DNA of 51,348 bases from Clostridia bacterium (GTDB lineage Bacteria; Bacillota; Peptococcia; DRI-13; SM3-B62), in assembly GCA_018433675.1 (NCBI GenBank), contig JAHDQS010000028.1, positions 1 through 51,348 on the forward strand. Reading direction: 5' to 3'. The notes under the pieces were generated by a model, which was not told where the DNA came from, made no database searches, and saw only the letters and a list, made by a program, of their open reading frames with translations. The translations under genes and the position numbers were made by a program. Numbering within the stretch: the first letter of the stretch is position 1; each line of letters opens with the position of its first letter. This document shows, one piece after another, positions 1-51,348 of this stretch.

Positions 1-132
1 ACAGTGTTTCCCTATACTTCGGGACTAAGTGGTAAACTTTTTCATTGTCAAAACAGCGATAGGTGGTAAACTTTTTCACTGTCACTGCTGGTAAACAAAT
101 TCATTGTCAAGTGGTAAAGAAATTCATTGACA
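1..132. mobile_element. right-hand terminus of an IS21-family insertion sequence (transposase genes outside window)
   Basis: The first 132 bases contain four degenerate 22-bp direct repeats of the form GTGGTAAA-N3-TTCAYTGWCA, and the last one ends in TTGACA at 132. Multiple roughly 20-bp terminal repeats ending in TG/CA are characteristic of IS21-family ends, where IstA binds. No transposase is visible, because the element body would lie left of base 1. The family call rests on this end architecture and on remembered similarity to IS21 ends in Clostridia. Confidence 0.65.
29..132. repeat. four tandem degenerate 22-bp transposase-binding-type repeats
   Basis: Copies lie at 29-50, 63-84, 88-109 and 111-132. 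Copies 1 and 2 share the core GGTAAACTTTTTCA, while copies 3 and 4 have GGTAAA(C/G)AAATTCA. Each ends in TGTCA or TGACA. Spacing is 12, 3 and 1 bp, so they are not a satellite but ordered protein-binding repeats. Confidence 0.8.
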
Positions 133-307
133 TTCACAGTCAAGACGAACAAATTTCGAATTTAGCAGCTCTTGATCTCTCCCCCTATAGAGATGGGCGT
201 CTTAGAACTGGTTAATGAAATATTCTCCTTGTACATAATATGAGCAAAGTGCATGATTTGATAAAAAGTTGATGCAAGAGGAGAATAGCCGCAGAATCAT
301 ACATTAT

Positions 308-340
308 CCGTAGTAAAATGCCATGTCAATTTTACTACGG
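308..340 (+). other. 12-bp perfect stem hairpin
   Basis: CCGTAGTAAAAT (308-319) pairs perfectly with ATTTTACTACGG (329-340) across a 9-nt loop. It has no T-run of its own but is followed 7 bp later by a terminator hairpin. A small-RNA or attenuator arrangement is possible. Confidence 0.6.
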
Positions 341-347
341 TTACTTT

Positions 348-392
348 AAAAACCGCTGGTCTCGTTTAATAAAACGGTGCCAGCGGTTTTTT
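348..392 (+). terminator. rho-independent terminator
   Basis: AAAAACCGCTGG (348-359) pairs with CCAGCGGTTTTT (380-391), followed by TTAT. The T-run falls on the + strand, so it ends a rightward transcript coming from the insertion-sequence side. Confidence 0.8.
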
Positions 393-458
393 ATATCTTC
401 AGTTTTTACAATTTCCAACTTAAAAAAGACGGAAGGGTTACTTTTAATATTGGAATAT

Positions 459-487
459 TTGATACTATAGGTTAATATGTGTGTATT
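459..487 (+). promoter_or_regulatory. candidate sigma-A promoter for the exported protein gene
   Basis: TTGATA (459-464) and TGTATT (482-487) are separated by 17 bp, about 105 bp upstream of the start codon at 592. The -10 is imperfect and the surroundings are AT-rich, so this is only a candidate. Confidence 0.35.
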
Positions 488-591
488 ATAAACATAATTT
501 TACATTGGCATATGCAGGAAAATGTGATATAAACAAGCATATTGTAAATGTATGGGATATCAGTTTAAAATAGGAGAGGGGTTGATAAGAA

Positions 592-954
592 ATGAAAGGA
601 AAAACGATTACCATAATTCTTGCGACCTTAATACTAACGGCTAGTTCAGTATTCGGAGTGACTAGTACTGCTAATATCACCAGTACTATGACAGCAGCAG
701 ATGGAGCTCAGTATACTATGTCAGGTGCTGTAAGCATGCTCGGTTACAACTATGCTTCATCTACCAATTCTCTTTGGATACAATTGTACAAAGAGGTTTC
801 TGGTCCAAATCAACTAATTTCTGAGTCTAACATGGCTATCGGCGGCACTGCTTCATGGGCACCTAATGTTCCAAGCGGCACTTACTATGTGCATCTTGAT
901 CCAAGCGGTCCTCTTGGCACAGGTTGTAATGGATACGGAAGGGCTGAGAATTAA
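592..954 (+). CDS. small exported protein of unknown function
   Basis: The 120-residue product starts with a lysine-containing n-region and a hydrophobic stretch (about residues 3-22), which I read as a Sec signal peptide. The mature part of about 95 residues is rich in Ser, Thr, Gly and Ala. Its C-terminal half carries an SGTYYVHLDPSG segment of the kind seen in beta-sandwich surface proteins, and a single Cys in GTGCNGYG. A GGAGAGGGG ribosome site lies upstream. It has its own terminator (1014-1050), so it is monocistronic although next to an ABC transporter operon. No family was recognised. A bacteriocin-like role beside the transporter was considered but is unsupported. Confidence 0.6.
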   Translation: MKGKTITIILATLILTASSVFGVTSTANITSTMTAADGAQYTMSGAVSMLGYNYASSTNSLWIQLYKEVSGPNQLISESNMAIGGTASWAPNVPSGTYYVHLDPSGPLGTGCNGYGRAEN

Positions 955-1013
955 TTGTTAAATCAAATCTTGTTTTGTTCAACCGGTAAATAGTATTACA
1001 TGATATCCCATAT

Positions 1014-1050
1014 AATAGAGGGACATCATGATAGTCCCTCTATTCTTTTA
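1014..1050 (+). terminator. rho-independent terminator after the exported protein gene
   Basis: AATAGAGGGAC (1014-1024) pairs perfectly with GTCCCTCTATT (1034-1044), followed by CTTTTA. It separates the gene ending at 954 from the ABC operon starting at 1097. Confidence 0.85.
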
Positions 1051-1096
1051 AGTTGCGTGTAAAATCCAGGGGTATTAAAAACGGGGAGATTAGGAT

Positions 1097-3217
1097 ATGA
1101 AAAAGATTATTGACTCATACATAATTGAGTTAAGACTGTTAAATCGTTATTATGGAAGCTGGTTTTTTTTATTGTTGTCTCTTTTTGTTATTTTTTATCA
1201 CTCTATATTCGATCTTCAAAGGTCTGATCCGGGAGGAGCCTTGATTTCAACAGCCTTTATAATTCAGGGTGGGATGTTCGCTTGTATGATTTTAGGTGTT
1301 TATCTTGTACAAAAAGAAGCATTTTATTGGTGTGACGAAGTGTTTGATGTGCTGCCTAACGGACAGAGTTCAAAAATAATTGCTAAATGCCTTACTTTAA
1401 TATCTATAATACTTGCTTTCACCTGCATATCTTTAATTGAAATATATGTAATATTTTGGTGCAAAGATGTTCCTTGTATTTTCTATTGGAAGTCAATCTA
1501 CTATCTTTTTTTATACTGGGCAATCCCTTTTATTATATCAGGGCTTCTAGGAATGATCTTGGGATTGTATATGAAATCAAATTTGATTTATCCTGTACTG
1601 GTTTTAATCTGGTTATTTATTGGTCCTCTTAATATGGCTGTTTTTAAACCTCTTATGGGTATATTACGGGTTAATTTAAACTCTATTGCTGATTTTATGA
1701 ATCTTGGACAAACTAATCCCCATCTATCGTATGATCCTGTTTATGGTTTACAATTAGAAATCGGCAGATGGTTACAGAAGGGCTTATGGTTGTTAAACGT
1801 TGTGGTATTATTTTTAATATCGCTTTTAAAATCTTTCAATTTCAAATCTACTAAAACACTCGCTATTGTTATAATCTTTTTGTTAACTCTAAATATACCC
1901 TTGATTAACTCATTTGCTAAAGAAGACCAAGTAATAACAACAAAATATGAATATAATGCAGTGAATGTTTATGATATGTGTTACTATACTGCCAATAAAC
2001 AGACCGCATTTCAAAACAATGAACCATTTATTATCGAATCGTATGAAATCGATTTAGCGTCATTTCGTAATCTTAAAGCTAAGGTCATCATGGAAATAAA
2101 GCCACTCCAAGAAACCGAGGAATTGGTATTTACTCTTTACCATGATCTACGAGTAAAAGGTGTTTTTGATGAAAGCGGTACCCTATTATCATATGAGCAA
2201 AAGGGAGATCAAGTTTTGGTATCATTCCCAAAAATCTTAAACAAAAATGTTCTTAAGAAAATAGTTTTTGATTATGAAGGCACGAGTTCTCCTTATTTTT
2301 ATGCTAATGAACAAGCTGTTATGCTCCCCGCTTATTTCCCCTGGATTCCTGTTGCAGGTTCTTACCAAGCTATGAAAGCCGAAAACTCATACCTGCTGCG
2401 AAAGCCTTTAATTTCTCAAACACCTACGAAATATACACTCAAGTACTCAGGTCCTAAGCCTTTATTTACTAACCTTTCCAAAGAAGATGAGAATTTATGG
2501 AGCGGAAAAACATCATCCGGAATAACACTTGCTGCAGGAATGCTTACAGAAACAAAAATAGGAGAGATAAATATAGTTTATCCGATATCTCTTAACAAAA
2601 TGATTGAAGGAATACCAGGTTTTCTTGAAAACATAAAACCGGTAGTAGAAAATATTAAAACCGATTTAGCCCTTAAAAACACTTTAAAATCTTCAAAACT
2701 GCTTTTTCTTTCGATACCTACAGAATCAAGTTTAGTTTCCTCAACTATATGGAATTTAGATGACCATTTAATTATAGGAATAAACCAACAATATAATGAT
2801 GGCGATCTTCTAAATAACAGAAGATCCCTTGTTCGATCAGTATTGACTTCTTTAACCAGAACTAGCAACATGACTGAACAAAATGAGAGAATAAAAGCCT
2901 CCTTTATAGCTGGTTATGCATACTGGTATAGCATGAACTACGATCAAACATCTTATGAAGAATCAAAAACAATCCTGCATTCCATGATAGATAGCTACAA
3001 TCATTTGCGTACTATTATAGATAATTATCAGGAGCTTGAATTTGCAAGGGAAGAAATTGTATTAAACCAAATTAAAGCGTTTATCGATGAGAATAAATCA
3101 GACCACGAAATTTTGCAATCGTTTTTCCGTAATTGGTTAAGCGCCTTAGAAAGTGATAAAATTATGGATTTTGAGAATGTTACCGAATTAATCAGCATTG
3201 AAAAAGGGGATAGATAA
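1097..3217 (+). CDS. ABC-2-type transporter permease with large extracytoplasmic domain
   Basis: This 706-residue membrane protein has roughly six transmembrane segments in residues 20-275. A long soluble region of about 430 residues follows and runs to the C terminus without a terminal membrane anchor. The layout resembles permeases that pair an ABC-2 membrane domain with a peptidase-M1-like domain, but no HExxH zinc motif is present, so I infer no catalytic activity. It is followed after 1 bp by its ATPase and then by a second small permease. Substrate is unknown; export or self-immunity is typical of such trios. A GGGGAG ribosome site precedes the ATG. Confidence 0.7.
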   Translation: MKKIIDSYIIELRLLNRYYGSWFFLLLSLFVIFYHSIFDLQRSDPGGALISTAFIIQGGMFACMILGVYLVQKEAFYWCDEVFDVLPNGQSSKIIAKCLTLISIILAFTCISLIEIYVIFWCKDVPCIFYWKSIYYLFLYWAIPFIISGLLGMILGLYMKSNLIYPVLVLIWLFIGPLNMAVFKPLMGILRVNLNSIADFMNLGQTNPHLSYDPVYGLQLEIGRWLQKGLWLLNVVVLFLISLLKSFNFKSTKTLAIVIIFLLTLNIPLINSFAKEDQVITTKYEYNAVNVYDMCYYTANKQTAFQNNEPFIIESYEIDLASFRNLKAKVIMEIKPLQETEELVFTLYHDLRVKGVFDESGTLLSYEQKGDQVLVSFPKILNKNVLKKIVFDYEGTSSPYFYANEQAVMLPAYFPWIPVAGSYQAMKAENSYLLRKPLISQTPTKYTLKYSGPKPLFTNLSKEDENLWSGKTSSGITLAAGMLTETKIGEINIVYPISLNKMIEGIPGFLENIKPVVENIKTDLALKNTLKSSKLLFLSIPTESSLVSSTIWNLDDHLIIGINQQYNDGDLLNNRRSLVRSVLTSLTRTSNMTEQNERIKASFIAGYAYWYSMNYDQTSYEESKTILHSMIDSYNHLRTIIDNYQELEFAREEIVLNQIKAFIDENKSDHEILQSFFRNWLSALESDKIMDFENVTELISIEKGDR

Positions 3218-3218
3218 A

Positions 3219-4076
3219 ATGCTTGAAATTAAAAACATATCCAAATGCTATGGCAAATTTCCTGCGCTGACAGATGTTTCGCTTGAAATTTCTCCCGGTA
3301 TGTTTGGATTATTAGGCCCTAACGGAGCCGGGAAAACCACTCTGATGCGAATCATAACAACCCTCCTAACACCCACGGCAGGTGAAATAAGCATGGATAA
3401 CATCAACTGGAAAAAAGCTCATTTAGTACGGAATATGATCGGTTATCTTCCGCAAAAATTCTCTTTATACAAAAACATCACGGTCAAAGAAGTTTTGCAT
3501 CATATTGCTGTATTAAGAGGCTTTTACGATCAACGGGAAAAAATGGTTGTAAATATTCTAGAAAAAGTAAATTTATCGGAGCAAAAAGATAAGAAAATCA
3601 AAGAACTCTCCGGCGGTATGATTCGTCGTGTGGGTATAGCACAGGCAATTTTAGGTGATCCTCAAATCATTGTTGTAGACGAACCCACTGCCGGACTAGA
3701 CCCAGCGGAACGGATTAGATTTAGAAGATTATTACATTATCTCAGCAAAGAATCTATTGTGATTATTTCTACCCATATTGTTGAAGACATTGCAGCGACT
3801 TGCGAACAAGCTGCAATTCTTCATAAAGGAAAAATACTTAAGAAAGATGATTTGAAATCTTTATCTGATATGGCAAAAGGTAAGGTTTGGAGTATGACCT
3901 TATCAACGGATGAATATTTCAACATATCAAAAGAATGGAATGTCATTTCCAGTCAATATATTGGGGATAAGTATAATCTTCGCATTATATCAGAAACGCC
4001 GCCAAATAATGCCGTTTCCGCAACGCCTACTTTAGAAGATGCCTATCTGTATTTAATGGGGTGTGTTTCAGAATGA
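3219..4076 (+). CDS. ABC transporter ATP-binding protein
   Basis: The product (about 285 residues) has all nucleotide-binding motifs: Walker A GPNGAGKT near residue 38, Q-loop YLPQKFSLY, signature LSGGMIRR, Walker B IIVVDEPTAGLDP and the switch His in STHIVED. A TTG at 3198 opens the frame, but the ATG at 3219 has GGGG at the right distance and immediately follows the permease stop, so I chose it. The last 60 residues form a domain seen in drug or peptide ABC-2 exporters. The stop overlaps the next start as ATGA, pointing to translational coupling. Confidence 0.92.
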   Translation: MLEIKNISKCYGKFPALTDVSLEISPGMFGLLGPNGAGKTTLMRIITTLLTPTAGEISMDNINWKKAHLVRNMIGYLPQKFSLYKNITVKEVLHHIAVLRGFYDQREKMVVNILEKVNLSEQKDKKIKELSGGMIRRVGIAQAILGDPQIIVVDEPTAGLDPAERIRFRRLLHYLSKESIVIISTHIVEDIAATCEQAAILHKGKILKKDDLKSLSDMAKGKVWSMTLSTDEYFNISKEWNVISSQYIGDKYNLRIISETPPNNAVSATPTLEDAYLYLMGCVSE

Positions 4077-4714
4077 AAAAGAAATTAGATGTTTTTTACG
4101 ATTTTAAGGTAATGGGATTTAATGCACATCTTCCTTTCTTAATATCGCTATTACTTATTCTATATAGCTGTCTCAGGAGAGATGCTTTAAATCATATTAT
4201 ACCGGCCCTTGAGCTAACGTTTCCTGTTTTCGCTGCTTGGTGGAGCATCTTTTTATACCAATACATTTTAGAAGAACCCGGAAGCGAAACGGTGTTCAGT
4301 TATCCAACCAGCCGCTTGCAATTAGGGTTTCTGAGGGCATTCGTCTTTTTCATGTTCTATCTTTTTTTGTTGCTAGCGGTATTACTAATAATAGACCGGT
4401 TATGTGTTGCGCGTATTTTTCTCCCTCTAGCGGTGCAACTGGGATCTGAAGTATTTTTTTTCGCCGGTTTAGGTTTTTGGGCTATAACGATGACTGCTAA
4501 CTCCGGTTGGTCTTTAGTCATACTCGTTATTTATTCAAGTACGCAAATACTCACCAGAGGAGCGCTATTTCCAATAATAAATGTATTCTCATTTAATACA
4601 AGCTTATTAAATGCATCCGAATTATGGTTTTCATCTGTACATTCTTTCTCACTTGGTGCAATCTTATGGACATGGGCCCAGGTCAGCTTTGCCAGATTCC
4701 AGAGATATCATTAA
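4073..4714 (+). CDS. ABC-2-type integral membrane subunit
   Basis: This 213-residue, very hydrophobic protein has about six predicted transmembrane helices and no recognised catalytic motif. It overlaps the ATPase gene by ATGA at 4073-4076. A start 12 bp upstream in frame lacks a better ribosome site. By position and topology it is the second membrane component of the transporter. The operon ends at the terminator 4821-4865. Confidence 0.65.
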   Translation: MKKKLDVFYDFKVMGFNAHLPFLISLLLILYSCLRRDALNHIIPALELTFPVFAAWWSIFLYQYILEEPGSETVFSYPTSRLQLGFLRAFVFFMFYLFLLLAVLLIIDRLCVARIFLPLAVQLGSEVFFFAGLGFWAITMTANSGWSLVILVIYSSTQILTRGALFPIINVFSFNTSLLNASELWFSSVHSFSLGAILWTWAQVSFARFQRYH

Positions 4715-4820
4715 AACTTAATTTCGTTTAAGCAGGCTCACAAAAAACAGGGAGGCAATTAAAGGCACGATTTAATAGGGAAACTTATTGGACTATACCC
4801 CAAACCTATACGGTAATGTC

Positions 4821-4865
4821 AGAGGCAGGCCTTGTCCCGCGAGGGATAGCGCCTGCCTCTTTTTC
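4821..4865 (+). terminator. rho-independent terminator of the ABC operon
   Basis: AGAGGCAGGC (4821-4830) pairs with GCCTGCCTCT (4851-4860) and is followed by TTTTC on the + strand. The minus strand lacks a T-run after the hairpin. It abuts the 3' end of the leftward defence operon. Confidence 0.85.
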
Positions 4866-6814
4866 TATAGGAGTTCATAATCAATATTCTGTCCGCTTGT
4901 TTTTATGAAATTATTAAGAGTGGTTTCAATAGTACATCGGTCAAAACCATCAGGTAGATGAATGTATAAATCCTCTTTAGCACGGCTACAAGCGACATAA
5001 TACATACGGGTAAATTCTTGCGCCGCATCTTCAACTAACACCTGTGGATTTTGGAACATGCTGTTAAGAGTGATATTGTCTCTGTCTCTTCGTGAGTTCG
5101 GAGTTAAACTAACAACTACCTTTTCCCATTCAAGCCCCTTGGCTTGATGGACAGTCATATATCTGCTACCTGCTGAGAAAACCTCAGTAAATAGCTTATA
5201 TGATGTTTGCCAATTTAGCCCGTTTACATTACTTTTCAAATCATCACGGTCAGCCTCATCAAATACAGAGATTTTGAAGTCAACACCTAAAACGTTAATA
5301 ATCTCTGAAAATTGCGGGTCAGAAATTTTAGAGTTAAAATCATTAATAACATTTATTGTGGTTTTATCAGTTGTAGAATCTGAAAGCTCTTTAAAAATGC
5401 AACTTGAGAGCCCCTTGATGTGGGATATTAACTTCGGTGTTATCAACTTGGGCTCGATAGCCCTGTAATAGGAGAAAGACCTCAAAACATCAATAAACGA
5501 GCCTGTACGAAATCCATTCCATAAACTAAAAATAAACTTGAATGCTCTGACCCAAGCCACAAAGCTGTGTTCTTCTATATCACGCCGAATGTCAATCGGC
5601 GAGGTAAAATAGCTGTTGTAAATTCTACTAAGACATTGAATCTGAGGTTGCGTCACCCCGTTTATATACGCAAATGCGGCTGCCCATGTTCTTGTTAACA
5701 CCACACCCCCATCGGCAACAATTTGTGCGATACGGCGCATTTCTATATCGCTACTACCCATTATGAAATGAACTCTTTTTGCTTCTTCTTGTTGCTTTAT
5801 GCCTTCAGTTGCATATGGTCTTATGCTGATTTGCGATACATTTGTGTCTGATTGACGCAGATAATTACAAAAGTTCGCAATGTTGGCGGTAGACCTTCTA
5901 TTTCCGTTAATTACATATTCAACGAGTTCTCTGTTACTATCCAATACGAATTCTGCAAATTGCGACGGCTTTGCACCATGAAAACTATAAATAGATTGTG
6001 CTAAATCACCAATGATGCCAATCACCGTAGATTTTTCACCAATCATTTTAATTAGTTTTGTCTGCAGTGGATTTGTATCCTGAAACTCATCAACAAAAAC
6101 AAAAGGGAATCTGACCCTTGTGGCATATAGAGCAGTATGATTTTTTTCAAGAATGCGATATCCGAAATATAGTATCTCATTGTGTGTTAGCTTTCTTACA
6201 ACTGACCAGACATACTCTTTTATCGGTAAAATATGCTGTTCAGCTATTCTGGATGAAGCGCTAAATCTTTTCTTCATGCATCTTGCGGAAAATTCTCTGG
6301 AGTCACTATTGAAGGCATCGATGTCGACGCTGATATCGCCCATAATTTTTTTGCTGTAATCGGGTTTGTTTCCCTCGGTCGTGATATCAATAATGTACTG
6401 AAACATTTCATCTTTATCGACGCCGTGTAATATTCCCAAACCTTCTACTTGTGAAGTGATCTGACCTTTTTCATTTACGATAATTCCGAAATCGTCATGC
6501 ATTATCTGACGCAAATCCTGTTGGAAAGGTTTGATAATATGCTCAATAATAAAGCCGTGAATTGTATATGCTTCCACGGAATCGGCATATCTATCTAAAC
6601 GGCGCTTTATTTCATCAACCGCAGCATTTGTATAAGTTATACATAGAACCTTTCGCTGACGGCTCTGTGACACAAGAGGATAAGTTGTTACAATATGCTT
6701 AGCGTTCTCAACCAAAAAGTGTGTTTTGCCCGCACCAGGTCCCGCATAAATCTTGGCGTGCTTGCCGAGTTGCTCATCCGTGAAAATGTCTCCGGAGGTT
6801 ATTTCAACAGCCAT
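4865..6814 (-). CDS. gajB: UvrD/PcrA-type superfamily 1 helicase, Gabija GajB-like
   Basis: This 649-residue protein has the UvrD motif set: Walker A GPGAGKT (residues 25-31), motif Ia ITYTNAAVDEIKRRL, motif II VFVDEFQDTN, motif III IGDLAQSIYSFHGA, motif IV GNRRSTANIA, motif V MTVHQAKGLEW and motif VI YVACSRAK. It overlaps the upstream OLD-nuclease gene by 16 bp and has a GAGGAGGGG ribosome site. An OLD nuclease plus UvrD helicase is the Gabija anti-phage architecture (class 2 OLD). GajB of Bacillus cereus is shorter (about 494 residues), so this may be a divergent subtype. In Gabija the helicase-like subunit works with the GajA nuclease; that role is inferred here. It is the last gene of the operon. 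Confidence 0.85.
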   Translation of the reverse strand: MAVEITSGDIFTDEQLGKHAKIYAGPGAGKTHFLVENAKHIVTTYPLVSQSRQRKVLCITYTNAAVDEIKRRLDRYADSVEAYTIHGFIIEHIIKPFQQDLRQIMHDDFGIIVNEKGQITSQVEGLGILHGVDKDEMFQYIIDITTEGNKPDYSKKIMGDISVDIDAFNSDSREFSARCMKKRFSASSRIAEQHILPIKEYVWSVVRKLTHNEILYFGYRILEKNHTALYATRVRFPFVFVDEFQDTNPLQTKLIKMIGEKSTVIGIIGDLAQSIYSFHGAKPSQFAEFVLDSNRELVEYVINGNRRSTANIANFCNYLRQSDTNVSQISIRPYATEGIKQQEEAKRVHFIMGSSDIEMRRIAQIVADGGVVLTRTWAAAFAYINGVTQPQIQCLSRIYNSYFTSPIDIRRDIEEHSFVAWVRAFKFIFSLWNGFRTGSFIDVLRSFSYYRAIEPKLITPKLISHIKGLSSCIFKELSDSTTDKTTINVINDFNSKISDPQFSEIINVLGVDFKISVFDEADRDDLKSNVNGLNWQTSYKLFTEVFSAGSRYMTVHQAKGLEWEKVVVSLTPNSRRDRDNITLNSMFQNPQVLVEDAAQEFTRMYYVACSRAKEDLYIHLPDGFDRCTIETTLNNFIKTSGQNIDYELL

Positions 6815-8784
6815 ATCAACCCCTCCTCTATGTATTTTGGCACAATGAGATTTGCAGACAGATTATCGTTGGTAAGGATATCCAGTGCTGTATTACCTTT
6901 TTGATTTTCCGCAAAATGGAGAAACAATTCGGCGAAAAACAAACGCTTATAAATATTTTCGTGTGCATTATCTGAGGCTATTACAGCATTGAATTCGCTC
7001 AATAATTTTACAATGAACGGCAGGGAACGTCCATCTATTTCTGTATGCTTTGCGGAATTATTCCATGCCGCATAATCAAACCCGTATTTTTCAGCAAAAG
7101 ATGAAACACTACTGCTTGCAACAATTTTGAATAGTGCTGTTGCTACAGCGGCATTATCTGAGTTTGAGAGGAATAGTTCATCCTCAAACGTACGACCTCC
7201 GAGAGTTTGCGTCTGAATACTAAAATTGTCTATTTGGAAGCGTTGCTTTAAATCCTCAATATGGGAAGTTGTGCCATTTTTATACTCCGAATAACCTTGT
7301 ATGGCACCGTTGTGCCGCCACTTAAAATCTCTGTCGGTAATGCAAAGCACCTTTTTGCTTACTGTATTGCCATTGAAAAGTTCAACGAAGTGAGCAAAAT
7401 GCTTACCCCCAATCTCAACGATTGAAATATGTTCATCCTCATACGGACAACCGCATTTTTCCATAAAAAACGGTAACAGCAATTTCTCAGCAATACCCTC
7501 AACCAATATCACTTTATCTGCAAAAAGCATGTCCGAGCGGGTAACGTCGAGAAACTTCGTTAGATGTGCTTTCGCATTTTGTTTTTCGGCAAAATGAATG
7601 GCCAGACTTTGCTGTTTGCAGTCAGATTGACCATTCATGCGTTCATAGGAGAGAATATACATATTGTCGATACCGGCAACAGCAGAAATATTACTTGAAT
7701 GTGTGGTTACAAAAATCTGTTGATTGAGTTTGTCTGTTTCGTCCAATGTACGCAAATATTTAAAAAGTTTATATTGCATTGCAGGGTGTAAATGCGCCTC
7801 TGGTTCTTCAAGACACAGAATGCGAAAATCTCTACCCTTATGGATTTCAGTCAATTTGACAAGCATATATATACTGATTAAATTGTTATATCCTAATCCA
7901 TTGTAATCCAATGGAACTATATAATCCGCATCAGTATCTCGTACCTCTGTAACATAAGCGTCTCCGACTGAAACATTTGGGCGTAGGTCATGGGATATTG
8001 AAACATTGCCGCGAGCAAGACCTATATCATTGTTTTCATTTTCAAAAAGTTGTGAAAGCCTGTCAAGCGCAGGTTGCAGAAGTCTTTTCATTTCAGTTGA
8101 GACGTTTGCCCTCAACTGTTCTAATGCCGTAATATTGCTTTGTTCCTTGGCAAACGCATCTATCTCGCGACGTGTTTCTTTACTGACGGCTTCGCTCGTT
8201 CTTTCAGCACCAATAAAGCGAATGTCAAATATGCCTAAAGCATCCTTCTTGTCTGCTGCTGTGTCGTTTGCTCCGTTATAATATGACCATGAATAGCGAG
8301 AAATGAAGGACTTTAATACGGTCATAAATCCATTAAAATCAGTAACGTTCCCAACGGAACTTTTATAATCGCCAAGTGCTTTTAGATCAAGTGAACATAC
8401 TGCTTTTATAACTGCGGTAATATCATATTGATATGCTCCGTTTTCTTCAGATAAGGTCTCGTTCAGTTTGTCCATACCCAAGAACGGCAACAATCGGATA
8501 ATGCTTTCATCCTCCGTATCACTCTCTAATATTAGATGGCGAATAGTATATATAATCTCTATTTTGGGAGCCTCATCACGGTATTTTTCCGCAAACCCCA
8601 GCAAGTTGTTTTTATTAAAATCGTCAACAGATATAGAGGGGTCTTTCAGGAGGTTGATAGCGTGGAGAAATCCGGTTTTGCCAGAGTTATTTGCGCCGAT
8701 GACAACATTTAACCCTTTCTGAAATTCCATAGAGAAATTCTGAAAACACCGATAGTTTTTGATGGAAATTTTCTTAAGATACAT
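6799..8784 (-). CDS. gajA: OLD-family ATPase/TOPRIM nuclease, Gabija GajA-like
   Basis: The 661-residue protein has an N-terminal ABC/SMC-type ATPase with Walker A GANNSGKT (residues 30-37), LCLEEPEAHLHP as Walker B and TTHSSN as H-loop. A C-terminal TOPRIM domain follows, with VILVEGIAEK supplying the Glu and ITDRDF the DxD motif. This is the OLD endonuclease layout. Pairing with a UvrD helicase makes it class 2 OLD, i.e. GajA of Gabija, a nucleotide-sensing DNA-nicking enzyme. The frame is open from 8811, but the ATG at 8784 has GAGGGGG 7 nt upstream and gives the canonical MYLKKISIKNYRCF start. The gene starts 26 bp after the broken vsr gene. Confidence 0.85.
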   Translation of the reverse strand: MYLKKISIKNYRCFQNFSMEFQKGLNVVIGANNSGKTGFLHAINLLKDPSISVDDFNKNNLLGFAEKYRDEAPKIEIIYTIRHLILESDTEDESIIRLLPFLGMDKLNETLSEENGAYQYDITAVIKAVCSLDLKALGDYKSSVGNVTDFNGFMTVLKSFISRYSWSYYNGANDTAADKKDALGIFDIRFIGAERTSEAVSKETRREIDAFAKEQSNITALEQLRANVSTEMKRLLQPALDRLSQLFENENNDIGLARGNVSISHDLRPNVSVGDAYVTEVRDTDADYIVPLDYNGLGYNNLISIYMLVKLTEIHKGRDFRILCLEEPEAHLHPAMQYKLFKYLRTLDETDKLNQQIFVTTHSSNISAVAGIDNMYILSYERMNGQSDCKQQSLAIHFAEKQNAKAHLTKFLDVTRSDMLFADKVILVEGIAEKLLLPFFMEKCGCPYEDEHISIVEIGGKHFAHFVELFNGNTVSKKVLCITDRDFKWRHNGAIQGYSEYKNGTTSHIEDLKQRFQIDNFSIQTQTLGGRTFEDELFLSNSDNAAVATALFKIVASSSVSSFAEKYGFDYAAWNNSAKHTEIDGRSLPFIVKLLSEFNAVIASDNAHENIYKRLFFAELFLHFAENQKGNTALDILTNDNLSANLIVPKYIEEGLIWLLK

Positions 8785-8810
8785 ACTATTCCCCCTCGCA
8801 TTAAAAGCCA

Positions 8811-9233
8811 CTATTTTATTTCATCATAAATTACCTGCTGAATTCTCTGTAGAGTGGCTAAGATATTGTTGCGTTTTAGTTCGCATTCCCATATGCGAAC
8901 AACAGTCCATCCTCGGACTTGAAACAACGCTGTAATTTTATGGTCATGCTGGAGATTGCGTTCGTGCTTTTTACTCCAATATTCTTCATTTTCTTTTGGC
9001 CGTGTGTTGCGGCAATCGTGACCGTGCCAAAAACAGCCATCGACAAATATAGCTACTTTCTTGTCTAAAAACGCAAAATCCGGATGCCCTTTTAAAGGAT
9101 AATTGCGCCTCTATCCGATAATTCCGTTATCGTGAAGTAACGTAATCAGTCGTTTTTCCGTTGATTTATTACCTTTAGAACGCACTTTCCACATTACGGC
9201 AGAGCGGATTGCTTTGTCGTAAACATCAGGCAC
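8811..9233 (-). pseudogene. vsr: very-short-patch-repair endonuclease (Vsr) interrupted by one amber codon
   Basis: Reading from a GTG at 9233 (AGAGGTGA upstream) gives 140 codons of a Vsr endonuclease. The N-terminal segment includes MWKVRSKGNKSTEKRL; then come GHPDFAF with the catalytic Asp, FVDGCFWHGHDC and the C-terminal GWTVVRIWECEL. Codon 41 (9113-9111) is TAG where the family has the Trp of the GWRRNY motif, a one-base TGG to TAG change. Everything downstream is intact and the frame is kept. Vsr nicks at T:G mismatches arising from deaminated 5-methylcytosine and usually accompanies a cytosine-C5 methyltransferase, as here. It lies 12 bp after the restriction-methylase gene. Confidence 0.85.
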
Positions 9234-9245
9234 AATAGATCACCT

Positions 9246-12200
9246 CTATTCAATATCGGTATCACCTAAAGGAGAGATCAACGGGTAGCGGCCTTCGATT
9301 ACTTCGTGCACTATGACATCAATTTCTCCTACTATTTCAACATATTCGAGCAATTTGTTGACAAGGATAAGGAAACCCTCCATATCTTTAGGTGTAAATG
9401 GACAGTGGGTATACTCGTAAGAATTGAATTTCATCCAACAGTTTTTTATTACCTCATAGCCGGATATGTTTATTCTCTGCGCATCTAGAGGACATGATAC
9501 GATGATATTACGATTACCATCCGAAAAAGTGATCGTTTCGTTTTCCTCATCGAATGGCTGAGTATTCTTCGACCACATAAGATGGAAATTTGGCAGAACC
9601 TGCGCTTTTATCGCATCAAAATCATATCCCGCAAGGTTTTCGGGCATATAATCACGCTTCTCCAAATCAGCGATTCTTCGCCCGAGTTCCACAAGACGGC
9701 GAAAAACATTAGCGTCGTTTACTACAGGAATTCTTGGACGTAGATCGGTGCGTCCTGTGATATATAATGCACCCTCAAACTCATCGAGATAGACTTGCGA
9801 GCATAAAATGGCGAACGTGTAAAACACCATTTCAGTTGCAGCGTTGTCATCATCCGTGCCCATGAGAGTAGTCAGCTGAGCACGCAACCCGTCGTGGATA
9901 TTATTGACTGGGACGAACACGCCACGTCGCTTCACAGGATGTCGATTTAGGTATATAAACGAGTTTCCTCGTCTGCAAAGGTCGTTATCAGGACAATACC
10001 AGCAGAAGGAAACGAACTGTTTCAGCACATCCTTCTGATCTTTCGGAGAATGAGATAAAGCGAATCCGACCATGCCTTCGGTAGAGAATGCTTTAGCTAT
10101 TTCAGGGCGCCGTCTTGTGCCACCTCCACCTACACTGGCGAATTTATGTAAAAGGTCTTGCCACAGGAATGCTTTTACCGGAAGGAATGGACGGAAAGCG
10201 TAATCAACGATTTCCCGATCAAGTAATGCGTTAACTACAGCAATGTTGCCGTACTCGCTCAGTTCTCGCGCAAATGCGCTCACTTCAACGTCTTTTGGCG
10301 GCTTGTCCTGTGCAGATAACCAATTCTGCGCCGCAGGAATTCCTTGCTGCATAATCTCCCGGCTTCGCCTCTTCAGCATTGCAGATTTCATATGCGTAAA
10401 AAGGCTTGATGGCGCAAGCTTTACGCCTGAACAATGGTTCTTAAAAATCGCATTCTCTTCAGCTTCGCCGCTGACCGGCCAGTAGGACGCATAAAGCTCC
10501 TCGTTGAAAGGTGTCGACGGTCGCAAGGTATAGTTCGCCGCATCCACGGTATGGCGTGTGAATTCACCGAGCGATGTGTTTGCGTCTTGCCCAAGCCAAC
10601 TCGTTTTATCTGCCTTTGCAAGATGAGAAATATCATAATACATATAGTTGGTTATGCCTACCGCTTCGCCAAATCGTCTTGTTGCAATCAAGATTGCGCG
10701 ACCTTGCTGGGTCTTGAACATACTGTCGGAGCGAACGCCAGCGCGGGCATCTGCATCGACGGAAACAATCCAGGCAGAAGAAAAATGCTCAACGATATAT
10801 TTTCGCGCATATCTATATGATTCTGCTTCGAGAAAAGTCGCAGGGACGATATATGCCAAAATAGAATGATTCTCAGAAATCCGGAGTTTTTCGCATCCCC
10901 AACGCAGAAACTGAAGGTGAGGATTATTGATTTGCTTTTGCGTATTCTGTCGAGCGTGACGGTTTGCAGCAGGAGGTCGAAAATCTTCCATTAAGGCAAG
11001 TATTCTTGTGAAATCCCCGCCAATATTTGTTTTGGAAGAGTCGGAAGACGGAGGATTGCCAATTACAAGTGTAATTGGTCGCGATGAAAGTTCACATGCT
11101 CGTTTTAGTTCAAATCCCTCGACAGTATCAGTATCTGCTGCATCGCCAAAGACAACGTTGCTTAATGCATTTGCAAGAAGCAGCTCGTTATTTGAACGCC
11201 AACCCTCAATTTCACGGCTAAGCGCCGCCATTCGATAATTAGCAAGCATATATGGCGCAGGTAAAATCTCGATGCCGCATAAAGTATATGCTCCGCATTC
11301 GGTATCGTTTTGCCTAATCCGTTCGAGGAATGAGCCAGTTCCGCAACAAGGATCTATTAGAATATTTCCGTCAGCGAAAATACTAACCCCGTCAAAGGTT
11401 TCGCATGCGATAGCCTCTGTAAGACGAACAATGCAATCTGCAAGCTCGCTTGGCGTATAATATGCGCCATAATCAAAACGAGATTGTGGATCAAATTTCG
11501 AGAGGAAAAGTTCAAATAGTTTGTGGTAATCCGGGGATCGTCTTTGTTGGTCGGTCATATGCACGAATGATAAGAAACCGATACATTCCTCTGTCCAATT
11601 CAGAATAAAGCTGTCTTCGTCCCCATGGTCAATGATGTAGTGGATAATCATGAGGAATGGGCGTAACGCCTGACCTTCTTCGATGTTCCTCGCAAGGTAA
11701 TCTCGGATTTTCCGTTCTTTACCAGTTGGTAAATCTGCATCAGTACATTCGACTCGATGGGCGTATAATAGCGTGAACATTATTACCTGTGCGACGAAAT
11801 CTGCGAAAACCTTGTCTTCTCGCATAGCTGGGTCGTTGTGGTTGTATGTTAGCTGGCGAAGCTCACTTAACAGGGTAATGGCGTGTTCTTCGGTTGTGTT
11901 CATAGCTTCCTCAAGAGGAATATTTGAGTAGGCAAGTATCGCATCCGAAAGCAAACGAGAACGCAATGCAACAAGTTCCACTAAATCCCCTTCGTCGCAA
12001 TATTGCGGCGTGGATTCAGCCAAAAATCTACGAATCATTATTTCAAATTGCGAATTAATATTAAGGCGTGACCAGTCGTCATCGGTATTTGTCATTTGCG
12101 TCTTATCAATAAGTGAAATCACACGCGGCGGCTCGGCTTCATTAAAAGAGTATACAAAGTCGATTCCATCCGTGATTATCAATTTGTGTTTGAGAGAGAG

Positions 12201-12518
12201 GTAGCGGTTAAACTGAGCGGTGTGCAGAGTAATATCAAAGATTCCTGGAGAATAGCCCTTGGCTTCAATGTATCCGTAAACGCCGAGCGTATCTCTATGG
12301 TGGAAACGCCAATCAGGACGTCCCATACGCTGTTGATTTCGTGGTTCGAAGACAACTACGACATTTGTACCGTTGATTGCATTTACGAGAGCTTCAAACA
12401 TTGCGTGTAGTGGCGGTCGAAAAGACAGCTCTGGAGTATGCTGTCCACCTGCAACAGAGTCCCGATATGCTTGCTGGAAGCTCTGTAAATAACGTTTGAC
12501 AATTGGTTCAATCAGCAT
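9246..12518 (-). CDS. type IIG/ISP-like restriction enzyme: PD-(D/E)XK motif plus N6-adenine DNA methyltransferase
   Basis: The 1090-residue protein starts with a probable nuclease domain: RPDW (Asp69) followed by YIEAKG (Glu85, Lys87), i.e. PD-x15-ExK. A helical linker leads to a gamma-type N6-adenine methyltransferase with YGAYYTP (about residues 350-356), motif I DPCCGTGSF (389-397) and motif IV NPPS (488-491). The remaining 500 residues probably include the target-recognition domain; YAFRPFLPVKAF recalls the RPF motif of type ISP specificity domains. No helicase motifs are present, so it is not a full type ISP translocase. It overlaps the upstream methyltransferase gene by 11 bp. Cutting activity is inferred from the PD-ExK triad. 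Confidence 0.8.
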   Translation of the reverse strand: MLIEPIVKRYLQSFQQAYRDSVAGGQHTPELSFRPPLHAMFEALVNAINGTNVVVVFEPRNQQRMGRPDWRFHHRDTLGVYGYIEAKGYSPGIFDITLHTAQFNRYLSLKHKLIITDGIDFVYSFNEAEPPRVISLIDKTQMTNTDDDWSRLNINSQFEIMIRRFLAESTPQYCDEGDLVELVALRSRLLSDAILAYSNIPLEEAMNTTEEHAITLLSELRQLTYNHNDPAMREDKVFADFVAQVIMFTLLYAHRVECTDADLPTGKERKIRDYLARNIEEGQALRPFLMIIHYIIDHGDEDSFILNWTEECIGFLSFVHMTDQQRRSPDYHKLFELFLSKFDPQSRFDYGAYYTPSELADCIVRLTEAIACETFDGVSIFADGNILIDPCCGTGSFLERIRQNDTECGAYTLCGIEILPAPYMLANYRMAALSREIEGWRSNNELLLANALSNVVFGDAADTDTVEGFELKRACELSSRPITLVIGNPPSSDSSKTNIGGDFTRILALMEDFRPPAANRHARQNTQKQINNPHLQFLRWGCEKLRISENHSILAYIVPATFLEAESYRYARKYIVEHFSSAWIVSVDADARAGVRSDSMFKTQQGRAILIATRRFGEAVGITNYMYYDISHLAKADKTSWLGQDANTSLGEFTRHTVDAANYTLRPSTPFNEELYASYWPVSGEAEENAIFKNHCSGVKLAPSSLFTHMKSAMLKRRSREIMQQGIPAAQNWLSAQDKPPKDVEVSAFARELSEYGNIAVVNALLDREIVDYAFRPFLPVKAFLWQDLLHKFASVGGGGTRRRPEIAKAFSTEGMVGFALSHSPKDQKDVLKQFVSFCWYCPDNDLCRRGNSFIYLNRHPVKRRGVFVPVNNIHDGLRAQLTTLMGTDDDNAATEMVFYTFAILCSQVYLDEFEGALYITGRTDLRPRIPVVNDANVFRRLVELGRRIADLEKRDYMPENLAGYDFDAIKAQVLPNFHLMWSKNTQPFDEENETITFSDGNRNIIVSCPLDAQRINISGYEVIKNCWMKFNSYEYTHCPFTPKDMEGFLILVNKLLEYVEIVGEIDVIVHEVIEGRYPLISPLGDTDIE

Positions 12519-13581
12519 TCCGAATCACCCTCCTCTCTTTATTATAATACGCAATGATACTTTTACCGATGGCTTTTCCCAACTTCGGCGGCACGGCATT
12601 TCCGATTTGCCTTGCAATTTCAATTTTTGATCCCGCAAAAACAAAGTCAATTGGGAACGTCTGAAGTAATGCTCCTTCAAGCAGTGAAATGCTACGTGAC
12701 TGTTCCGGGTGTCCAAATAAACCTCGAGTAAAGCTGTCAAACCGTGCTGTTATCGTTGGGGCAACGTCGTCCCACGCCATTCTACCATAAACGTTTCGGT
12801 GCCCAATAATCGCACTGTCAATACGATGGCAATCAGCTAAGAGTTCTTCGGGCAGGTAGTCACGCCCTTGGCCTTGAGCTAATGCATTGATACGCCGAAT
12901 GTTTTTCTCAGACAATCGGTCACGTCGATGAAGTGGATAGTTAGGGTGCGGTTTTCCATTCTCGGGAGGTGGAGGCAAGAATTCAATCGTATCTCGAACA
13001 GTACTCCTTTCCCGGGAAGGTTTTGGGAATTTATATGCTGAGCCAATATCAACCCGTTCACCAACAAGAATTATGCGTTTGCGTCGTTGTGGTACGCCGT
13101 AGTCTTCCGCATCAATCAGTTGCTTATGAATATGGTATCCGACAGATTCCGTTTTTCTTATTAGCTCATCAAGTATTGCTTTGCCACGCTTTCCTTGAAT
13201 CCCCGAAACATTTTCCATTAAAAAAAATAACGGGCGAACTTCGTTAATCAGTTCTCCGTAAAGGAGGACAAGTTCGTTCCGTCTGTCGGTATCCCCGCCA
13301 ATTCGCTGTATAGAGAAGCCTTGGCACGGAGGCCCTCCAGCCAGTAGAAATAATTCTCTTTGCTTTAATCCGATCTTTTCGAGAAGCTGTCCTCCGAGCA
13401 TATTTCTTATGTCCTCGCATACTACGGGATGTTTGAAATATTTCGGATTGTTTTTGATTGTCTCAATGCATTTGCTATCAATATCAAAACTATACAGTAC
13501 GTCAAAGCCCGCAGAGGAAAGCCCTAAAGACAGACCACCCGCACCACAGAAAGTATCGACACAAGTAAAGCGCATACTCAA
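12508..13581 (-). CDS. DNA (cytosine-5) methyltransferase A
   Basis: This 357-residue protein carries the ordered C5-methyltransferase motifs: I FCGAGGLSLGL (11-21), IV GGPPCQGFS with catalytic Cys86, VI MENVSG, VIII QRRKRIILVG and X RQIGNAVPP. The target-recognition region lies between VIII and X. Its start overlaps the stop of methyltransferase B by 4 bp and its end overlaps the adenine methylase/nuclease by 11 bp, so the three are translationally coupled. Two C5 methyltransferases in one operon are typical when an asymmetric site needs separate enzymes for the two strands; that is inference. Confidence 0.93.
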   Translation of the reverse strand: MSMRFTCVDTFCGAGGLSLGLSSAGFDVLYSFDIDSKCIETIKNNPKYFKHPVVCEDIRNMLGGQLLEKIGLKQRELFLLAGGPPCQGFSIQRIGGDTDRRNELVLLYGELINEVRPLFFLMENVSGIQGKRGKAILDELIRKTESVGYHIHKQLIDAEDYGVPQRRKRIILVGERVDIGSAYKFPKPSRERSTVRDTIEFLPPPPENGKPHPNYPLHRRDRLSEKNIRRINALAQGQGRDYLPEELLADCHRIDSAIIGHRNVYGRMAWDDVAPTITARFDSFTRGLFGHPEQSRSISLLEGALLQTFPIDFVFAGSKIEIARQIGNAVPPKLGKAIGKSIIAYYNKERRVIRNAD

Positions 13582-14882
13582 GCACGCCTCCTTGTCTTTA
13601 TTCCAGCTATGACGCTTGAATAAGAATTACTCACGGGCATATCAATGCTATGCACACCAGCCTCCAATTGATATTGAGAAGGCTCACAAGATAGCAGTTC
13701 AATTAAAATATTAACTGCAATTCCGCAAGATAATAGTGGCGGCACAGCTTCGCCTATTTGCCGATAAATGTCGTCAGACTTACCCTCGAACGAGAAACCA
13801 TCAGGGAAGCCTTGGAGTCGGGCAACTTCTCGCGCCGTAAGACCTCGATCTTGAACAGGGTGCGTATATCGCCCGCTTGCTGGATTTCGTGCATAGTGAG
13901 TTATAGTTATCGCTGGTTTATCCCAACTAAGCCTCCCATAAACGTCATAAAAACCTTTAACACGGGATAAACACTCGGGGCCAACTCCCTCGGGTAGATT
14001 TCCACCATCATGAGGAACCTGTTTAATTACTTCAATAGTACTAGGCTTATGTGCAACAGCCTTATGTAATAAGTCGTGTGGGTCAGATTCCCCCGCGGCA
14101 ATTGGTCGCAAAGAAGCGATTGCGTCCCGTACAGTTTTATATTCACTTGGAGAATAAATACCTTCTGGTAATAAAAATTCTTTCTGCATTCCAATTATTA
14201 CAGAACGAAAACGTTCTTGCGGTACGCCAAATTCGGCGGCATTATATATGTTCTGCTTAACGATATAACCTGCGTCATAAAAAGCAGCTTGCGCCTTGCT
14301 GAAGTATTTCCTATACCTACCAGACAGAAATTCTGGTACGTTTTCCATTACAAAAACAGTTGGCTTTATTTCTGTAACAATCTTTGAAAAAGCAACCACT
14401 AAGCTATTTCTATTGTCATCTTCGTCATTCCATTTTTTCTTTCTGTGAGAAGAGAAGCCTTGGCATGGTGCGCAGCCGATTAATATGGTTGGTAACTTAG
14501 GATCGAAATTGATGCTTTTCAAGAACTCTTGAATGCTATTAGCCGATTCGGAAATTTTAATAATGTCCTCGCACAATACCGGTGTTCCAAAATTTTTGCT
14601 GTATGTAGCGGCAGATATGGAGTCAATATCACACCCTCCCAAAAAACGAAAAACCGGAAATATGCTGTTTATCACAGCAAACCCGAGCGAAGTACCTCCG
14701 GCTCCGCTAAAAAATTCCAATATCTGGATGGGATTCGGCATAGTTGAATTGCTACCAAAAGGCGCAAATCTATTCATCGCTTCTTTGCTTTCTATGAAAA
14801 GAGAGTGTTTATAATATCTATAATTATTGCTTTCAAAAGGATTTGATGTTGCAATTTTAAGCATTCGCGTTAATGTCTTCAT
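13578..14882 (-). CDS. DNA (cytosine-5) methyltransferase B
   Basis: This 434-residue protein has an N-terminal extension of about 50 residues before motif I FFSGAGGTSLGF. Motif IV is IGCAPCQGFS with catalytic Cys140, VI is MENVPEF, VIII is QERFRSVIIG and X is RQIGEAVPP, where Glu replaces the usual Asn. The start at 14882 has GGAGGTG 7 nt upstream. It is the first gene downstream of the LexA-box promoter at 14925-14953 and overlaps methyltransferase A by 4 bp. It is not a recent duplicate of A: the motifs differ clearly. Confidence 0.92.
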   Translation of the reverse strand: MKTLTRMLKIATSNPFESNNYRYYKHSLFIESKEAMNRFAPFGSNSTMPNPIQILEFFSGAGGTSLGFAVINSIFPVFRFLGGCDIDSISAATYSKNFGTPVLCEDIIKISESANSIQEFLKSINFDPKLPTILIGCAPCQGFSSHRKKKWNDEDDNRNSLVVAFSKIVTEIKPTVFVMENVPEFLSGRYRKYFSKAQAAFYDAGYIVKQNIYNAAEFGVPQERFRSVIIGMQKEFLLPEGIYSPSEYKTVRDAIASLRPIAAGESDPHDLLHKAVAHKPSTIEVIKQVPHDGGNLPEGVGPECLSRVKGFYDVYGRLSWDKPAITITHYARNPASGRYTHPVQDRGLTAREVARLQGFPDGFSFEGKSDDIYRQIGEAVPPLLSCGIAVNILIELLSCEPSQYQLEAGVHSIDMPVSNSYSSVIAGIKTRRRA

Positions 14883-14924
14883 TTCAACACCTCCAAAAAA
14901 TCAAATACAAAAACTTATAAACAC

Positions 14925-14953
14925 ATTATATCGAACGTTTGTTCGTCTGTCAA
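14925..14953 (-). promoter_or_regulatory. perfect-consensus sigma-A promoter of the defence operon
   Basis: On the minus strand TTGACA (14953-14948) and TATAAT (14930-14925) are separated by exactly 17 bp, matching the sigma-A consensus at all twelve positions. Transcription would start near 14918, about 35 nt before the ATG of methyltransferase B. Confidence 0.92.
14932..14945. promoter_or_regulatory. LexA/DinR (SOS) operator inside the promoter spacer
   Basis: CGAACAAACGTTCG (minus strand) is CGAAC-N4-GTTCG with the A-A-A-C centre, matching the Bacillus-type SOS box CGAACRNRYGTTC. It fills the spacer between the -35 and -10, where bound LexA would exclude RNA polymerase. The strict consensus promoter under a strict operator suggests strong DNA-damage induction. 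LexA binding itself is inferred. Confidence 0.85.
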
Positions 14954-14967
14954 TGTATAATTTATTG

Positions 14968-15153
14968 TTACAAAGCACTTTTCCCACTCTTAATCCATTC
15001 ATCAATTTCAGATAGCTTGAACTTCCATAGCTTTCCGATCCTATGGGCCGGAACCGCTTCTTTTTTTATCCAGTTGCGTACTGTGTCTTTATTTACCCCA
15101 ATATATTCGGCTACTTCTTCAAGGCTTGACCATTTCTCCGCATCAGCTCCCAT
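14968..15153 (-). CDS. small excisionase/MerR-type helix-turn-helix DNA-binding protein
   Basis: The 61-residue protein is a single HTH_17 domain: SSLEEVAEYIGVNKDTVRNWIKKEAVPAHRIGKLWKF, typical of excisionase-family proteins and small regulators. ATG at 15153 is preceded by GGAGAGG at 6 nt, so I prefer it to the in-frame GTG at 15159. It lies 85 bp upstream of methyltransferase B, with the SOS promoter in between. It may be a controller of the restriction genes, or an excisionase left by the mobile element whose cargo gene lies divergently at 15346. The sequence does not decide. Confidence 0.75.
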   Translation of the reverse strand: MGADAEKWSSLEEVAEYIGVNKDTVRNWIKKEAVPAHRIGKLWKFKLSEIDEWIKSGKSAL

Positions 15154-15181
15154 TAACACCTCTCCTTTCTGTGTTTAATAT

Positions 15182-15220
15182 ATTTTATTATGTCTTACTA
15201 TAATTATCAATATAATTATA
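15182..15220 (-). promoter_or_regulatory. candidate promoter with inverted-repeat operator upstream of the HTH gene
   Basis: On the minus strand TTGATA (15210-15205) and TAAAAT (15187-15182) are 17 bp apart. TATAATTAT-CAAT-ATAATTATA (15199-15220) is a perfect 9-bp inverted repeat covering the -35. Placement suggests autoregulation by the HTH protein, which is inference because AT-rich repeats arise easily. Confidence 0.5.
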
Positions 15221-15345
15221 TGGTTTGGTATGAAATAATATGAACAATAATTAATATATAGTGGTTGCAATGATTGCGCAGAATATATTTTAGTAGCTAT
15301 CTCCGAAAAGCTGTGGTAGTGTTGTCACTTGAGGAGATGGTCTAT

Positions 15346-15967
15346 ATGAAAAAGCAAATTATCGCCTATATCGCACTGTGTGCCGTTGTATGACAATGGA
15401 ACGCCCAGATCGAGGTTTACCCGCCGGGCAGGTAAAACCACCGTTAGCGCCGGAATTGAGGCTCAATCAGCGGAAATATCGCATATTTTTATCTCCGAAG
15501 ATGTGCCTGCACCTGAAGTAGAGGTTATCACAGAAAATGGACCGAAGATAACTGCGGAGCCTATTGCAGAAAGTGAATCAAAGAAAACTGAGGTAACGGC
15601 AGAAGAAAAAACAGAAAAGCCAGCACCAACGCCGACGGAAGCCCCAAAATCTCAAACCATATCAAAATCTGTGCCAGCCTCCACAGAACTAAAGCCAGGC
15701 GATAGAACAGTTATTGATGGCGAGCCTCATGTTTGGATTCCTGGGTTTGGCTGGATAGTTGACGAGGGCAGTGACAGCGTTTGTTCGACAGTTGGAAGCC
15801 CCGACGACCAATTATCCGGCAATAAGTGTGACATTAGTGTCGTCGGCGCTTTCGCCAAAGAATCTGAGAAAATGGCAGACCAAACCGGCAAAAGCAGACA
15901 GCTTGATCTGCTGTCTGCTTCACCTAAACCAACGGTTCATAAAATGTCACTATGGGAAAGCGCCTAA
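15346..15967 (+). pseudogene. remnant of a DUF6550-type conjugative-element protein
   Basis: An ATG at 15346 with GAGGAG upstream reads MKKQIIAYIALCAVV and hits TGA. In the next frame (from 15380) an ORF runs to 15967. It has an acidic, Pro/Glu/Thr-rich linker and then GEPHVWIPGFGWIVDEG, the signature of DUF6550-family proteins carried by Tn916/ICE-like elements. The membrane segment is therefore cut short and joined out of frame to the rest, indicating deletion or frameshift. An 11-bp perfect hairpin lies inside the 3' part (15892-15920). The gene converges on the PLP-enzyme gene, whose stop is 22 bp away. Confidence 0.7.
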
Positions 15968-15988
15968 TCGCCCTCCCTGCTTTTTACC

Positions 15989-17455
15989 TTACTCCAAAAT
16001 CCCCGCATACCGACAGGTGATATTGATCAAAGCCACCAAAGCCTTCACTGCAACCCTGGCCCTATCATGTATCAACATGCCGTATTCGTCTGTGGTGGCA
16101 AGACCTGTTGAGATATAGATATTGCCATCGTATGCCACGGTAGGAATGACTCCCATAGCACCCATCCCTGACTGGAATATATTAGTGCCGGAATACATAT
16201 CTTCAATCGAAAAGATCGGTACGCCCATCTTTCCGTTCTTCCATGTTTTCTCATAGTTGATTTCTACCGCCGTGGAGTTATAGGATTTATTGACAATGAA
16301 ACCGTCTCTGATCTGCGGATCCAGCCCCTTGATCTCTTCCACAACAATATCATAGAGATCATCGACCGGCTTGGTATACATTTCAGGCTTATCCTTGAGA
16401 GCTGTTAATGCAGCCAACGCTCCGACTAAGGCTTCTTTGCCGGGGTCATTAGTGACGTAGGCCGCCTTACCGTAAGAAGCAGTAGTACCCCAACGGTCAC
16501 CGTGCATGCCGAGGGCACGCCTAATCGGCACCATAACTTCCTCTTTACCGATAATAAGACCACATAAAGGCGAGCCTGTTGCCTTATCCATGCTGTAGAT
16601 AATTACATCGCAACCGTTTTTAACAGGGTTCGTTCCAACAAACGGCAGTCCCCAAGCATTGTCTATCACATAGGGCACGTTATATTTCTGCGCAAGTTCC
16701 GCAACGACCTTCTGCAAAACAGGTGTGCCTTCTTTATCCTTGATGCCATAGCCATACCCCGGAGTCTCGTAACCTAAGCTGGTGAAGCCGGTAAGCATTT
16801 GGGCATGGCGTTCAGCCAATTCGGCAATGCTTTTTTTGGAGGCTTCAGGATCTACCTCTGTTAACAGGGGCACCGGATGGTACTTAATCCCGTGAACATC
16901 ATACTTTGCTCCGGCCAGGGGAGCAAAAATCGTATCAAGGTTGTTCTGTCTCTTTCCATAAAAACCTAATTCACCGGCTGTTGAACCGCGATCTGCCAAG
17001 ATGTCTTTGTAACGTGCCGGAAAGGGCCGCCCATACCCTGCCTGGTGATGGATATGCTTCTCGTACAAAGCAATATAACGGGAACGATAGTTGTCACCGC
17101 GACCCATGGCGGGGGGTGTAAAGAGGGCATCAAAGGAGACCCACAAACCCGCCTCGCAGGTATTGACCGGTGCTACATCCCAGTCATCACCGTACACCTC
17201 TTTGACAATATCTCTCATTTGGTCAACATACACAGCCAAAGGCACGACCTTCTTAGCTTCCTTCTCCCCAGCTTCCAAAATATCGTTCCTAAGAGGTGCC
17301 GGGCAACCGGAAATGGCTCCTGTCAAACCGAATTTTCCTTTGATATCCGCGGGAACGCCAATTTTCTCCGCTGCCTTGCTTGCCTCGGCATAAATGTTAG
17401 GGATATTGTCCCTAAGGTGTTTGTACATTTGGTACTTGAACTTAAATTTTGCCAT
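15989..17455 (-). CDS. fold-type-I PLP-dependent enzyme, reaction unknown
   Basis: The 488-residue protein has the hallmarks of the aspartate-aminotransferase fold: VIDNAWG with Asp265, which would hold the pyridine nitrogen, and YSMDKATGSP with Lys291 as Schiff-base lysine 26 residues later. That spacing fits the beta-eliminating lyase, cysteine-desulfurase and SepSecS-like branches more than classical aminotransferases. An N-terminal GLTGAISGCPAP region and a histidine cluster EKHIHHQAGYGRP are distinctive. It is 58 bp downstream of the B12-dependent mutase gene in the same operon, which suggests both act on the same amino acid. I cannot assign a substrate. Confidence 0.65.
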   Translation of the reverse strand: MAKFKFKYQMYKHLRDNIPNIYAEASKAAEKIGVPADIKGKFGLTGAISGCPAPLRNDILEAGEKEAKKVVPLAVYVDQMRDIVKEVYGDDWDVAPVNTCEAGLWVSFDALFTPPAMGRGDNYRSRYIALYEKHIHHQAGYGRPFPARYKDILADRGSTAGELGFYGKRQNNLDTIFAPLAGAKYDVHGIKYHPVPLLTEVDPEASKKSIAELAERHAQMLTGFTSLGYETPGYGYGIKDKEGTPVLQKVVAELAQKYNVPYVIDNAWGLPFVGTNPVKNGCDVIIYSMDKATGSPLCGLIIGKEEVMVPIRRALGMHGDRWGTTASYGKAAYVTNDPGKEALVGALAALTALKDKPEMYTKPVDDLYDIVVEEIKGLDPQIRDGFIVNKSYNSTAVEINYEKTWKNGKMGVPIFSIEDMYSGTNIFQSGMGAMGVIPTVAYDGNIYISTGLATTDEYGMLIHDRARVAVKALVALINITCRYAGILE

Positions 17456-17513
17456 TTTTAAACAACTCCTTTTTTATTTATTTGATATATTTGCAAGGGT
17501 GAAAACCACCCAA

Positions 17514-19328
17514 TTACAGCATCATCACTGTTCCTCTTCCGCTCCTGCCCGGATAAGCACCTTCAGCTACGCTGCCGAGTAATCCCTCGTAAAGAGCAGC
17601 AACAAAATCGCCTCTCTCCGCTACCGTTTCCAACACTTCCTCAATGCCTTTTTCCAAGCGCTCGGCCCATACCCCCGCTTTTTCGGTGGGGGCAATACTT
17701 GACATCCCGAAGAAACGGAAGGCTTCTTGCAAGGCTTTTAAGGTATCGATGCGGGACGGCACTGCTATCGGTCCCCCTGAATAAGCCTCATCAGAAGAAG
17801 CGATAGAAATGGCTTCAACTCCTAAACTGGCAGCAAGGGCCCCGTGCAATGCGGTGGATAACGAAGACTGCACCCTATCCTCCGTTTGTGTCAAAAACCC
17901 TATGGGTGCTCCCGGCCAAATCGGAGCCCTGATTATATTGCGCAGAGCCATGATTTTCGCCGCATTGAAATCAACATAATTATCATCCATATCGCCTGAT
18001 ACCATAACCTCCGGAGAATAACAAAACAACGGCTGCAGTATAGGTCTGCCACCCAAGCGCAATCCGAGATGCGCAGTAATTAGCATCCCGGCAAAAGCCT
18101 TATAGGCAGGAACCCCACACAGTTCCTCATTTGTCACCACATCAAAGGAAAGTCTATACTCAGCCGCGTAACGGATAGCTTGCATAGCATCCACAGTCAG
18201 CCTGGCCGGGTCTGTTCCCCCGCCTAAGGAACCATAGGCAATATTGATTTTAGTCATATCCGCACCCATCGCCCCTGCCAAGAGTACTGTTTCCGGCGTG
18301 TTTAAACCCCTATGGGCTCTTACCTGCCATATCGTATGAGGGCTTAAAGACCCCTTAATACTCATTAAGTTCTCTGGGGTGATAATGGAACCGTCCTCCT
18401 CATGGGTTATGTATCCCTCCAAAAAACCCTCGGTACGAGCCCCCCAGGATGGATCAAAATGCACCACCCCGTCGGCGCCCCAAGCTTCTCCGGCCTTGAT
18501 GTGAGCAATATCCATAAAGGGACAGCCTGTGCCATACTGGATAAAAACCACCGGTTTTTCTCTGGTGTGCTGAATTACCTGCAGCGTCATACGCTTATTG
18601 GTCTCCTCAACGTATCTCTCTAATTTCCTCAGTTCTTCGCTACTCAACAGACGCGTTTTTGGCAATACCGTTTTTTCAAGATAGAAATCCTTGACCTTGT
18701 CATCACACCACCGCAAGTATTCCAGCAACAGTTGTGTCCTGTCCTTACCCTGAGGAAGTTCCAATAGTCTTTTTCTCACCTCGGCCCTCTTTATCCCAGG
18801 CGTAGTTTTGTTCTGTCCCCAACCGACAATCGAGGTTACGATATGATCCAACATCTTCCCAATATTTTTATTACCATAGGCATAATCGAACCCTTTGGTA
18901 ATATCCCTTTTTATCTTCCCCGCTCCTCTTATCTCCGGTTCATATTTCCTATTTTCCAGGAAAGCAATGACCTCTTCCGGCTTCGTCCCCGGACCAAAAC
19001 CGGCATCATAGCCCAACTCTTGCGCTAATTCAGGACGAATGCTCATGCCCCCTATAGCCAGCTTTACATTCTCGCGGATTCCTACCGCTTCCGCCATGTC
19101 CACAAACCGCGCTAAAAGCTCGGCAACACCATAACCCAAAGTACGGCTGACTAAGATAGCACTGACCTTCTCCTCTAAGGCTTTCTTGAGGATTTCCTCT
19201 GAAGAATAGTCAGGGGGCAGAAGAATTGTCAGATAGCCCGCCTCATCCAGGGATCGTTTTATAATTTTTAAACCTATATCATGCACCGGATCCAACGGCG
19301 CCAATAAAACCTTAGCCTCTTTACTCAT
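17514..19328 (-). CDS. adenosylcobalamin-dependent mutase-like protein with N-terminal B12 domain
   Basis: The 605-residue product begins with a cobalamin-binding Rossmann domain: DPVHDIG (residues 13-19) is the DxHxxG base-off motif with His16 as lower ligand, followed by ILVSRTLGYG (SxL) and LAIGGMS (GG). A catalytic-barrel-like region follows, with IAHIKAGEAWGADGVVHFDPSW, QVRAHRGLNTPET and INIAYGSLGGGTD segments. This recalls the barrels of glutamate mutase MutE or the lysine/ornithine aminomutases. ATG at 19328 or 19331 follows GGAGGGAGGG, and the upstream frame to 19364 is not used. It overlaps the small upstream gene by 8 bp. Mutase versus aminomutase cannot be settled; the neighbouring PLP enzyme favours an amino-acid substrate. 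Confidence 0.7.
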   Translation of the reverse strand: MSKEAKVLLAPLDPVHDIGLKIIKRSLDEAGYLTILLPPDYSSEEILKKALEEKVSAILVSRTLGYGVAELLARFVDMAEAVGIRENVKLAIGGMSIRPELAQELGYDAGFGPGTKPEEVIAFLENRKYEPEIRGAGKIKRDITKGFDYAYGNKNIGKMLDHIVTSIVGWGQNKTTPGIKRAEVRKRLLELPQGKDRTQLLLEYLRWCDDKVKDFYLEKTVLPKTRLLSSEELRKLERYVEETNKRMTLQVIQHTREKPVVFIQYGTGCPFMDIAHIKAGEAWGADGVVHFDPSWGARTEGFLEGYITHEEDGSIITPENLMSIKGSLSPHTIWQVRAHRGLNTPETVLLAGAMGADMTKINIAYGSLGGGTDPARLTVDAMQAIRYAAEYRLSFDVVTNEELCGVPAYKAFAGMLITAHLGLRLGGRPILQPLFCYSPEVMVSGDMDDNYVDFNAAKIMALRNIIRAPIWPGAPIGFLTQTEDRVQSSLSTALHGALAASLGVEAISIASSDEAYSGGPIAVPSRIDTLKALQEAFRFFGMSSIAPTEKAGVWAERLEKGIEEVLETVAERGDFVAALYEGLLGSVAEGAYPGRSGRGTVMML

Positions 19329-19560
19329 CATCCGTCCCTCCCTCCAGCCAGCCATAGCGGTCACCGGCTCTGTGAATATATCCTCGAGCCCTCACCCTTG
19401 CACCCGGTCCTTCATGTTCAATAAAAACAATATCCGCGTCTTTCAGTCCGAACCCCTTCATTAACTGCATAGCTAATACCCTGCCCTCTTTTTCATCTTT
19501 ACAGGCGAAAAAAGTTTCGATATCCACGGCATCAAGAACGCTCTCGAACCATTCTCCCAT
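19321..19560 (-). CDS. small protein coupled to the B12-dependent mutase
   Basis: This 79-residue acidic soluble protein overlaps the mutase gene, and its stop codon lies inside the mutase start region. Position suggests a small subunit like OraS of D-ornithine aminomutase, but it is shorter than OraS (about 120 residues) and I see no shared motif. A GGGAGGGTG ribosome site precedes the ATG. It is the first structural gene after the palindrome 19583-19599. Confidence 0.6.
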   Translation of the reverse strand: MGEWFESVLDAVDIETFFACKDEKEGRVLAMQLMKGFGLKDADIVFIEHEGPGARVRARGYIHRAGDRYGWLEGGTDDE

Positions 19561-19582
19561 CTTTACACCCTCCCATCTTGCA

Positions 19583-19599
19583 ACTCATCATTGATGAGT
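19583..19599. promoter_or_regulatory. palindromic candidate operator of the FCD regulator
   Basis: ACTCATCA-T-TGATGAGT is a perfect 8-bp inverted repeat with one central base. It sits between the FCD regulator gene and the mutase genes, 22 bp upstream of the start at 19560. Regulators of this type usually bind such palindromes near their own genes. Confidence 0.55.
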
Positions 19600-19641
19600 A
19601 TATTGTAGGTAAAAAAATATAGTTCTGCCCGAAGTACCTTC

Positions 19642-20376
19642 CTACCCCTGATTCTCCACCTTATTCCAATACTTCTTAACATCCCTGATTAGGTTCTCTA
19701 TATGATCGGTCATGGCTTTTTCTGCCGCGTCAGAGTTATGGTCAGCCACAGCCTCGACGATATTGGCATGATCCACAGATACTACGCTGTGTACTTCTTT
19801 CCTGATATACTCCAATACCGGAGCCAACTGTCCATCCTGCCTAATCAGCTCCATAGCACCTTCCAAAACCTTGTTGCGGGCAGCCCTCGCCAAAACACGG
19901 TGAAAAGCAACATCTTGTTCCGCTGCTCCGCCTCTTTGGTGTTCAACCCGTTTCTGCTGCAAGCGTTGGATATAGCGAAGCTCTTTGATTTCTTCTTCTG
20001 TCGCCTTCTCCGCTGCCAAACGGGCGATTTCCCGCTCAATAGCGCGACGAGCAACCAGTACGTCTATTAATTCCTCCGGCGTCTTTGTCTCCAGCACCCT
20101 GAAAAACTCCAGACCCTGGTCTGTACGTTGTTTCTTCTCTTCAAGCTCTTTCAGTTTCGCTGAACCCTGAGCCGATAACACCCTGCCCTGATAGCCCACC
20201 TTAGTGGTATAACCTTGGGCGTCATATTGGGCCAATAGCCTTCCGGCAGTTGCCTCGCTCAAGTCCCATCCGTAATTTTTCAATTCACGGCTGAGATAGC
20301 CGGAACCGACAGGAGACTCGCTCTGACTTACAATAAGCAAAATCAAATATTCCTGTCTTTCCCTATCTGCTAGCAT
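19642..20376 (-). CDS. transcriptional regulator with NrpR-type winged helix and FCD ligand domain
   Basis: The 244-residue protein combines an N-terminal winged helix resembling the NrpR/RNR_N domain (RQEYLILLIVSQ, KVGYQGRVLSAQG) with a C-terminal all-helical FCD domain (TPEELIDVLVARRAIEREIARLAAE, DVAFHRVLARAARN, DHANIVEAVADHN). The FCD His/Asp residues (FHRVL, VDHANI) would bind a metal-chelated carboxylate effector. It precedes the small protein, mutase and PLP-enzyme genes on the same strand with an 81-bp gap, so it probably controls them in response to an organic acid. Confidence 0.8.
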   Translation of the reverse strand: MLADRERQEYLILLIVSQSESPVGSGYLSRELKNYGWDLSEATAGRLLAQYDAQGYTTKVGYQGRVLSAQGSAKLKELEEKKQRTDQGLEFFRVLETKTPEELIDVLVARRAIEREIARLAAEKATEEEIKELRYIQRLQQKRVEHQRGGAAEQDVAFHRVLARAARNKVLEGAMELIRQDGQLAPVLEYIRKEVHSVVSVDHANIVEAVADHNSDAAEKAMTDHIENLIRDVKKYWNKVENQG

Positions 20377-20521
20377 CCGTTTCTCCCTTATTACCTTTTT
20401 GCTAATCTCGCTACTAATATTCTATCTTATTTTTCAAAAATAATCTAGCCCCACTATTTAAACAATTTTAACATACATCCGGTCTTTACCCTCGTATTTT
20501 CCCCGGTAGGTTTACCCCCTA

Positions 20522-21355
20522 CTAGATTGTTTTGCTTATACTGTACAGACTGGCAGCACTGGTTACTACCTCGCTCATAGCCTGCTCAATTTCATGGGTT
20601 ATTTTGGCTTGGCTACGTATAGCCGTTGCGTTCTGATTTATCATTTCCTCCACTCTGGCAATCTCCTGTTGGCTATCCAAGAGGGATTGCCCAATCTTTT
20701 TAACGGCCTCTGAGCTATCGTTTGAGAGCTTCTTGACTTCTTCCGCAACCACCGCGAAACCACGCCCATGCTCACCCACTCTTGCCGCCTCAATAGCCGC
20801 ATTTAAAGCCAACAGCTTTGTTTGTGAAGCAATGTTTGCAATCAGCTCATTCAAATCCTGTATTTTTTTCAGCCTTTCAACTAATTCTTTATTTGCAGTT
20901 TCCAAAAGGGACATGGATTGGACATTATTATCGGCATAAGATGTCATTTCTTGTAAGGATGCTAGAATTTGTTGCGCACTTGCTGATAATGTATCGCCGA
21001 TCTCTACAATCTTATCAGGCTTGTCACGGCTTCTGGCAACAGCAATACAACCGGTAACTTGCCCTTCCTCTATCACCGGCAAGGTAATGGTCCGAAAGGC
21101 AAAACCGTATACCTCTTTAGGAACAAGCTTATCAACCGGCTTCCCGGTGGAAATACATTGTCTGCCGCCGCTGCCCTCAGCCAGATAATCACCGGTTTTG
21201 GCGGTGTATGTACTAAAACTTGCCGGGGTATGCATTGAATCAAAATAATCCGTGTTTGTGGTGAAAAGTACCGCTTCTTCACCGAATAGTTGGGGAATAA
21301 CCTCCAATAATGCCTTGAAGGCTTCTTTTTGACTCTCGGTTACATAAGTTATCAT
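20522..21355 (-). CDS. soluble chemoreceptor-like signalling protein
   Basis: The roughly 277-residue protein has no transmembrane segment. Residues 1-130 look like a GAF/PAS-type sensor. The C-terminal half has the methyl-accepting chemotaxis hairpin tip, [20 protein letters not shown] and [14 protein letters not shown], but is much shorter than full transducers. The ATG at 21355 follows GAGGAAGGTGG, and the open frame to 21379 is not used. As the last gene of the cluster starting with the NadC-like gene, it may sense the pathway substrate and steer motility. Confidence 0.8.
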
Positions 21356-21414
21356 AATACCACCTTCCTCACATGTCATGTTTCTCGATTTGGTATTAAT
21401 GACAGTACTATTGT

Positions 21415-21825
21415 TTATTTTATTAATTTCATGGCCTTACATACCGCGTCTTTGATTAACTCCGACAAGGTAATCTCCTGTCCGACCCCCACTATCTCAA
21501 TGTTTTTATGATTAACAGGAATTAATATTTTGGGAATTGAAGCACCGGCAATGATCGTTGCTATACCGGATGTAATTTCCCCCCACATAGAATCAGGTAT
21601 CACGATGCCTATTGGCCCAATAATGCATCTGGCATCACGCAAACAAACTCGTATCGAGTTTTCCCCGGTAGCGCCCCTTGAAGCTCCAGCCTTGATCATA
21701 CTGCTGGAGGCAACTGCATTTGTTCCTACCGCCACAATTTCTTCTTCAGGCAGCCGCTGGCGCAAAAAGGTTATTATTTGCGTCCCAATTCCTCCTCCTA
21801 ATCCATCAACTACCATGATGCTCAT
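21415..21825 (-). CDS. DUF3842 family protein
   Basis: This 136-residue protein starts with a nucleotide-binding-like strand-turn-helix ([18 protein letters not shown]). It matches my memory of DUF3842, a conserved protein of Clostridia with unknown function. Further motifs are [18 protein letters not shown] and [16 protein letters not shown]. It starts 9 bp after the LarA-like gene in the same operon. A small-molecule-binding Rossmann-like fold is inferred. Confidence 0.7.
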
Positions 21826-21834
21826 ATTGTCCTC

Positions 21835-23283
21835 CTATAGAACGGCTGCTTTAATTATTTGCGTGTCTATGCCACGCTGACGGAGCCATTTCGGCAGCAG
21901 GACTTCATCTACTCTCTTATTTACTTGAGGCGCTTTCTCCAATAACAATCGAGCTAAAGGCTCGCTTACATTTATCCCGCCTGCGGCGCCATCAAAGATT
22001 ATTACCTTATCTGTCTTTGCTGAATTATATGCAAACCTCATAGCCGTATCCAGGTTATCAGCTGTAACGGCATATGACATGTACTCAATATTCTGCGGGT
22101 CGCGGTTCATTACTTCTGCCTGTTCCCCTCCGACCACAAGGGTCGGTATATGCTCACTGAAAAATGCGCTGGGATACCCGCCCCAAGCATAATTATGCAG
22201 AGCCATTTTGATGGCAGGGTTTACCGGCGGTACTTTATCTATCAACGGTTTGCCGTCTTTACCGTAAAATGCTTCCGTATACCATGTGTATGGCGGCAAT
22301 GGAACATCAAGATCAAAAAGATCCACATTAGCACCGGCAAAATTTGCATAGATAACTCCTGCCGCAAATACATAAGGTACCGGACAAGGAAAATCTAAGG
22401 CCGCAATACATTCATCTATTTCTCCCAATAAGGTCATGATTTTGCCGTAATATCTGCACCCACCCGCAGTTAACCTGTCGTTTAAAGCATACAGATCGTT
22501 ATCGACATCAACGCCTACTACACCAACAGGAGACATATCAAGGAAGGCGGCAAAGGCGAACTTGTTCTGAACAAACTCCGAGTCAAAAATAGCTCTGGCC
22601 GTGAAATTTGCTCCCCTTGGTCCAAGGTTCTGATGATATGTCGATCTCGTCTCTATTCTGGCGTATGACATCCCGAACGGCTTGACAGCCCGGTCAACCT
22701 GGCGGTGAAAATGGACTTCTCGCACGTCACTATTATGAGCGTGAACGACCCAATCGGCATCATATACCGCTTTTAAACCATAAAGGGTTCCGATTTCCGT
22801 CTTGATAGGGATCCCCTGATCGACCGGGGCCATACCTTTTGCTTTTCCTTGATAATGCTCGTCTAACTTAAAAGCTTTGATATACTCTTCGGTTTCTCTA
22901 AAACGCAATCCAACACCGGCCCTTAACCTTATATCCTGTGTACCTGTTCTTTGTGCGATGACATCTCTGATGGTCCTTAAGAGTTGGGCATAAGGTTCGC
23001 CTCCCAACAACGTAAAACCATGGTGAGAAGCGCATACGTTTACCGAATCAGTAGATTTGATCATACTCATGTCGATCTTTTTCAAAGCTTTTTCGGCTGT
23101 TTCCCTAACCTCGGCAATTCCTTTTTCACTTGGGTAAATTACTTGCGGAGTATCCGGAAACAGTTCTTTAAGCATTACCGAAGTCATATCCGGAAACTCA
23201 GATACTCTTTTGGTGATATATTTAGGATCAACGCCATATTGAGAGATGCGAGGTTTTTGCGGCGTTATTGTTTTTTTACTCAT
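21835..23283 (-). CDS. LarA-like (nickel-pincer) enzyme candidate
   Basis: I do not recognise an annotated family for this 482-residue protein. However, its middle part follows lactate racemase LarA: RAGVGLRFRETEEYI parallels the ATGTHRP.TEEEI region, DADWVVHAH parallels EADLVVSEG, and His191, Lys201 and His217 have exactly the spacing of LarA His174, Lys184 and His200 (offset 17). In LarA, Lys184 carries the nickel-pincer nucleotide, His200 binds nickel and His174 is a catalytic base. The LarA His108 position appears to be Arg here. The start overlaps the ferredoxin stop by ATGA. Racemase, epimerase or dehydratase chemistry on a hydroxy acid is plausible. Confidence 0.5.
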   Translation of the reverse strand: MSKKTITPQKPRISQYGVDPKYITKRVSEFPDMTSVMLKELFPDTPQVIYPSEKGIAEVRETAEKALKKIDMSMIKSTDSVNVCASHHGFTLLGGEPYAQLLRTIRDVIAQRTGTQDIRLRAGVGLRFRETEEYIKAFKLDEHYQGKAKGMAPVDQGIPIKTEIGTLYGLKAVYDADWVVHAHNSDVREVHFHRQVDRAVKPFGMSYARIETRSTYHQNLGPRGANFTARAIFDSEFVQNKFAFAAFLDMSPVGVVGVDVDNDLYALNDRLTAGGCRYYGKIMTLLGEIDECIAALDFPCPVPYVFAAGVIYANFAGANVDLFDLDVPLPPYTWYTEAFYGKDGKPLIDKVPPVNPAIKMALHNYAWGGYPSAFFSEHIPTLVVGGEQAEVMNRDPQNIEYMSYAVTADNLDTAMRFAYNSAKTDKVIIFDGAAGGINVSEPLARLLLEKAPQVNKRVDEVLLPKWLRQRGIDTQIIKAAVL

Positions 23284-23894
23284 CGCTTTGCCTCCTTTCT
23301 CGTATCTTTAACTTCATTTAATAATCTGATATCTTCTTCAAAATAAAAGCCCCTGGCGTTATATTTGTCCTTAACTTCACTTGGTATATCCCAGATGGTC
23401 GGCGTAATACCGTACCATTGATAACCGCCCTCAGGCGGAACAGGTTTGATACCGTATGCATCCAAAAGCCTTAATACAGGTTGTATGCATTCAACCTTAC
23501 AGCCGGTCCTCACCCCGGTTTGTTGGGAAATTTCTTCCGGGGATTTAGCCCCCTTCAGTATCGCAGCCGCAACCTCTTCCGCTCTTGTCATCGTACAGTA
23601 GCAAATGATTTGTTCAGGATTGAGAGAGGCTCTTTGGCATAATTCATCAATTTTATTATAAGGAAGGTCGTCAATGGACACACCGACCCGATACGGTTCT
23701 GCCAGCTTTTCCATAGACACGGCATCAGCAGGACAGCGTTGGTTGCAGTTCCCGCAACCTCTGCACAGGGTTTCATCAACCACCGCTTTCTTATTGACTA
23801 TTTTAATCGCAATTGTCGGACATACTTTTTCACATGTCCGGCAACCGGTACATTTCTCTATATCGATCTTAGCTACTAAGGTTATCAGCTTCAC
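23280..23894 (-). CDS. 2[4Fe-4S] ferredoxin fused to a BFD-like [2Fe-2S] domain
   Basis: The roughly 204-residue protein has two 4Fe-4S motifs (CTGCRTCEKVCP and CRGCGNCNQRCP). A BFD-like domain follows with CYC and, 32 residues on, GCKVEC. The usual second pair is CxxC; here it is CxxxC. The tail of about 55 residues has no recognised motif. GTG at 23894 follows AGGGGGAG and is preferred to the TTG at 23915. It is an electron carrier or subunit for an oxidoreductase in this operon; the partner is not evident. Confidence 0.8.
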   Translation of the reverse strand: MKLITLVAKIDIEKCTGCRTCEKVCPTIAIKIVNKKAVVDETLCRGCGNCNQRCPADAVSMEKLAEPYRVGVSIDDLPYNKIDELCQRASLNPEQIICYCTMTRAEEVAAAILKGAKSPEEISQQTGVRTGCKVECIQPVLRLLDAYGIKPVPPEGGYQWYGITPTIWDIPSEVKDKYNARGFYFEEDIRLLNEVKDTRKEAKR

Positions 23895-23942
23895 GATATT
23901 CTCCCCCTTTGTCAATGCATTATTTCTGTTTCAATGAAACTA

Positions 23943-24716
23943 TCATTGAAACTTAAGCGATATATTGCCCATTCCGCTGAAACTAACTGTAATCACATCT
24001 TTGGCCTCTACCACGGCCATAGCTGTAAATGAACCGGACATTACTATGCTTCCGGCTTTCAGCTCTAAATCAAATTCCGCCAGCTTGTTGGCAAGCCAAG
24101 CCACTGCTGCCGCCGGATTACCCCATACCTCGGCTCCCGTACCGCTAGCTACCAATTCCCCGTTTTTCTCCAATGTCATACCTATTAATCGCATATCAAT
24201 ATCCTCAATGGGTGTCATCTTACTGCCTAAAACAAATTTTGCGCTGGATCCATTATCCGCAACCGTGTCTTCGAGTTTAATCTTCCAATCCTTTATCCTG
24301 CTATCTACTATTTCTATAGCCGGAACAACATAGCCGGTTGCATTGTACACATCTGCAATGGTCACGCCGGGACCCTTTAAGGTTTGCTTAAGACAAAAAG
24401 CCAATTCACCTTCCACCTTGGGCTGAATAAGTTCAGCCAAAGGACAAGCCTGACCTTCGAGAAGCAGCATTTTGTCGGTCAGATGCCCATAGTCAGGTTC
24501 GCCGACGCCCAGCATCTTCTGTACGGCTTTGCTGGTCAGGCCAACCTTCATGCCGATAATTTTTTCTCCGGCGGCTTTTCTTAGTTCTATCGTTGCAAGT
24601 TGTATCTTATAGGCATCCTCTATTTTTATTTCCGGCTGAGACTCTGTAAGCTGAGGGATCTGGTAACACTCTTTTGTAGCTTTGTCTAGCTCCTTAGCAA
24701 TCTTTTTGTGATCCAT
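23943..24716 (-). CDS. 2-oxopent-4-enoate hydratase / 4-oxalocrotonate decarboxylase family enzyme
   Basis: This roughly 257-residue protein belongs to the MhpD/DmpE/DmpH branch of the fumarylacetoacetase superfamily. It has GMKVGLTSKAVQ, VEGELAF with the metal-binding Glu pair, and VVPAIEIVDSRI. Such enzymes hydrate 2-hydroxypenta-2,4-dienoate to 4-hydroxy-2-oxovalerate or decarboxylate 4-oxalocrotonate. The aldolase and acetaldehyde dehydrogenase for the following steps lie at 27496-29408. ATG at 24716 has GGAGG 8 nt upstream; the frame to 24767 lacks a ribosome site. Confidence 0.8.
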   Translation of the reverse strand: MDHKKIAKELDKATKECYQIPQLTESQPEIKIEDAYKIQLATIELRKAAGEKIIGMKVGLTSKAVQKMLGVGEPDYGHLTDKMLLLEGQACPLAELIQPKVEGELAFCLKQTLKGPGVTIADVYNATGYVVPAIEIVDSRIKDWKIKLEDTVADNGSSAKFVLGSKMTPIEDIDMRLIGMTLEKNGELVASGTGAEVWGNPAAAVAWLANKLAEFDLELKAGSIVMSGSFTAMAVVEAKDVITVSFSGMGNISLKFQ

Positions 24717-24747
24717 AAACATATCCTCCTCAATGATTAATATAGAC

Positions 24748-25644
24748 TTACAAGTAGTGAAATTCATGCTGCGTCTTCATTAGCTTTCTCGCTAAAATAG
24801 CAGCCAGCTTTTTCGCTATTTCTTCCTTACTCTTTTTTCCCTGCAGACACTCACATAACACCGGCCCAGCCAACCTAACCTCATCGTTTGGACCGGGAAG
24901 TGTAACAATTAATGAAGGTCCAATTTCCCCCACCCCTATTCTTACTCCGTCTTTAACATGTCTTCCCGTACCCTTCTTGAACTTTGCAATATATTCTGTG
25001 GCCGCCTGGGGATCGACCTTTAACAGTGCCTCAACGCTTTTATCCTTATCCTCCGCTCCAACTCCCCCCGTCGTTATTATCAGCCCAAACCCTCTGGACA
25101 AGGCATCGGACAACCGATAAACAGCTACATCTATATCATCCTCTATGACCGGTCCTATCGTAACCGTATAACCTTCCTTTTCAAAAATCTCTTTCAAATA
25201 AGGAGAATTCGTATCTTCTATCATTTTTTGCGTTAATTCAAATCCTGTAGGAAAAACAAGAACCCTTTTCGCAACATTCTCGCTAATGTCTTTCCCCATT
25301 TTAGCAATATTCGCGACCATTAACTCCGCATCTTCCTCTTGCAAACAAATCATCCCCAGGATGCCATCCGAATGTATATAAGTTTCTTTCGTAATATTCA
25401 CACCTTTTATAGAGGATAGCGCATTTAGAATGGCCGCTTCTTTCCCGATTATATTGTCCAGCGGTATATCGTTCTCCAGAATATCAAATGTAATGCTATG
25501 AGGCCTGACATCCACAACTAAAACATTTTCTTTCCTAAGCTGTAATACTGCGGCGAAGGATTCGGCCATTTGAGTAAGGTTCGCATTGTTCAGCTTTATC
25601 TTGTTTACCCATACCTCGGTTTTGTTTAATAGATTCAAGCCCAT
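24748..25644 (-). CDS. MoCF-biosynthesis-domain (MoaB/Mog/CinA-like) protein
   Basis: The C-terminal two thirds (from about residue 125) of this 298-residue protein form a MoaB/Mog-type domain: RVLVFPTGFEL, DDIDVAVYRLSDALSRGFGLIITTGGVGAEDKD and VTLPGPNDEV. The N-terminal 120 residues are unrecognised. The family binds molybdopterin or, in CinA, pyridine nucleotides. It starts 3 bp after the NadC-like gene, which suggests a joint function on a nucleotide-like cofactor, though this is inference. No molybdenum hydroxylase is encoded in the window. Confidence 0.75.
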   Translation of the reverse strand: MGLNLLNKTEVWVNKIKLNNANLTQMAESFAAVLQLRKENVLVVDVRPHSITFDILENDIPLDNIIGKEAAILNALSSIKGVNITKETYIHSDGILGMICLQEEDAELMVANIAKMGKDISENVAKRVLVFPTGFELTQKMIEDTNSPYLKEIFEKEGYTVTIGPVIEDDIDVAVYRLSDALSRGFGLIITTGGVGAEDKDKSVEALLKVDPQAATEYIAKFKKGTGRHVKDGVRIGVGEIGPSLIVTLPGPNDEVRLAGPVLCECLQGKKSKEEIAKKLAAILARKLMKTQHEFHYL

Positions 25645-25647
25645 ATC

Positions 25648-26451
25648 TTAACCTCTTTTCATTACATCAATTCTGATATCAAGCAATGGGGCATCAAGAA
25701 TATCTTTTCCGATGCAAAGGATATCAAGGTCTAACCCGATAAGATCCTTAATCTGATTTATGTTAACATTACCTGCAAATGCTATCTTTACTTGATCCCG
25801 AACCCCGCTTCTTCGAACTGTCGCCAAACACTTGTTTAGATCTTCCACATCCCCGGTATCGACCATTAAAAAGTGGGCCCCGTTTTCGATAGCTTGCAAT
25901 GTTTCATTTTCGATGCTATATTCCCTGCCTTTTAATTGTACTACTTTAACATAATCTTTATAATCTTTGACGGCACATAACGCCTCAGGGATGGACCCAA
26001 ACATTTTAATGTAATTCTTGTCCAAATAAATCATTGGTTTATCACTAATCCTGAAGGAAGCCCCTCCACAATCAACAGCTTTCCTAATCTCGTTCTTGAT
26101 CTGCGGAGGCATTTTTTTCCATGATCCGGTCACTATTTTTACCCTTCCGTCTGCAATTTCTACCGCTCTTTTTGCCGCCGTCGCTATTCCAGAATACTTT
26201 GCCAATGAGCCTATTATTTTTTCTTCAGCCAGAGCAATTTTCTTAGGCACTGTAACGATTTTACCAAGTATGTCTCCGGCTTGAATACGGTCACCATCTT
26301 TAAAACACAATTCTAAATCAATCCCAATTTCAGCCGCCTGTTTTCCGGCTTCTTCAACGCCCGCTAATATGCCATCTCTTTCCGAAATAAGCTCGGCTTC
26401 AAATGTCGTATTTATAATATTTTTGAATATTATATCTCTTATATCTTCCAT
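25648..26451 (-). CDS. NadC/ModD-like phosphoribosyltransferase-fold protein
   Basis: The 267-residue protein aligns along its length with quinolinate phosphoribosyltransferase: an N-terminal barrel-sandwich region (GDRIQAGDILGKIV), AEEKIIGSLAKYSGIAT, and a TIM barrel with VDCGGASFRIS, GSIPEAL and IAFAGNVN. The NadC substrate-binding signature TRKTTPGLR is replaced by GSWKKMPPQIK and CGGGxNHR by CGGASFR. It is therefore probably a paralogue with another substrate, as proposed for ModD. It is the first gene of the cluster, downstream of the palindrome 26519-26536. Confidence 0.75.
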   Translation of the reverse strand: MEDIRDIIFKNIINTTFEAELISERDGILAGVEEAGKQAAEIGIDLELCFKDGDRIQAGDILGKIVTVPKKIALAEEKIIGSLAKYSGIATAAKRAVEIADGRVKIVTGSWKKMPPQIKNEIRKAVDCGGASFRISDKPMIYLDKNYIKMFGSIPEALCAVKDYKDYVKVVQLKGREYSIENETLQAIENGAHFLMVDTGDVEDLNKCLATVRRSGVRDQVKIAFAGNVNINQIKDLIGLDLDILCIGKDILDAPLLDIRIDVMKRG

Positions 26452-26518
26452 GACTTCCTCCGTATAACGTTTATATATGTCAAGTTTGTTCGTTATTATC
26501 GCATATTGTTCTGGTTTG

Positions 26519-26536
26519 ATGGTATAATTTTACCAT
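26519..26536. promoter_or_regulatory. palindromic candidate operator upstream of the NadC-like operon
   Basis: ATGGTA-TAATTT-TACCAT is a perfect 6-bp inverted repeat about 70 bp upstream of the NadC-like start, in the gap after the IclR regulator gene. IclR-type regulators bind short palindromes in promoters, so it is a candidate site. Confidence 0.4.
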
Positions 26537-26579
26537 AGAAAATTATAGATATCAAGAAATTTTCGCTATACAATCAAAC

Positions 26580-26603
26580 GAGCCAGGAATATCATCCTAG
26601 CTC
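26580..26603 (-). terminator. hairpin terminator after the IclR gene
   Basis: On the minus strand GAGCTAGGA and TCCTGGCTC pair around a short loop with one G-T wobble, followed by GTTTGATTGT. It lies 7 bp beyond the IclR stop. The T-tract is weak. Confidence 0.5.
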
Positions 26604-26609
26604 ATATCG

Positions 26610-27392
26610 TCATTCATCATAACCCAATCTATTAGAGATTTTCTTTGCAGCCTCTTTGGTAAGTTCAGCTATTTTGCGTAACCTTTCATCAGTTATCCTC
26701 ATCGTTGGTCCGGAAATACTCAATGCCGCAATAACCTCTTTACGATAATTAAATATCGGGGCTGCTATACACCGTAAACCGATCTCAATCTCTTCATCAT
26801 CTAAACTATACCCATCTCTTCTTATCTCTTTGAGCTGTTGCTTTAGCTTTTCTATATCCGTAATCGTATTTTTTGTAAAACGTGCCAATTCATTTTTTAG
26901 TATCTTATTAACATCTTCTTCCGCAAGATGAGCCAAGATGACCTTGCCTACTCCGGTACAATGAAAGTTGACCCGGTTACCTACCTGCGAAATAATACTG
27001 ATAGCGCTGGGCCCTTCCACCTTTTCCACATAAACGGCTTCATGCTTATTCCTAATAACCAAATGCACTGTTTCTTTGGTTTTATCAACTAGTTCTTCAA
27101 GATAGGGTTTAGCTAGTACTCGCAGCTCTAAACTAGCCTCAAATATTTGTCCGAGCACAAATACCTTAAGTCCCAATCTATACTTGCCGTTTTCCGAATT
27201 TTGCTCCAGATATCCTCTGTTTTGCAAGGTTTGGATCAGCCCAAAACAGGTGCTTTTGTTTAAACCGGTTCTTTTGGATATCTCCGTTACTCCCAGTTCC
27301 TTTTCTTTCAAACTAAAGCCTTCCAATATTCTTAACGCCCTATCTACAGATTGAATAATATTTGCATTACCTGAATTAGTATTTAACTCCAT
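26610..27392 (-). CDS. IclR-family transcriptional regulator
   Basis: The 260-residue protein has an N-terminal winged helix (LGVTEISKRTGLNKSTCFGLIQTLQNRGYL) and a C-terminal IclR effector domain (GPSAISIISQVGNRVNFHCTGVGKVILAHL, GLRCIAAPIFNYRKEVIAALSISGPT). IclR proteins commonly control aromatic or hydroxy-acid catabolism. It sits between the aldolase/acetaldehyde dehydrogenase pair and the hydratase-containing operon, so it may regulate both halves of the lower pathway. Confidence 0.9.
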   Translation of the reverse strand: MELNTNSGNANIIQSVDRALRILEGFSLKEKELGVTEISKRTGLNKSTCFGLIQTLQNRGYLEQNSENGKYRLGLKVFVLGQIFEASLELRVLAKPYLEELVDKTKETVHLVIRNKHEAVYVEKVEGPSAISIISQVGNRVNFHCTGVGKVILAHLAEEDVNKILKNELARFTKNTITDIEKLKQQLKEIRRDGYSLDDEEIEIGLRCIAAPIFNYRKEVIAALSISGPTMRITDERLRKIAELTKEAAKKISNRLGYDE

Positions 27393-27495
27393 TTGATTGC
27401 CCCCTGCTATTTATATCACATTATTTTGCTAATTATATCATAAGCAAGCATAATGTGTCTTATCACAGAGAAAATCAGGAGAAAATATCAAGTTA

Positions 27496-28503
27496 TTATT
27501 GTTGTTTCTTTTTACTTAACTTATGTGCAACCTCAATAATCAAGTCTTCTTGACCGCCTACCGTCCTCATCTTGCCTAACTCGACCAAAACATCCCTGGG
27601 CTCAACGCCATACTTTTCGGCTGCGCGGTAGGTGTGCAAGAGAAAGCTTCCATAAACCCCGGCCCAACCCAAGGTCAGGGAAGCCGTGTCAACTGTCTGC
27701 GGTCGGTGCATTTTGGGTCCAACCACATCCTCGGCGGCATCCATGATTTTATACAAATCAACTCCGGTAGCAACCTTCATCTTGTCAAAGACCGCTATTA
27801 AAACCTCTGATTGTGCATTACCGGCCCCGGCCCCCAAGCCTCTTAAGGTACCGTCGATATAAGATGCTCCGGCTTCATAAGCCGCCACTGAATTGCCAAT
27901 AGCCAATCCCATATTGTTATGTCCGTGGAAACCGACCGGTATGCTTACAGCAGCTTTGACGGCAGAAATTCGCTCCTTCACCTGGCTTGGAACCATTGCC
28001 CCGGCTGAGTCGGTGACATATACAGCATCTGCACCATAGCTTTCAAATAACAATGCCTGTTCCACAACTTTTTCCGGCAAAACAGAATGAGACATCATTA
28101 AGAACCCAAAGGCTTCCATTCCGTTGTCCTTAGCCATTTTGATATGCTGTTCTCCTATATCTGCTTCCGTAACATGAGTAGCAATTCTGGCCACTTTTGC
28201 ATTATATTTCAGAGCCATTTCCATATCTAACCTCGTACCAATACCCGGCAATATCAAAATGTCCAGCTTGGCATTTTTGATTGCTGAAGAAACAGCCTTT
28301 AAATACTCCTCGTCAGTGTTTTTGGAGAAACCATACTGAAAAGAGGAACCGCCCAAGCCGTCGCCATGTCCTACCTCAATTATCTCTACGCCAGCTTCAT
28401 CCAAAGCATGAGCTATTGCCGCCATATCATCCGGTGTGAATTGATGGCTTACCGCATGCATGCCATCACGTAATGTGGTATCGATCATTCTAACATCGCG
28501 CAT
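27496..28503 (-). CDS. mhpE: 4-hydroxy-2-oxovalerate aldolase
   Basis: This 335-residue HMGL-like TIM-barrel enzyme cleaves 4-hydroxy-2-oxopentanoate to pyruvate and acetaldehyde. Visible catalytic elements are IDTTLRDGMH (Arg12, Asp13, His16) and the divalent-metal ligands GFHGHNN (His193, His195). The C-terminal communication domain expected for the DmpG/DmpF complex is present (MHRPQTVDTASLTLGWAGVYGSF). The dehydrogenase gene ends 29 bp upstream, so acetaldehyde is probably channelled. Length is normal for the family. Confidence 0.93.
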   Translation of the reverse strand: MRDVRMIDTTLRDGMHAVSHQFTPDDMAAIAHALDEAGVEIIEVGHGDGLGGSSFQYGFSKNTDEEYLKAVSSAIKNAKLDILILPGIGTRLDMEMALKYNAKVARIATHVTEADIGEQHIKMAKDNGMEAFGFLMMSHSVLPEKVVEQALLFESYGADAVYVTDSAGAMVPSQVKERISAVKAAVSIPVGFHGHNNMGLAIGNSVAAYEAGASYIDGTLRGLGAGAGNAQSEVLIAVFDKMKVATGVDLYKIMDAAEDVVGPKMHRPQTVDTASLTLGWAGVYGSFLLHTYRAAEKYGVEPRDVLVELGKMRTVGGQEDLIIEVAHKLSKKKQQ

Positions 28504-28532
28504 GTGTTTTCTCTCCTTTTTTCGTTTTTTTC

Positions 28533-29408
28533 TTAAGCCGTTTTCAGCAATTTGCCGGCTATTCTTTCAGCAATAGCTAACGCAGCTGCATTAATGATAT
28601 CTAGATTTCCGGAGTATTTTGGCAAGTGCAGACCCTCTCCTTCTACTTCTATCATGGTAGTAACCTTATTCCCGTCTATAATTGGGGCTAGCTTTAGTCT
28701 GTAGCCGGGGACATATTCCTTGATCTTTTCTACCATGTCCTCAACACTTTTGGTAATGGCTTCTAGATCCGGCTTCTCTACCCGGCAATAAATCGTATTC
28801 CTCATCATAATGGGAGGCTCGGCGGGATTAAGAATAATAATCGCCTTGCCTTTTTTTGCTCCTCCCACTTTTACCACCCCGTTGGCAGTCGTTTGGGTGA
28901 ATTCATCGATACTCTGTCTTGTACCCGGTCCCGCGCTACGGCTGGATATCGTTGCCACGATTTCAGCGTATTCTACCGGAGCAACGCTGCTTATGGCAGC
29001 AACAATAGGTATTGTCGCTTGTCCCCCGCAGGTTATAAGGTTGATATTCTCTGTGTCATAATTCCCCTGCATGTTTACCGCCGGAACTACATAAGGACCC
29101 ACTGCCGCAGGTGTTAAATCAATGGCGATCTTGCCATGTTTCTTTAATAACGGGGCATATTCTTTATGTGCCTTAGCATTAGTACAGTCAAACACTATTT
29201 TTATTTCATCATTTTTTAAAATGTCCTCTATCCCTTTTCCGGAAGTGTTAAATCCATGTTCCCGGGCTGTTGCCAAGCCCTTGGATGTTTCTCTGATACT
29301 TGCCAGGGTATCCAGCTCTATGTTTTCCCCCCGTTTCATTATCTTAAACATTAAATCTAAACCGATATTGCCCGGTCCGATAATTGCCGTTTTTATTTTT
29401 GTATGCAT
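28533..29408 (-). CDS. mhpF: acetaldehyde dehydrogenase (acetylating)
   Basis: The 291-residue protein has the NAD-binding [13 protein letters not shown] motif at the N terminus and catalytic Cys127 in [11 protein letters not shown], as in DmpF/MhpF. It converts acetaldehyde, NAD and CoA to acetyl-CoA, partnering the aldolase encoded just downstream. Upstream lies a 272-bp gap containing the element shared with the sigma-54 activator gene (29511-29586). Confidence 0.93.
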
Positions 29409-29510
29409 TCTTGATAACCACCTTTCTCCAGCTTGCTAATACATGTTTATATTCTTTTTGCTACACTAAAGCTTTCTATATGATCCGATACCCTAACCTC
29501 CTTACCAAGC

Positions 29511-29586
29511 CGCCTTATGTTCCCTATTGTCGTACAACGTGCGCTTATTTCGTATTTTCTACATGACATATCGATTTTCCTGCTTA
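29511..29586 (-). repeat. conserved upstream element, copy 1
   Basis: About 75 bp upstream of the acetaldehyde dehydrogenase gene closely match 43407-43480 upstream of the sigma-54 activator gene. The core TTATTTCGTATTTTCTACAT is identical, followed by a gapped match ending in CCTGCT. Read on the minus strand both are AGCAGGA...ATGTAGAAAATACG, about 100-180 bp before the start codons. A shared promoter or regulator site is inferred. Confidence 0.75.
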
Positions 29587-29630
29587 AAAATAAAAAAAAC
29601 TTGATTTTATAAATTTTTTTTTAGTGCCAT

Positions 29631-29669
29631 AAAAAAATGACCATGCGGTTTCGAAAAACCACATAGTCA
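29631..29669 (-). terminator. rho-independent terminator of the crotonase-end operon
   Basis: On the minus strand TGACTATGTGGTTT and AAACCGCATGGTCA pair around TTCG with mismatches, followed by seven Ts. It lies 12 bp after the crotonase stop and ends the long nitroreductase-to-crotonase operon. Confidence 0.85.
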
Positions 29670-29680
29670 CCTGCTAAGTA

Positions 29681-30457
29681 TTAATAATCCTTAAACTGCG
29701 GAGGGCGTTTTTCCAAAAAAGCCTTCATCCCCTCCGAACGATCTTCTGAGTCGAAACAAATTCTAAAGAGTTCGGACTCCAAGGTATAGGATAAATCCGA
29801 CTCTGCCTCTAACCCTTTGTATACCGCTTTCTTCAGAACCTGAAGGGCTACCCGGCTCTTACCACATAGCTTGTTCCCGACATTCTTAGCAGTTTCCATC
29901 AATTCTTCAGCAGAAACAACCTGATTTATCAGACCAAATCCCAATGCGTCTTGTGCCCCTACGATCTCACCCGTTAGCAACAGTTCCAATGCCTTTGTCT
30001 TGCCGATTAGTCGCGGCAACCTTTGGGTTCCGCCAAATCCAGGTATAATACCGAGATTTATTTCGGGCTGTCCAAATTTTGCATTTTCTGAGGCAATCCT
30101 TAGATCGCAGGCTAAAGCAATCTCGCAGCCGCCTCCCAGCGCATAACCATTCACTGCGGCAATAACAGGTTGCGGCATTTCCTCTATCATCGAAAATATT
30201 TCTTGACCATAACGGGAATATTCGTATCCCTCATCGGCAGTCATAACGGACATGGCCTGTATATCCGCACCTATCACAAAAGATTTGCTACCGCTACCCG
30301 TAATGATAATAACCTTCACTGTTCGATCATTTCTTAATTCCATTAACATGGACTGCATTTTGGCAAGTACTTCTTTGTTGAGCGCATTTAATACTTCCGG
30401 TCTGTTGATGCTGACTATTCCAAGACTGCCTTCTTGCTTAAAAGTCACGACGCTCAT
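29681..30457 (-). CDS. enoyl-CoA hydratase (crotonase)
   Basis: The 258-residue protein has the crotonase oxyanion-hole segments FVIGADIQAM and AAVNGYALGGGCEIALACDLRIA, and the catalytic Glu in PEINLGIIPGFGGTQRLPRLIG. It hydrates crotonyl-CoA to 3-hydroxybutyryl-CoA. ATG at 30457 has GGGGG upstream; the GTG at 30472 is less likely. It is the last gene of operon II, completing conversion of 4-hydroxybutyryl-CoA to acetyl-CoA. Confidence 0.92.
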   Translation of the reverse strand: MSVVTFKQEGSLGIVSINRPEVLNALNKEVLAKMQSMLMELRNDRTVKVIIITGSGSKSFVIGADIQAMSVMTADEGYEYSRYGQEIFSMIEEMPQPVIAAVNGYALGGGCEIALACDLRIASENAKFGQPEINLGIIPGFGGTQRLPRLIGKTKALELLLTGEIVGAQDALGFGLINQVVSAEELMETAKNVGNKLCGKSRVALQVLKKAVYKGLEAESDLSYTLESELFRICFDSEDRSEGMKAFLEKRPPQFKDY

Positions 30458-30486
30458 TTTATCAACCCCCACAGCACAGATAGCGG

Positions 30487-31353
30487 TTATTTTTTATTTG
30501 TGTAAGTATAATAGCCCCGACCGGATTTCACTCCATAACACCCGCCGTCGACCATCCGTTTCAGTTCCGGACAAGGAAAGTATTTCGTTTCTCCGTAACC
30601 TTCATACATGACATTAAGAATGGACAAAACTGTATCCAGCCCGATGAAATCGGCCAATTGCAAAGGACCCATCGGATGTCCCATGGCCAGTTTCATACCC
30701 TTGTCGATGTCTTCAGCACAGGCCACTCCTTCCATATGGCAATAAAAAGCTTCATTCAACAATGGCATCAGCAGCCGGTTTAAGAGGAAGGCCGGATTAT
30801 CACCTACCGAGATGATCTCTTTTTTCATCTGCTCACCGACTTGCCTGACCAATTCCGTTGTTTCCTCACTGGTGCTTAATCCTCTTACGATTTCAACGAT
30901 TTTCATAACCGGAACGGGATTAAAAAAATGCATGCCGATAAAACGCTCTGGTCTGTCGGTTTGGGCTGCCAACCTGGTTATGGAGATGGAGGAAGTATTG
31001 GAGGCAAATATTACCTCCGGAGAACATATTTTTGATAGCTTTTGAAATAACTCTACTTTTACTTTTTCGTCTTCCGATACTGCCTCTATCACCAATTCTG
31101 ATTCTTTAGCTAGTTCCAAATCTATTACACAAACAATGTTATTTAAAGTATCTTGATACTGTTCTTCATTGATTCTCCCTTTTTCAAGAGCCCTCGCAAG
31201 ATTTTTCCGGATTGTTTCCATTCCCTTTTCCGTTCGTTCCAGTGATCTCCCCATCATAAAAACTCTAAACCCATTCTGGGCAGCCACCTGGACAATTCCG
31301 CTGGCCATTTGACCAACACCGATTACATAGATGCTGTTGATTTTTTTCCCCAT
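30487..31353 (-). CDS. hbd: 3-hydroxybutyryl-CoA dehydrogenase
   Basis: The 288-residue protein has a Rossmann motif IYVIGVGQMASGIVQVAA, catalytic His in GMHFFNPVPVMKIVEIV, and a C-terminal dimerisation domain with NRLLMPLLNEA. Length and motifs fit Hbd of butyrate-type clostridia. The first glycine motif reads GVGQMA instead of GAGTMG, a modest deviation. It oxidises 3-hydroxybutyryl-CoA to acetoacetyl-CoA. Confidence 0.92.
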   Translation of the reverse strand: MGKKINSIYVIGVGQMASGIVQVAAQNGFRVFMMGRSLERTEKGMETIRKNLARALEKGRINEEQYQDTLNNIVCVIDLELAKESELVIEAVSEDEKVKVELFQKLSKICSPEVIFASNTSSISITRLAAQTDRPERFIGMHFFNPVPVMKIVEIVRGLSTSEETTELVRQVGEQMKKEIISVGDNPAFLLNRLLMPLLNEAFYCHMEGVACAEDIDKGMKLAMGHPMGPLQLADFIGLDTVLSILNVMYEGYGETKYFPCPELKRMVDGGCYGVKSGRGYYTYTNKK

Positions 31354-31358
31354 TATAT

Positions 31359-32540
31359 TTATTTCCCCCTTTCAACCAATACGGCTGTTCCCTGTCCCCC
31401 TCCGATACATAGGGTGGCTAAGCCCTTCTTGGCTCCCCGTTTCTCCATTTCGTACAGGAGTGTTACCAAGATGCGCGCTCCGCTTGCTCCTATCGGGTGC
31501 CCTAAGGCAATTGCACCACCATTGACATTGACAATATCCATATTGAACCCTAAGTCTTTTGCCACAGCTAATGATTGAGCAGCAAAAGCTTCATTTGCTT
31601 CAATCAGTTCTACCTCGGACATTTGCCAGCCGGCTTTTTTCAGGACTTTTCTCGTGGCCTCAACCGGACCTATCCCCATTATTGCGGGATCCACCGCAGC
31701 AGAGGCTCCGGCCTTAAAGACTGCAAGGGGTTCTAAGCCCATTTCTTGAGCCTTTTCCCTCGAAGCAAGTACCAGTGCCGCCGCTCCGTCATTGATACCT
31801 GAAGCATTTCCTGCTGTAACTGTTCCGTCTTTTTTGAAAGCAGGCCTTAGCTTGGCCAAAGACTCAGCCGTAACTCCCGCCCGGGGAAATTCATCAGTGA
31901 CAAATTCTTTCACGCCACCTTTAACAGGTATCTGCACAGGCACAGTTTCTGCGGCAAACCGATTTTCTATGATGGCTTTTTCTGCTTTATTTTGGCTTTT
32001 GGCAGAAAAAGCATCTTGTTCTTCTCTGCTGATCTTCCATCTTTCTGCAATGTTTTCAGCCGTGATACCCATATGATAATTGTTCGTCGCGCACCACAGT
32101 CCATCATTAACCATAGTATCAACTACCTGCCCCGGTCCCATCCTGTATCCGAAACGAGCCTTAGGTAATGCATACGGTGCCATAGACATATTCTCCATCC
32201 CACCGGCCACGACGATATCCGCATCACCAAGGGCAATTTCTTGTGCCGCCAAGCATACTGCTTTCAGCCCGGAACCACAAACCTTATTTATCGTCATAGC
32301 AGGCACATTGTTAGGTATCCCGGCTTTCAAAGAAGCCTGCCGGGCCACATTCTGCCCCAATCCTCCCTGCAAGGCACAACCCATGATCACATCCTCGACC
32401 GCTTCCGGTTTGACCTTTGCTCTGGCCAAGGCCTCTTTAATGACGATGCTTCCCAATTCCAGCGATGGTATATCTTTTAAGTTCCCGCCAAAGGAACCGA
32501 TAGGCGTCCTTACCGCCCCAATTATCACTACTTCCCTCAT
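31359..32540 (-). CDS. acetyl-CoA C-acetyltransferase (thiolase)
   Basis: This 393-residue thiolase has nucleophile Cys88 in [11 protein letters not shown], the [11 protein letters not shown] His and the C-terminal CIGGGQG Cys. It cleaves acetoacetyl-CoA to two acetyl-CoA, or the reverse. It starts directly at the stop of the 4-hydroxybutyryl-CoA dehydratase gene and ends 5 bp before hbd. Confidence 0.95.
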
Positions 32541-33995
32541 TTATTTTTCCTCCGTATTTATGCCGGCAATTGATTTTGCCAGGTCTTTTTTCCAGGACAG
32601 ATTGGCCTGTCTGCCAATCATTACCCTTTGTGCTTGGGGAGAACCTGCACCATGCAACGATTCGGTACGGTACCCGACAGCCCCCGCACCCAATGTCATG
32701 TTCTCAATTAAACGCAAGACACGTAGCCTGTGCTCTGTCGGTACTTGGCTGACACCCCGGAGATATTTCTCAATCAGGGAACCTACCACCGGAGATTTCA
32801 TGTCCTTTTCCGAAGGCATGGTAACCATCAGTCCCCCTGCTAGATCCTCTGCCAAACGTGTAATTTCGTATGGGAAACGGGTCACGTTCTGTTTGCAAAC
32901 ATTGGCTAAAAGCATATCAATCAAGTATGTCCCCGAAGCGGTAGAACTTCCTTGGCAAGAGCAGGCAAGCCCACATGAGTAAATCGTCTCGTTGAGATGC
33001 GTCATTTCGGCCAATTTGTCTTTGATATGACTGGCTTTTTCAACCCCATTGTATTCTGCCGCCAAGGCAGCAGCACCGATCAATACATCCCCTACCCCGG
33101 ACTTACAGCCGCCATAACTCGAACGATGATAACCGGCAAACCTTTCCACCAGTATTCTGGAATATTCGTATTCTCTATACATGAAAACCCTTTCCCAGGG
33201 AACAAAGACATCTTCCATAACCACAAGGGCTTCCTGCCCACCAAAGTTGCAGTTTCCTACATCAATTTTTCCTCCTTCCAGCTTCCTGGTGTCACAGGAT
33301 TGACGGCCATAGATGTAAGTGATTCCTTCCGTATCGGCGGGAAGAGCGAAACAGACAGCATAGTCTTTATCTTCTTCAGACATGGCCACTGTAGGCAAAA
33401 TGAATATCTCATGCGAATTCAGAGCCCCTGTCTGATGGGCTTTGGCACCGCGCACAATGATACCGCCCTCCACTTCTTTCACAACATGGAGATACATATC
33501 AGGATCAGACTGTTTCGATGGTTTCAAACCACGGTCTCCCTTAGGATCCGTCATAGCCCCGTCAACAACAAGGTCTTCGTCTTGCACATACTGCAAGTAT
33601 TGGCGAAACCTTTTATGATAATCTGTGCCTTTTTCACGATCTATTTCATATGTTGTAATGTCGACAGCATTAAAGGTATCCATGCCTACACAGCGCTGAA
33701 AACAAGTAGCTGTTTTTTGCCCCAAAAGCCTCAGCATTTTTACTTTCTTCAGTAAATCCTCGGTGCTTTGGTGCAGATGGGTAAAACGGTTGATTCTTTT
33801 CCCTGTTAAATTGGAGATAGCAGTCATTAAATCCTTATACTCAGGGTCCTGCGCTAATTCATAAGTCATGGCTACCGCATTCAAAGACGGCCTAACAATC
33901 GGATTGTCAACGATATTTTCTATTTGTTCGCCGAACATGTAGAGCTTGAACTTCATTTTTCTTATTGAATCAATGTATTGCTCTTTTGTCTTCAT
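32541..33995 (-). CDS. abfD: 4-hydroxybutyryl-CoA dehydratase / vinylacetyl-CoA isomerase
   Basis: This 484-residue protein of the 4-hydroxyphenylacetate-hydroxylase-like flavoprotein family keeps the four ligands of the unusual [4Fe-4S] cluster of AbfD: Cys98 and Cys102 (TCFQRC), His290 and Cys297 (HRSSYGGC). These match Clostridium aminobutyricum Cys99, Cys103, His292 and Cys299. This separates it from oxygen-dependent hydroxylases. The enzyme dehydrates 4-hydroxybutyryl-CoA to crotonyl-CoA via a ketyl radical and is oxygen-sensitive. Downstream thiolase, hbd and crotonase handle its product. A relaxed substrate range is possible in this operon. Confidence 0.9.
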   Translation of the reverse strand: MKTKEQYIDSIRKMKFKLYMFGEQIENIVDNPIVRPSLNAVAMTYELAQDPEYKDLMTAISNLTGKRINRFTHLHQSTEDLLKKVKMLRLLGQKTATCFQRCVGMDTFNAVDITTYEIDREKGTDYHKRFRQYLQYVQDEDLVVDGAMTDPKGDRGLKPSKQSDPDMYLHVVKEVEGGIIVRGAKAHQTGALNSHEIFILPTVAMSEEDKDYAVCFALPADTEGITYIYGRQSCDTRKLEGGKIDVGNCNFGGQEALVVMEDVFVPWERVFMYREYEYSRILVERFAGYHRSSYGGCKSGVGDVLIGAAALAAEYNGVEKASHIKDKLAEMTHLNETIYSCGLACSCQGSSTASGTYLIDMLLANVCKQNVTRFPYEITRLAEDLAGGLMVTMPSEKDMKSPVVGSLIEKYLRGVSQVPTEHRLRVLRLIENMTLGAGAVGYRTESLHGAGSPQAQRVMIGRQANLSWKKDLAKSIAGINTEEK

Positions 33996-34038
33996 TACAA
34001 CACAACCCCCTCATCACTCGGTTATTTATTTCACAGTC

Positions 34039-34575
34039 CTACTTCGCATACTTCATTCCTTCTTCAATCGCTCTTTGATTGGCCGGCAGCAAATTATGGC
34101 GTTTGACAGATAACATCTCTTTGAGACTGTCCATGACAGATTTCAACTCAACACACTTTGTTGCCGCAATCAAGGTTCCTAATAAAAACATATTGGCAAT
34201 ACGTTCGTCACCCATCTCTTTCGCCATCTCATTCGCCGGTACTTTAGCCACAAATAGCTCTTGCCGTTCAGAGTCGCGGGTGACTAAGGAGGAATTAATA
34301 ATTACCATCCCTTGTGGTGCCACATTATGCTCAAACTTATCATACGAAGGAGAATTCATGGCAATCAGGCAGGTCGGTCTGTCTATGACAGGTGCATCTA
34401 TCTCTTCATCAGAAATAATCACGGAACAATTTGCTGTTCCCCCGCGCATTTCCGAACCGTATGAAGGTATATACACTACATGCTTTCCCTCTTTCATGGC
34501 CGCATTTGCCAGAACCTTGCCAATGAGCATAACTCCTTGCCCCCCTGAGCCGGCAATTAATAACTTGTGCATCAT
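34039..34575 (-). CDS. 2-oxoacid:ferredoxin oxidoreductase, gamma subunit
   Basis: The 178-residue protein has the gamma-subunit signature LLIAGSGGQGVMLIGKVLA and SYGSEMRGGTANCSVIIS. The ATG at 34575 follows GGAGG within the end of the beta-subunit gene; the frame to 34596 is not used. With the beta, alpha and delta genes it forms a KorABCD/VorABCD-type complex oxidising a 2-oxoacid to acyl-CoA with ferredoxin reduction. Confidence 0.92.
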   Translation of the reverse strand: MMHKLLIAGSGGQGVMLIGKVLANAAMKEGKHVVYIPSYGSEMRGGTANCSVIISDEEIDAPVIDRPTCLIAMNSPSYDKFEHNVAPQGMVIINSSLVTRDSERQELFVAKVPANEMAKEMGDERIANMFLLGTLIAATKCVELKSVMDSLKEMLSVKRHNLLPANQRAIEEGMKYAK

Positions 34576-34576
34576 C

Positions 34577-35323
34577 CTATTCTCCCTCCTTAGCATCCTT
34601 GATTACCCCAATCGGGTAGTAACCTTCTAAGTTCTTCTCCATCCATTTGATGGATTCAAGCGGTTCCAGACCCCAATTGGTTGGACAGGTTGATAATATC
34701 TCGACTATACTGAATCCTTTCTTTGCTAATTGGAGTTCGAATGATTTTTTTATGGCTTTTTTTGTTTTGGCAATACTGGCAACACTGCTTATCTTGGTTC
34801 TTTCGGCATAAACGCACCCTTCTTGCAAGGCCAGCATTTCTGTCATTTTTATCGGGTATCCGGTTGATTCAGTCTTACGGCCATAAGGCGCGGTCGTTGC
34901 CTTCATCTCCGGCAGGGATGTCGGTGCCATTTGCCCCCCGGTCATCCCGTAAATGCCGTTATTCACGAAGATTACACTTATTTTTTCTCCCCGCACCGCT
35001 GTGTGAACGATTTCCGCCGTGCCGATAGAAGCTAAATCTCCATCTCCTTGATATGTAAAAACCAGACAATCCGGGTGCACTCTCTTTACGCCCGTGGCAG
35101 TCGCCGGGGCTCGACCATGAGCCGTTGCGACCATATCAAAATTAAAATAGTCATAGTTAAAACAAGAACATCCTACTGAGGCAACCCCTATTGTTTCTTT
35201 TAATATTTTCATCTCATCAATTACCTCGGCTATCAAACGGTGAATAATACCGTGGGTACAACCGGGACAGTAATGCATGGGAACATCGACCAAAGCCTGC
35301 GGGAACGCATTAATCTTATTCAC
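34577..35323 (-). CDS. 2-oxoacid:ferredoxin oxidoreductase, beta (TPP-binding) subunit
   Basis: The 248-residue protein has the N-terminal [10 protein letters not shown] cluster region and the thiamine-diphosphate motif [22 protein letters not shown]...NNGIYG. It abuts the alpha gene and the gamma gene. Substrate is uncertain: 2-oxoglutarate, branched 2-oxoacids and hydroxylated 2-oxoacids all use this family. Confidence 0.93.
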
Positions 35324-36382
35324 CTATCCCACCTCCTTAGCAAGTTCTTCCAATTTAATTAATATTTCTTCAGGCAAGGGCAGCACTCCACCCAGACGCC
35401 CGAAATGATGAACCTGTCTTGCCTTTCCCACCGCCAACCTTACATCATCGATCATTTGCCCGGTGGATAGTTCCACAGTCAGAAAGAACTTAACTTGGGA
35501 TATCAGTTCCGTAAATGGTTGTTGCGGAAAGGGCCAGACACTGATAGGCCGCAAAAGACCCGCTTTTATACCTTTTTTCCGTGCCATTCTTACGGCGGCT
35601 TTAGCAAGCCTGGCTGCGGTTCCATATGCCACCAGCACATACTCGGCGTCTTCCAGCAGGAAAGAATCCCAGCGCACCTCGTTGTTTTTAATCTCGTCAT
35701 ACCTTTTGTGCAACCTTATATTAACCTGCTCCAAAACTTCTACCTGGGGATAAGATGAACTGATTATATTGCGATCCCTATTATAATTTTTGGATACCGC
35801 CCATGGTTTTTCCGCTTTATTCTCTTTCGCTTCCGGAAGTTCCACCGGCTCCATGATTTGTCCCAATACCCCATCACCTAGTATCATCACCGGATTACGA
35901 TACTTATCAGCCAGGTCAAAGGCCTCATAGGTCAAATCGACTGCCTCCTGGACAGTTGCGGGCGCCAGAACTAATAAGCGGTAATCGCCATGCCCTCCGC
36001 CTCTTGTCGCCTGCCAGTAATCCGGTTGGGCCCCTTGAATTGCTCCCAGTCCGGGGCCTCCCCTCATCATATTAACAATAACGCAGGGCAGCTCAGCACC
36101 GGCCATATAAGAGATGCCTTCCTGCTTTAAGCTGATCCCCGGACTCGATGATGAAGTCATCACTCTCGCACCTGCAGCGCTTGCCCCCAGCACCATAGAG
36201 ATTGATGCTATTTCACTCTCCCCTTGTAAGAAGGTTCCCCCGACTTGCGGAAGATATTTCGCCATATATTCAGGTATCTCATTTTGAGGGGTTATCGGAT
36301 ACCCGAAAAAGTAGCGACACCCGTTACGTATCCCAGCCTCAGCAATTGCTTCGCTGCCTTTCATTAACTGTTTTTCAGTCAA
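35324..36382 (-). CDS. 2-oxoacid:ferredoxin oxidoreductase, alpha subunit (VorB/KorA-like)
   Basis: The roughly 352-residue protein begins LTEKQLMKGSEAIAEAGIRNG and contains GYPITPQNEIPEYMA and a transketolase-like C-terminal half. The frame is open to 36505, but that would overlap the ferredoxin gene; the TTG at 36382 has AAAGGAGG 7 nt upstream and gives the standard N terminus. The complex is four separate subunits, as in VOR and KOR. Confidence 0.92.
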   Translation of the reverse strand: MTEKQLMKGSEAIAEAGIRNGCRYFFGYPITPQNEIPEYMAKYLPQVGGTFLQGESEIASISMVLGASAAGARVMTSSSSPGISLKQEGISYMAGAELPCVIVNMMRGGPGLGAIQGAQPDYWQATRGGGHGDYRLLVLAPATVQEAVDLTYEAFDLADKYRNPVMILGDGVLGQIMEPVELPEAKENKAEKPWAVSKNYNRDRNIISSSYPQVEVLEQVNIRLHKRYDEIKNNEVRWDSFLLEDAEYVLVAYGTAARLAKAAVRMARKKGIKAGLLRPISVWPFPQQPFTELISQVKFFLTVELSTGQMIDDVRLAVGKARQVHHFGRLGGVLPLPEEILIKLEELAKEVG

Positions 36383-36441
36383 GTTAGTTCCTCCTTTGTC
36401 GGACCACTTCCAACAGTGGTACATTGTCATCTTTGGTTTGT

Positions 36442-36645
36442 TTAACGATATACTTCGATACATACATCCGGGCAGAATGCATAACACGCCCCACAACCCG
36501 TGCAAGCTTCCTGATTTGTTAAGGTGGCAGGATTATACCCTTTCTTATTAATGTATGGTGCCAATTCGATTATTTTTTTAGGACAAGCATTAACACATAA
36601 AGAACAACCCTTACAACGTTCTTCGCGTATTTTAATGAAAGCCAT
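36442..36645 (-). CDS. 2-oxoacid:ferredoxin oxidoreductase, delta (ferredoxin) subunit
   Basis: This 67-residue protein has two 4Fe-4S motifs, CKGCSLCVNACP and CTGCGACYAFCP. ATG at 36645 follows AAGGGGG. As first subunit gene before alpha, beta and gamma, it is the electron-transfer subunit of the complex rather than a free ferredoxin. Confidence 0.92.
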   Translation of the reverse strand: MAFIKIREERCKGCSLCVNACPKKIIELAPYINKKGYNPATLTNQEACTGCGACYAFCPDVCIEVYR

Positions 36646-36694
36646 GAACAATCCCCCTTGTAGTTAAGATTATCTAGTTAAGGCCATCAAATCC

Positions 36695-37312
36695 TTACAA
36701 ATCCAGAACAATATCCTGAATCCTTCTTTTGGGCACGTGATGGACCTCGTTTCCATCACGCCAATATTTTATGCTCTGCGAATCTTTTACCTCTTCCAGA
36801 ACAACGGTTTCCTTGGGTTTCCCCAAAGCAATTACCAGCAGTATCTCATACCTGCCCTGAATCTTAAGGACGTTTCTCAGCCCTTCTTTGTCAATCGTGC
36901 TGAATATACAACCGCCCAAGCCTTTTTCACATGCCCCCAAGAGAACACTCTGACAGGCAATCCCATGATCACAGTAGCAATTCCGGCTGATATCCTTATC
37001 ACCCAAGATAACTATGTATGCGGATGGCTTCTCACCTTCTTTTGGTCCGTCCCAGTCTTTTAAGTAACCTGCCCACCGCAAATGGGGAAAAATTAAATTA
37101 TTCTTATCTTCTTCATAAGCCATGATGTATTTCAAAGGCTGCAAATTGCTAGCTGATGAAGATAAACGAGCTAAATCAATCAACTCTTCAAGAACTTCCC
37201 TGCTTATCCTTACTTCCTGACAAAACCTCCTATAACTACGGTTTTTCACAATCAGTTCCCTAATTATTTGCCATCCCTCCCATTGTTTATTTACTTGATC
37301 TACGTTAACCAT
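36695..37312 (-). CDS. nitroreductase-family flavoprotein
   Basis: The protein (205 residues from the ATG at 37312) has nitroreductase hallmarks: IVKNRSYRRFCQ at the FMN phosphate site, LSSSASNLQPLKYI, and GACEKGLGGCIFSTI. Its reaction here is unknown; FMN-dependent reduction of an activated C=C or redox balancing is possible. The predicted +1 of the sigma-54 promoter falls within codon 2, so the ATG at 37312 would not be on that transcript. A GTG at 37249, preceded by AGGG, giving 184 residues, is a better start. It is the first gene of operon II. Confidence 0.8.
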   Translation of the reverse strand: MVNVDQVNKQWEGWQIIRELIVKNRSYRRFCQEVRISREVLEELIDLARLSSSASNLQPLKYIMAYEEDKNNLIFPHLRWAGYLKDWDGPKEGEKPSAYIVILGDKDISRNCYCDHGIACQSVLLGACEKGLGGCIFSTIDKEGLRNVLKIQGRYEILLVIALGKPKETVVLEEVKDSQSIKYWRDGNEVHHVPKRRIQDIVLDL

Positions 37313-37317
37313 TTATC

Positions 37318-37333
37318 TGCAATTAATATGCCA
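37318..37333 (-). promoter_or_regulatory. sigma-54 (-24/-12) promoter of operon II
   Basis: The minus strand reads TGGCATATTAATTGCA, matching TGGCAY-N5-TTGCW with the invariant GG and GC 10 bp apart. It drives nitroreductase, the 2-oxoacid oxidoreductase and the 4-hydroxybutyryl-CoA to acetyl-CoA genes. A paired inverted repeat lies 43 bp upstream. Confidence 0.88.
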
Positions 37334-37376
37334 GCCGTAAAAGTCCCTATTAATCAAGTTTTTCATAGATAAGCAC

Positions 37377-37409
37377 GTCAATTTTGACATGATCGAGGTC
37401 AAAACTGAC
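37377..37409. promoter_or_regulatory. enhancer-type activator binding site of operon II
   Basis: GTCAATTTTGAC and GTCAAAACTGAC form two inverted half-elements separated by 9 bp. Each half is itself nearly palindromic. A second copy stands at the same distance from the other sigma-54 promoter. Binding by the activator encoded at 41627-43348 is inferred. Confidence 0.75.
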
Positions 37410-37450
37410 GCGCTTAATCATCCTATTACCCTTTTCCCTTACTAACTGCT

Positions 37451-38335
37451 TTACCCGGCAATGTAAGGAATGGGCAGGCCAGCAATCGCTACGGGTACTT
37501 TGTAGATTTCTCGTTGATTAGCTTCGGTAATAAACAGTGTCTTATTGTCCGGTCCTCCAAAACGAGCATTGTCGCTTCCCAAACCAGCCGGATCGGGGAT
37601 ATCGATTACTTCAATGATTTCACCGACCCGTGGTTCAACCACGAAGACCTTGCCATAGCCGTAATGACCTATATAGAGGTTCCCCAGAACATCCATGCCC
37701 ATGCTGTCGGGTCCCATCCCGCCACTGAAATAAGTCATGGCATGCAGGAAGACGTGTTGCTTGCCGCCATTAATTAGCAGGGCACGAAGGACGCGGTTCT
37801 GTCCAAACTCGCAGACGTAGATGTACTGTTCATCCGGTGACAACAGGACACCGTTAGGAAAGGCCAGATTATCCATGAACTTATCAAGCTCCCCGGTCTG
37901 TGCATCCCAGCGATATACCGCACCCACAGGATTTGATACACTGGTGCCCCAGGGATCGGAAAAGAAGATGTTGCCCTTGGAGTCAATAATTAAATCATTC
38001 GGACCATTGAATTTCTTGCCCTTGTAGTCACCAACAATAACCTCGGCTTTCTTTGTTTTGGGGTCCAGGGAAACAACACCCATGTCACGGTGCGCAATCA
38101 AAAGGCGTTTCCCTTTGCTGTCGTAAATCATACCGTTAGGTCCCATCAAATCGTCCGGCGCACCGATGTTATAAAACTGCTCGTATTTGCCATCCATCGT
38201 TACGCGGGAAATCCAGCCGGCTTCAATTTCCACGAAATACAAATAGCCGTCATCCGGACAGTAAGAAGGACCTTCGATTAACCCTTTGCCAGGTATTTTT
38301 GCCAGTTTTTCCACTTCACCAAGTCTGATTTTCAT
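37451..38335 (-). CDS. SMP-30/gluconolactonase-family lactone hydrolase
   Basis: This 294-residue six-bladed beta-propeller protein has the metal-site segments LIEGPSYCPDDGYLYFVEI, GPNDLIIDSKGNIFFSDPWG and FPNGVLLSPDEQYIYVCE. The family hydrolyses sugar or hydroxy-acid lactones. As last gene of operon I, after the UxaA dehydratase, it probably opens a lactone or serves a lactone side product. Length is normal and no signal peptide is present, so it is cytoplasmic. Confidence 0.85.
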   Translation of the reverse strand: MKIRLGEVEKLAKIPGKGLIEGPSYCPDDGYLYFVEIEAGWISRVTMDGKYEQFYNIGAPDDLMGPNGMIYDSKGKRLLIAHRDMGVVSLDPKTKKAEVIVGDYKGKKFNGPNDLIIDSKGNIFFSDPWGTSVSNPVGAVYRWDAQTGELDKFMDNLAFPNGVLLSPDEQYIYVCEFGQNRVLRALLINGGKQHVFLHAMTYFSGGMGPDSMGMDVLGNLYIGHYGYGKVFVVEPRVGEIIEVIDIPDPAGLGSDNARFGGPDNKTLFITEANQREIYKVPVAIAGLPIPYIAG

Positions 38336-38358
38336 AGTAAATACCTCCCTTTTTCATT

Positions 38359-39858
38359 TTAATGTGTAGCACCGTCTCTTAAGAAGCCCATAATGTAATA
38401 ACCGCTTTTTTCATTGCATGCCCTGTATTTGCCATTGCACGCTGCCAGAATCAAATCATAAAATTCTTGGGTCAGCGCATCCCAATCCTCTCCGTCGACT
38501 ATTCGTCCGGCATTGAAGTCGTTCCAATGAGGCTTTCTTTTGAACAGCTCGTTGTTTGTCGATACACGTACCGTAGGACCCGCAAAGCCGCAAGGCGTAC
38601 CGCGCCCCGTGGTATGTATCGTCAACGCTGTCCCGGCCGCGATCATGCCGGTAATACCTACCATGTCGTTGCCCGGCCCCACGAACAAAACGAATCCGGG
38701 ACGCCGCAGTTTCCCCCCGTACTGGACTACATCCATTACCATGCTGCGCCCGCCCTTTTGCGTACAGCCCAAAGACTTGTCCTCGATCGTGCTCAGTCCG
38801 CCGGTTTTATTGCCTTGTGTCACATTATCGGCTACATCAACGCCAAAGCGCCAAAAGTATTCTTTGTAATAGTTGATCATATTTACGATATCATTGAATA
38901 CTTCTTGATCTTTGGCCCGCTCCATGAGGATCTGTTCAGCACCGATCATCTCCGACACTTCCGTCATTACGACTGTAGCTCCTTCAGACACCATATGTTC
39001 GGTAAATCTACCCACCAAGGGATTGGCCGTAATACCTGAAAAACTGTCAGATCCGCCGCAGTTCAGCGCTATTCCTAAACGGTCAAAAGTTAATGTTTCT
39101 CTTCTGTCTGCGGAGACAACGCCGTATAACTCTTTACAGAGCTGTAAACAAGTTTCCATTTCATCTTCGAGGTCTTGGATTTTGATAACCTTCATTCTTT
39201 TTTCATCAAAATCCTCTATATATTGTTTGACCACATCCCAATTGCTGACTTCACAACCCAGACTGACAAACAATACGCCGCCCATATTGGGGTTTTGCCC
39301 AACCTTTGCCAGGACTTTTGCTGTTCTTTGCAGATCCTCTCCGGATGAACTGCATCCGCATTCGTGTGGCAAAGGCAAGAACCCATCGAAGTTATCATCA
39401 CCGGGCATTATCTCATTCGCGACTTGTGCCAGTTTTTTGACAAACCCGTTGCAACAGTACACAAGCGGGATGATCGCTATATAGTTCCTGATCCCGGCAT
39501 ATTGCCCTTTACGCCGGTAGCCCTGGAAAGTACCTGTTGCCTTTGCCGGTGGGGCAACAAGGTTATCGTGCTTAGGCTCATATTTATACTCTACTATTTT
39601 GTCGGCACAAGTGGTTATGTTATGTTCATGAACCCAATCCCCTTTTTTGATGGGTGCAATGGCCTCACCGATAACACTCCCATACTTAATAACCTGCGCA
39701 CCTGTCTGGATATCGTCGATGGCCACCTTATGGGCTTTGGGTATATCATGATTTACTGTCAGGACAATATCGCCGGCTTGAATTTTTTCACCCTTATTGA
39801 TGGGTTCCAGGGCTACGATTACTGTATCGTTCGGGTCGATCCGCATACCTTTTTTCAT
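38359..39858 (-). CDS. UxaA/GarD-family hydroxy-acid dehydratase
   Basis: The 499-residue protein has an N-terminal SAF domain (residues 1-85) followed by the two UxaA regions, with YRRKGQYAGIRNYIAIIPLVYC, LNCGGSDSFSGITANPLVG and GRGTPCGFAGPTVRVSTN. The family includes altronate and galactarate dehydratases, Fe(II)-dependent enzymes that turn a 2,3-dihydroxy acid into a 2-oxo-3-deoxy acid. ATG at 39858 follows GAGGGGGAG; the frame to 39912 is not used. Its 2-oxoacid product could feed the ferredoxin oxidoreductase of operon II. Substrate is unassigned. Confidence 0.85.
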   Translation of the reverse strand: MKKGMRIDPNDTVIVALEPINKGEKIQAGDIVLTVNHDIPKAHKVAIDDIQTGAQVIKYGSVIGEAIAPIKKGDWVHEHNITTCADKIVEYKYEPKHDNLVAPPAKATGTFQGYRRKGQYAGIRNYIAIIPLVYCCNGFVKKLAQVANEIMPGDDNFDGFLPLPHECGCSSSGEDLQRTAKVLAKVGQNPNMGGVLFVSLGCEVSNWDVVKQYIEDFDEKRMKVIKIQDLEDEMETCLQLCKELYGVVSADRRETLTFDRLGIALNCGGSDSFSGITANPLVGRFTEHMVSEGATVVMTEVSEMIGAEQILMERAKDQEVFNDIVNMINYYKEYFWRFGVDVADNVTQGNKTGGLSTIEDKSLGCTQKGGRSMVMDVVQYGGKLRRPGFVLFVGPGNDMVGITGMIAAGTALTIHTTGRGTPCGFAGPTVRVSTNNELFKRKPHWNDFNAGRIVDGEDWDALTQEFYDLILAACNGKYRACNEKSGYYIMGFLRDGATH

Positions 39859-39913
39859 CTTTATCTCCCCCTCTAAAACAATATTACGGCTTGATTTTCT
39901 TTTGCATTGCAAA

Positions 39914-40726
39914 CTACTTCTTTACAAACGCAATAGCCCTGCCGAAAGCTCCGGAGGATTCCGCAAGCTTAACAGGGAGGAAGATAAAGAAATCTCCGGT
40001 ATCATGCATCTTATCAAGGTTTGTTAATGATTCAACGTATAACAAACCCTTGGACAGACCAGCCAAATGGACAGGCATTCCGCAATGAGCGGCGCCCATG
40101 CTTACTCCGTCGGTCCCTACACATCTGACCCCTCTTTCGATCAAGAGTTCCATAGCTTCTACACCCGGAGAAGGCCAGCCAGGACCTTGCTGCAATATTA
40201 AGGCATTATAGGCAAATTTTTTGCCTTCTTCCCCCTCAACATAGAACTTATCCCAGCCGCTGCGGAATAAGACCACATCGTCTTTGGCAATCTTCCCGTT
40301 TTTCTTTTCCCAGGCTAAAATGTGTTTCGGTTCAATGTAAGGACTCTCGCCTTTTGTCCCTTTTCCGGTCAGCTCGGTAACATCGATAACCGCAGCCGGA
40401 CCCATTAGTTGAGCCAAATCCGCTAATTCCCCCGTTATATTACCTGCCGGACAAGCATGCTCAAACCCGGTTTCCGGTTTGGGAATGAAATGGCTGGGTG
40501 CGTCAAAATGAGTGCCGGTATGAACATCAATGGTCCATAAATCAGTATAATACGGGCCCAGAGCAGAAGAGAGATAAGCCCCTTCTTTGGTTTTTACTTC
40601 TTTGTACCAGTTGGCCACCTTTCTTTGTACCGGTATATGAGTCGGCCAATTCCCGGGAAGTTTTTCATCCAAGGTCAATGTAAGGTCAATCACCTTGTAG
40701 TCTTTTACTATCTCGGCAATATTCAC
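39914..40726 (-). CDS. cyclase-family metal hydrolase (kynurenine formamidase / isatin hydrolase-like)
   Basis: The 270-residue protein carries the family motif HTGTHFDAPSHF (residues 69-80; His69, His73, Asp75, His79), which binds Mn or Zn. Members hydrolyse cyclic amides, lactams or formyl amides. In operon I, together with a lactonase, it suggests the growth substrate is a ring or a cyclised acid. The frame starts at a GTG with GAGGGGG upstream. Confidence 0.85.
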   Translation of the reverse strand: MNIAEIVKDYKVIDLTLTLDEKLPGNWPTHIPVQRKVANWYKEVKTKEGAYLSSALGPYYTDLWTIDVHTGTHFDAPSHFIPKPETGFEHACPAGNITGELADLAQLMGPAAVIDVTELTGKGTKGESPYIEPKHILAWEKKNGKIAKDDVVLFRSGWDKFYVEGEEGKKFAYNALILQQGPGWPSPGVEAMELLIERGVRCVGTDGVSMGAAHCGMPVHLAGLSKGLLYVESLTNLDKMHDTGDFFIFLPVKLAESSGAFGRAIAFVKK

Positions 40727-40768
40727 TATTTAACCCCCTCGTATAATTTAGAATACTTTCACCCGGCC

Positions 40769-41287
40769 TTAATTACTTATGTCAGTCTTTTCAGAAGAAA
40801 AACTTTTCTTAATGTAATTGCCACCTTCAGAAATAACCAATGCTAAGAGCAAACCCGCTACCAGAATACTTGAAACTTCCAGAGGATGCTGTCCCCCGTC
40901 GGCAAAGGTAGCAGCCAACGCTCCGAAAATCATGGGAATCGTATTGAACCAAGTATTACCTAATACTGTCATGTGTAAAGCGCAGCAAATGGTAGTACAA
41001 ACGGCCACTCCCAACAGCATCGCAATCGCAACAGAATATCCGGCCCCGGCTATTGCGTTTATGCAATAGAGAAATATCAATCCCCATACCACACCTGCAA
41101 CTGCACTGCAGATATAGTTCGGTAAAAGCTTTCTCGTTGCACCCACCGATAAAAACAGCGGAACAGAAATAAAAGACATAAATAAGTAATTTAAATTCGC
41201 AATAGGTGAATAACAGTACCCAAATGAAAAGATTCCAACAGTAACGCCAATCCAAATACTCCAGATTAATAATTGTTTTTTGTCCAT
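40769..41287 (-). CDS. DUF1097 family membrane protein
   Basis: This 172-residue protein has about five transmembrane helices and matches my memory of DUF1097, a family of small inner-membrane proteins often beside carboxylate-catabolism genes. It is the first gene of operon I and follows a strong AGGAGGAGATTGAG ribosome site. A role in substrate uptake is suggested only by position. Confidence 0.75.
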   Translation of the reverse strand: MDKKQLLIWSIWIGVTVGIFSFGYCYSPIANLNYLFMSFISVPLFLSVGATRKLLPNYICSAVAGVVWGLIFLYCINAIAGAGYSVAIAMLLGVAVCTTICCALHMTVLGNTWFNTIPMIFGALAATFADGGQHPLEVSSILVAGLLLALVISEGGNYIKKSFSSEKTDISN

Positions 41288-41500
41288 CTCAATCTCCTCC
41301 TAAATCTTCTTATTACCGTTTGTTATGGTTCCAACACTCAGTTTGCTTTCCTTACCACCTTTTTTACGCTCGATTTAACCTTTTAATCCCCTCCTTAAGA
41401 ATGCAATAAGCAAAATCACGTGTATTAAGTTAGTTTTATAGCAGTAAAAATCTCGCCTATGCTTCTTGTTCTGTACTGCCGTACCTTGTTCTATTAATGT
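41288..41500 (-). other. long 5' leader of operon I
   Basis: About 200 nt separate the sigma-54 promoter from the DUF1097 start codon. I see no recognised riboswitch or terminator hairpin in it. An internal AAGGAGGGG near 41400 is not followed by a usable start codon. Confidence 0.45.
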
Positions 41501-41516
41501 TGCAATAAATATGCCA
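41501..41516 (-). promoter_or_regulatory. sigma-54 (-24/-12) promoter of operon I
   Basis: The minus strand reads TGGCATATTTATTGCA, differing from the operon II promoter at one position and matching TGGCAY-N5-TTGCW. The inverted-repeat enhancer pair lies 43 bp upstream, the same distance as at operon II. Confidence 0.9.
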
Positions 41517-41559
41517 ATATAAAAAGACCCTAACAATCAGCTTTTATATAAAAAGGCGA

Positions 41560-41593
41560 GTCAATTTTGACTTTTATCTATGTCAAAATTGAC
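41560..41593. promoter_or_regulatory. enhancer-type activator binding site of operon I
   Basis: GTCAATTTTGAC and GTCAAAATTGAC, perfect inverted 12-mers separated by 10 bp, lie 33 bp after the activator stop codon. On the minus strand the hairpin is followed by TCGCCTTTTT, so it could also act as a terminator of the activator gene. Confidence 0.78.
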
Positions 41594-41626
41594 CCACTTG
41601 CAGTTTCCCTTTTTTCTCTTCTTCTA

Positions 41627-43348
41627 TCAATCATTTTCAACCATATTATCGTATTCCGTCTTTTTTGCCTCCCGTAATCTTCTTACAATCGTTGACGGGC
41701 TTACTTCAAGAATTTCGGCAATCTTTTTAGTGCTTTTACAGTGCTCTCGCGCCATAAGTATTAATTGCTTCTCCAGCTCAAAGGAAGCTTGTTTCAATGG
41801 CATAAGCCTATTCACTTTAATAACGGCACTTTCCTTTTGCGAGTTAACAATATGTTTGGGCAGATGTTCAGGCAGTAACTCGTTTGATTGGCTCATTATG
41901 ACCAGACGTTCCACCAGGTTTTTTAATTCCCTTACATTACCGGGCCATGAATATCTTTCTAAACAATTGATTATCTCGATTGATAATTTTTTTTGCATGC
42001 CATGCTTTTTGTTAAAATGCTCGCAAAAGTGCAATAGCAAAGGGACTATATCATCTTTTCTTTCTTTGAGAGGAGGTATTTCTATCGGCACTACATTCAG
42101 ACGATAATACAAATCTTCCCGAAACTTTTTTTGTTTCACCTGCTCCTCTAAATCACGATTTGTTGCGGTGATAATTCTCACATTGATTTTTATAGGAATT
42201 ATACCCCCGACTCTGTATATCTCTTGCTCCTGCAATACCCGTAACAGCTTTACCTGTAATTCTTGCGGCAAATCACCTATTTCATCCAGAAATAATGTAC
42301 CCTCATTGGCCAGTTCAAATAAGCCGGTTTTCCCTTTATTTGATGCACCTGTAAAGGCCCCGACTTCATAGCCGAAAAGCTCTGACTCCAAAAGAGTAGG
42401 TGCAATAGCTCCACAGTTTAATGTAATAAAGGGTTTGTTGTTTCTATTACTTGATGTGTGAATCAATTTTGCAATGACATCTTTGCCTGCCCCAGATTCC
42501 CCAGTCAACAAAACAGTGGTATCAAATTGTGCAACATGTAAGGCATTGATTATTATATTGTTCATTTTATTGCTCTTGGCTATGATATTATCCACTTTCC
42601 AATTTTGATTCTGCAAGACAGATAGGTGTTGTTTATAACCTTCTGTCAGCCGATTGGCTTTTCTTAACTCTTTTCTTAAGAGATTTAGTTCTGTTATGTC
42701 GCGAACATTTGAAACGATATATTCTATTTCCCCGTTTGAATCAAAAACAGGATTGCCGGTAACAATAGCATTTTTACCTGTCCTAAATGATTGCATGACC
42801 GAAAAATTTTTCTTAGTCTTTATTATTGTCGGGGAAACCAAAGGAGTGATCATACCCTCCTTCTCTAATTCGAAAAGATTCTTACCAAGTACCATGTCTA
42901 AGCTAATACCACTTATTCTTTCATATGCTTTGTTAGCCCAAAGAACCGTACCTTGAGTATTGATAATAAAGATACCATCATACAAAGAATCGGAAATTTT
43001 GCTTATTTGGGACCATAACGAATCAACCTCTTTTGAAACCTTTTTTATTGAATCTATCGGAGTGATATCTTGTATCAAAAGCAGTTTTTTTGATTCGAAC
43101 AGTAGGAGTTTTAATAAATATCTCTTATCTCCAATCTCTTCAATAGAACATGTATATTCTCTATTGCTCGAAAATTTTTGTTTAAGTTGAGTTGAATTAT
43201 CTTTTAAGATTGAAAGTAGCCGCGAATCCGAAAATTTTTCATCTTCAACATTCAAGGCATTTAAGTTTCCATATTCATCTATCATAAAGCAATATATGTT
43301 CATATCAATACTCTTAATAAGGCTTTCAAGTTTAGAATTATCAAACAC
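41627..43348 (-). CDS. sigma-54-dependent transcriptional activator (PAS, AAA+, Fis-type HTH)
   Basis: The product (about 573 residues) has N-terminal sensor regions including a PAS domain (SDSLYDGIFIINTQGTVLWA), a linker helix, and a complete AAA+ core: Walker A GESGAGKD, GAFTGA loop, FLDEIGDLP, and RYSWPGNVRELKN. It ends in a Fis-type HTH (KIAEILEVSPSTIVRRLREAK). No phosphoacceptor receiver is present, so it probably senses a ligand directly. GTG at 43348 has GGAGGG 8 nt upstream, whereas the ATG at 43387 has no ribosome site. The two sigma-54 promoters downstream are its probable targets. Confidence 0.92.
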   Translation of the reverse strand: MFDNSKLESLIKSIDMNIYCFMIDEYGNLNALNVEDEKFSDSRLLSILKDNSTQLKQKFSSNREYTCSIEEIGDKRYLLKLLLFESKKLLLIQDITPIDSIKKVSKEVDSLWSQISKISDSLYDGIFIINTQGTVLWANKAYERISGISLDMVLGKNLFELEKEGMITPLVSPTIIKTKKNFSVMQSFRTGKNAIVTGNPVFDSNGEIEYIVSNVRDITELNLLRKELRKANRLTEGYKQHLSVLQNQNWKVDNIIAKSNKMNNIIINALHVAQFDTTVLLTGESGAGKDVIAKLIHTSSNRNNKPFITLNCGAIAPTLLESELFGYEVGAFTGASNKGKTGLFELANEGTLFLDEIGDLPQELQVKLLRVLQEQEIYRVGGIIPIKINVRIITATNRDLEEQVKQKKFREDLYYRLNVVPIEIPPLKERKDDIVPLLLHFCEHFNKKHGMQKKLSIEIINCLERYSWPGNVRELKNLVERLVIMSQSNELLPEHLPKHIVNSQKESAVIKVNRLMPLKQASFELEKQLILMAREHCKSTKKIAEILEVSPSTIVRRLREAKKTEYDNMVEND

Positions 43349-43826
43349 TGTCTTTTCCCTCCAGCCATTATTGTTATATTCCTGCATTATTTATATCATT
43401 AACGGCTCTTCTTTGTTCATTATTGCCATACGCCGTCCGTTTATTTCGTATTTTCTACATAATATCCGATTCTCCTGCTAAAGAATACAAACTCCTTCTT
43501 ATGATTTTCGTTTGTTTTTCGTCGAAACAGTAAACATTTCAGATAAAACCCTTTTTTCACAGGATAAAATTATTTTATTAATTTTTTGAATACGAGAAGG
43601 ATTTTTCATTTGCGCAGCGAAAGTAATTCTGTGAATACTATATTAGCGTATGTTGTTCAGTATTATCGTACTTCATTATAAGTATCTTAGATGATTTTAT
43701 AAATACGTTGTTCTATTTTATTCTCTTCATCTGCACGTTAGACTTTTTTTGTAAAGGGGGTCTTTGGCTACAATAAAATATTTCAAACTGCCAGTTAAAT
43801 AAAAAATAAAAAAGGAGGTATTCTAA
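43349..43826. other. 478-bp divergent intergenic region
   Basis: This AT-rich gap lies between the activator gene and the divergent LarA-like gene. It holds copy 2 of the conserved upstream element (43407-43480). No -24/-12 promoter and no enhancer repeat of the GTCAATTTTGAC type were found. TTTTTG-N17-TACAAT just before the LarA-like gene is only a weak sigma-A candidate. Confidence 0.55.
43407..43480 (-). repeat. conserved upstream element, copy 2
   Basis: This copy shares an identical 20-bp core with 29545-29564 and further gapped matches on both sides, and lies 60-130 bp upstream of the activator start. Orientation relative to the downstream gene is the same as in copy 1. Confidence 0.75.
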
Positions 43827-45134
43827 ATGGTAAACGCATTTACCAAAATCAAAATCCCGTATGAAACGGCTGAAGAGAGAGGAGTTTTCCTCGAGCTTGA
43901 ACTTGACAAAAAGAATCTTTTCGCCTCTTTTATCCCAAATGAACAGTCAGGAATAAAAGATATTCGTGGCGCTGTTGTGAAGGCGATAGAGAATCCCGTC
44001 GCCGGGAAAAAACTATCGGAAATTCTTTCCGGTGCCAAAAAGGTCACTATCATCACGGAAAACCAGTTCCGACAAGCACCGATAACAGAAATAGTCCCAT
44101 ATCTTTTAGAAGAAATTAAAAAAGCCGGCGCAATCGCTAAGATCGTGATTGGCAGCGGCAAAGTAGGAGCATTGTCTCCTGAAGAAATCACGGAGAAATT
44201 AGGTCCCGCGGTAGCAAACAGCGGAATTGAAATCTGTAGCAACGATGTCAGCAAACCGGAAAATTACGTATTTATGGGTATTACAAAGGCAGGTGTTGCT
44301 GTATCTGTGCACAAGGCTGTTGCTGAAGCCGATGTGATTCTTTCTGTGGCAACCACTCAGGCCACTTTGTGGGGTTACGGAGGATCCGGAATGATTATCC
44401 CCGCTGTATCAGGCAACGATACGATCGAGTATAACCATGTAATGTCCCTGGCACCCGATTGTGTTCCCGGCAATAACGAATGCCGCATGCAGCTTGACAA
44501 ATACGAAGCAGCTAAAATCGTCAAAATAGATATGGGTATCAACTTAATTGTTAACAACGAATTTGAGGTTACGTACATTAACGCCGGAAGCTTTGAAGAA
44601 GCACACAAAGAAGCCATTAAAGTTTATGATAAAGTATATCGTTTTGACGCCTCCGCCTTTAAAAATGACAAGGCGGATATTGTGATAACCGGTTCCTCAG
44701 CTCCTACCAACCACTTATTCTTCCACACGGGTTGGATTGGTATGAACTGCAAGCCAATCGTTAAAAAAGGAGGCACAATCATCTTCACAACACCATGTCC
44801 CGGTTATCATGCTTGGCCAGGCTTTGCGCTGATGGATCTCCTCAAACCCTATTTGCCGGCAACACCGGAAAGCCACGAAAGAGTGTTGAAATCCTTCTAT
44901 GATAAGGAAAATGAACTTTGGGCCGGCTGTATCTGGTACAAAGTATTTGCAGGGCTTTTGCACGCAGACCTCTATATCGTAACACTGCCGGAAAACCTGG
45001 AAACGGCACGGGATATTGGGTTAACCGCTTTTGATAATGTAGAAGATGCTTATCAAGCAGCGTTGCAAAAAGAAGGTTCGAATGCTAAGGTGGCCTTTGT
45101 ACCCTATGGCAGATACTCGGTTTTAGATGTTTAA
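43827..45134 (+). CDS. LarA/DUF2088-family protein lacking the pincer-cofactor lysine
   Basis: The 435-residue protein follows lactate racemase LarA over its length (AIENPVAGKKLSEILSGAKKVTIITEN, VHKAVAEADVILSV, PAVSGNDTIEYNH). The segment that in LarA reads HFFAGFSGGRKS is TLWGYGGSGM (residues 181-189), two residues shorter, so the His174 and Lys184 equivalents are missing; His204 corresponds to the nickel ligand His200. No larB, larC or larE is present in the window. It may use nickel-pincer nucleotide non-covalently or have lost racemase activity. A strong AAAGGAGG precedes the ATG. It is monocistronic and divergent from the sigma-54 activator. Confidence 0.8.
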   Translation: MVNAFTKIKIPYETAEERGVFLELELDKKNLFASFIPNEQSGIKDIRGAVVKAIENPVAGKKLSEILSGAKKVTIITENQFRQAPITEIVPYLLEEIKKAGAIAKIVIGSGKVGALSPEEITEKLGPAVANSGIEICSNDVSKPENYVFMGITKAGVAVSVHKAVAEADVILSVATTQATLWGYGGSGMIIPAVSGNDTIEYNHVMSLAPDCVPGNNECRMQLDKYEAAKIVKIDMGINLIVNNEFEVTYINAGSFEEAHKEAIKVYDKVYRFDASAFKNDKADIVITGSSAPTNHLFFHTGWIGMNCKPIVKKGGTIIFTTPCPGYHAWPGFALMDLLKPYLPATPESHERVLKSFYDKENELWAGCIWYKVFAGLLHADLYIVTLPENLETARDIGLTAFDNVEDAYQAALQKEGSNAKVAFVPYGRYSVLDV

Positions 45135-45183
45135 TATAATTAAAGATTAGTCCCCGGTCCCGGAAACCTTCTTGTTTTCACAA

Positions 45184-45232
45184 TAAACCGGATGGCATCT
45201 CATGGCGAAAATCATGGGACACCATCCGGTTT
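45184..45232. terminator. bidirectional hairpin terminator between convergent genes
   Basis: TAAACCGGATGG and CCATCCGGTTTA pair perfectly around an imperfect inner stem. It lies 50 bp after the LarA-like stop and overlaps the stop of the convergent gene. T-tracts on both sides are short. Confidence 0.65.
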
Positions 45233-46550
45233 ATGATTCAAACAATTTTACCCCGGTTTTTTCTACTATCATTTCAATGAACTCCCGTGTTTCAGTCCCT
45301 ATCTTGCGTATATTCTGCAAATAAACGAGGTTTAAAAAATCTTCCTCGAGAGGAGCAGGTACGTATAGAAACGGCTTTTCTCCCAAATCACGAATTTCCG
45401 CCTCAACATATTTCATTCTTTGCCCACCGATAAGATGGACATTTTCCTGGCCTGCCGCTCTTCTTTTTTCTAAAGCCTTTACCACGCTGCCGGGAAGCAT
45501 ATTTAATGTAATGAATTTAAGGTAAGCTACTTCATTTAAAATCACATTACCGAAATATGTATTGCCGGAACAAATAAGAACAATAAAATTATAGTCTTTT
45601 TCAAAGATAGTGGCTCTCATAATTTCATCAATAAAGGGTTTCCAATTCCTCTTCAGCTCTTTTAAAGGCAGGTTGTCGTCTCTTACTCCATCCGGTAGCA
45701 AGTACAGATTAGAAGGCAAGTCTGCAATACCGTAATCTTCGCCATGTTGAAGATCGTATTCATGAATATCATCGGTGTTAAATAAGTAATTTTTTAGTAT
45801 TTTGCTGTTTTTTTGCGAATATAAAGTCAATGCTTGTCTAATGTTACGAGGAAAATGTGCTATCGACAAGCATGAAGCCAACTGCGGCGTCGGAGTTACT
45901 GCTTCCAGCAGTGCAACCTTAAAACCTGCCTGAGCCAGTCTGATGGCAGTCATAAGAGCTATACCCTGGTTAAGAAGCAAATCATCCTCAGACCAAAAAG
46001 CAATAATATTTGATTTTACGTAGTATGGCTTATAGGTTTGTTTAAATCTATTATGGAAGCTAAAAAAACTTCTCTTTCTCTGCTCCCTCAGGCCATTTTG
46101 CTCCTGTCGTCTTACTAGGTACTCTTCGGCCTTCTCTAAAGTTCTTTCTGTTAATAAAAACTCTCTGATATCCTTTTCGTCAAAATCATCATAAAACCAG
46201 AAATCATAAACTCGGGCTTTAAGAAGTCCCACGATCAAGGCGCCATCTTGAGCTTTGTCTGTGGGTAACAACAAAATAATCCGACTCTGCTGCCGCTGCT
46301 TTTTTATTTCTCTCAACCCTCTCAGCAGCGCTTTTCTGGTGCCATCTTCTGCTCCTGTCCCGCTAGAAAAATATTCACCGCCATTGACCACAAATAAATC
46401 TGGTGCTGCTCCCCCGCTCTCTTTAGCCCACAGGCATGCCTCTTTAAAGGTCGGACTCTTCCCCGTGATTACACAGTATTTTTTTATTTCTTCAATTATC
46501 CCCGCAGTATTTTCCCAGCAGATAAGATGGGCTCTTAAAAAGTCCTCCAA
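45231..46550 (-). CDS. degenerate CpaE/ParA-like protein of unknown function
   Basis: The 439-residue protein appears to have an N-terminal receiver-like region with alternating strands (APDLFVVNGGEYF, SRIILLLPTD, VYDFWFYDDF). A MinD/ParA-like domain follows, beginning SNIIAFWSEDDLLLNQGIALMTAIRLAQAGFKVALLEA. The Walker A lysine motif is absent at that position, so ATP binding is doubtful. The layout recalls CpaE-type localisation proteins. It lies 35 bp downstream of uppP. Confidence 0.5.
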   Translation of the reverse strand: MEDFLRAHLICWENTAGIIEEIKKYCVITGKSPTFKEACLWAKESGGAAPDLFVVNGGEYFSSGTGAEDGTRKALLRGLREIKKQRQQSRIILLLPTDKAQDGALIVGLLKARVYDFWFYDDFDEKDIREFLLTERTLEKAEEYLVRRQEQNGLREQRKRSFFSFHNRFKQTYKPYYVKSNIIAFWSEDDLLLNQGIALMTAIRLAQAGFKVALLEAVTPTPQLASCLSIAHFPRNIRQALTLYSQKNSKILKNYLFNTDDIHEYDLQHGEDYGIADLPSNLYLLPDGVRDDNLPLKELKRNWKPFIDEIMRATIFEKDYNFIVLICSGNTYFGNVILNEVAYLKFITLNMLPGSVVKALEKRRAAGQENVHLIGGQRMKYVEAEIRDLGEKPFLYVPAPLEEDFLNLVYLQNIRKIGTETREFIEMIVEKTGVKLFES

Positions 46551-46585
46551 AGGTTCTTCCCCCTTTAAACAAACCTATCGGTAAT

Positions 46586-47371
46586 TTAAAACCGTCCAAG
46601 GAACTGGACAATCAAAACAAGCGCTCCCATACTCCAGACATATATGGCAAACCCTTTTAAAGATCCGCGCCTAATAATGTTCAACATCCATCTGACGGCT
46701 ATATACCCGGTCACAGCCGCAGCAAATGTACCTGCAGCCAAAGGAACCGTCCCTATGGCCTCCACCTTTCCATTCAGCACATCAACTCCCTGCAAGACGA
46801 CGGCTCCCAAAATCGCCGGCAAGGAAAGTAAAAAGGAAAAGCGCGCGGCTGTATCCCTATCGATGCCCCGAAAGAAAGATCCCCCGATTGTAAGTCCCGA
46901 ACGCGATACCGCCGGAAATATGGCAATTCCCTGCAGTGTCCCGACAATAAGCGTATCTTTAAAGGTGATTTCCTCAATATCCTTTGTCCCAAAGCTTTTA
47001 GCGCGATCTGCCAACCAAAGAACTAAACCGGTAAACAAAAAGCCCCAACCGGCACTTACACCGCTTACCGCCAGTTCTTCGAAATAGTCCTTAAAAACGA
47101 CCCCAATTATCCCCGTAGGAATGGTCCCCACAATTATTAATAGAGTCAAATGACTGAACGGACGTCTAATCATTCCCAAGATATCCCGCCAAAACACGGC
47201 AACCACCGCCAGAAGTGTTCCAAAATGCAACATAGTATCTAAAAATAAGCCGGCCTCGGATAAATCCAGCACTTTTCTAAAAACTAGCAAATGCCCGCTG
47301 CTGCTGACAGGTAAAAATTCAGTTAAGCCCTGAATAATCCCGAGTATTACCGCTTTAATCGTATCACTCAT
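46586..47371 (-). CDS. uppP: undecaprenyl-diphosphatase
   Basis: The 261-residue integral membrane protein has both BacA/UppP signatures: GLTEFLPVSSSGHLLV near the N terminus and PAVSRSGLTIGGSFFRGIDRDTAARFSFLLSLPAILGA in the middle. It recycles undecaprenyl pyrophosphate for wall synthesis and can confer bacitracin tolerance. About eight transmembrane helices are expected and the length is typical. Confidence 0.95.
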   Translation of the reverse strand: MSDTIKAVILGIIQGLTEFLPVSSSGHLLVFRKVLDLSEAGLFLDTMLHFGTLLAVVAVFWRDILGMIRRPFSHLTLLIIVGTIPTGIIGVVFKDYFEELAVSGVSAGWGFLFTGLVLWLADRAKSFGTKDIEEITFKDTLIVGTLQGIAIFPAVSRSGLTIGGSFFRGIDRDTAARFSFLLSLPAILGAVVLQGVDVLNGKVEAIGTVPLAAGTFAAAVTGYIAVRWMLNIIRRGSLKGFAIYVWSMGALVLIVQFLGRF

Positions 47372-47576
47372 CAGGTTTCCCTCCGTTAGTATGCGTCCTT
47401 TCTTACGAAAGATTCGGATTTTCTTTGCGCATATTTCCTAGAACATGGACATTATAACAGAATAATCCTTTTTCGACCAGCCCTTTCTAGCAATCACAAT
47501 AGAAGTAAAAAACATAGCTTTTTTTTCTTATTCTGATACAATAAGTTTATTAAATCCAATTATGGAGGCTCTAACA

Positions 47577-48608
47577 TTGTCCTTTAAACCATTATTTGCC
47601 TTTATAATTATAGTGTTGCTTCTATATGCCTTATTTACCGTAGGGCTTCCTTTCTTATTGGCTCTTTTGCTTGCTTTACTGTTGGAGCCTGTTATAGGTT
47701 TAATAAGCAATAAAATAAAAATAAAGAGGGGCTTCATATCCCTTTTTGTCTGCGCAATATTTACCGTTTTGATTCTGATACTCGGCTATATACTGGTATC
47801 CAAAATCATAACGGAAGCCATAGGTCTTTCAAACACGCTATTATCCTTTACCCATGAAATAAATGACGGCATCGGACAGTTAGGAGCCCGCTATCAACAT
47901 CTTTTGGATTCACTACCCTTCGACTACTATTTCAGTCTTCAATCCTTTACTAACAGCATCCTGGAATCCCTACAGTTTTTTCTGAGACAATCCGTCTCAC
48001 TGGCCTTCAGTATGGCAAAACAAATTCCTAACCTTTTTATTCAGGTTCTCATTACTTTTATCGGCATGTTCCTCATCAGTCTCCATCTGCCTAAAGCCAG
48101 GAATTCTTTTCTTAGTTTTTTCGACCCGGAGGTCCATTTCCGCGTCAATACTGTTATTCAAGACCTAAACTATGCTGTTTTTGGTTTCTTAAGAGCACAG
48201 ATTATTATCTCCACCCTTGAATTTTTCTTTGTACTAGCCGGCTTCTTGCTGCTGGACGTGAAGTTTCCTTCATTAATGGCCCTAATTGTCACCTTTGTCG
48301 ATCTCTTGCCCATCCTGGGAACAGGTGCCGTGATGATTCCCATGTCAATCTTCTATGGCTTAACAGGCAACATATTCTTATGCATCGGTGTTTTTATTCA
48401 CTATGTCATCATCATGGTCTTCAGACGAGTCATTGATCCTAAAATATTAGGCGACGCTATGGGGATCAGTGCTTTGTCTACCCTCATTAGTATGTACATC
48501 GGCTTGAAGCTGGCCGGTGTTATCGGACTCTTCCTCGGACCGACAGTAGTCATACTCTTCAATGCCCTCCAAAAAGTCGGGATATTGAACATAAAAATCA
48601 AGTTCTAG
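47577..48608 (+). CDS. ytvI: AI-2E-family membrane protein, YtvI-like
   Basis: The 343-residue protein has the AI-2E/UPF0118 topology: paired N-terminal helices, a soluble segment of about 80 residues, then a helix cluster containing the family motif DLLPILGTGAVMIP and a final GPTVVILFNAL helix. It resembles the sporulation membrane protein YtvI in length. The ATG at 47562 contains the GGAGG ribosome site, so the TTG at 47577 (8 nt later) is the better start. Its stop overlaps the convergent UPF0280 stop by 4 bp. Confidence 0.8.
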   Translation: MSFKPLFAFIIIVLLLYALFTVGLPFLLALLLALLLEPVIGLISNKIKIKRGFISLFVCAIFTVLILILGYILVSKIITEAIGLSNTLLSFTHEINDGIGQLGARYQHLLDSLPFDYYFSLQSFTNSILESLQFFLRQSVSLAFSMAKQIPNLFIQVLITFIGMFLISLHLPKARNSFLSFFDPEVHFRVNTVIQDLNYAVFGFLRAQIIISTLEFFFVLAGFLLLDVKFPSLMALIVTFVDLLPILGTGAVMIPMSIFYGLTGNIFLCIGVFIHYVIIMVFRRVIDPKILGDAMGISALSTLISMYIGLKLAGVIGLFLGPTVVILFNALQKVGILNIKIKF

Positions 48609-49351
48609 TATTCTACCGGATACAGTTCTACCTCTCCCCTGACGGCCAATTTATCACCCATAATAGCAACCGCACCGGTGATGCCAGGGACAGAAAGGGC
48701 GAAATCAACGGACCCTTCCAGGTCCTGTTGTGTTTTGGTGCGATTGCAAGCAGAGGTTGCTACGGCATCGGCTAAAACAGCCGAGGGTGACAAAACAACA
48801 ACTGCATCAGCCCTGCCGAAGCTTAGGCTGTGACCGACCGTTCCTGATGAAGTACAAATACCTAACGGTGTTTGTGCATTTTTTATTTCCAAGCCGATGC
48901 GATATGAAAAGGGAGAACCACCGGCAAAAATTCCTATCCGCCTATCTTTGTCTGATTTAAGCCAAATATCCCCGCCATTTTCCACGATAACATCCCCGGA
49001 GTAATCAAGCAAAAAAAGCCCCACAACCTCTGCCAACGCCCCGGCTACGGCAGCCATCGGGCCTACTCCTGCTTGTAAGGCTCTCGCACACATATTTGCA
49101 ACCATCTCCGGAGCATCCTCCAGAGGCTCATGAGGTTGCAATGTCCTTGCAAAAACGGGATCCCGTTTTATATATTCTTTTAATTCTTGCCGCCTGTCCT
49201 GCACATAACCTTTTATTCGCTCATAAAGTTCCGAAGTTAATGTTCCTTTAATAACAGCAATATCTAAATCCGTTTCCTCGACCGCAAGCCGGAAATGCTC
49301 AAGGTCGTCTTGTTTATGCAGATTACGGTAAGTACGCTCTTCGTATCCCAC
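48605..49351 (-). CDS. UPF0280 (COG2122, ApbE-like) family protein
   Basis: The 248-residue protein matches UPF0280: GPMAAVAGALAEVVG, DVIVENGGDIWL and LGICTSSGTVGHSLSFGRADAVVVLS, with the ApbE-type TSSGTVGHS segment. COG2122 proteins have been linked genetically to sulfide-dependent homocysteine formation in methanogens. It directly follows the NIL-ferredoxin and DUF39 genes, and the operon is under a SAM riboswitch. Confidence 0.88.
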   Translation of the reverse strand: MGYEERTYRNLHKQDDLEHFRLAVEETDLDIAVIKGTLTSELYERIKGYVQDRRQELKEYIKRDPVFARTLQPHEPLEDAPEMVANMCARALQAGVGPMAAVAGALAEVVGLFLLDYSGDVIVENGGDIWLKSDKDRRIGIFAGGSPFSYRIGLEIKNAQTPLGICTSSGTVGHSLSFGRADAVVVLSPSAVLADAVATSACNRTKTQQDLEGSVDFALSVPGITGAVAIMGDKLAVRGEVELYPVEY

Positions 49352-49753
49352 CTAGACTTTGACCTCCATTGCTTTAACGGGACATATTTTAACGCACATT
49401 AAACAAAGGACACACTCGTCTTCGTTAAACCTTACTTCCATAGAAGCTCTGTCTATATAGAGCGCCTTCGTAGGGCAATGAACCGTGCAAGCACCACAGT
49501 GCGTACATTTCTCCTCATTCCTGACAACCTCTGTTGTCAGAGGGTGAACGGATATTCCCTGCTCCCGTAAATAAGCAATACCTTCTGCGTATCTTTCTCC
49601 TGTAAGTTCCAGTACCATAGTTCCTTCTTTATGCGGATTGATGGAAGCCTTAACAATATTAATAATCAGATCATAATCCTTTGCCAAATGATAAATGACC
49701 GGTTTATCCGCCTTCTCCGCTCCAAAACGCAATACGATTTTTTCCGGTGCCAT
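49352..49753 (-). CDS. NIL-domain 2[4Fe-4S] ferredoxin
   Basis: The 133-residue protein has an N-terminal NIL domain (residues 1-75), a ligand-binding fold related to the C-terminal domain of methionine ABC transporters. Two 4Fe-4S motifs follow, CTHCGACTVHCP and CVLCLMCVKICP. It corresponds to the MA1822-type partner of the DUF39 protein in homocysteine synthesis, where it is thought to supply electrons. Confidence 0.9.
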   Translation of the reverse strand: MAPEKIVLRFGAEKADKPVIYHLAKDYDLIINIVKASINPHKEGTMVLELTGERYAEGIAYLREQGISVHPLTTEVVRNEEKCTHCGACTVHCPTKALYIDRASMEVRFNEDECVLCLMCVKICPVKAMEVKV

Positions 49754-49773
49754 GGACTCATCTCCCTTCCTTA

Positions 49774-50979
49774 TTATTCATCCCGCATTTTAAGGGCTTT
49801 TCCGGCCAGACCTGCTCCCGGTCCCGGCAACAACTGGCTTGGTTCCCCCAGCAAAAATTCACCCTTTTGTATCCAGATCTTCAAAATCCCCGCAATCTCT
49901 CGGGCACGAGGATAACTACTGACAGGTGCCGTCGGTACGCTTTTGCCCATCACAGTTATTTCGCCCTTCTTCAGCTGTGCATAACTGACATAAGCTATAT
50001 CCTCCGGATTCCCCTCCGGATAAGCAATACCATAATCGACAACCGGTGCATAGAGTTCTTCATCGGTTTTAGCCGCATACTCCAATACCTCTTCATCCAA
50101 GATAGGAATGGGCAAGCCCAAGCCCACGGTCAAGGACGCACCGTATCCCCTGATACTGGCACCGACCAGCCAACGGGAACTCATTTGCTTCAAATCCCCT
50201 ACTACAGAGAGTGTACCTCCCGTCCCGCAAAGGACTTCTTTGTTTTTATCCCTGATAAAACCCGGAAAATGCTGGGTTCCGTTCCAAGCCACATAACCTA
50301 TACCCCCACCCAAAAAGATACGGGTACCAATGCCAATGGTACGAAAATAGGGATCTTTCAACAAGGGACTTAGTTGCCCGGAAGTTGAATAATGGGCATT
50401 GCCAAGATGCGGCCTTAAGGTGCCCAGATAAGTATGAACAGTTCTATCTCCGGCATTAACCGCGCAATTGTAGTTCTGATAGCAATTACGCGGATTAAAG
50501 AGCGTAGCCTCATTAATACTATCTAAATTAATAAGGGTATCCAGGCTTTTTCTGGGGTAACAGTCCGTTCCGTAACTGATAGCCCTTAAGCGAACATCCC
50601 TACCTGCTACCAAATCCTCAATAACATGGCCGCCCCCATAATGAAATTCCCCTGGGTAACTGCTGTTTTTCGGGTCACCCTCCGGCAGCTCCGTCGCACC
50701 CAAAAAGGCGTCTACTGCAGCAATACCTGCGTACGCCGGTACTTCGTTTAACCACACCTTGCTCATTCTCATTCGTGGTTTTGTATGTCCAAAATTCAGA
50801 AATACACCTGATGAGCACATCGCCCCGAAAGTCCCGGTCGTTACCACATCTACTTCCCGTGCCGCCTGAGCGACGCCTTTTTCTCTGACCTTTTCAATGA
50901 CTTCCTCAGCAGTTAAAACAACAGCCTTCCCCGCCTTAATGCGGGCATTGATGTCCTGGTATGTACGTTCTACACCCAT
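49774..50979 (-). CDS. DUF39 homocysteine biosynthesis protein (COG1900)
   Basis: The 401-residue protein is a DUF39 family member with conserved cysteines in GTFGAMCSSGVF and SYGTDCYPRKSL. In methanogens and many anaerobes DUF39 with a NIL-ferredoxin inserts sulfide into aspartate semialdehyde to make homocysteine. The order DUF39, NIL-ferredoxin, UPF0280 with 20-bp and 0-bp gaps and the SAM-I riboswitch upstream support that role. Confidence 0.9.
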   Translation of the reverse strand: MGVERTYQDINARIKAGKAVVLTAEEVIEKVREKGVAQAAREVDVVTTGTFGAMCSSGVFLNFGHTKPRMRMSKVWLNEVPAYAGIAAVDAFLGATELPEGDPKNSSYPGEFHYGGGHVIEDLVAGRDVRLRAISYGTDCYPRKSLDTLINLDSINEATLFNPRNCYQNYNCAVNAGDRTVHTYLGTLRPHLGNAHYSTSGQLSPLLKDPYFRTIGIGTRIFLGGGIGYVAWNGTQHFPGFIRDKNKEVLCGTGGTLSVVGDLKQMSSRWLVGASIRGYGASLTVGLGLPIPILDEEVLEYAAKTDEELYAPVVDYGIAYPEGNPEDIAYVSYAQLKKGEITVMGKSVPTAPVSSYPRAREIAGILKIWIQKGEFLLGEPSQLLPGPGAGLAGKALKMRDE

Positions 50980-51045
50980 ATACTCCCTACCTCCTTGATG
51001 CTGTGCTCTTTCTCCCCGTTTAAGGTCTAAATATGAATTTAAGAA

Positions 51046-51068
51046 GGCCTCTTCTTTAGGAAGAGGCC
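51046..51068 (-). terminator. expression-platform terminator of the SAM riboswitch
   Basis: On the minus strand GGCCTCTTC pairs perfectly with GAAGAGGCC across a 5-nt loop, followed by TTCTTAAATT. It lies between the aptamer and the DUF39 start codon. Confidence 0.85.
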
Positions 51069-51089
51069 CGTTTTTCGATGCTGACGGGT

Positions 51090-51200
51090 CTCTTATCTTT
51101 CAGGATGCAACACTCCTGCAGGATTTAGCACCAATCCGCTGCAATTGCGAACGGTTGCCGGGCTTCATCGGGCCAGTCCCTCCACCTCTCTTTATAAGAG
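51090..51200 (-). ncRNA. SAM-I (S-box) riboswitch
   Basis: Read on the minus strand, CTCTTAT (51200-51194) closes with GATAAGAG (51097-51090) as P1. The S-box core elements follow in order: GAGGTGGAGGGACTGGCCC, GATGAAGCCCGGCAACC, and GGTGCTAAATCC. With the downstream terminator this is a transcriptional off-switch, so high S-adenosylmethionine shuts down the homocysteine genes. Confidence 0.95.
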
Positions 51201-51231
51201 CACACACAATTTAATTGTAATTATGGATATT

Positions 51232-51260
51232 AGTTTAGCAGTGCAATCATTACCTGTCAA
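51232..51260 (-). promoter_or_regulatory. sigma-A promoter of the SAM-riboswitch operon
   Basis: TTGACA (51260-51255) and TAAACT (51237-51232) are separated by 17 bp on the minus strand. Start of transcription near 51225 would put the aptamer about 25 nt into the RNA. Confidence 0.8.
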
Positions 51261-51348
51261 TATTTTTCTCAGCAACTATGTTTGTTCTGTGATAATGTCG
51301 CCTTGGTTAAACTAGAAGAAAATGTTATTATAAACGCAAAGGAAGTGA
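51261..51348 (+). other. upstream region of a rightward gene beyond the window
   Basis: The window ends in GCAAAGGAAGTGA, an apparent ribosome site on the + strand, so a rightward gene probably starts just outside. Nothing else was identified in the last 88 bases. Confidence 0.3.

Follow-up and report, generated by a model that had tools for sequence, protein, structure and literature searches.

The window, the whole 51,348-nucleotide stretch of Clostridia DNA that was analyzed, carried an operon of catabolic genes in which an unnamed protein of 482 amino acids, here called the LarA-fold protein, was encoded next to a ferredoxin (Table 1). The gene begins with ATG, and its start shares 4 bases with the ferredoxin gene upstream. 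We propose the LarA-fold protein as a candidate nickel-pincer, ferredoxin-linked 2-furoate reductase that would open the furan ring, with the neighboring ferredoxin as its candidate electron donor. Other gene groups on the same strand were observed outside the operon. Upstream of it, 37451-40726 encodes an SMP-30-type lactonase, a galactarate/altronate dehydratase and a cyclase-family protein, possibly a sugar-acid pathway. At 15989-19364, a 616-residue B12-binding protein resembling aminomutase subunits is paired with a 488-residue partner for which no Pfam match above cut-off was found; the pair is possibly an undescribed B12-dependent mutase. Two neighboring C5-cytosine methylases and a type-ISP-like restriction/modification protein occupy 9246-14882.

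Table 1. Genes of the operon around the LarA-fold protein, with the basis of each assignment.
Feature	Coordinates	Strand	Basis
DUF3842 protein	21415..21825	-	PF12953; near the LarA-fold gene in 9 loci
LarA-fold protein, 482 aa, His191-x9-Lys201-x15-His217	21835..23283	-	ORF, invariant triad, AlphaFold, PDB structure matches
Ferredoxin, 2x[4Fe-4S] plus BFD-type [2Fe-2S] domain	23280..23915	-	Pfam; 12 cluster cysteines conserved
2-oxopent-4-enoate hydratase family (DmpE-like)	23943..24767	-	TIGR03220 307 bits, below equivalog cut-off 408.8
MoCF/CinA-N-like protein	24748..25644	-	Pfam
NadC/QPRTase-fold protein, altered pyridine-binding residues	25648..26451	-	Pfam; PDB alignment; own conserved residues
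IclR-family regulator	26610..27392	-	Pfam
4-hydroxy-2-oxovalerate aldolase (DmpG)	27496..28503	-	PF00682 and PF07836; homologue L016:15155-16159 above TIGR03217 cut-off
Acetylating acetaldehyde dehydrogenase (DmpF)	28533..29408	-	PF09290; homologue above TIGR03215 cut-off
Crotonase/enoyl-CoA hydratase	29681..30472	-	PF00378
3-hydroxyacyl-CoA dehydrogenase	30487..31353	-	PF02737/PF00725
Thiolase	31359..32540	-	PF00108/PF02803
HpaB-family protein (putative 4-hydroxybutyryl-CoA dehydratase/vinylacetyl-CoA isomerase type, from context)	32541..33995	-	PF11794/PF03241
Probable 2-oxoacid:ferredoxin oxidoreductase gamma subunit	34039..34596	-	Adjoins PorAB; homologue similarly placed in L021, L023
2-oxoacid:ferredoxin oxidoreductase beta subunit	34577..35323	-	PF02775; 86% identical gene beside the LarA-fold gene in L030
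2-oxoacid:ferredoxin oxidoreductase alpha subunit	35324..36505	-	PF01855/PF17147; 81% identical gene in L030

The preliminary description of this DNA had reported that the protein carries the catalytic triad of the nickel-pincer lactate racemase LarA, and the open reading frame and its triad were confirmed: His191, Lys201 and His217 are present, spaced exactly as His174, Lys184 and His200 of L. plantarum LarA (numbering of the PDB sequence). The motif H-x9-K-x15-H occurred once among the 43 larger open reading frames of the window. When the same proteins were shuffled, 25% of trials contained at least one copy (mean 0.28), and the spacing was therefore rejected as stand-alone evidence. The triad nevertheless goes beyond chance because it was kept in all 88 collected homologues, because its columns were invariant (73/73) in alignment A2, which spans 49-84% identity and whose residue numbers run one below the full-length numbers used here, and because the predicted fold is that of LarA. 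Histidines 87, 88, 181, 183 and 193 were also invariant in the family.

The protein had been correctly called unannotated. It reached no cut-off in Pfam or NCBIfam, and PDB searches by sequence (phmmer) and by profile yielded no match. The Lar_N family PF09861 gave none at E up to 1, our own profile of 30 LarA sequences did not detect the protein, and hhalign comparisons with 10 and 30 LarA sequences were weak and not significant. A search of plasmids also returned no match. The failure of sequence methods to link the protein to LarA was due in part to the uniformity of the family (Neff 2).

Structure prediction made that link. The AlphaFold model from 73 sequences was confident (pLDDT 91, pTM 0.91); an earlier model from 9 sequences (pLDDT 60) was dropped. 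Foldseek returned ten matches with E below 1e-3, all of them lactate/malate racemases, and VIA-align 2 placed eleven LarA-family entries on top (Z 20.3 to 19.0, rmsd 3.8-6.8 over 330-356 residues), with 5huq_B at Z 19.4 and rmsd 4.3 over 351 residues and the first match of an unrelated fold at Z 6.4. The predicted structure has the LarA fold over the full length of the protein. Together with the invariant triad, the LarA matches at Z 19-20 supported the earlier suggestion of a remote member of the LarA superfamily. Within the LarA fold, which like the probable cofactor was already known, the protein represents a family that is new and unnamed.

Lys184 of LarA is the anchor of the nickel-pincer nucleotide (NPN), and His200 is a nickel ligand. 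Unguided hhalign, itself a weak alignment, placed His191 on His174 and His217 on His200 and gapped the stretch between them, so that Lys201 fell on Lys184 in the ungapped alignment only. Most likely, Lys201 and His217 would hold NPN, and His191 would act as proton donor/acceptor. The segment RAGVGLRFRETEEYI, which had been said to fit LarA as well, did align with the segment of LarA that bears His108, but it contains no histidine: invariant Arg127 takes the His108 position in a weak local alignment, and no conserved histidine was found in the segment in any homologue. The Asp72/Arg75 region of LarA was likewise not kept. Racemization by LarA has been described as requiring both His108 and His174 (PMC12611868). 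A plain racemase is unlikely, since a two-histidine racemase needs a counterpart of His108 and, as far as the weak local alignment allows, that counterpart is missing.

Comparison with known members of the fold placed the family apart from each. It shares with lactate racemase (PF09861/PF21113, 5HUQ; LarA/DUF2088 superfamily) the fold, the three triad counterparts with their spacing and the association with larB, larC and larE, but differs in lacking detectable profile similarity, in Arg127, in the five extra invariant histidines, in its ferredoxin partner and in its setting, a catabolic operon rather than a racemase context. The name LarA racemase is unsuitable because the searches for sequence similarity and for a second catalytic histidine were both negative. 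The LarA homologues 9Q3K and 9Q3J also have one of the two catalytic histidines (PMC12611868), but they lack the His174 counterpart, whereas the new family retains it and lacks His108. The UxaE-type LarA-clan protein of Thermotoga (Q9WYS3, 4NAR) has a LarA-like fold (Z 16.6 to our model) and was also tied to LarA by phmmer, but it is a carbohydrate epimerase by annotation and forms a separate sequence family. Since UxaE-type proteins share the fold, a LarA-like fold is not proof of NPN.

The operon was common to Firmicutes, Deltaproteobacteria, Chloroflexi, one spirochaete and Archaeoglobus. Carriers available in culture include Clostridium magnum, Moorella thermoacetica DSM 21394, Desulfofundulus thermobenzoicus and Oscillibacter. 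Across the 88 loci, the ferredoxin was the most constant neighbor (85), followed by the NadC-like protein (75), the MoCF-like protein (74), the DmpE hydratase (69), DmpG (59), the IclR regulator (57), DmpF (56) and a BenE-type transporter of the aromatic-acid kind (44). An aldehyde:ferredoxin oxidoreductase was present in 10 loci, as was an iron-dependent alcohol dehydrogenase (Fe-ADH). An M24 creatinase/prolidase-type metallopeptidase occurred in 38 of the 88 (for example L018:4539-5687, 382 residues, first considered as LarC and rejected on finding that its product is an M24 metallopeptidase); at a guess, it could hydrolyze conjugates resembling 2-furoylglycine. Four paralogous loci of about 50% identity (L019, L020, L021 and L023) kept the ferredoxin, NadC-like and MoCF-like genes, with glycyl-radical enzymes, FAD reductases, an HpcH aldolase, UbiD and TRAP transporters as other neighbors. 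These differing neighbors indicated several substrates in the family, and the four systems probably act on other heteroaromatic compounds.

The NadC-like and MoCF-like proteins form one fused polypeptide in L032:12905-14692, L037:3363-5159 and L044:1617-3431, and a check across the loci found only fusions of this kind; an apparent 671-residue ferredoxin fusion (L058, L059, L072) was rejected as a reading frame extended upstream over the ferredoxin gene. When the NadC-like protein of the window was aligned to 5hup, TRKTTP was replaced by WKKMPP, NHR by SFR and KDNH by DKNY. Several pyridine-binding residues of the QPRTase motifs (TRKTTPG, HR, IKDNH) were thus lost, while the QPRTase fold and a conserved set of the protein's own residues were present. 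The pincer nucleotide is itself a pyridinium mononucleotide, and we would guess that the NadC-like and MoCF-like proteins handle or modify it. Elsewhere in the window, 43827-45134 (+) encodes a Lar_N protein without counterparts of His174 and Lys184 (TTQATLWGYGGSG...). In six loci (L062, L064, L068, L069, L099, L102), relatives of this protein (38-69% identity) are encoded within 10 kb of the LarA-fold gene, so the protein may have an accessory role in the pathway.

The genes for NPN synthesis accompanied the LarA-fold gene in many genomes, with larC in 21, larB in 19 and larE in 13 of the 88 loci. In 48 loci the flanks reached 6 kb or more on each side; 18 of them had at least one of the three genes and 17 of these 18 were without larA, which argues that the NPN genes travel with the LarA-fold gene and not with a racemase. 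Across 398 genomes of the phylum, LarC was present in 25 of 27 with the gene and in 199 of 371 without it (Fisher p 3e-5, relatedness not corrected). Two genomes (G111, G155) combined larB, larC and the LarA-fold gene with no Lar_N protein, and five carriers from the same order as the window's host (G001, G002, G010, G023, G024) had larB, larC and larE together. This clustering, mostly without larA, and the presence of LarC in nearly all carriers indirectly supported the use of NPN by the LarA-fold protein, which we regard as likely.

A check of the host itself went the other way. None of larB, larC and larE was found in the window's genome (G000, 99.94% complete) or in the sister genome G012, and this is the main problem for an NPN enzyme here. 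The two genomes had four and two Lar_N matches, respectively, some of them canonical LarA with the full triad. The window's copy would need NPN imported after gene loss, an assembly gap shared by both genomes, or another source of the cofactor.

A LarA fold without NPN, its triad serving some other metal or cofactor that the NadC-like and MoCF-like proteins might provide, is favored by the host's lack of larB, larC and larE, by the UxaE-like relatives that share the fold and by the NadC-like and MoCF-like genes present at most loci, the paralogous systems included. We consider this fairly unlikely, as many genomes have larB, larC and larE within the operon, in most cases with no larA, and the lysine and nickel-ligand histidine positions are invariant. 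The view taken in the preliminary description, an NPN racemase or epimerase of the classical kind acting on a new substrate, accounts for the fold and the triad; however, an invariant arginine stands in place of His108 and racemization has no need of the ferredoxin found at nearly every locus, leaving this reading very improbable. Its guess of a hydroxy-acid epimerase or dehydratase was weakened accordingly, while the relationship to LarA held; furan ring opening had not been considered there.

LarA enzymes transiently oxidize 2-hydroxy acids, so an NPN oxidoreductase or dehydratase could form 2-oxopent-4-enoate from a 2-hydroxy acid with the ferredoxin as electron acceptor, and both the ferredoxin partner and the adjoining DmpE would suit it. 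Such an enzyme is improbable: nothing was apparent that would supply a C5 unsaturated hydroxy acid, the aromatic-acid transporter and HmfF (below) would be left unexplained, and His108 and the Asp72/Arg75 region are not kept. The same NPN- and ferredoxin-dependent reductase might instead act on a different heteroaromatic acid with a five-membered ring, pyrrole-2-carboxylate for instance, giving 2-aminopentadienoate and then 2-oxopent-4-enoate and ammonia. The same carbon skeleton would lead to the compound on which DmpE acts, BenE transporters are not specific for furans, and the paralogues keep other neighbors, but the neighboring genes for HmfF orthologues, an aldehyde oxidoreductase and Fe-ADH suit furfural and furan acids, and we hold a pyrrole-type substrate to be distinctly unlikely.

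Furans are ring compounds that arise from the heating or processing of plant sugars. Proteins of the UbiD family adjoin the LarA-fold gene in several loci, and for the two that were tested (L042, L070) the closest characterized relative by a wide margin was HmfF (631 and 581 bits against 6H6V; the next PDB family scored 223 and 194). The entry 6H6V is HmfF of Pelotomaculum thermopropionicum (PMC8988006), and HmfF decarboxylates furan-2,5-dicarboxylate (FDCA) to 2-furoate (PMC6644310). Orthologues (61-86% identity) were surveyed in 80 genomes and were present in 6 of 30 with the LarA-fold gene (G232, G184, G026, G200, G361, G114) and in 1 of 50 without it (G027). In all six genomes with both, HmfF and the LarA-fold gene shared a contig and were no more than 17 kb apart; most genomes with the LarA-fold gene have no HmfF nearby. 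The aldehyde:ferredoxin oxidoreductase and Fe-ADH suit furfural and furfuryl alcohol. Judged by their families, the downstream operon genes would consume 2-oxopent-4-enoate or its enol, and the mass balance agreed, as 2-furoate (C5H4O3) plus 2H equals C5H6O3, exactly 2-hydroxypenta-2,4-dienoate. The operon context of HmfF, aromatic-acid transporter, aldehyde oxidoreductase and 2-oxopentenoate hydratase therefore points to reductive furan ring opening.

The best explanation of the locus, held with moderate confidence, was thus a ferredoxin-fed nickel-pincer reductase that opens the ring of 2-furoate in an operon for anaerobic furan degradation. The analysis itself established the LarA fold, a triad that does not vary, and an operon conserved together with larB, larC and larE, the ferredoxin and HmfF; we infer that NPN is bound, which substrate is used, which way the electrons flow and how the reaction proceeds. 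A reductive role is probable, and furoate as the substrate stands at about an even chance. Entry to the pathway would be the formation of 2-furoate from FDCA by HmfF. The partner ferredoxin would reduce the cofactor to a hydride form, and the hydride would add to C5 of 2-furoate, with His191 handling the proton. The resulting dienolate would expel the ring oxygen by vinylogous elimination, breaking C5-O, to give 2-hydroxypenta-2,4-dienoate, the enol of 2-oxopent-4-enoate and thereby the substrate of the hydratase, which would form 4-hydroxy-2-oxovalerate. The NadC-like, MoCF-like and M24-peptidase genes are left unaccounted for by a furoate reductase, which counts against it.

From 4-hydroxy-2-oxovalerate, established chemistry leads either to pyruvate and acetaldehyde or to 3-hydroxybutyryl-CoA, CO2 and reduced ferredoxin. 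Of 45 loci with full flanks and DmpE, 34 had DmpG only, 8 had the 2-oxoacid:ferredoxin oxidoreductase only, 2 had neither and 1, the window, had both; the two enzymes replace each other as alternatives. By one branch, DmpG and DmpF would split 4-hydroxy-2-oxovalerate into pyruvate and acetyl-CoA; by the other, the 2-oxoacid:ferredoxin oxidoreductase would decarboxylate it to 3-hydroxybutyryl-CoA, a branch with which the additional thiolase, dehydrogenase, crotonase and HpaB-family genes of the window are in keeping. Spent ferredoxin could be regained on oxidation of pyruvate or 4-hydroxy-2-oxovalerate.

Two known pathways overlap with the operon in part. The aerobic furfural/HMF pathway of Cupriavidus basilensis (hmfABCDE, hmfFGH) shares an HmfF-type decarboxylase and the entry point at 2-furoate; it reaches 2-oxoglutarate through a furoyl-CoA synthetase and a molybdenum hydroxylase, whereas the operon here would reduce and open the ring to yield 2-oxopent-4-enoate. 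The lower pathway of catechol meta-cleavage (DmpE, DmpG, DmpF) shares the hydratase, aldolase and acylating dehydrogenase, but the operon here is without any oxygenase, and its C5 intermediate would come from reduction. A 2018 review listed anaerobic furan degraders, expected other pathways from them and left the question open (PMC6604932). In the open-licence literature, no nickel-pincer furan enzyme, net-redox NPN enzyme or anaerobic furoate enzyme was found.

We tentatively suggest that the LarA-fold protein would be the first nickel-pincer enzyme of net redox chemistry, driving 2-furoate ring opening with ferredoxin in a widespread anaerobic furan pathway in which the NadC-like and MoCF-like partners handle or modify the pincer nucleotide; taken as a whole, this falls somewhat short of an even chance. 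The operon forms one complete candidate pathway for the anaerobic breakdown of furfural and furoate, and it looks like an undescribed oxygen-free route. If this is true, the nickel-pincer cofactor would gain a role beyond hydroxy-acid isomerization, and a single gene, encoding a widespread but unnamed protein, would allow gut, sediment and biofuel-relevant bacteria to be scored for furan removal.
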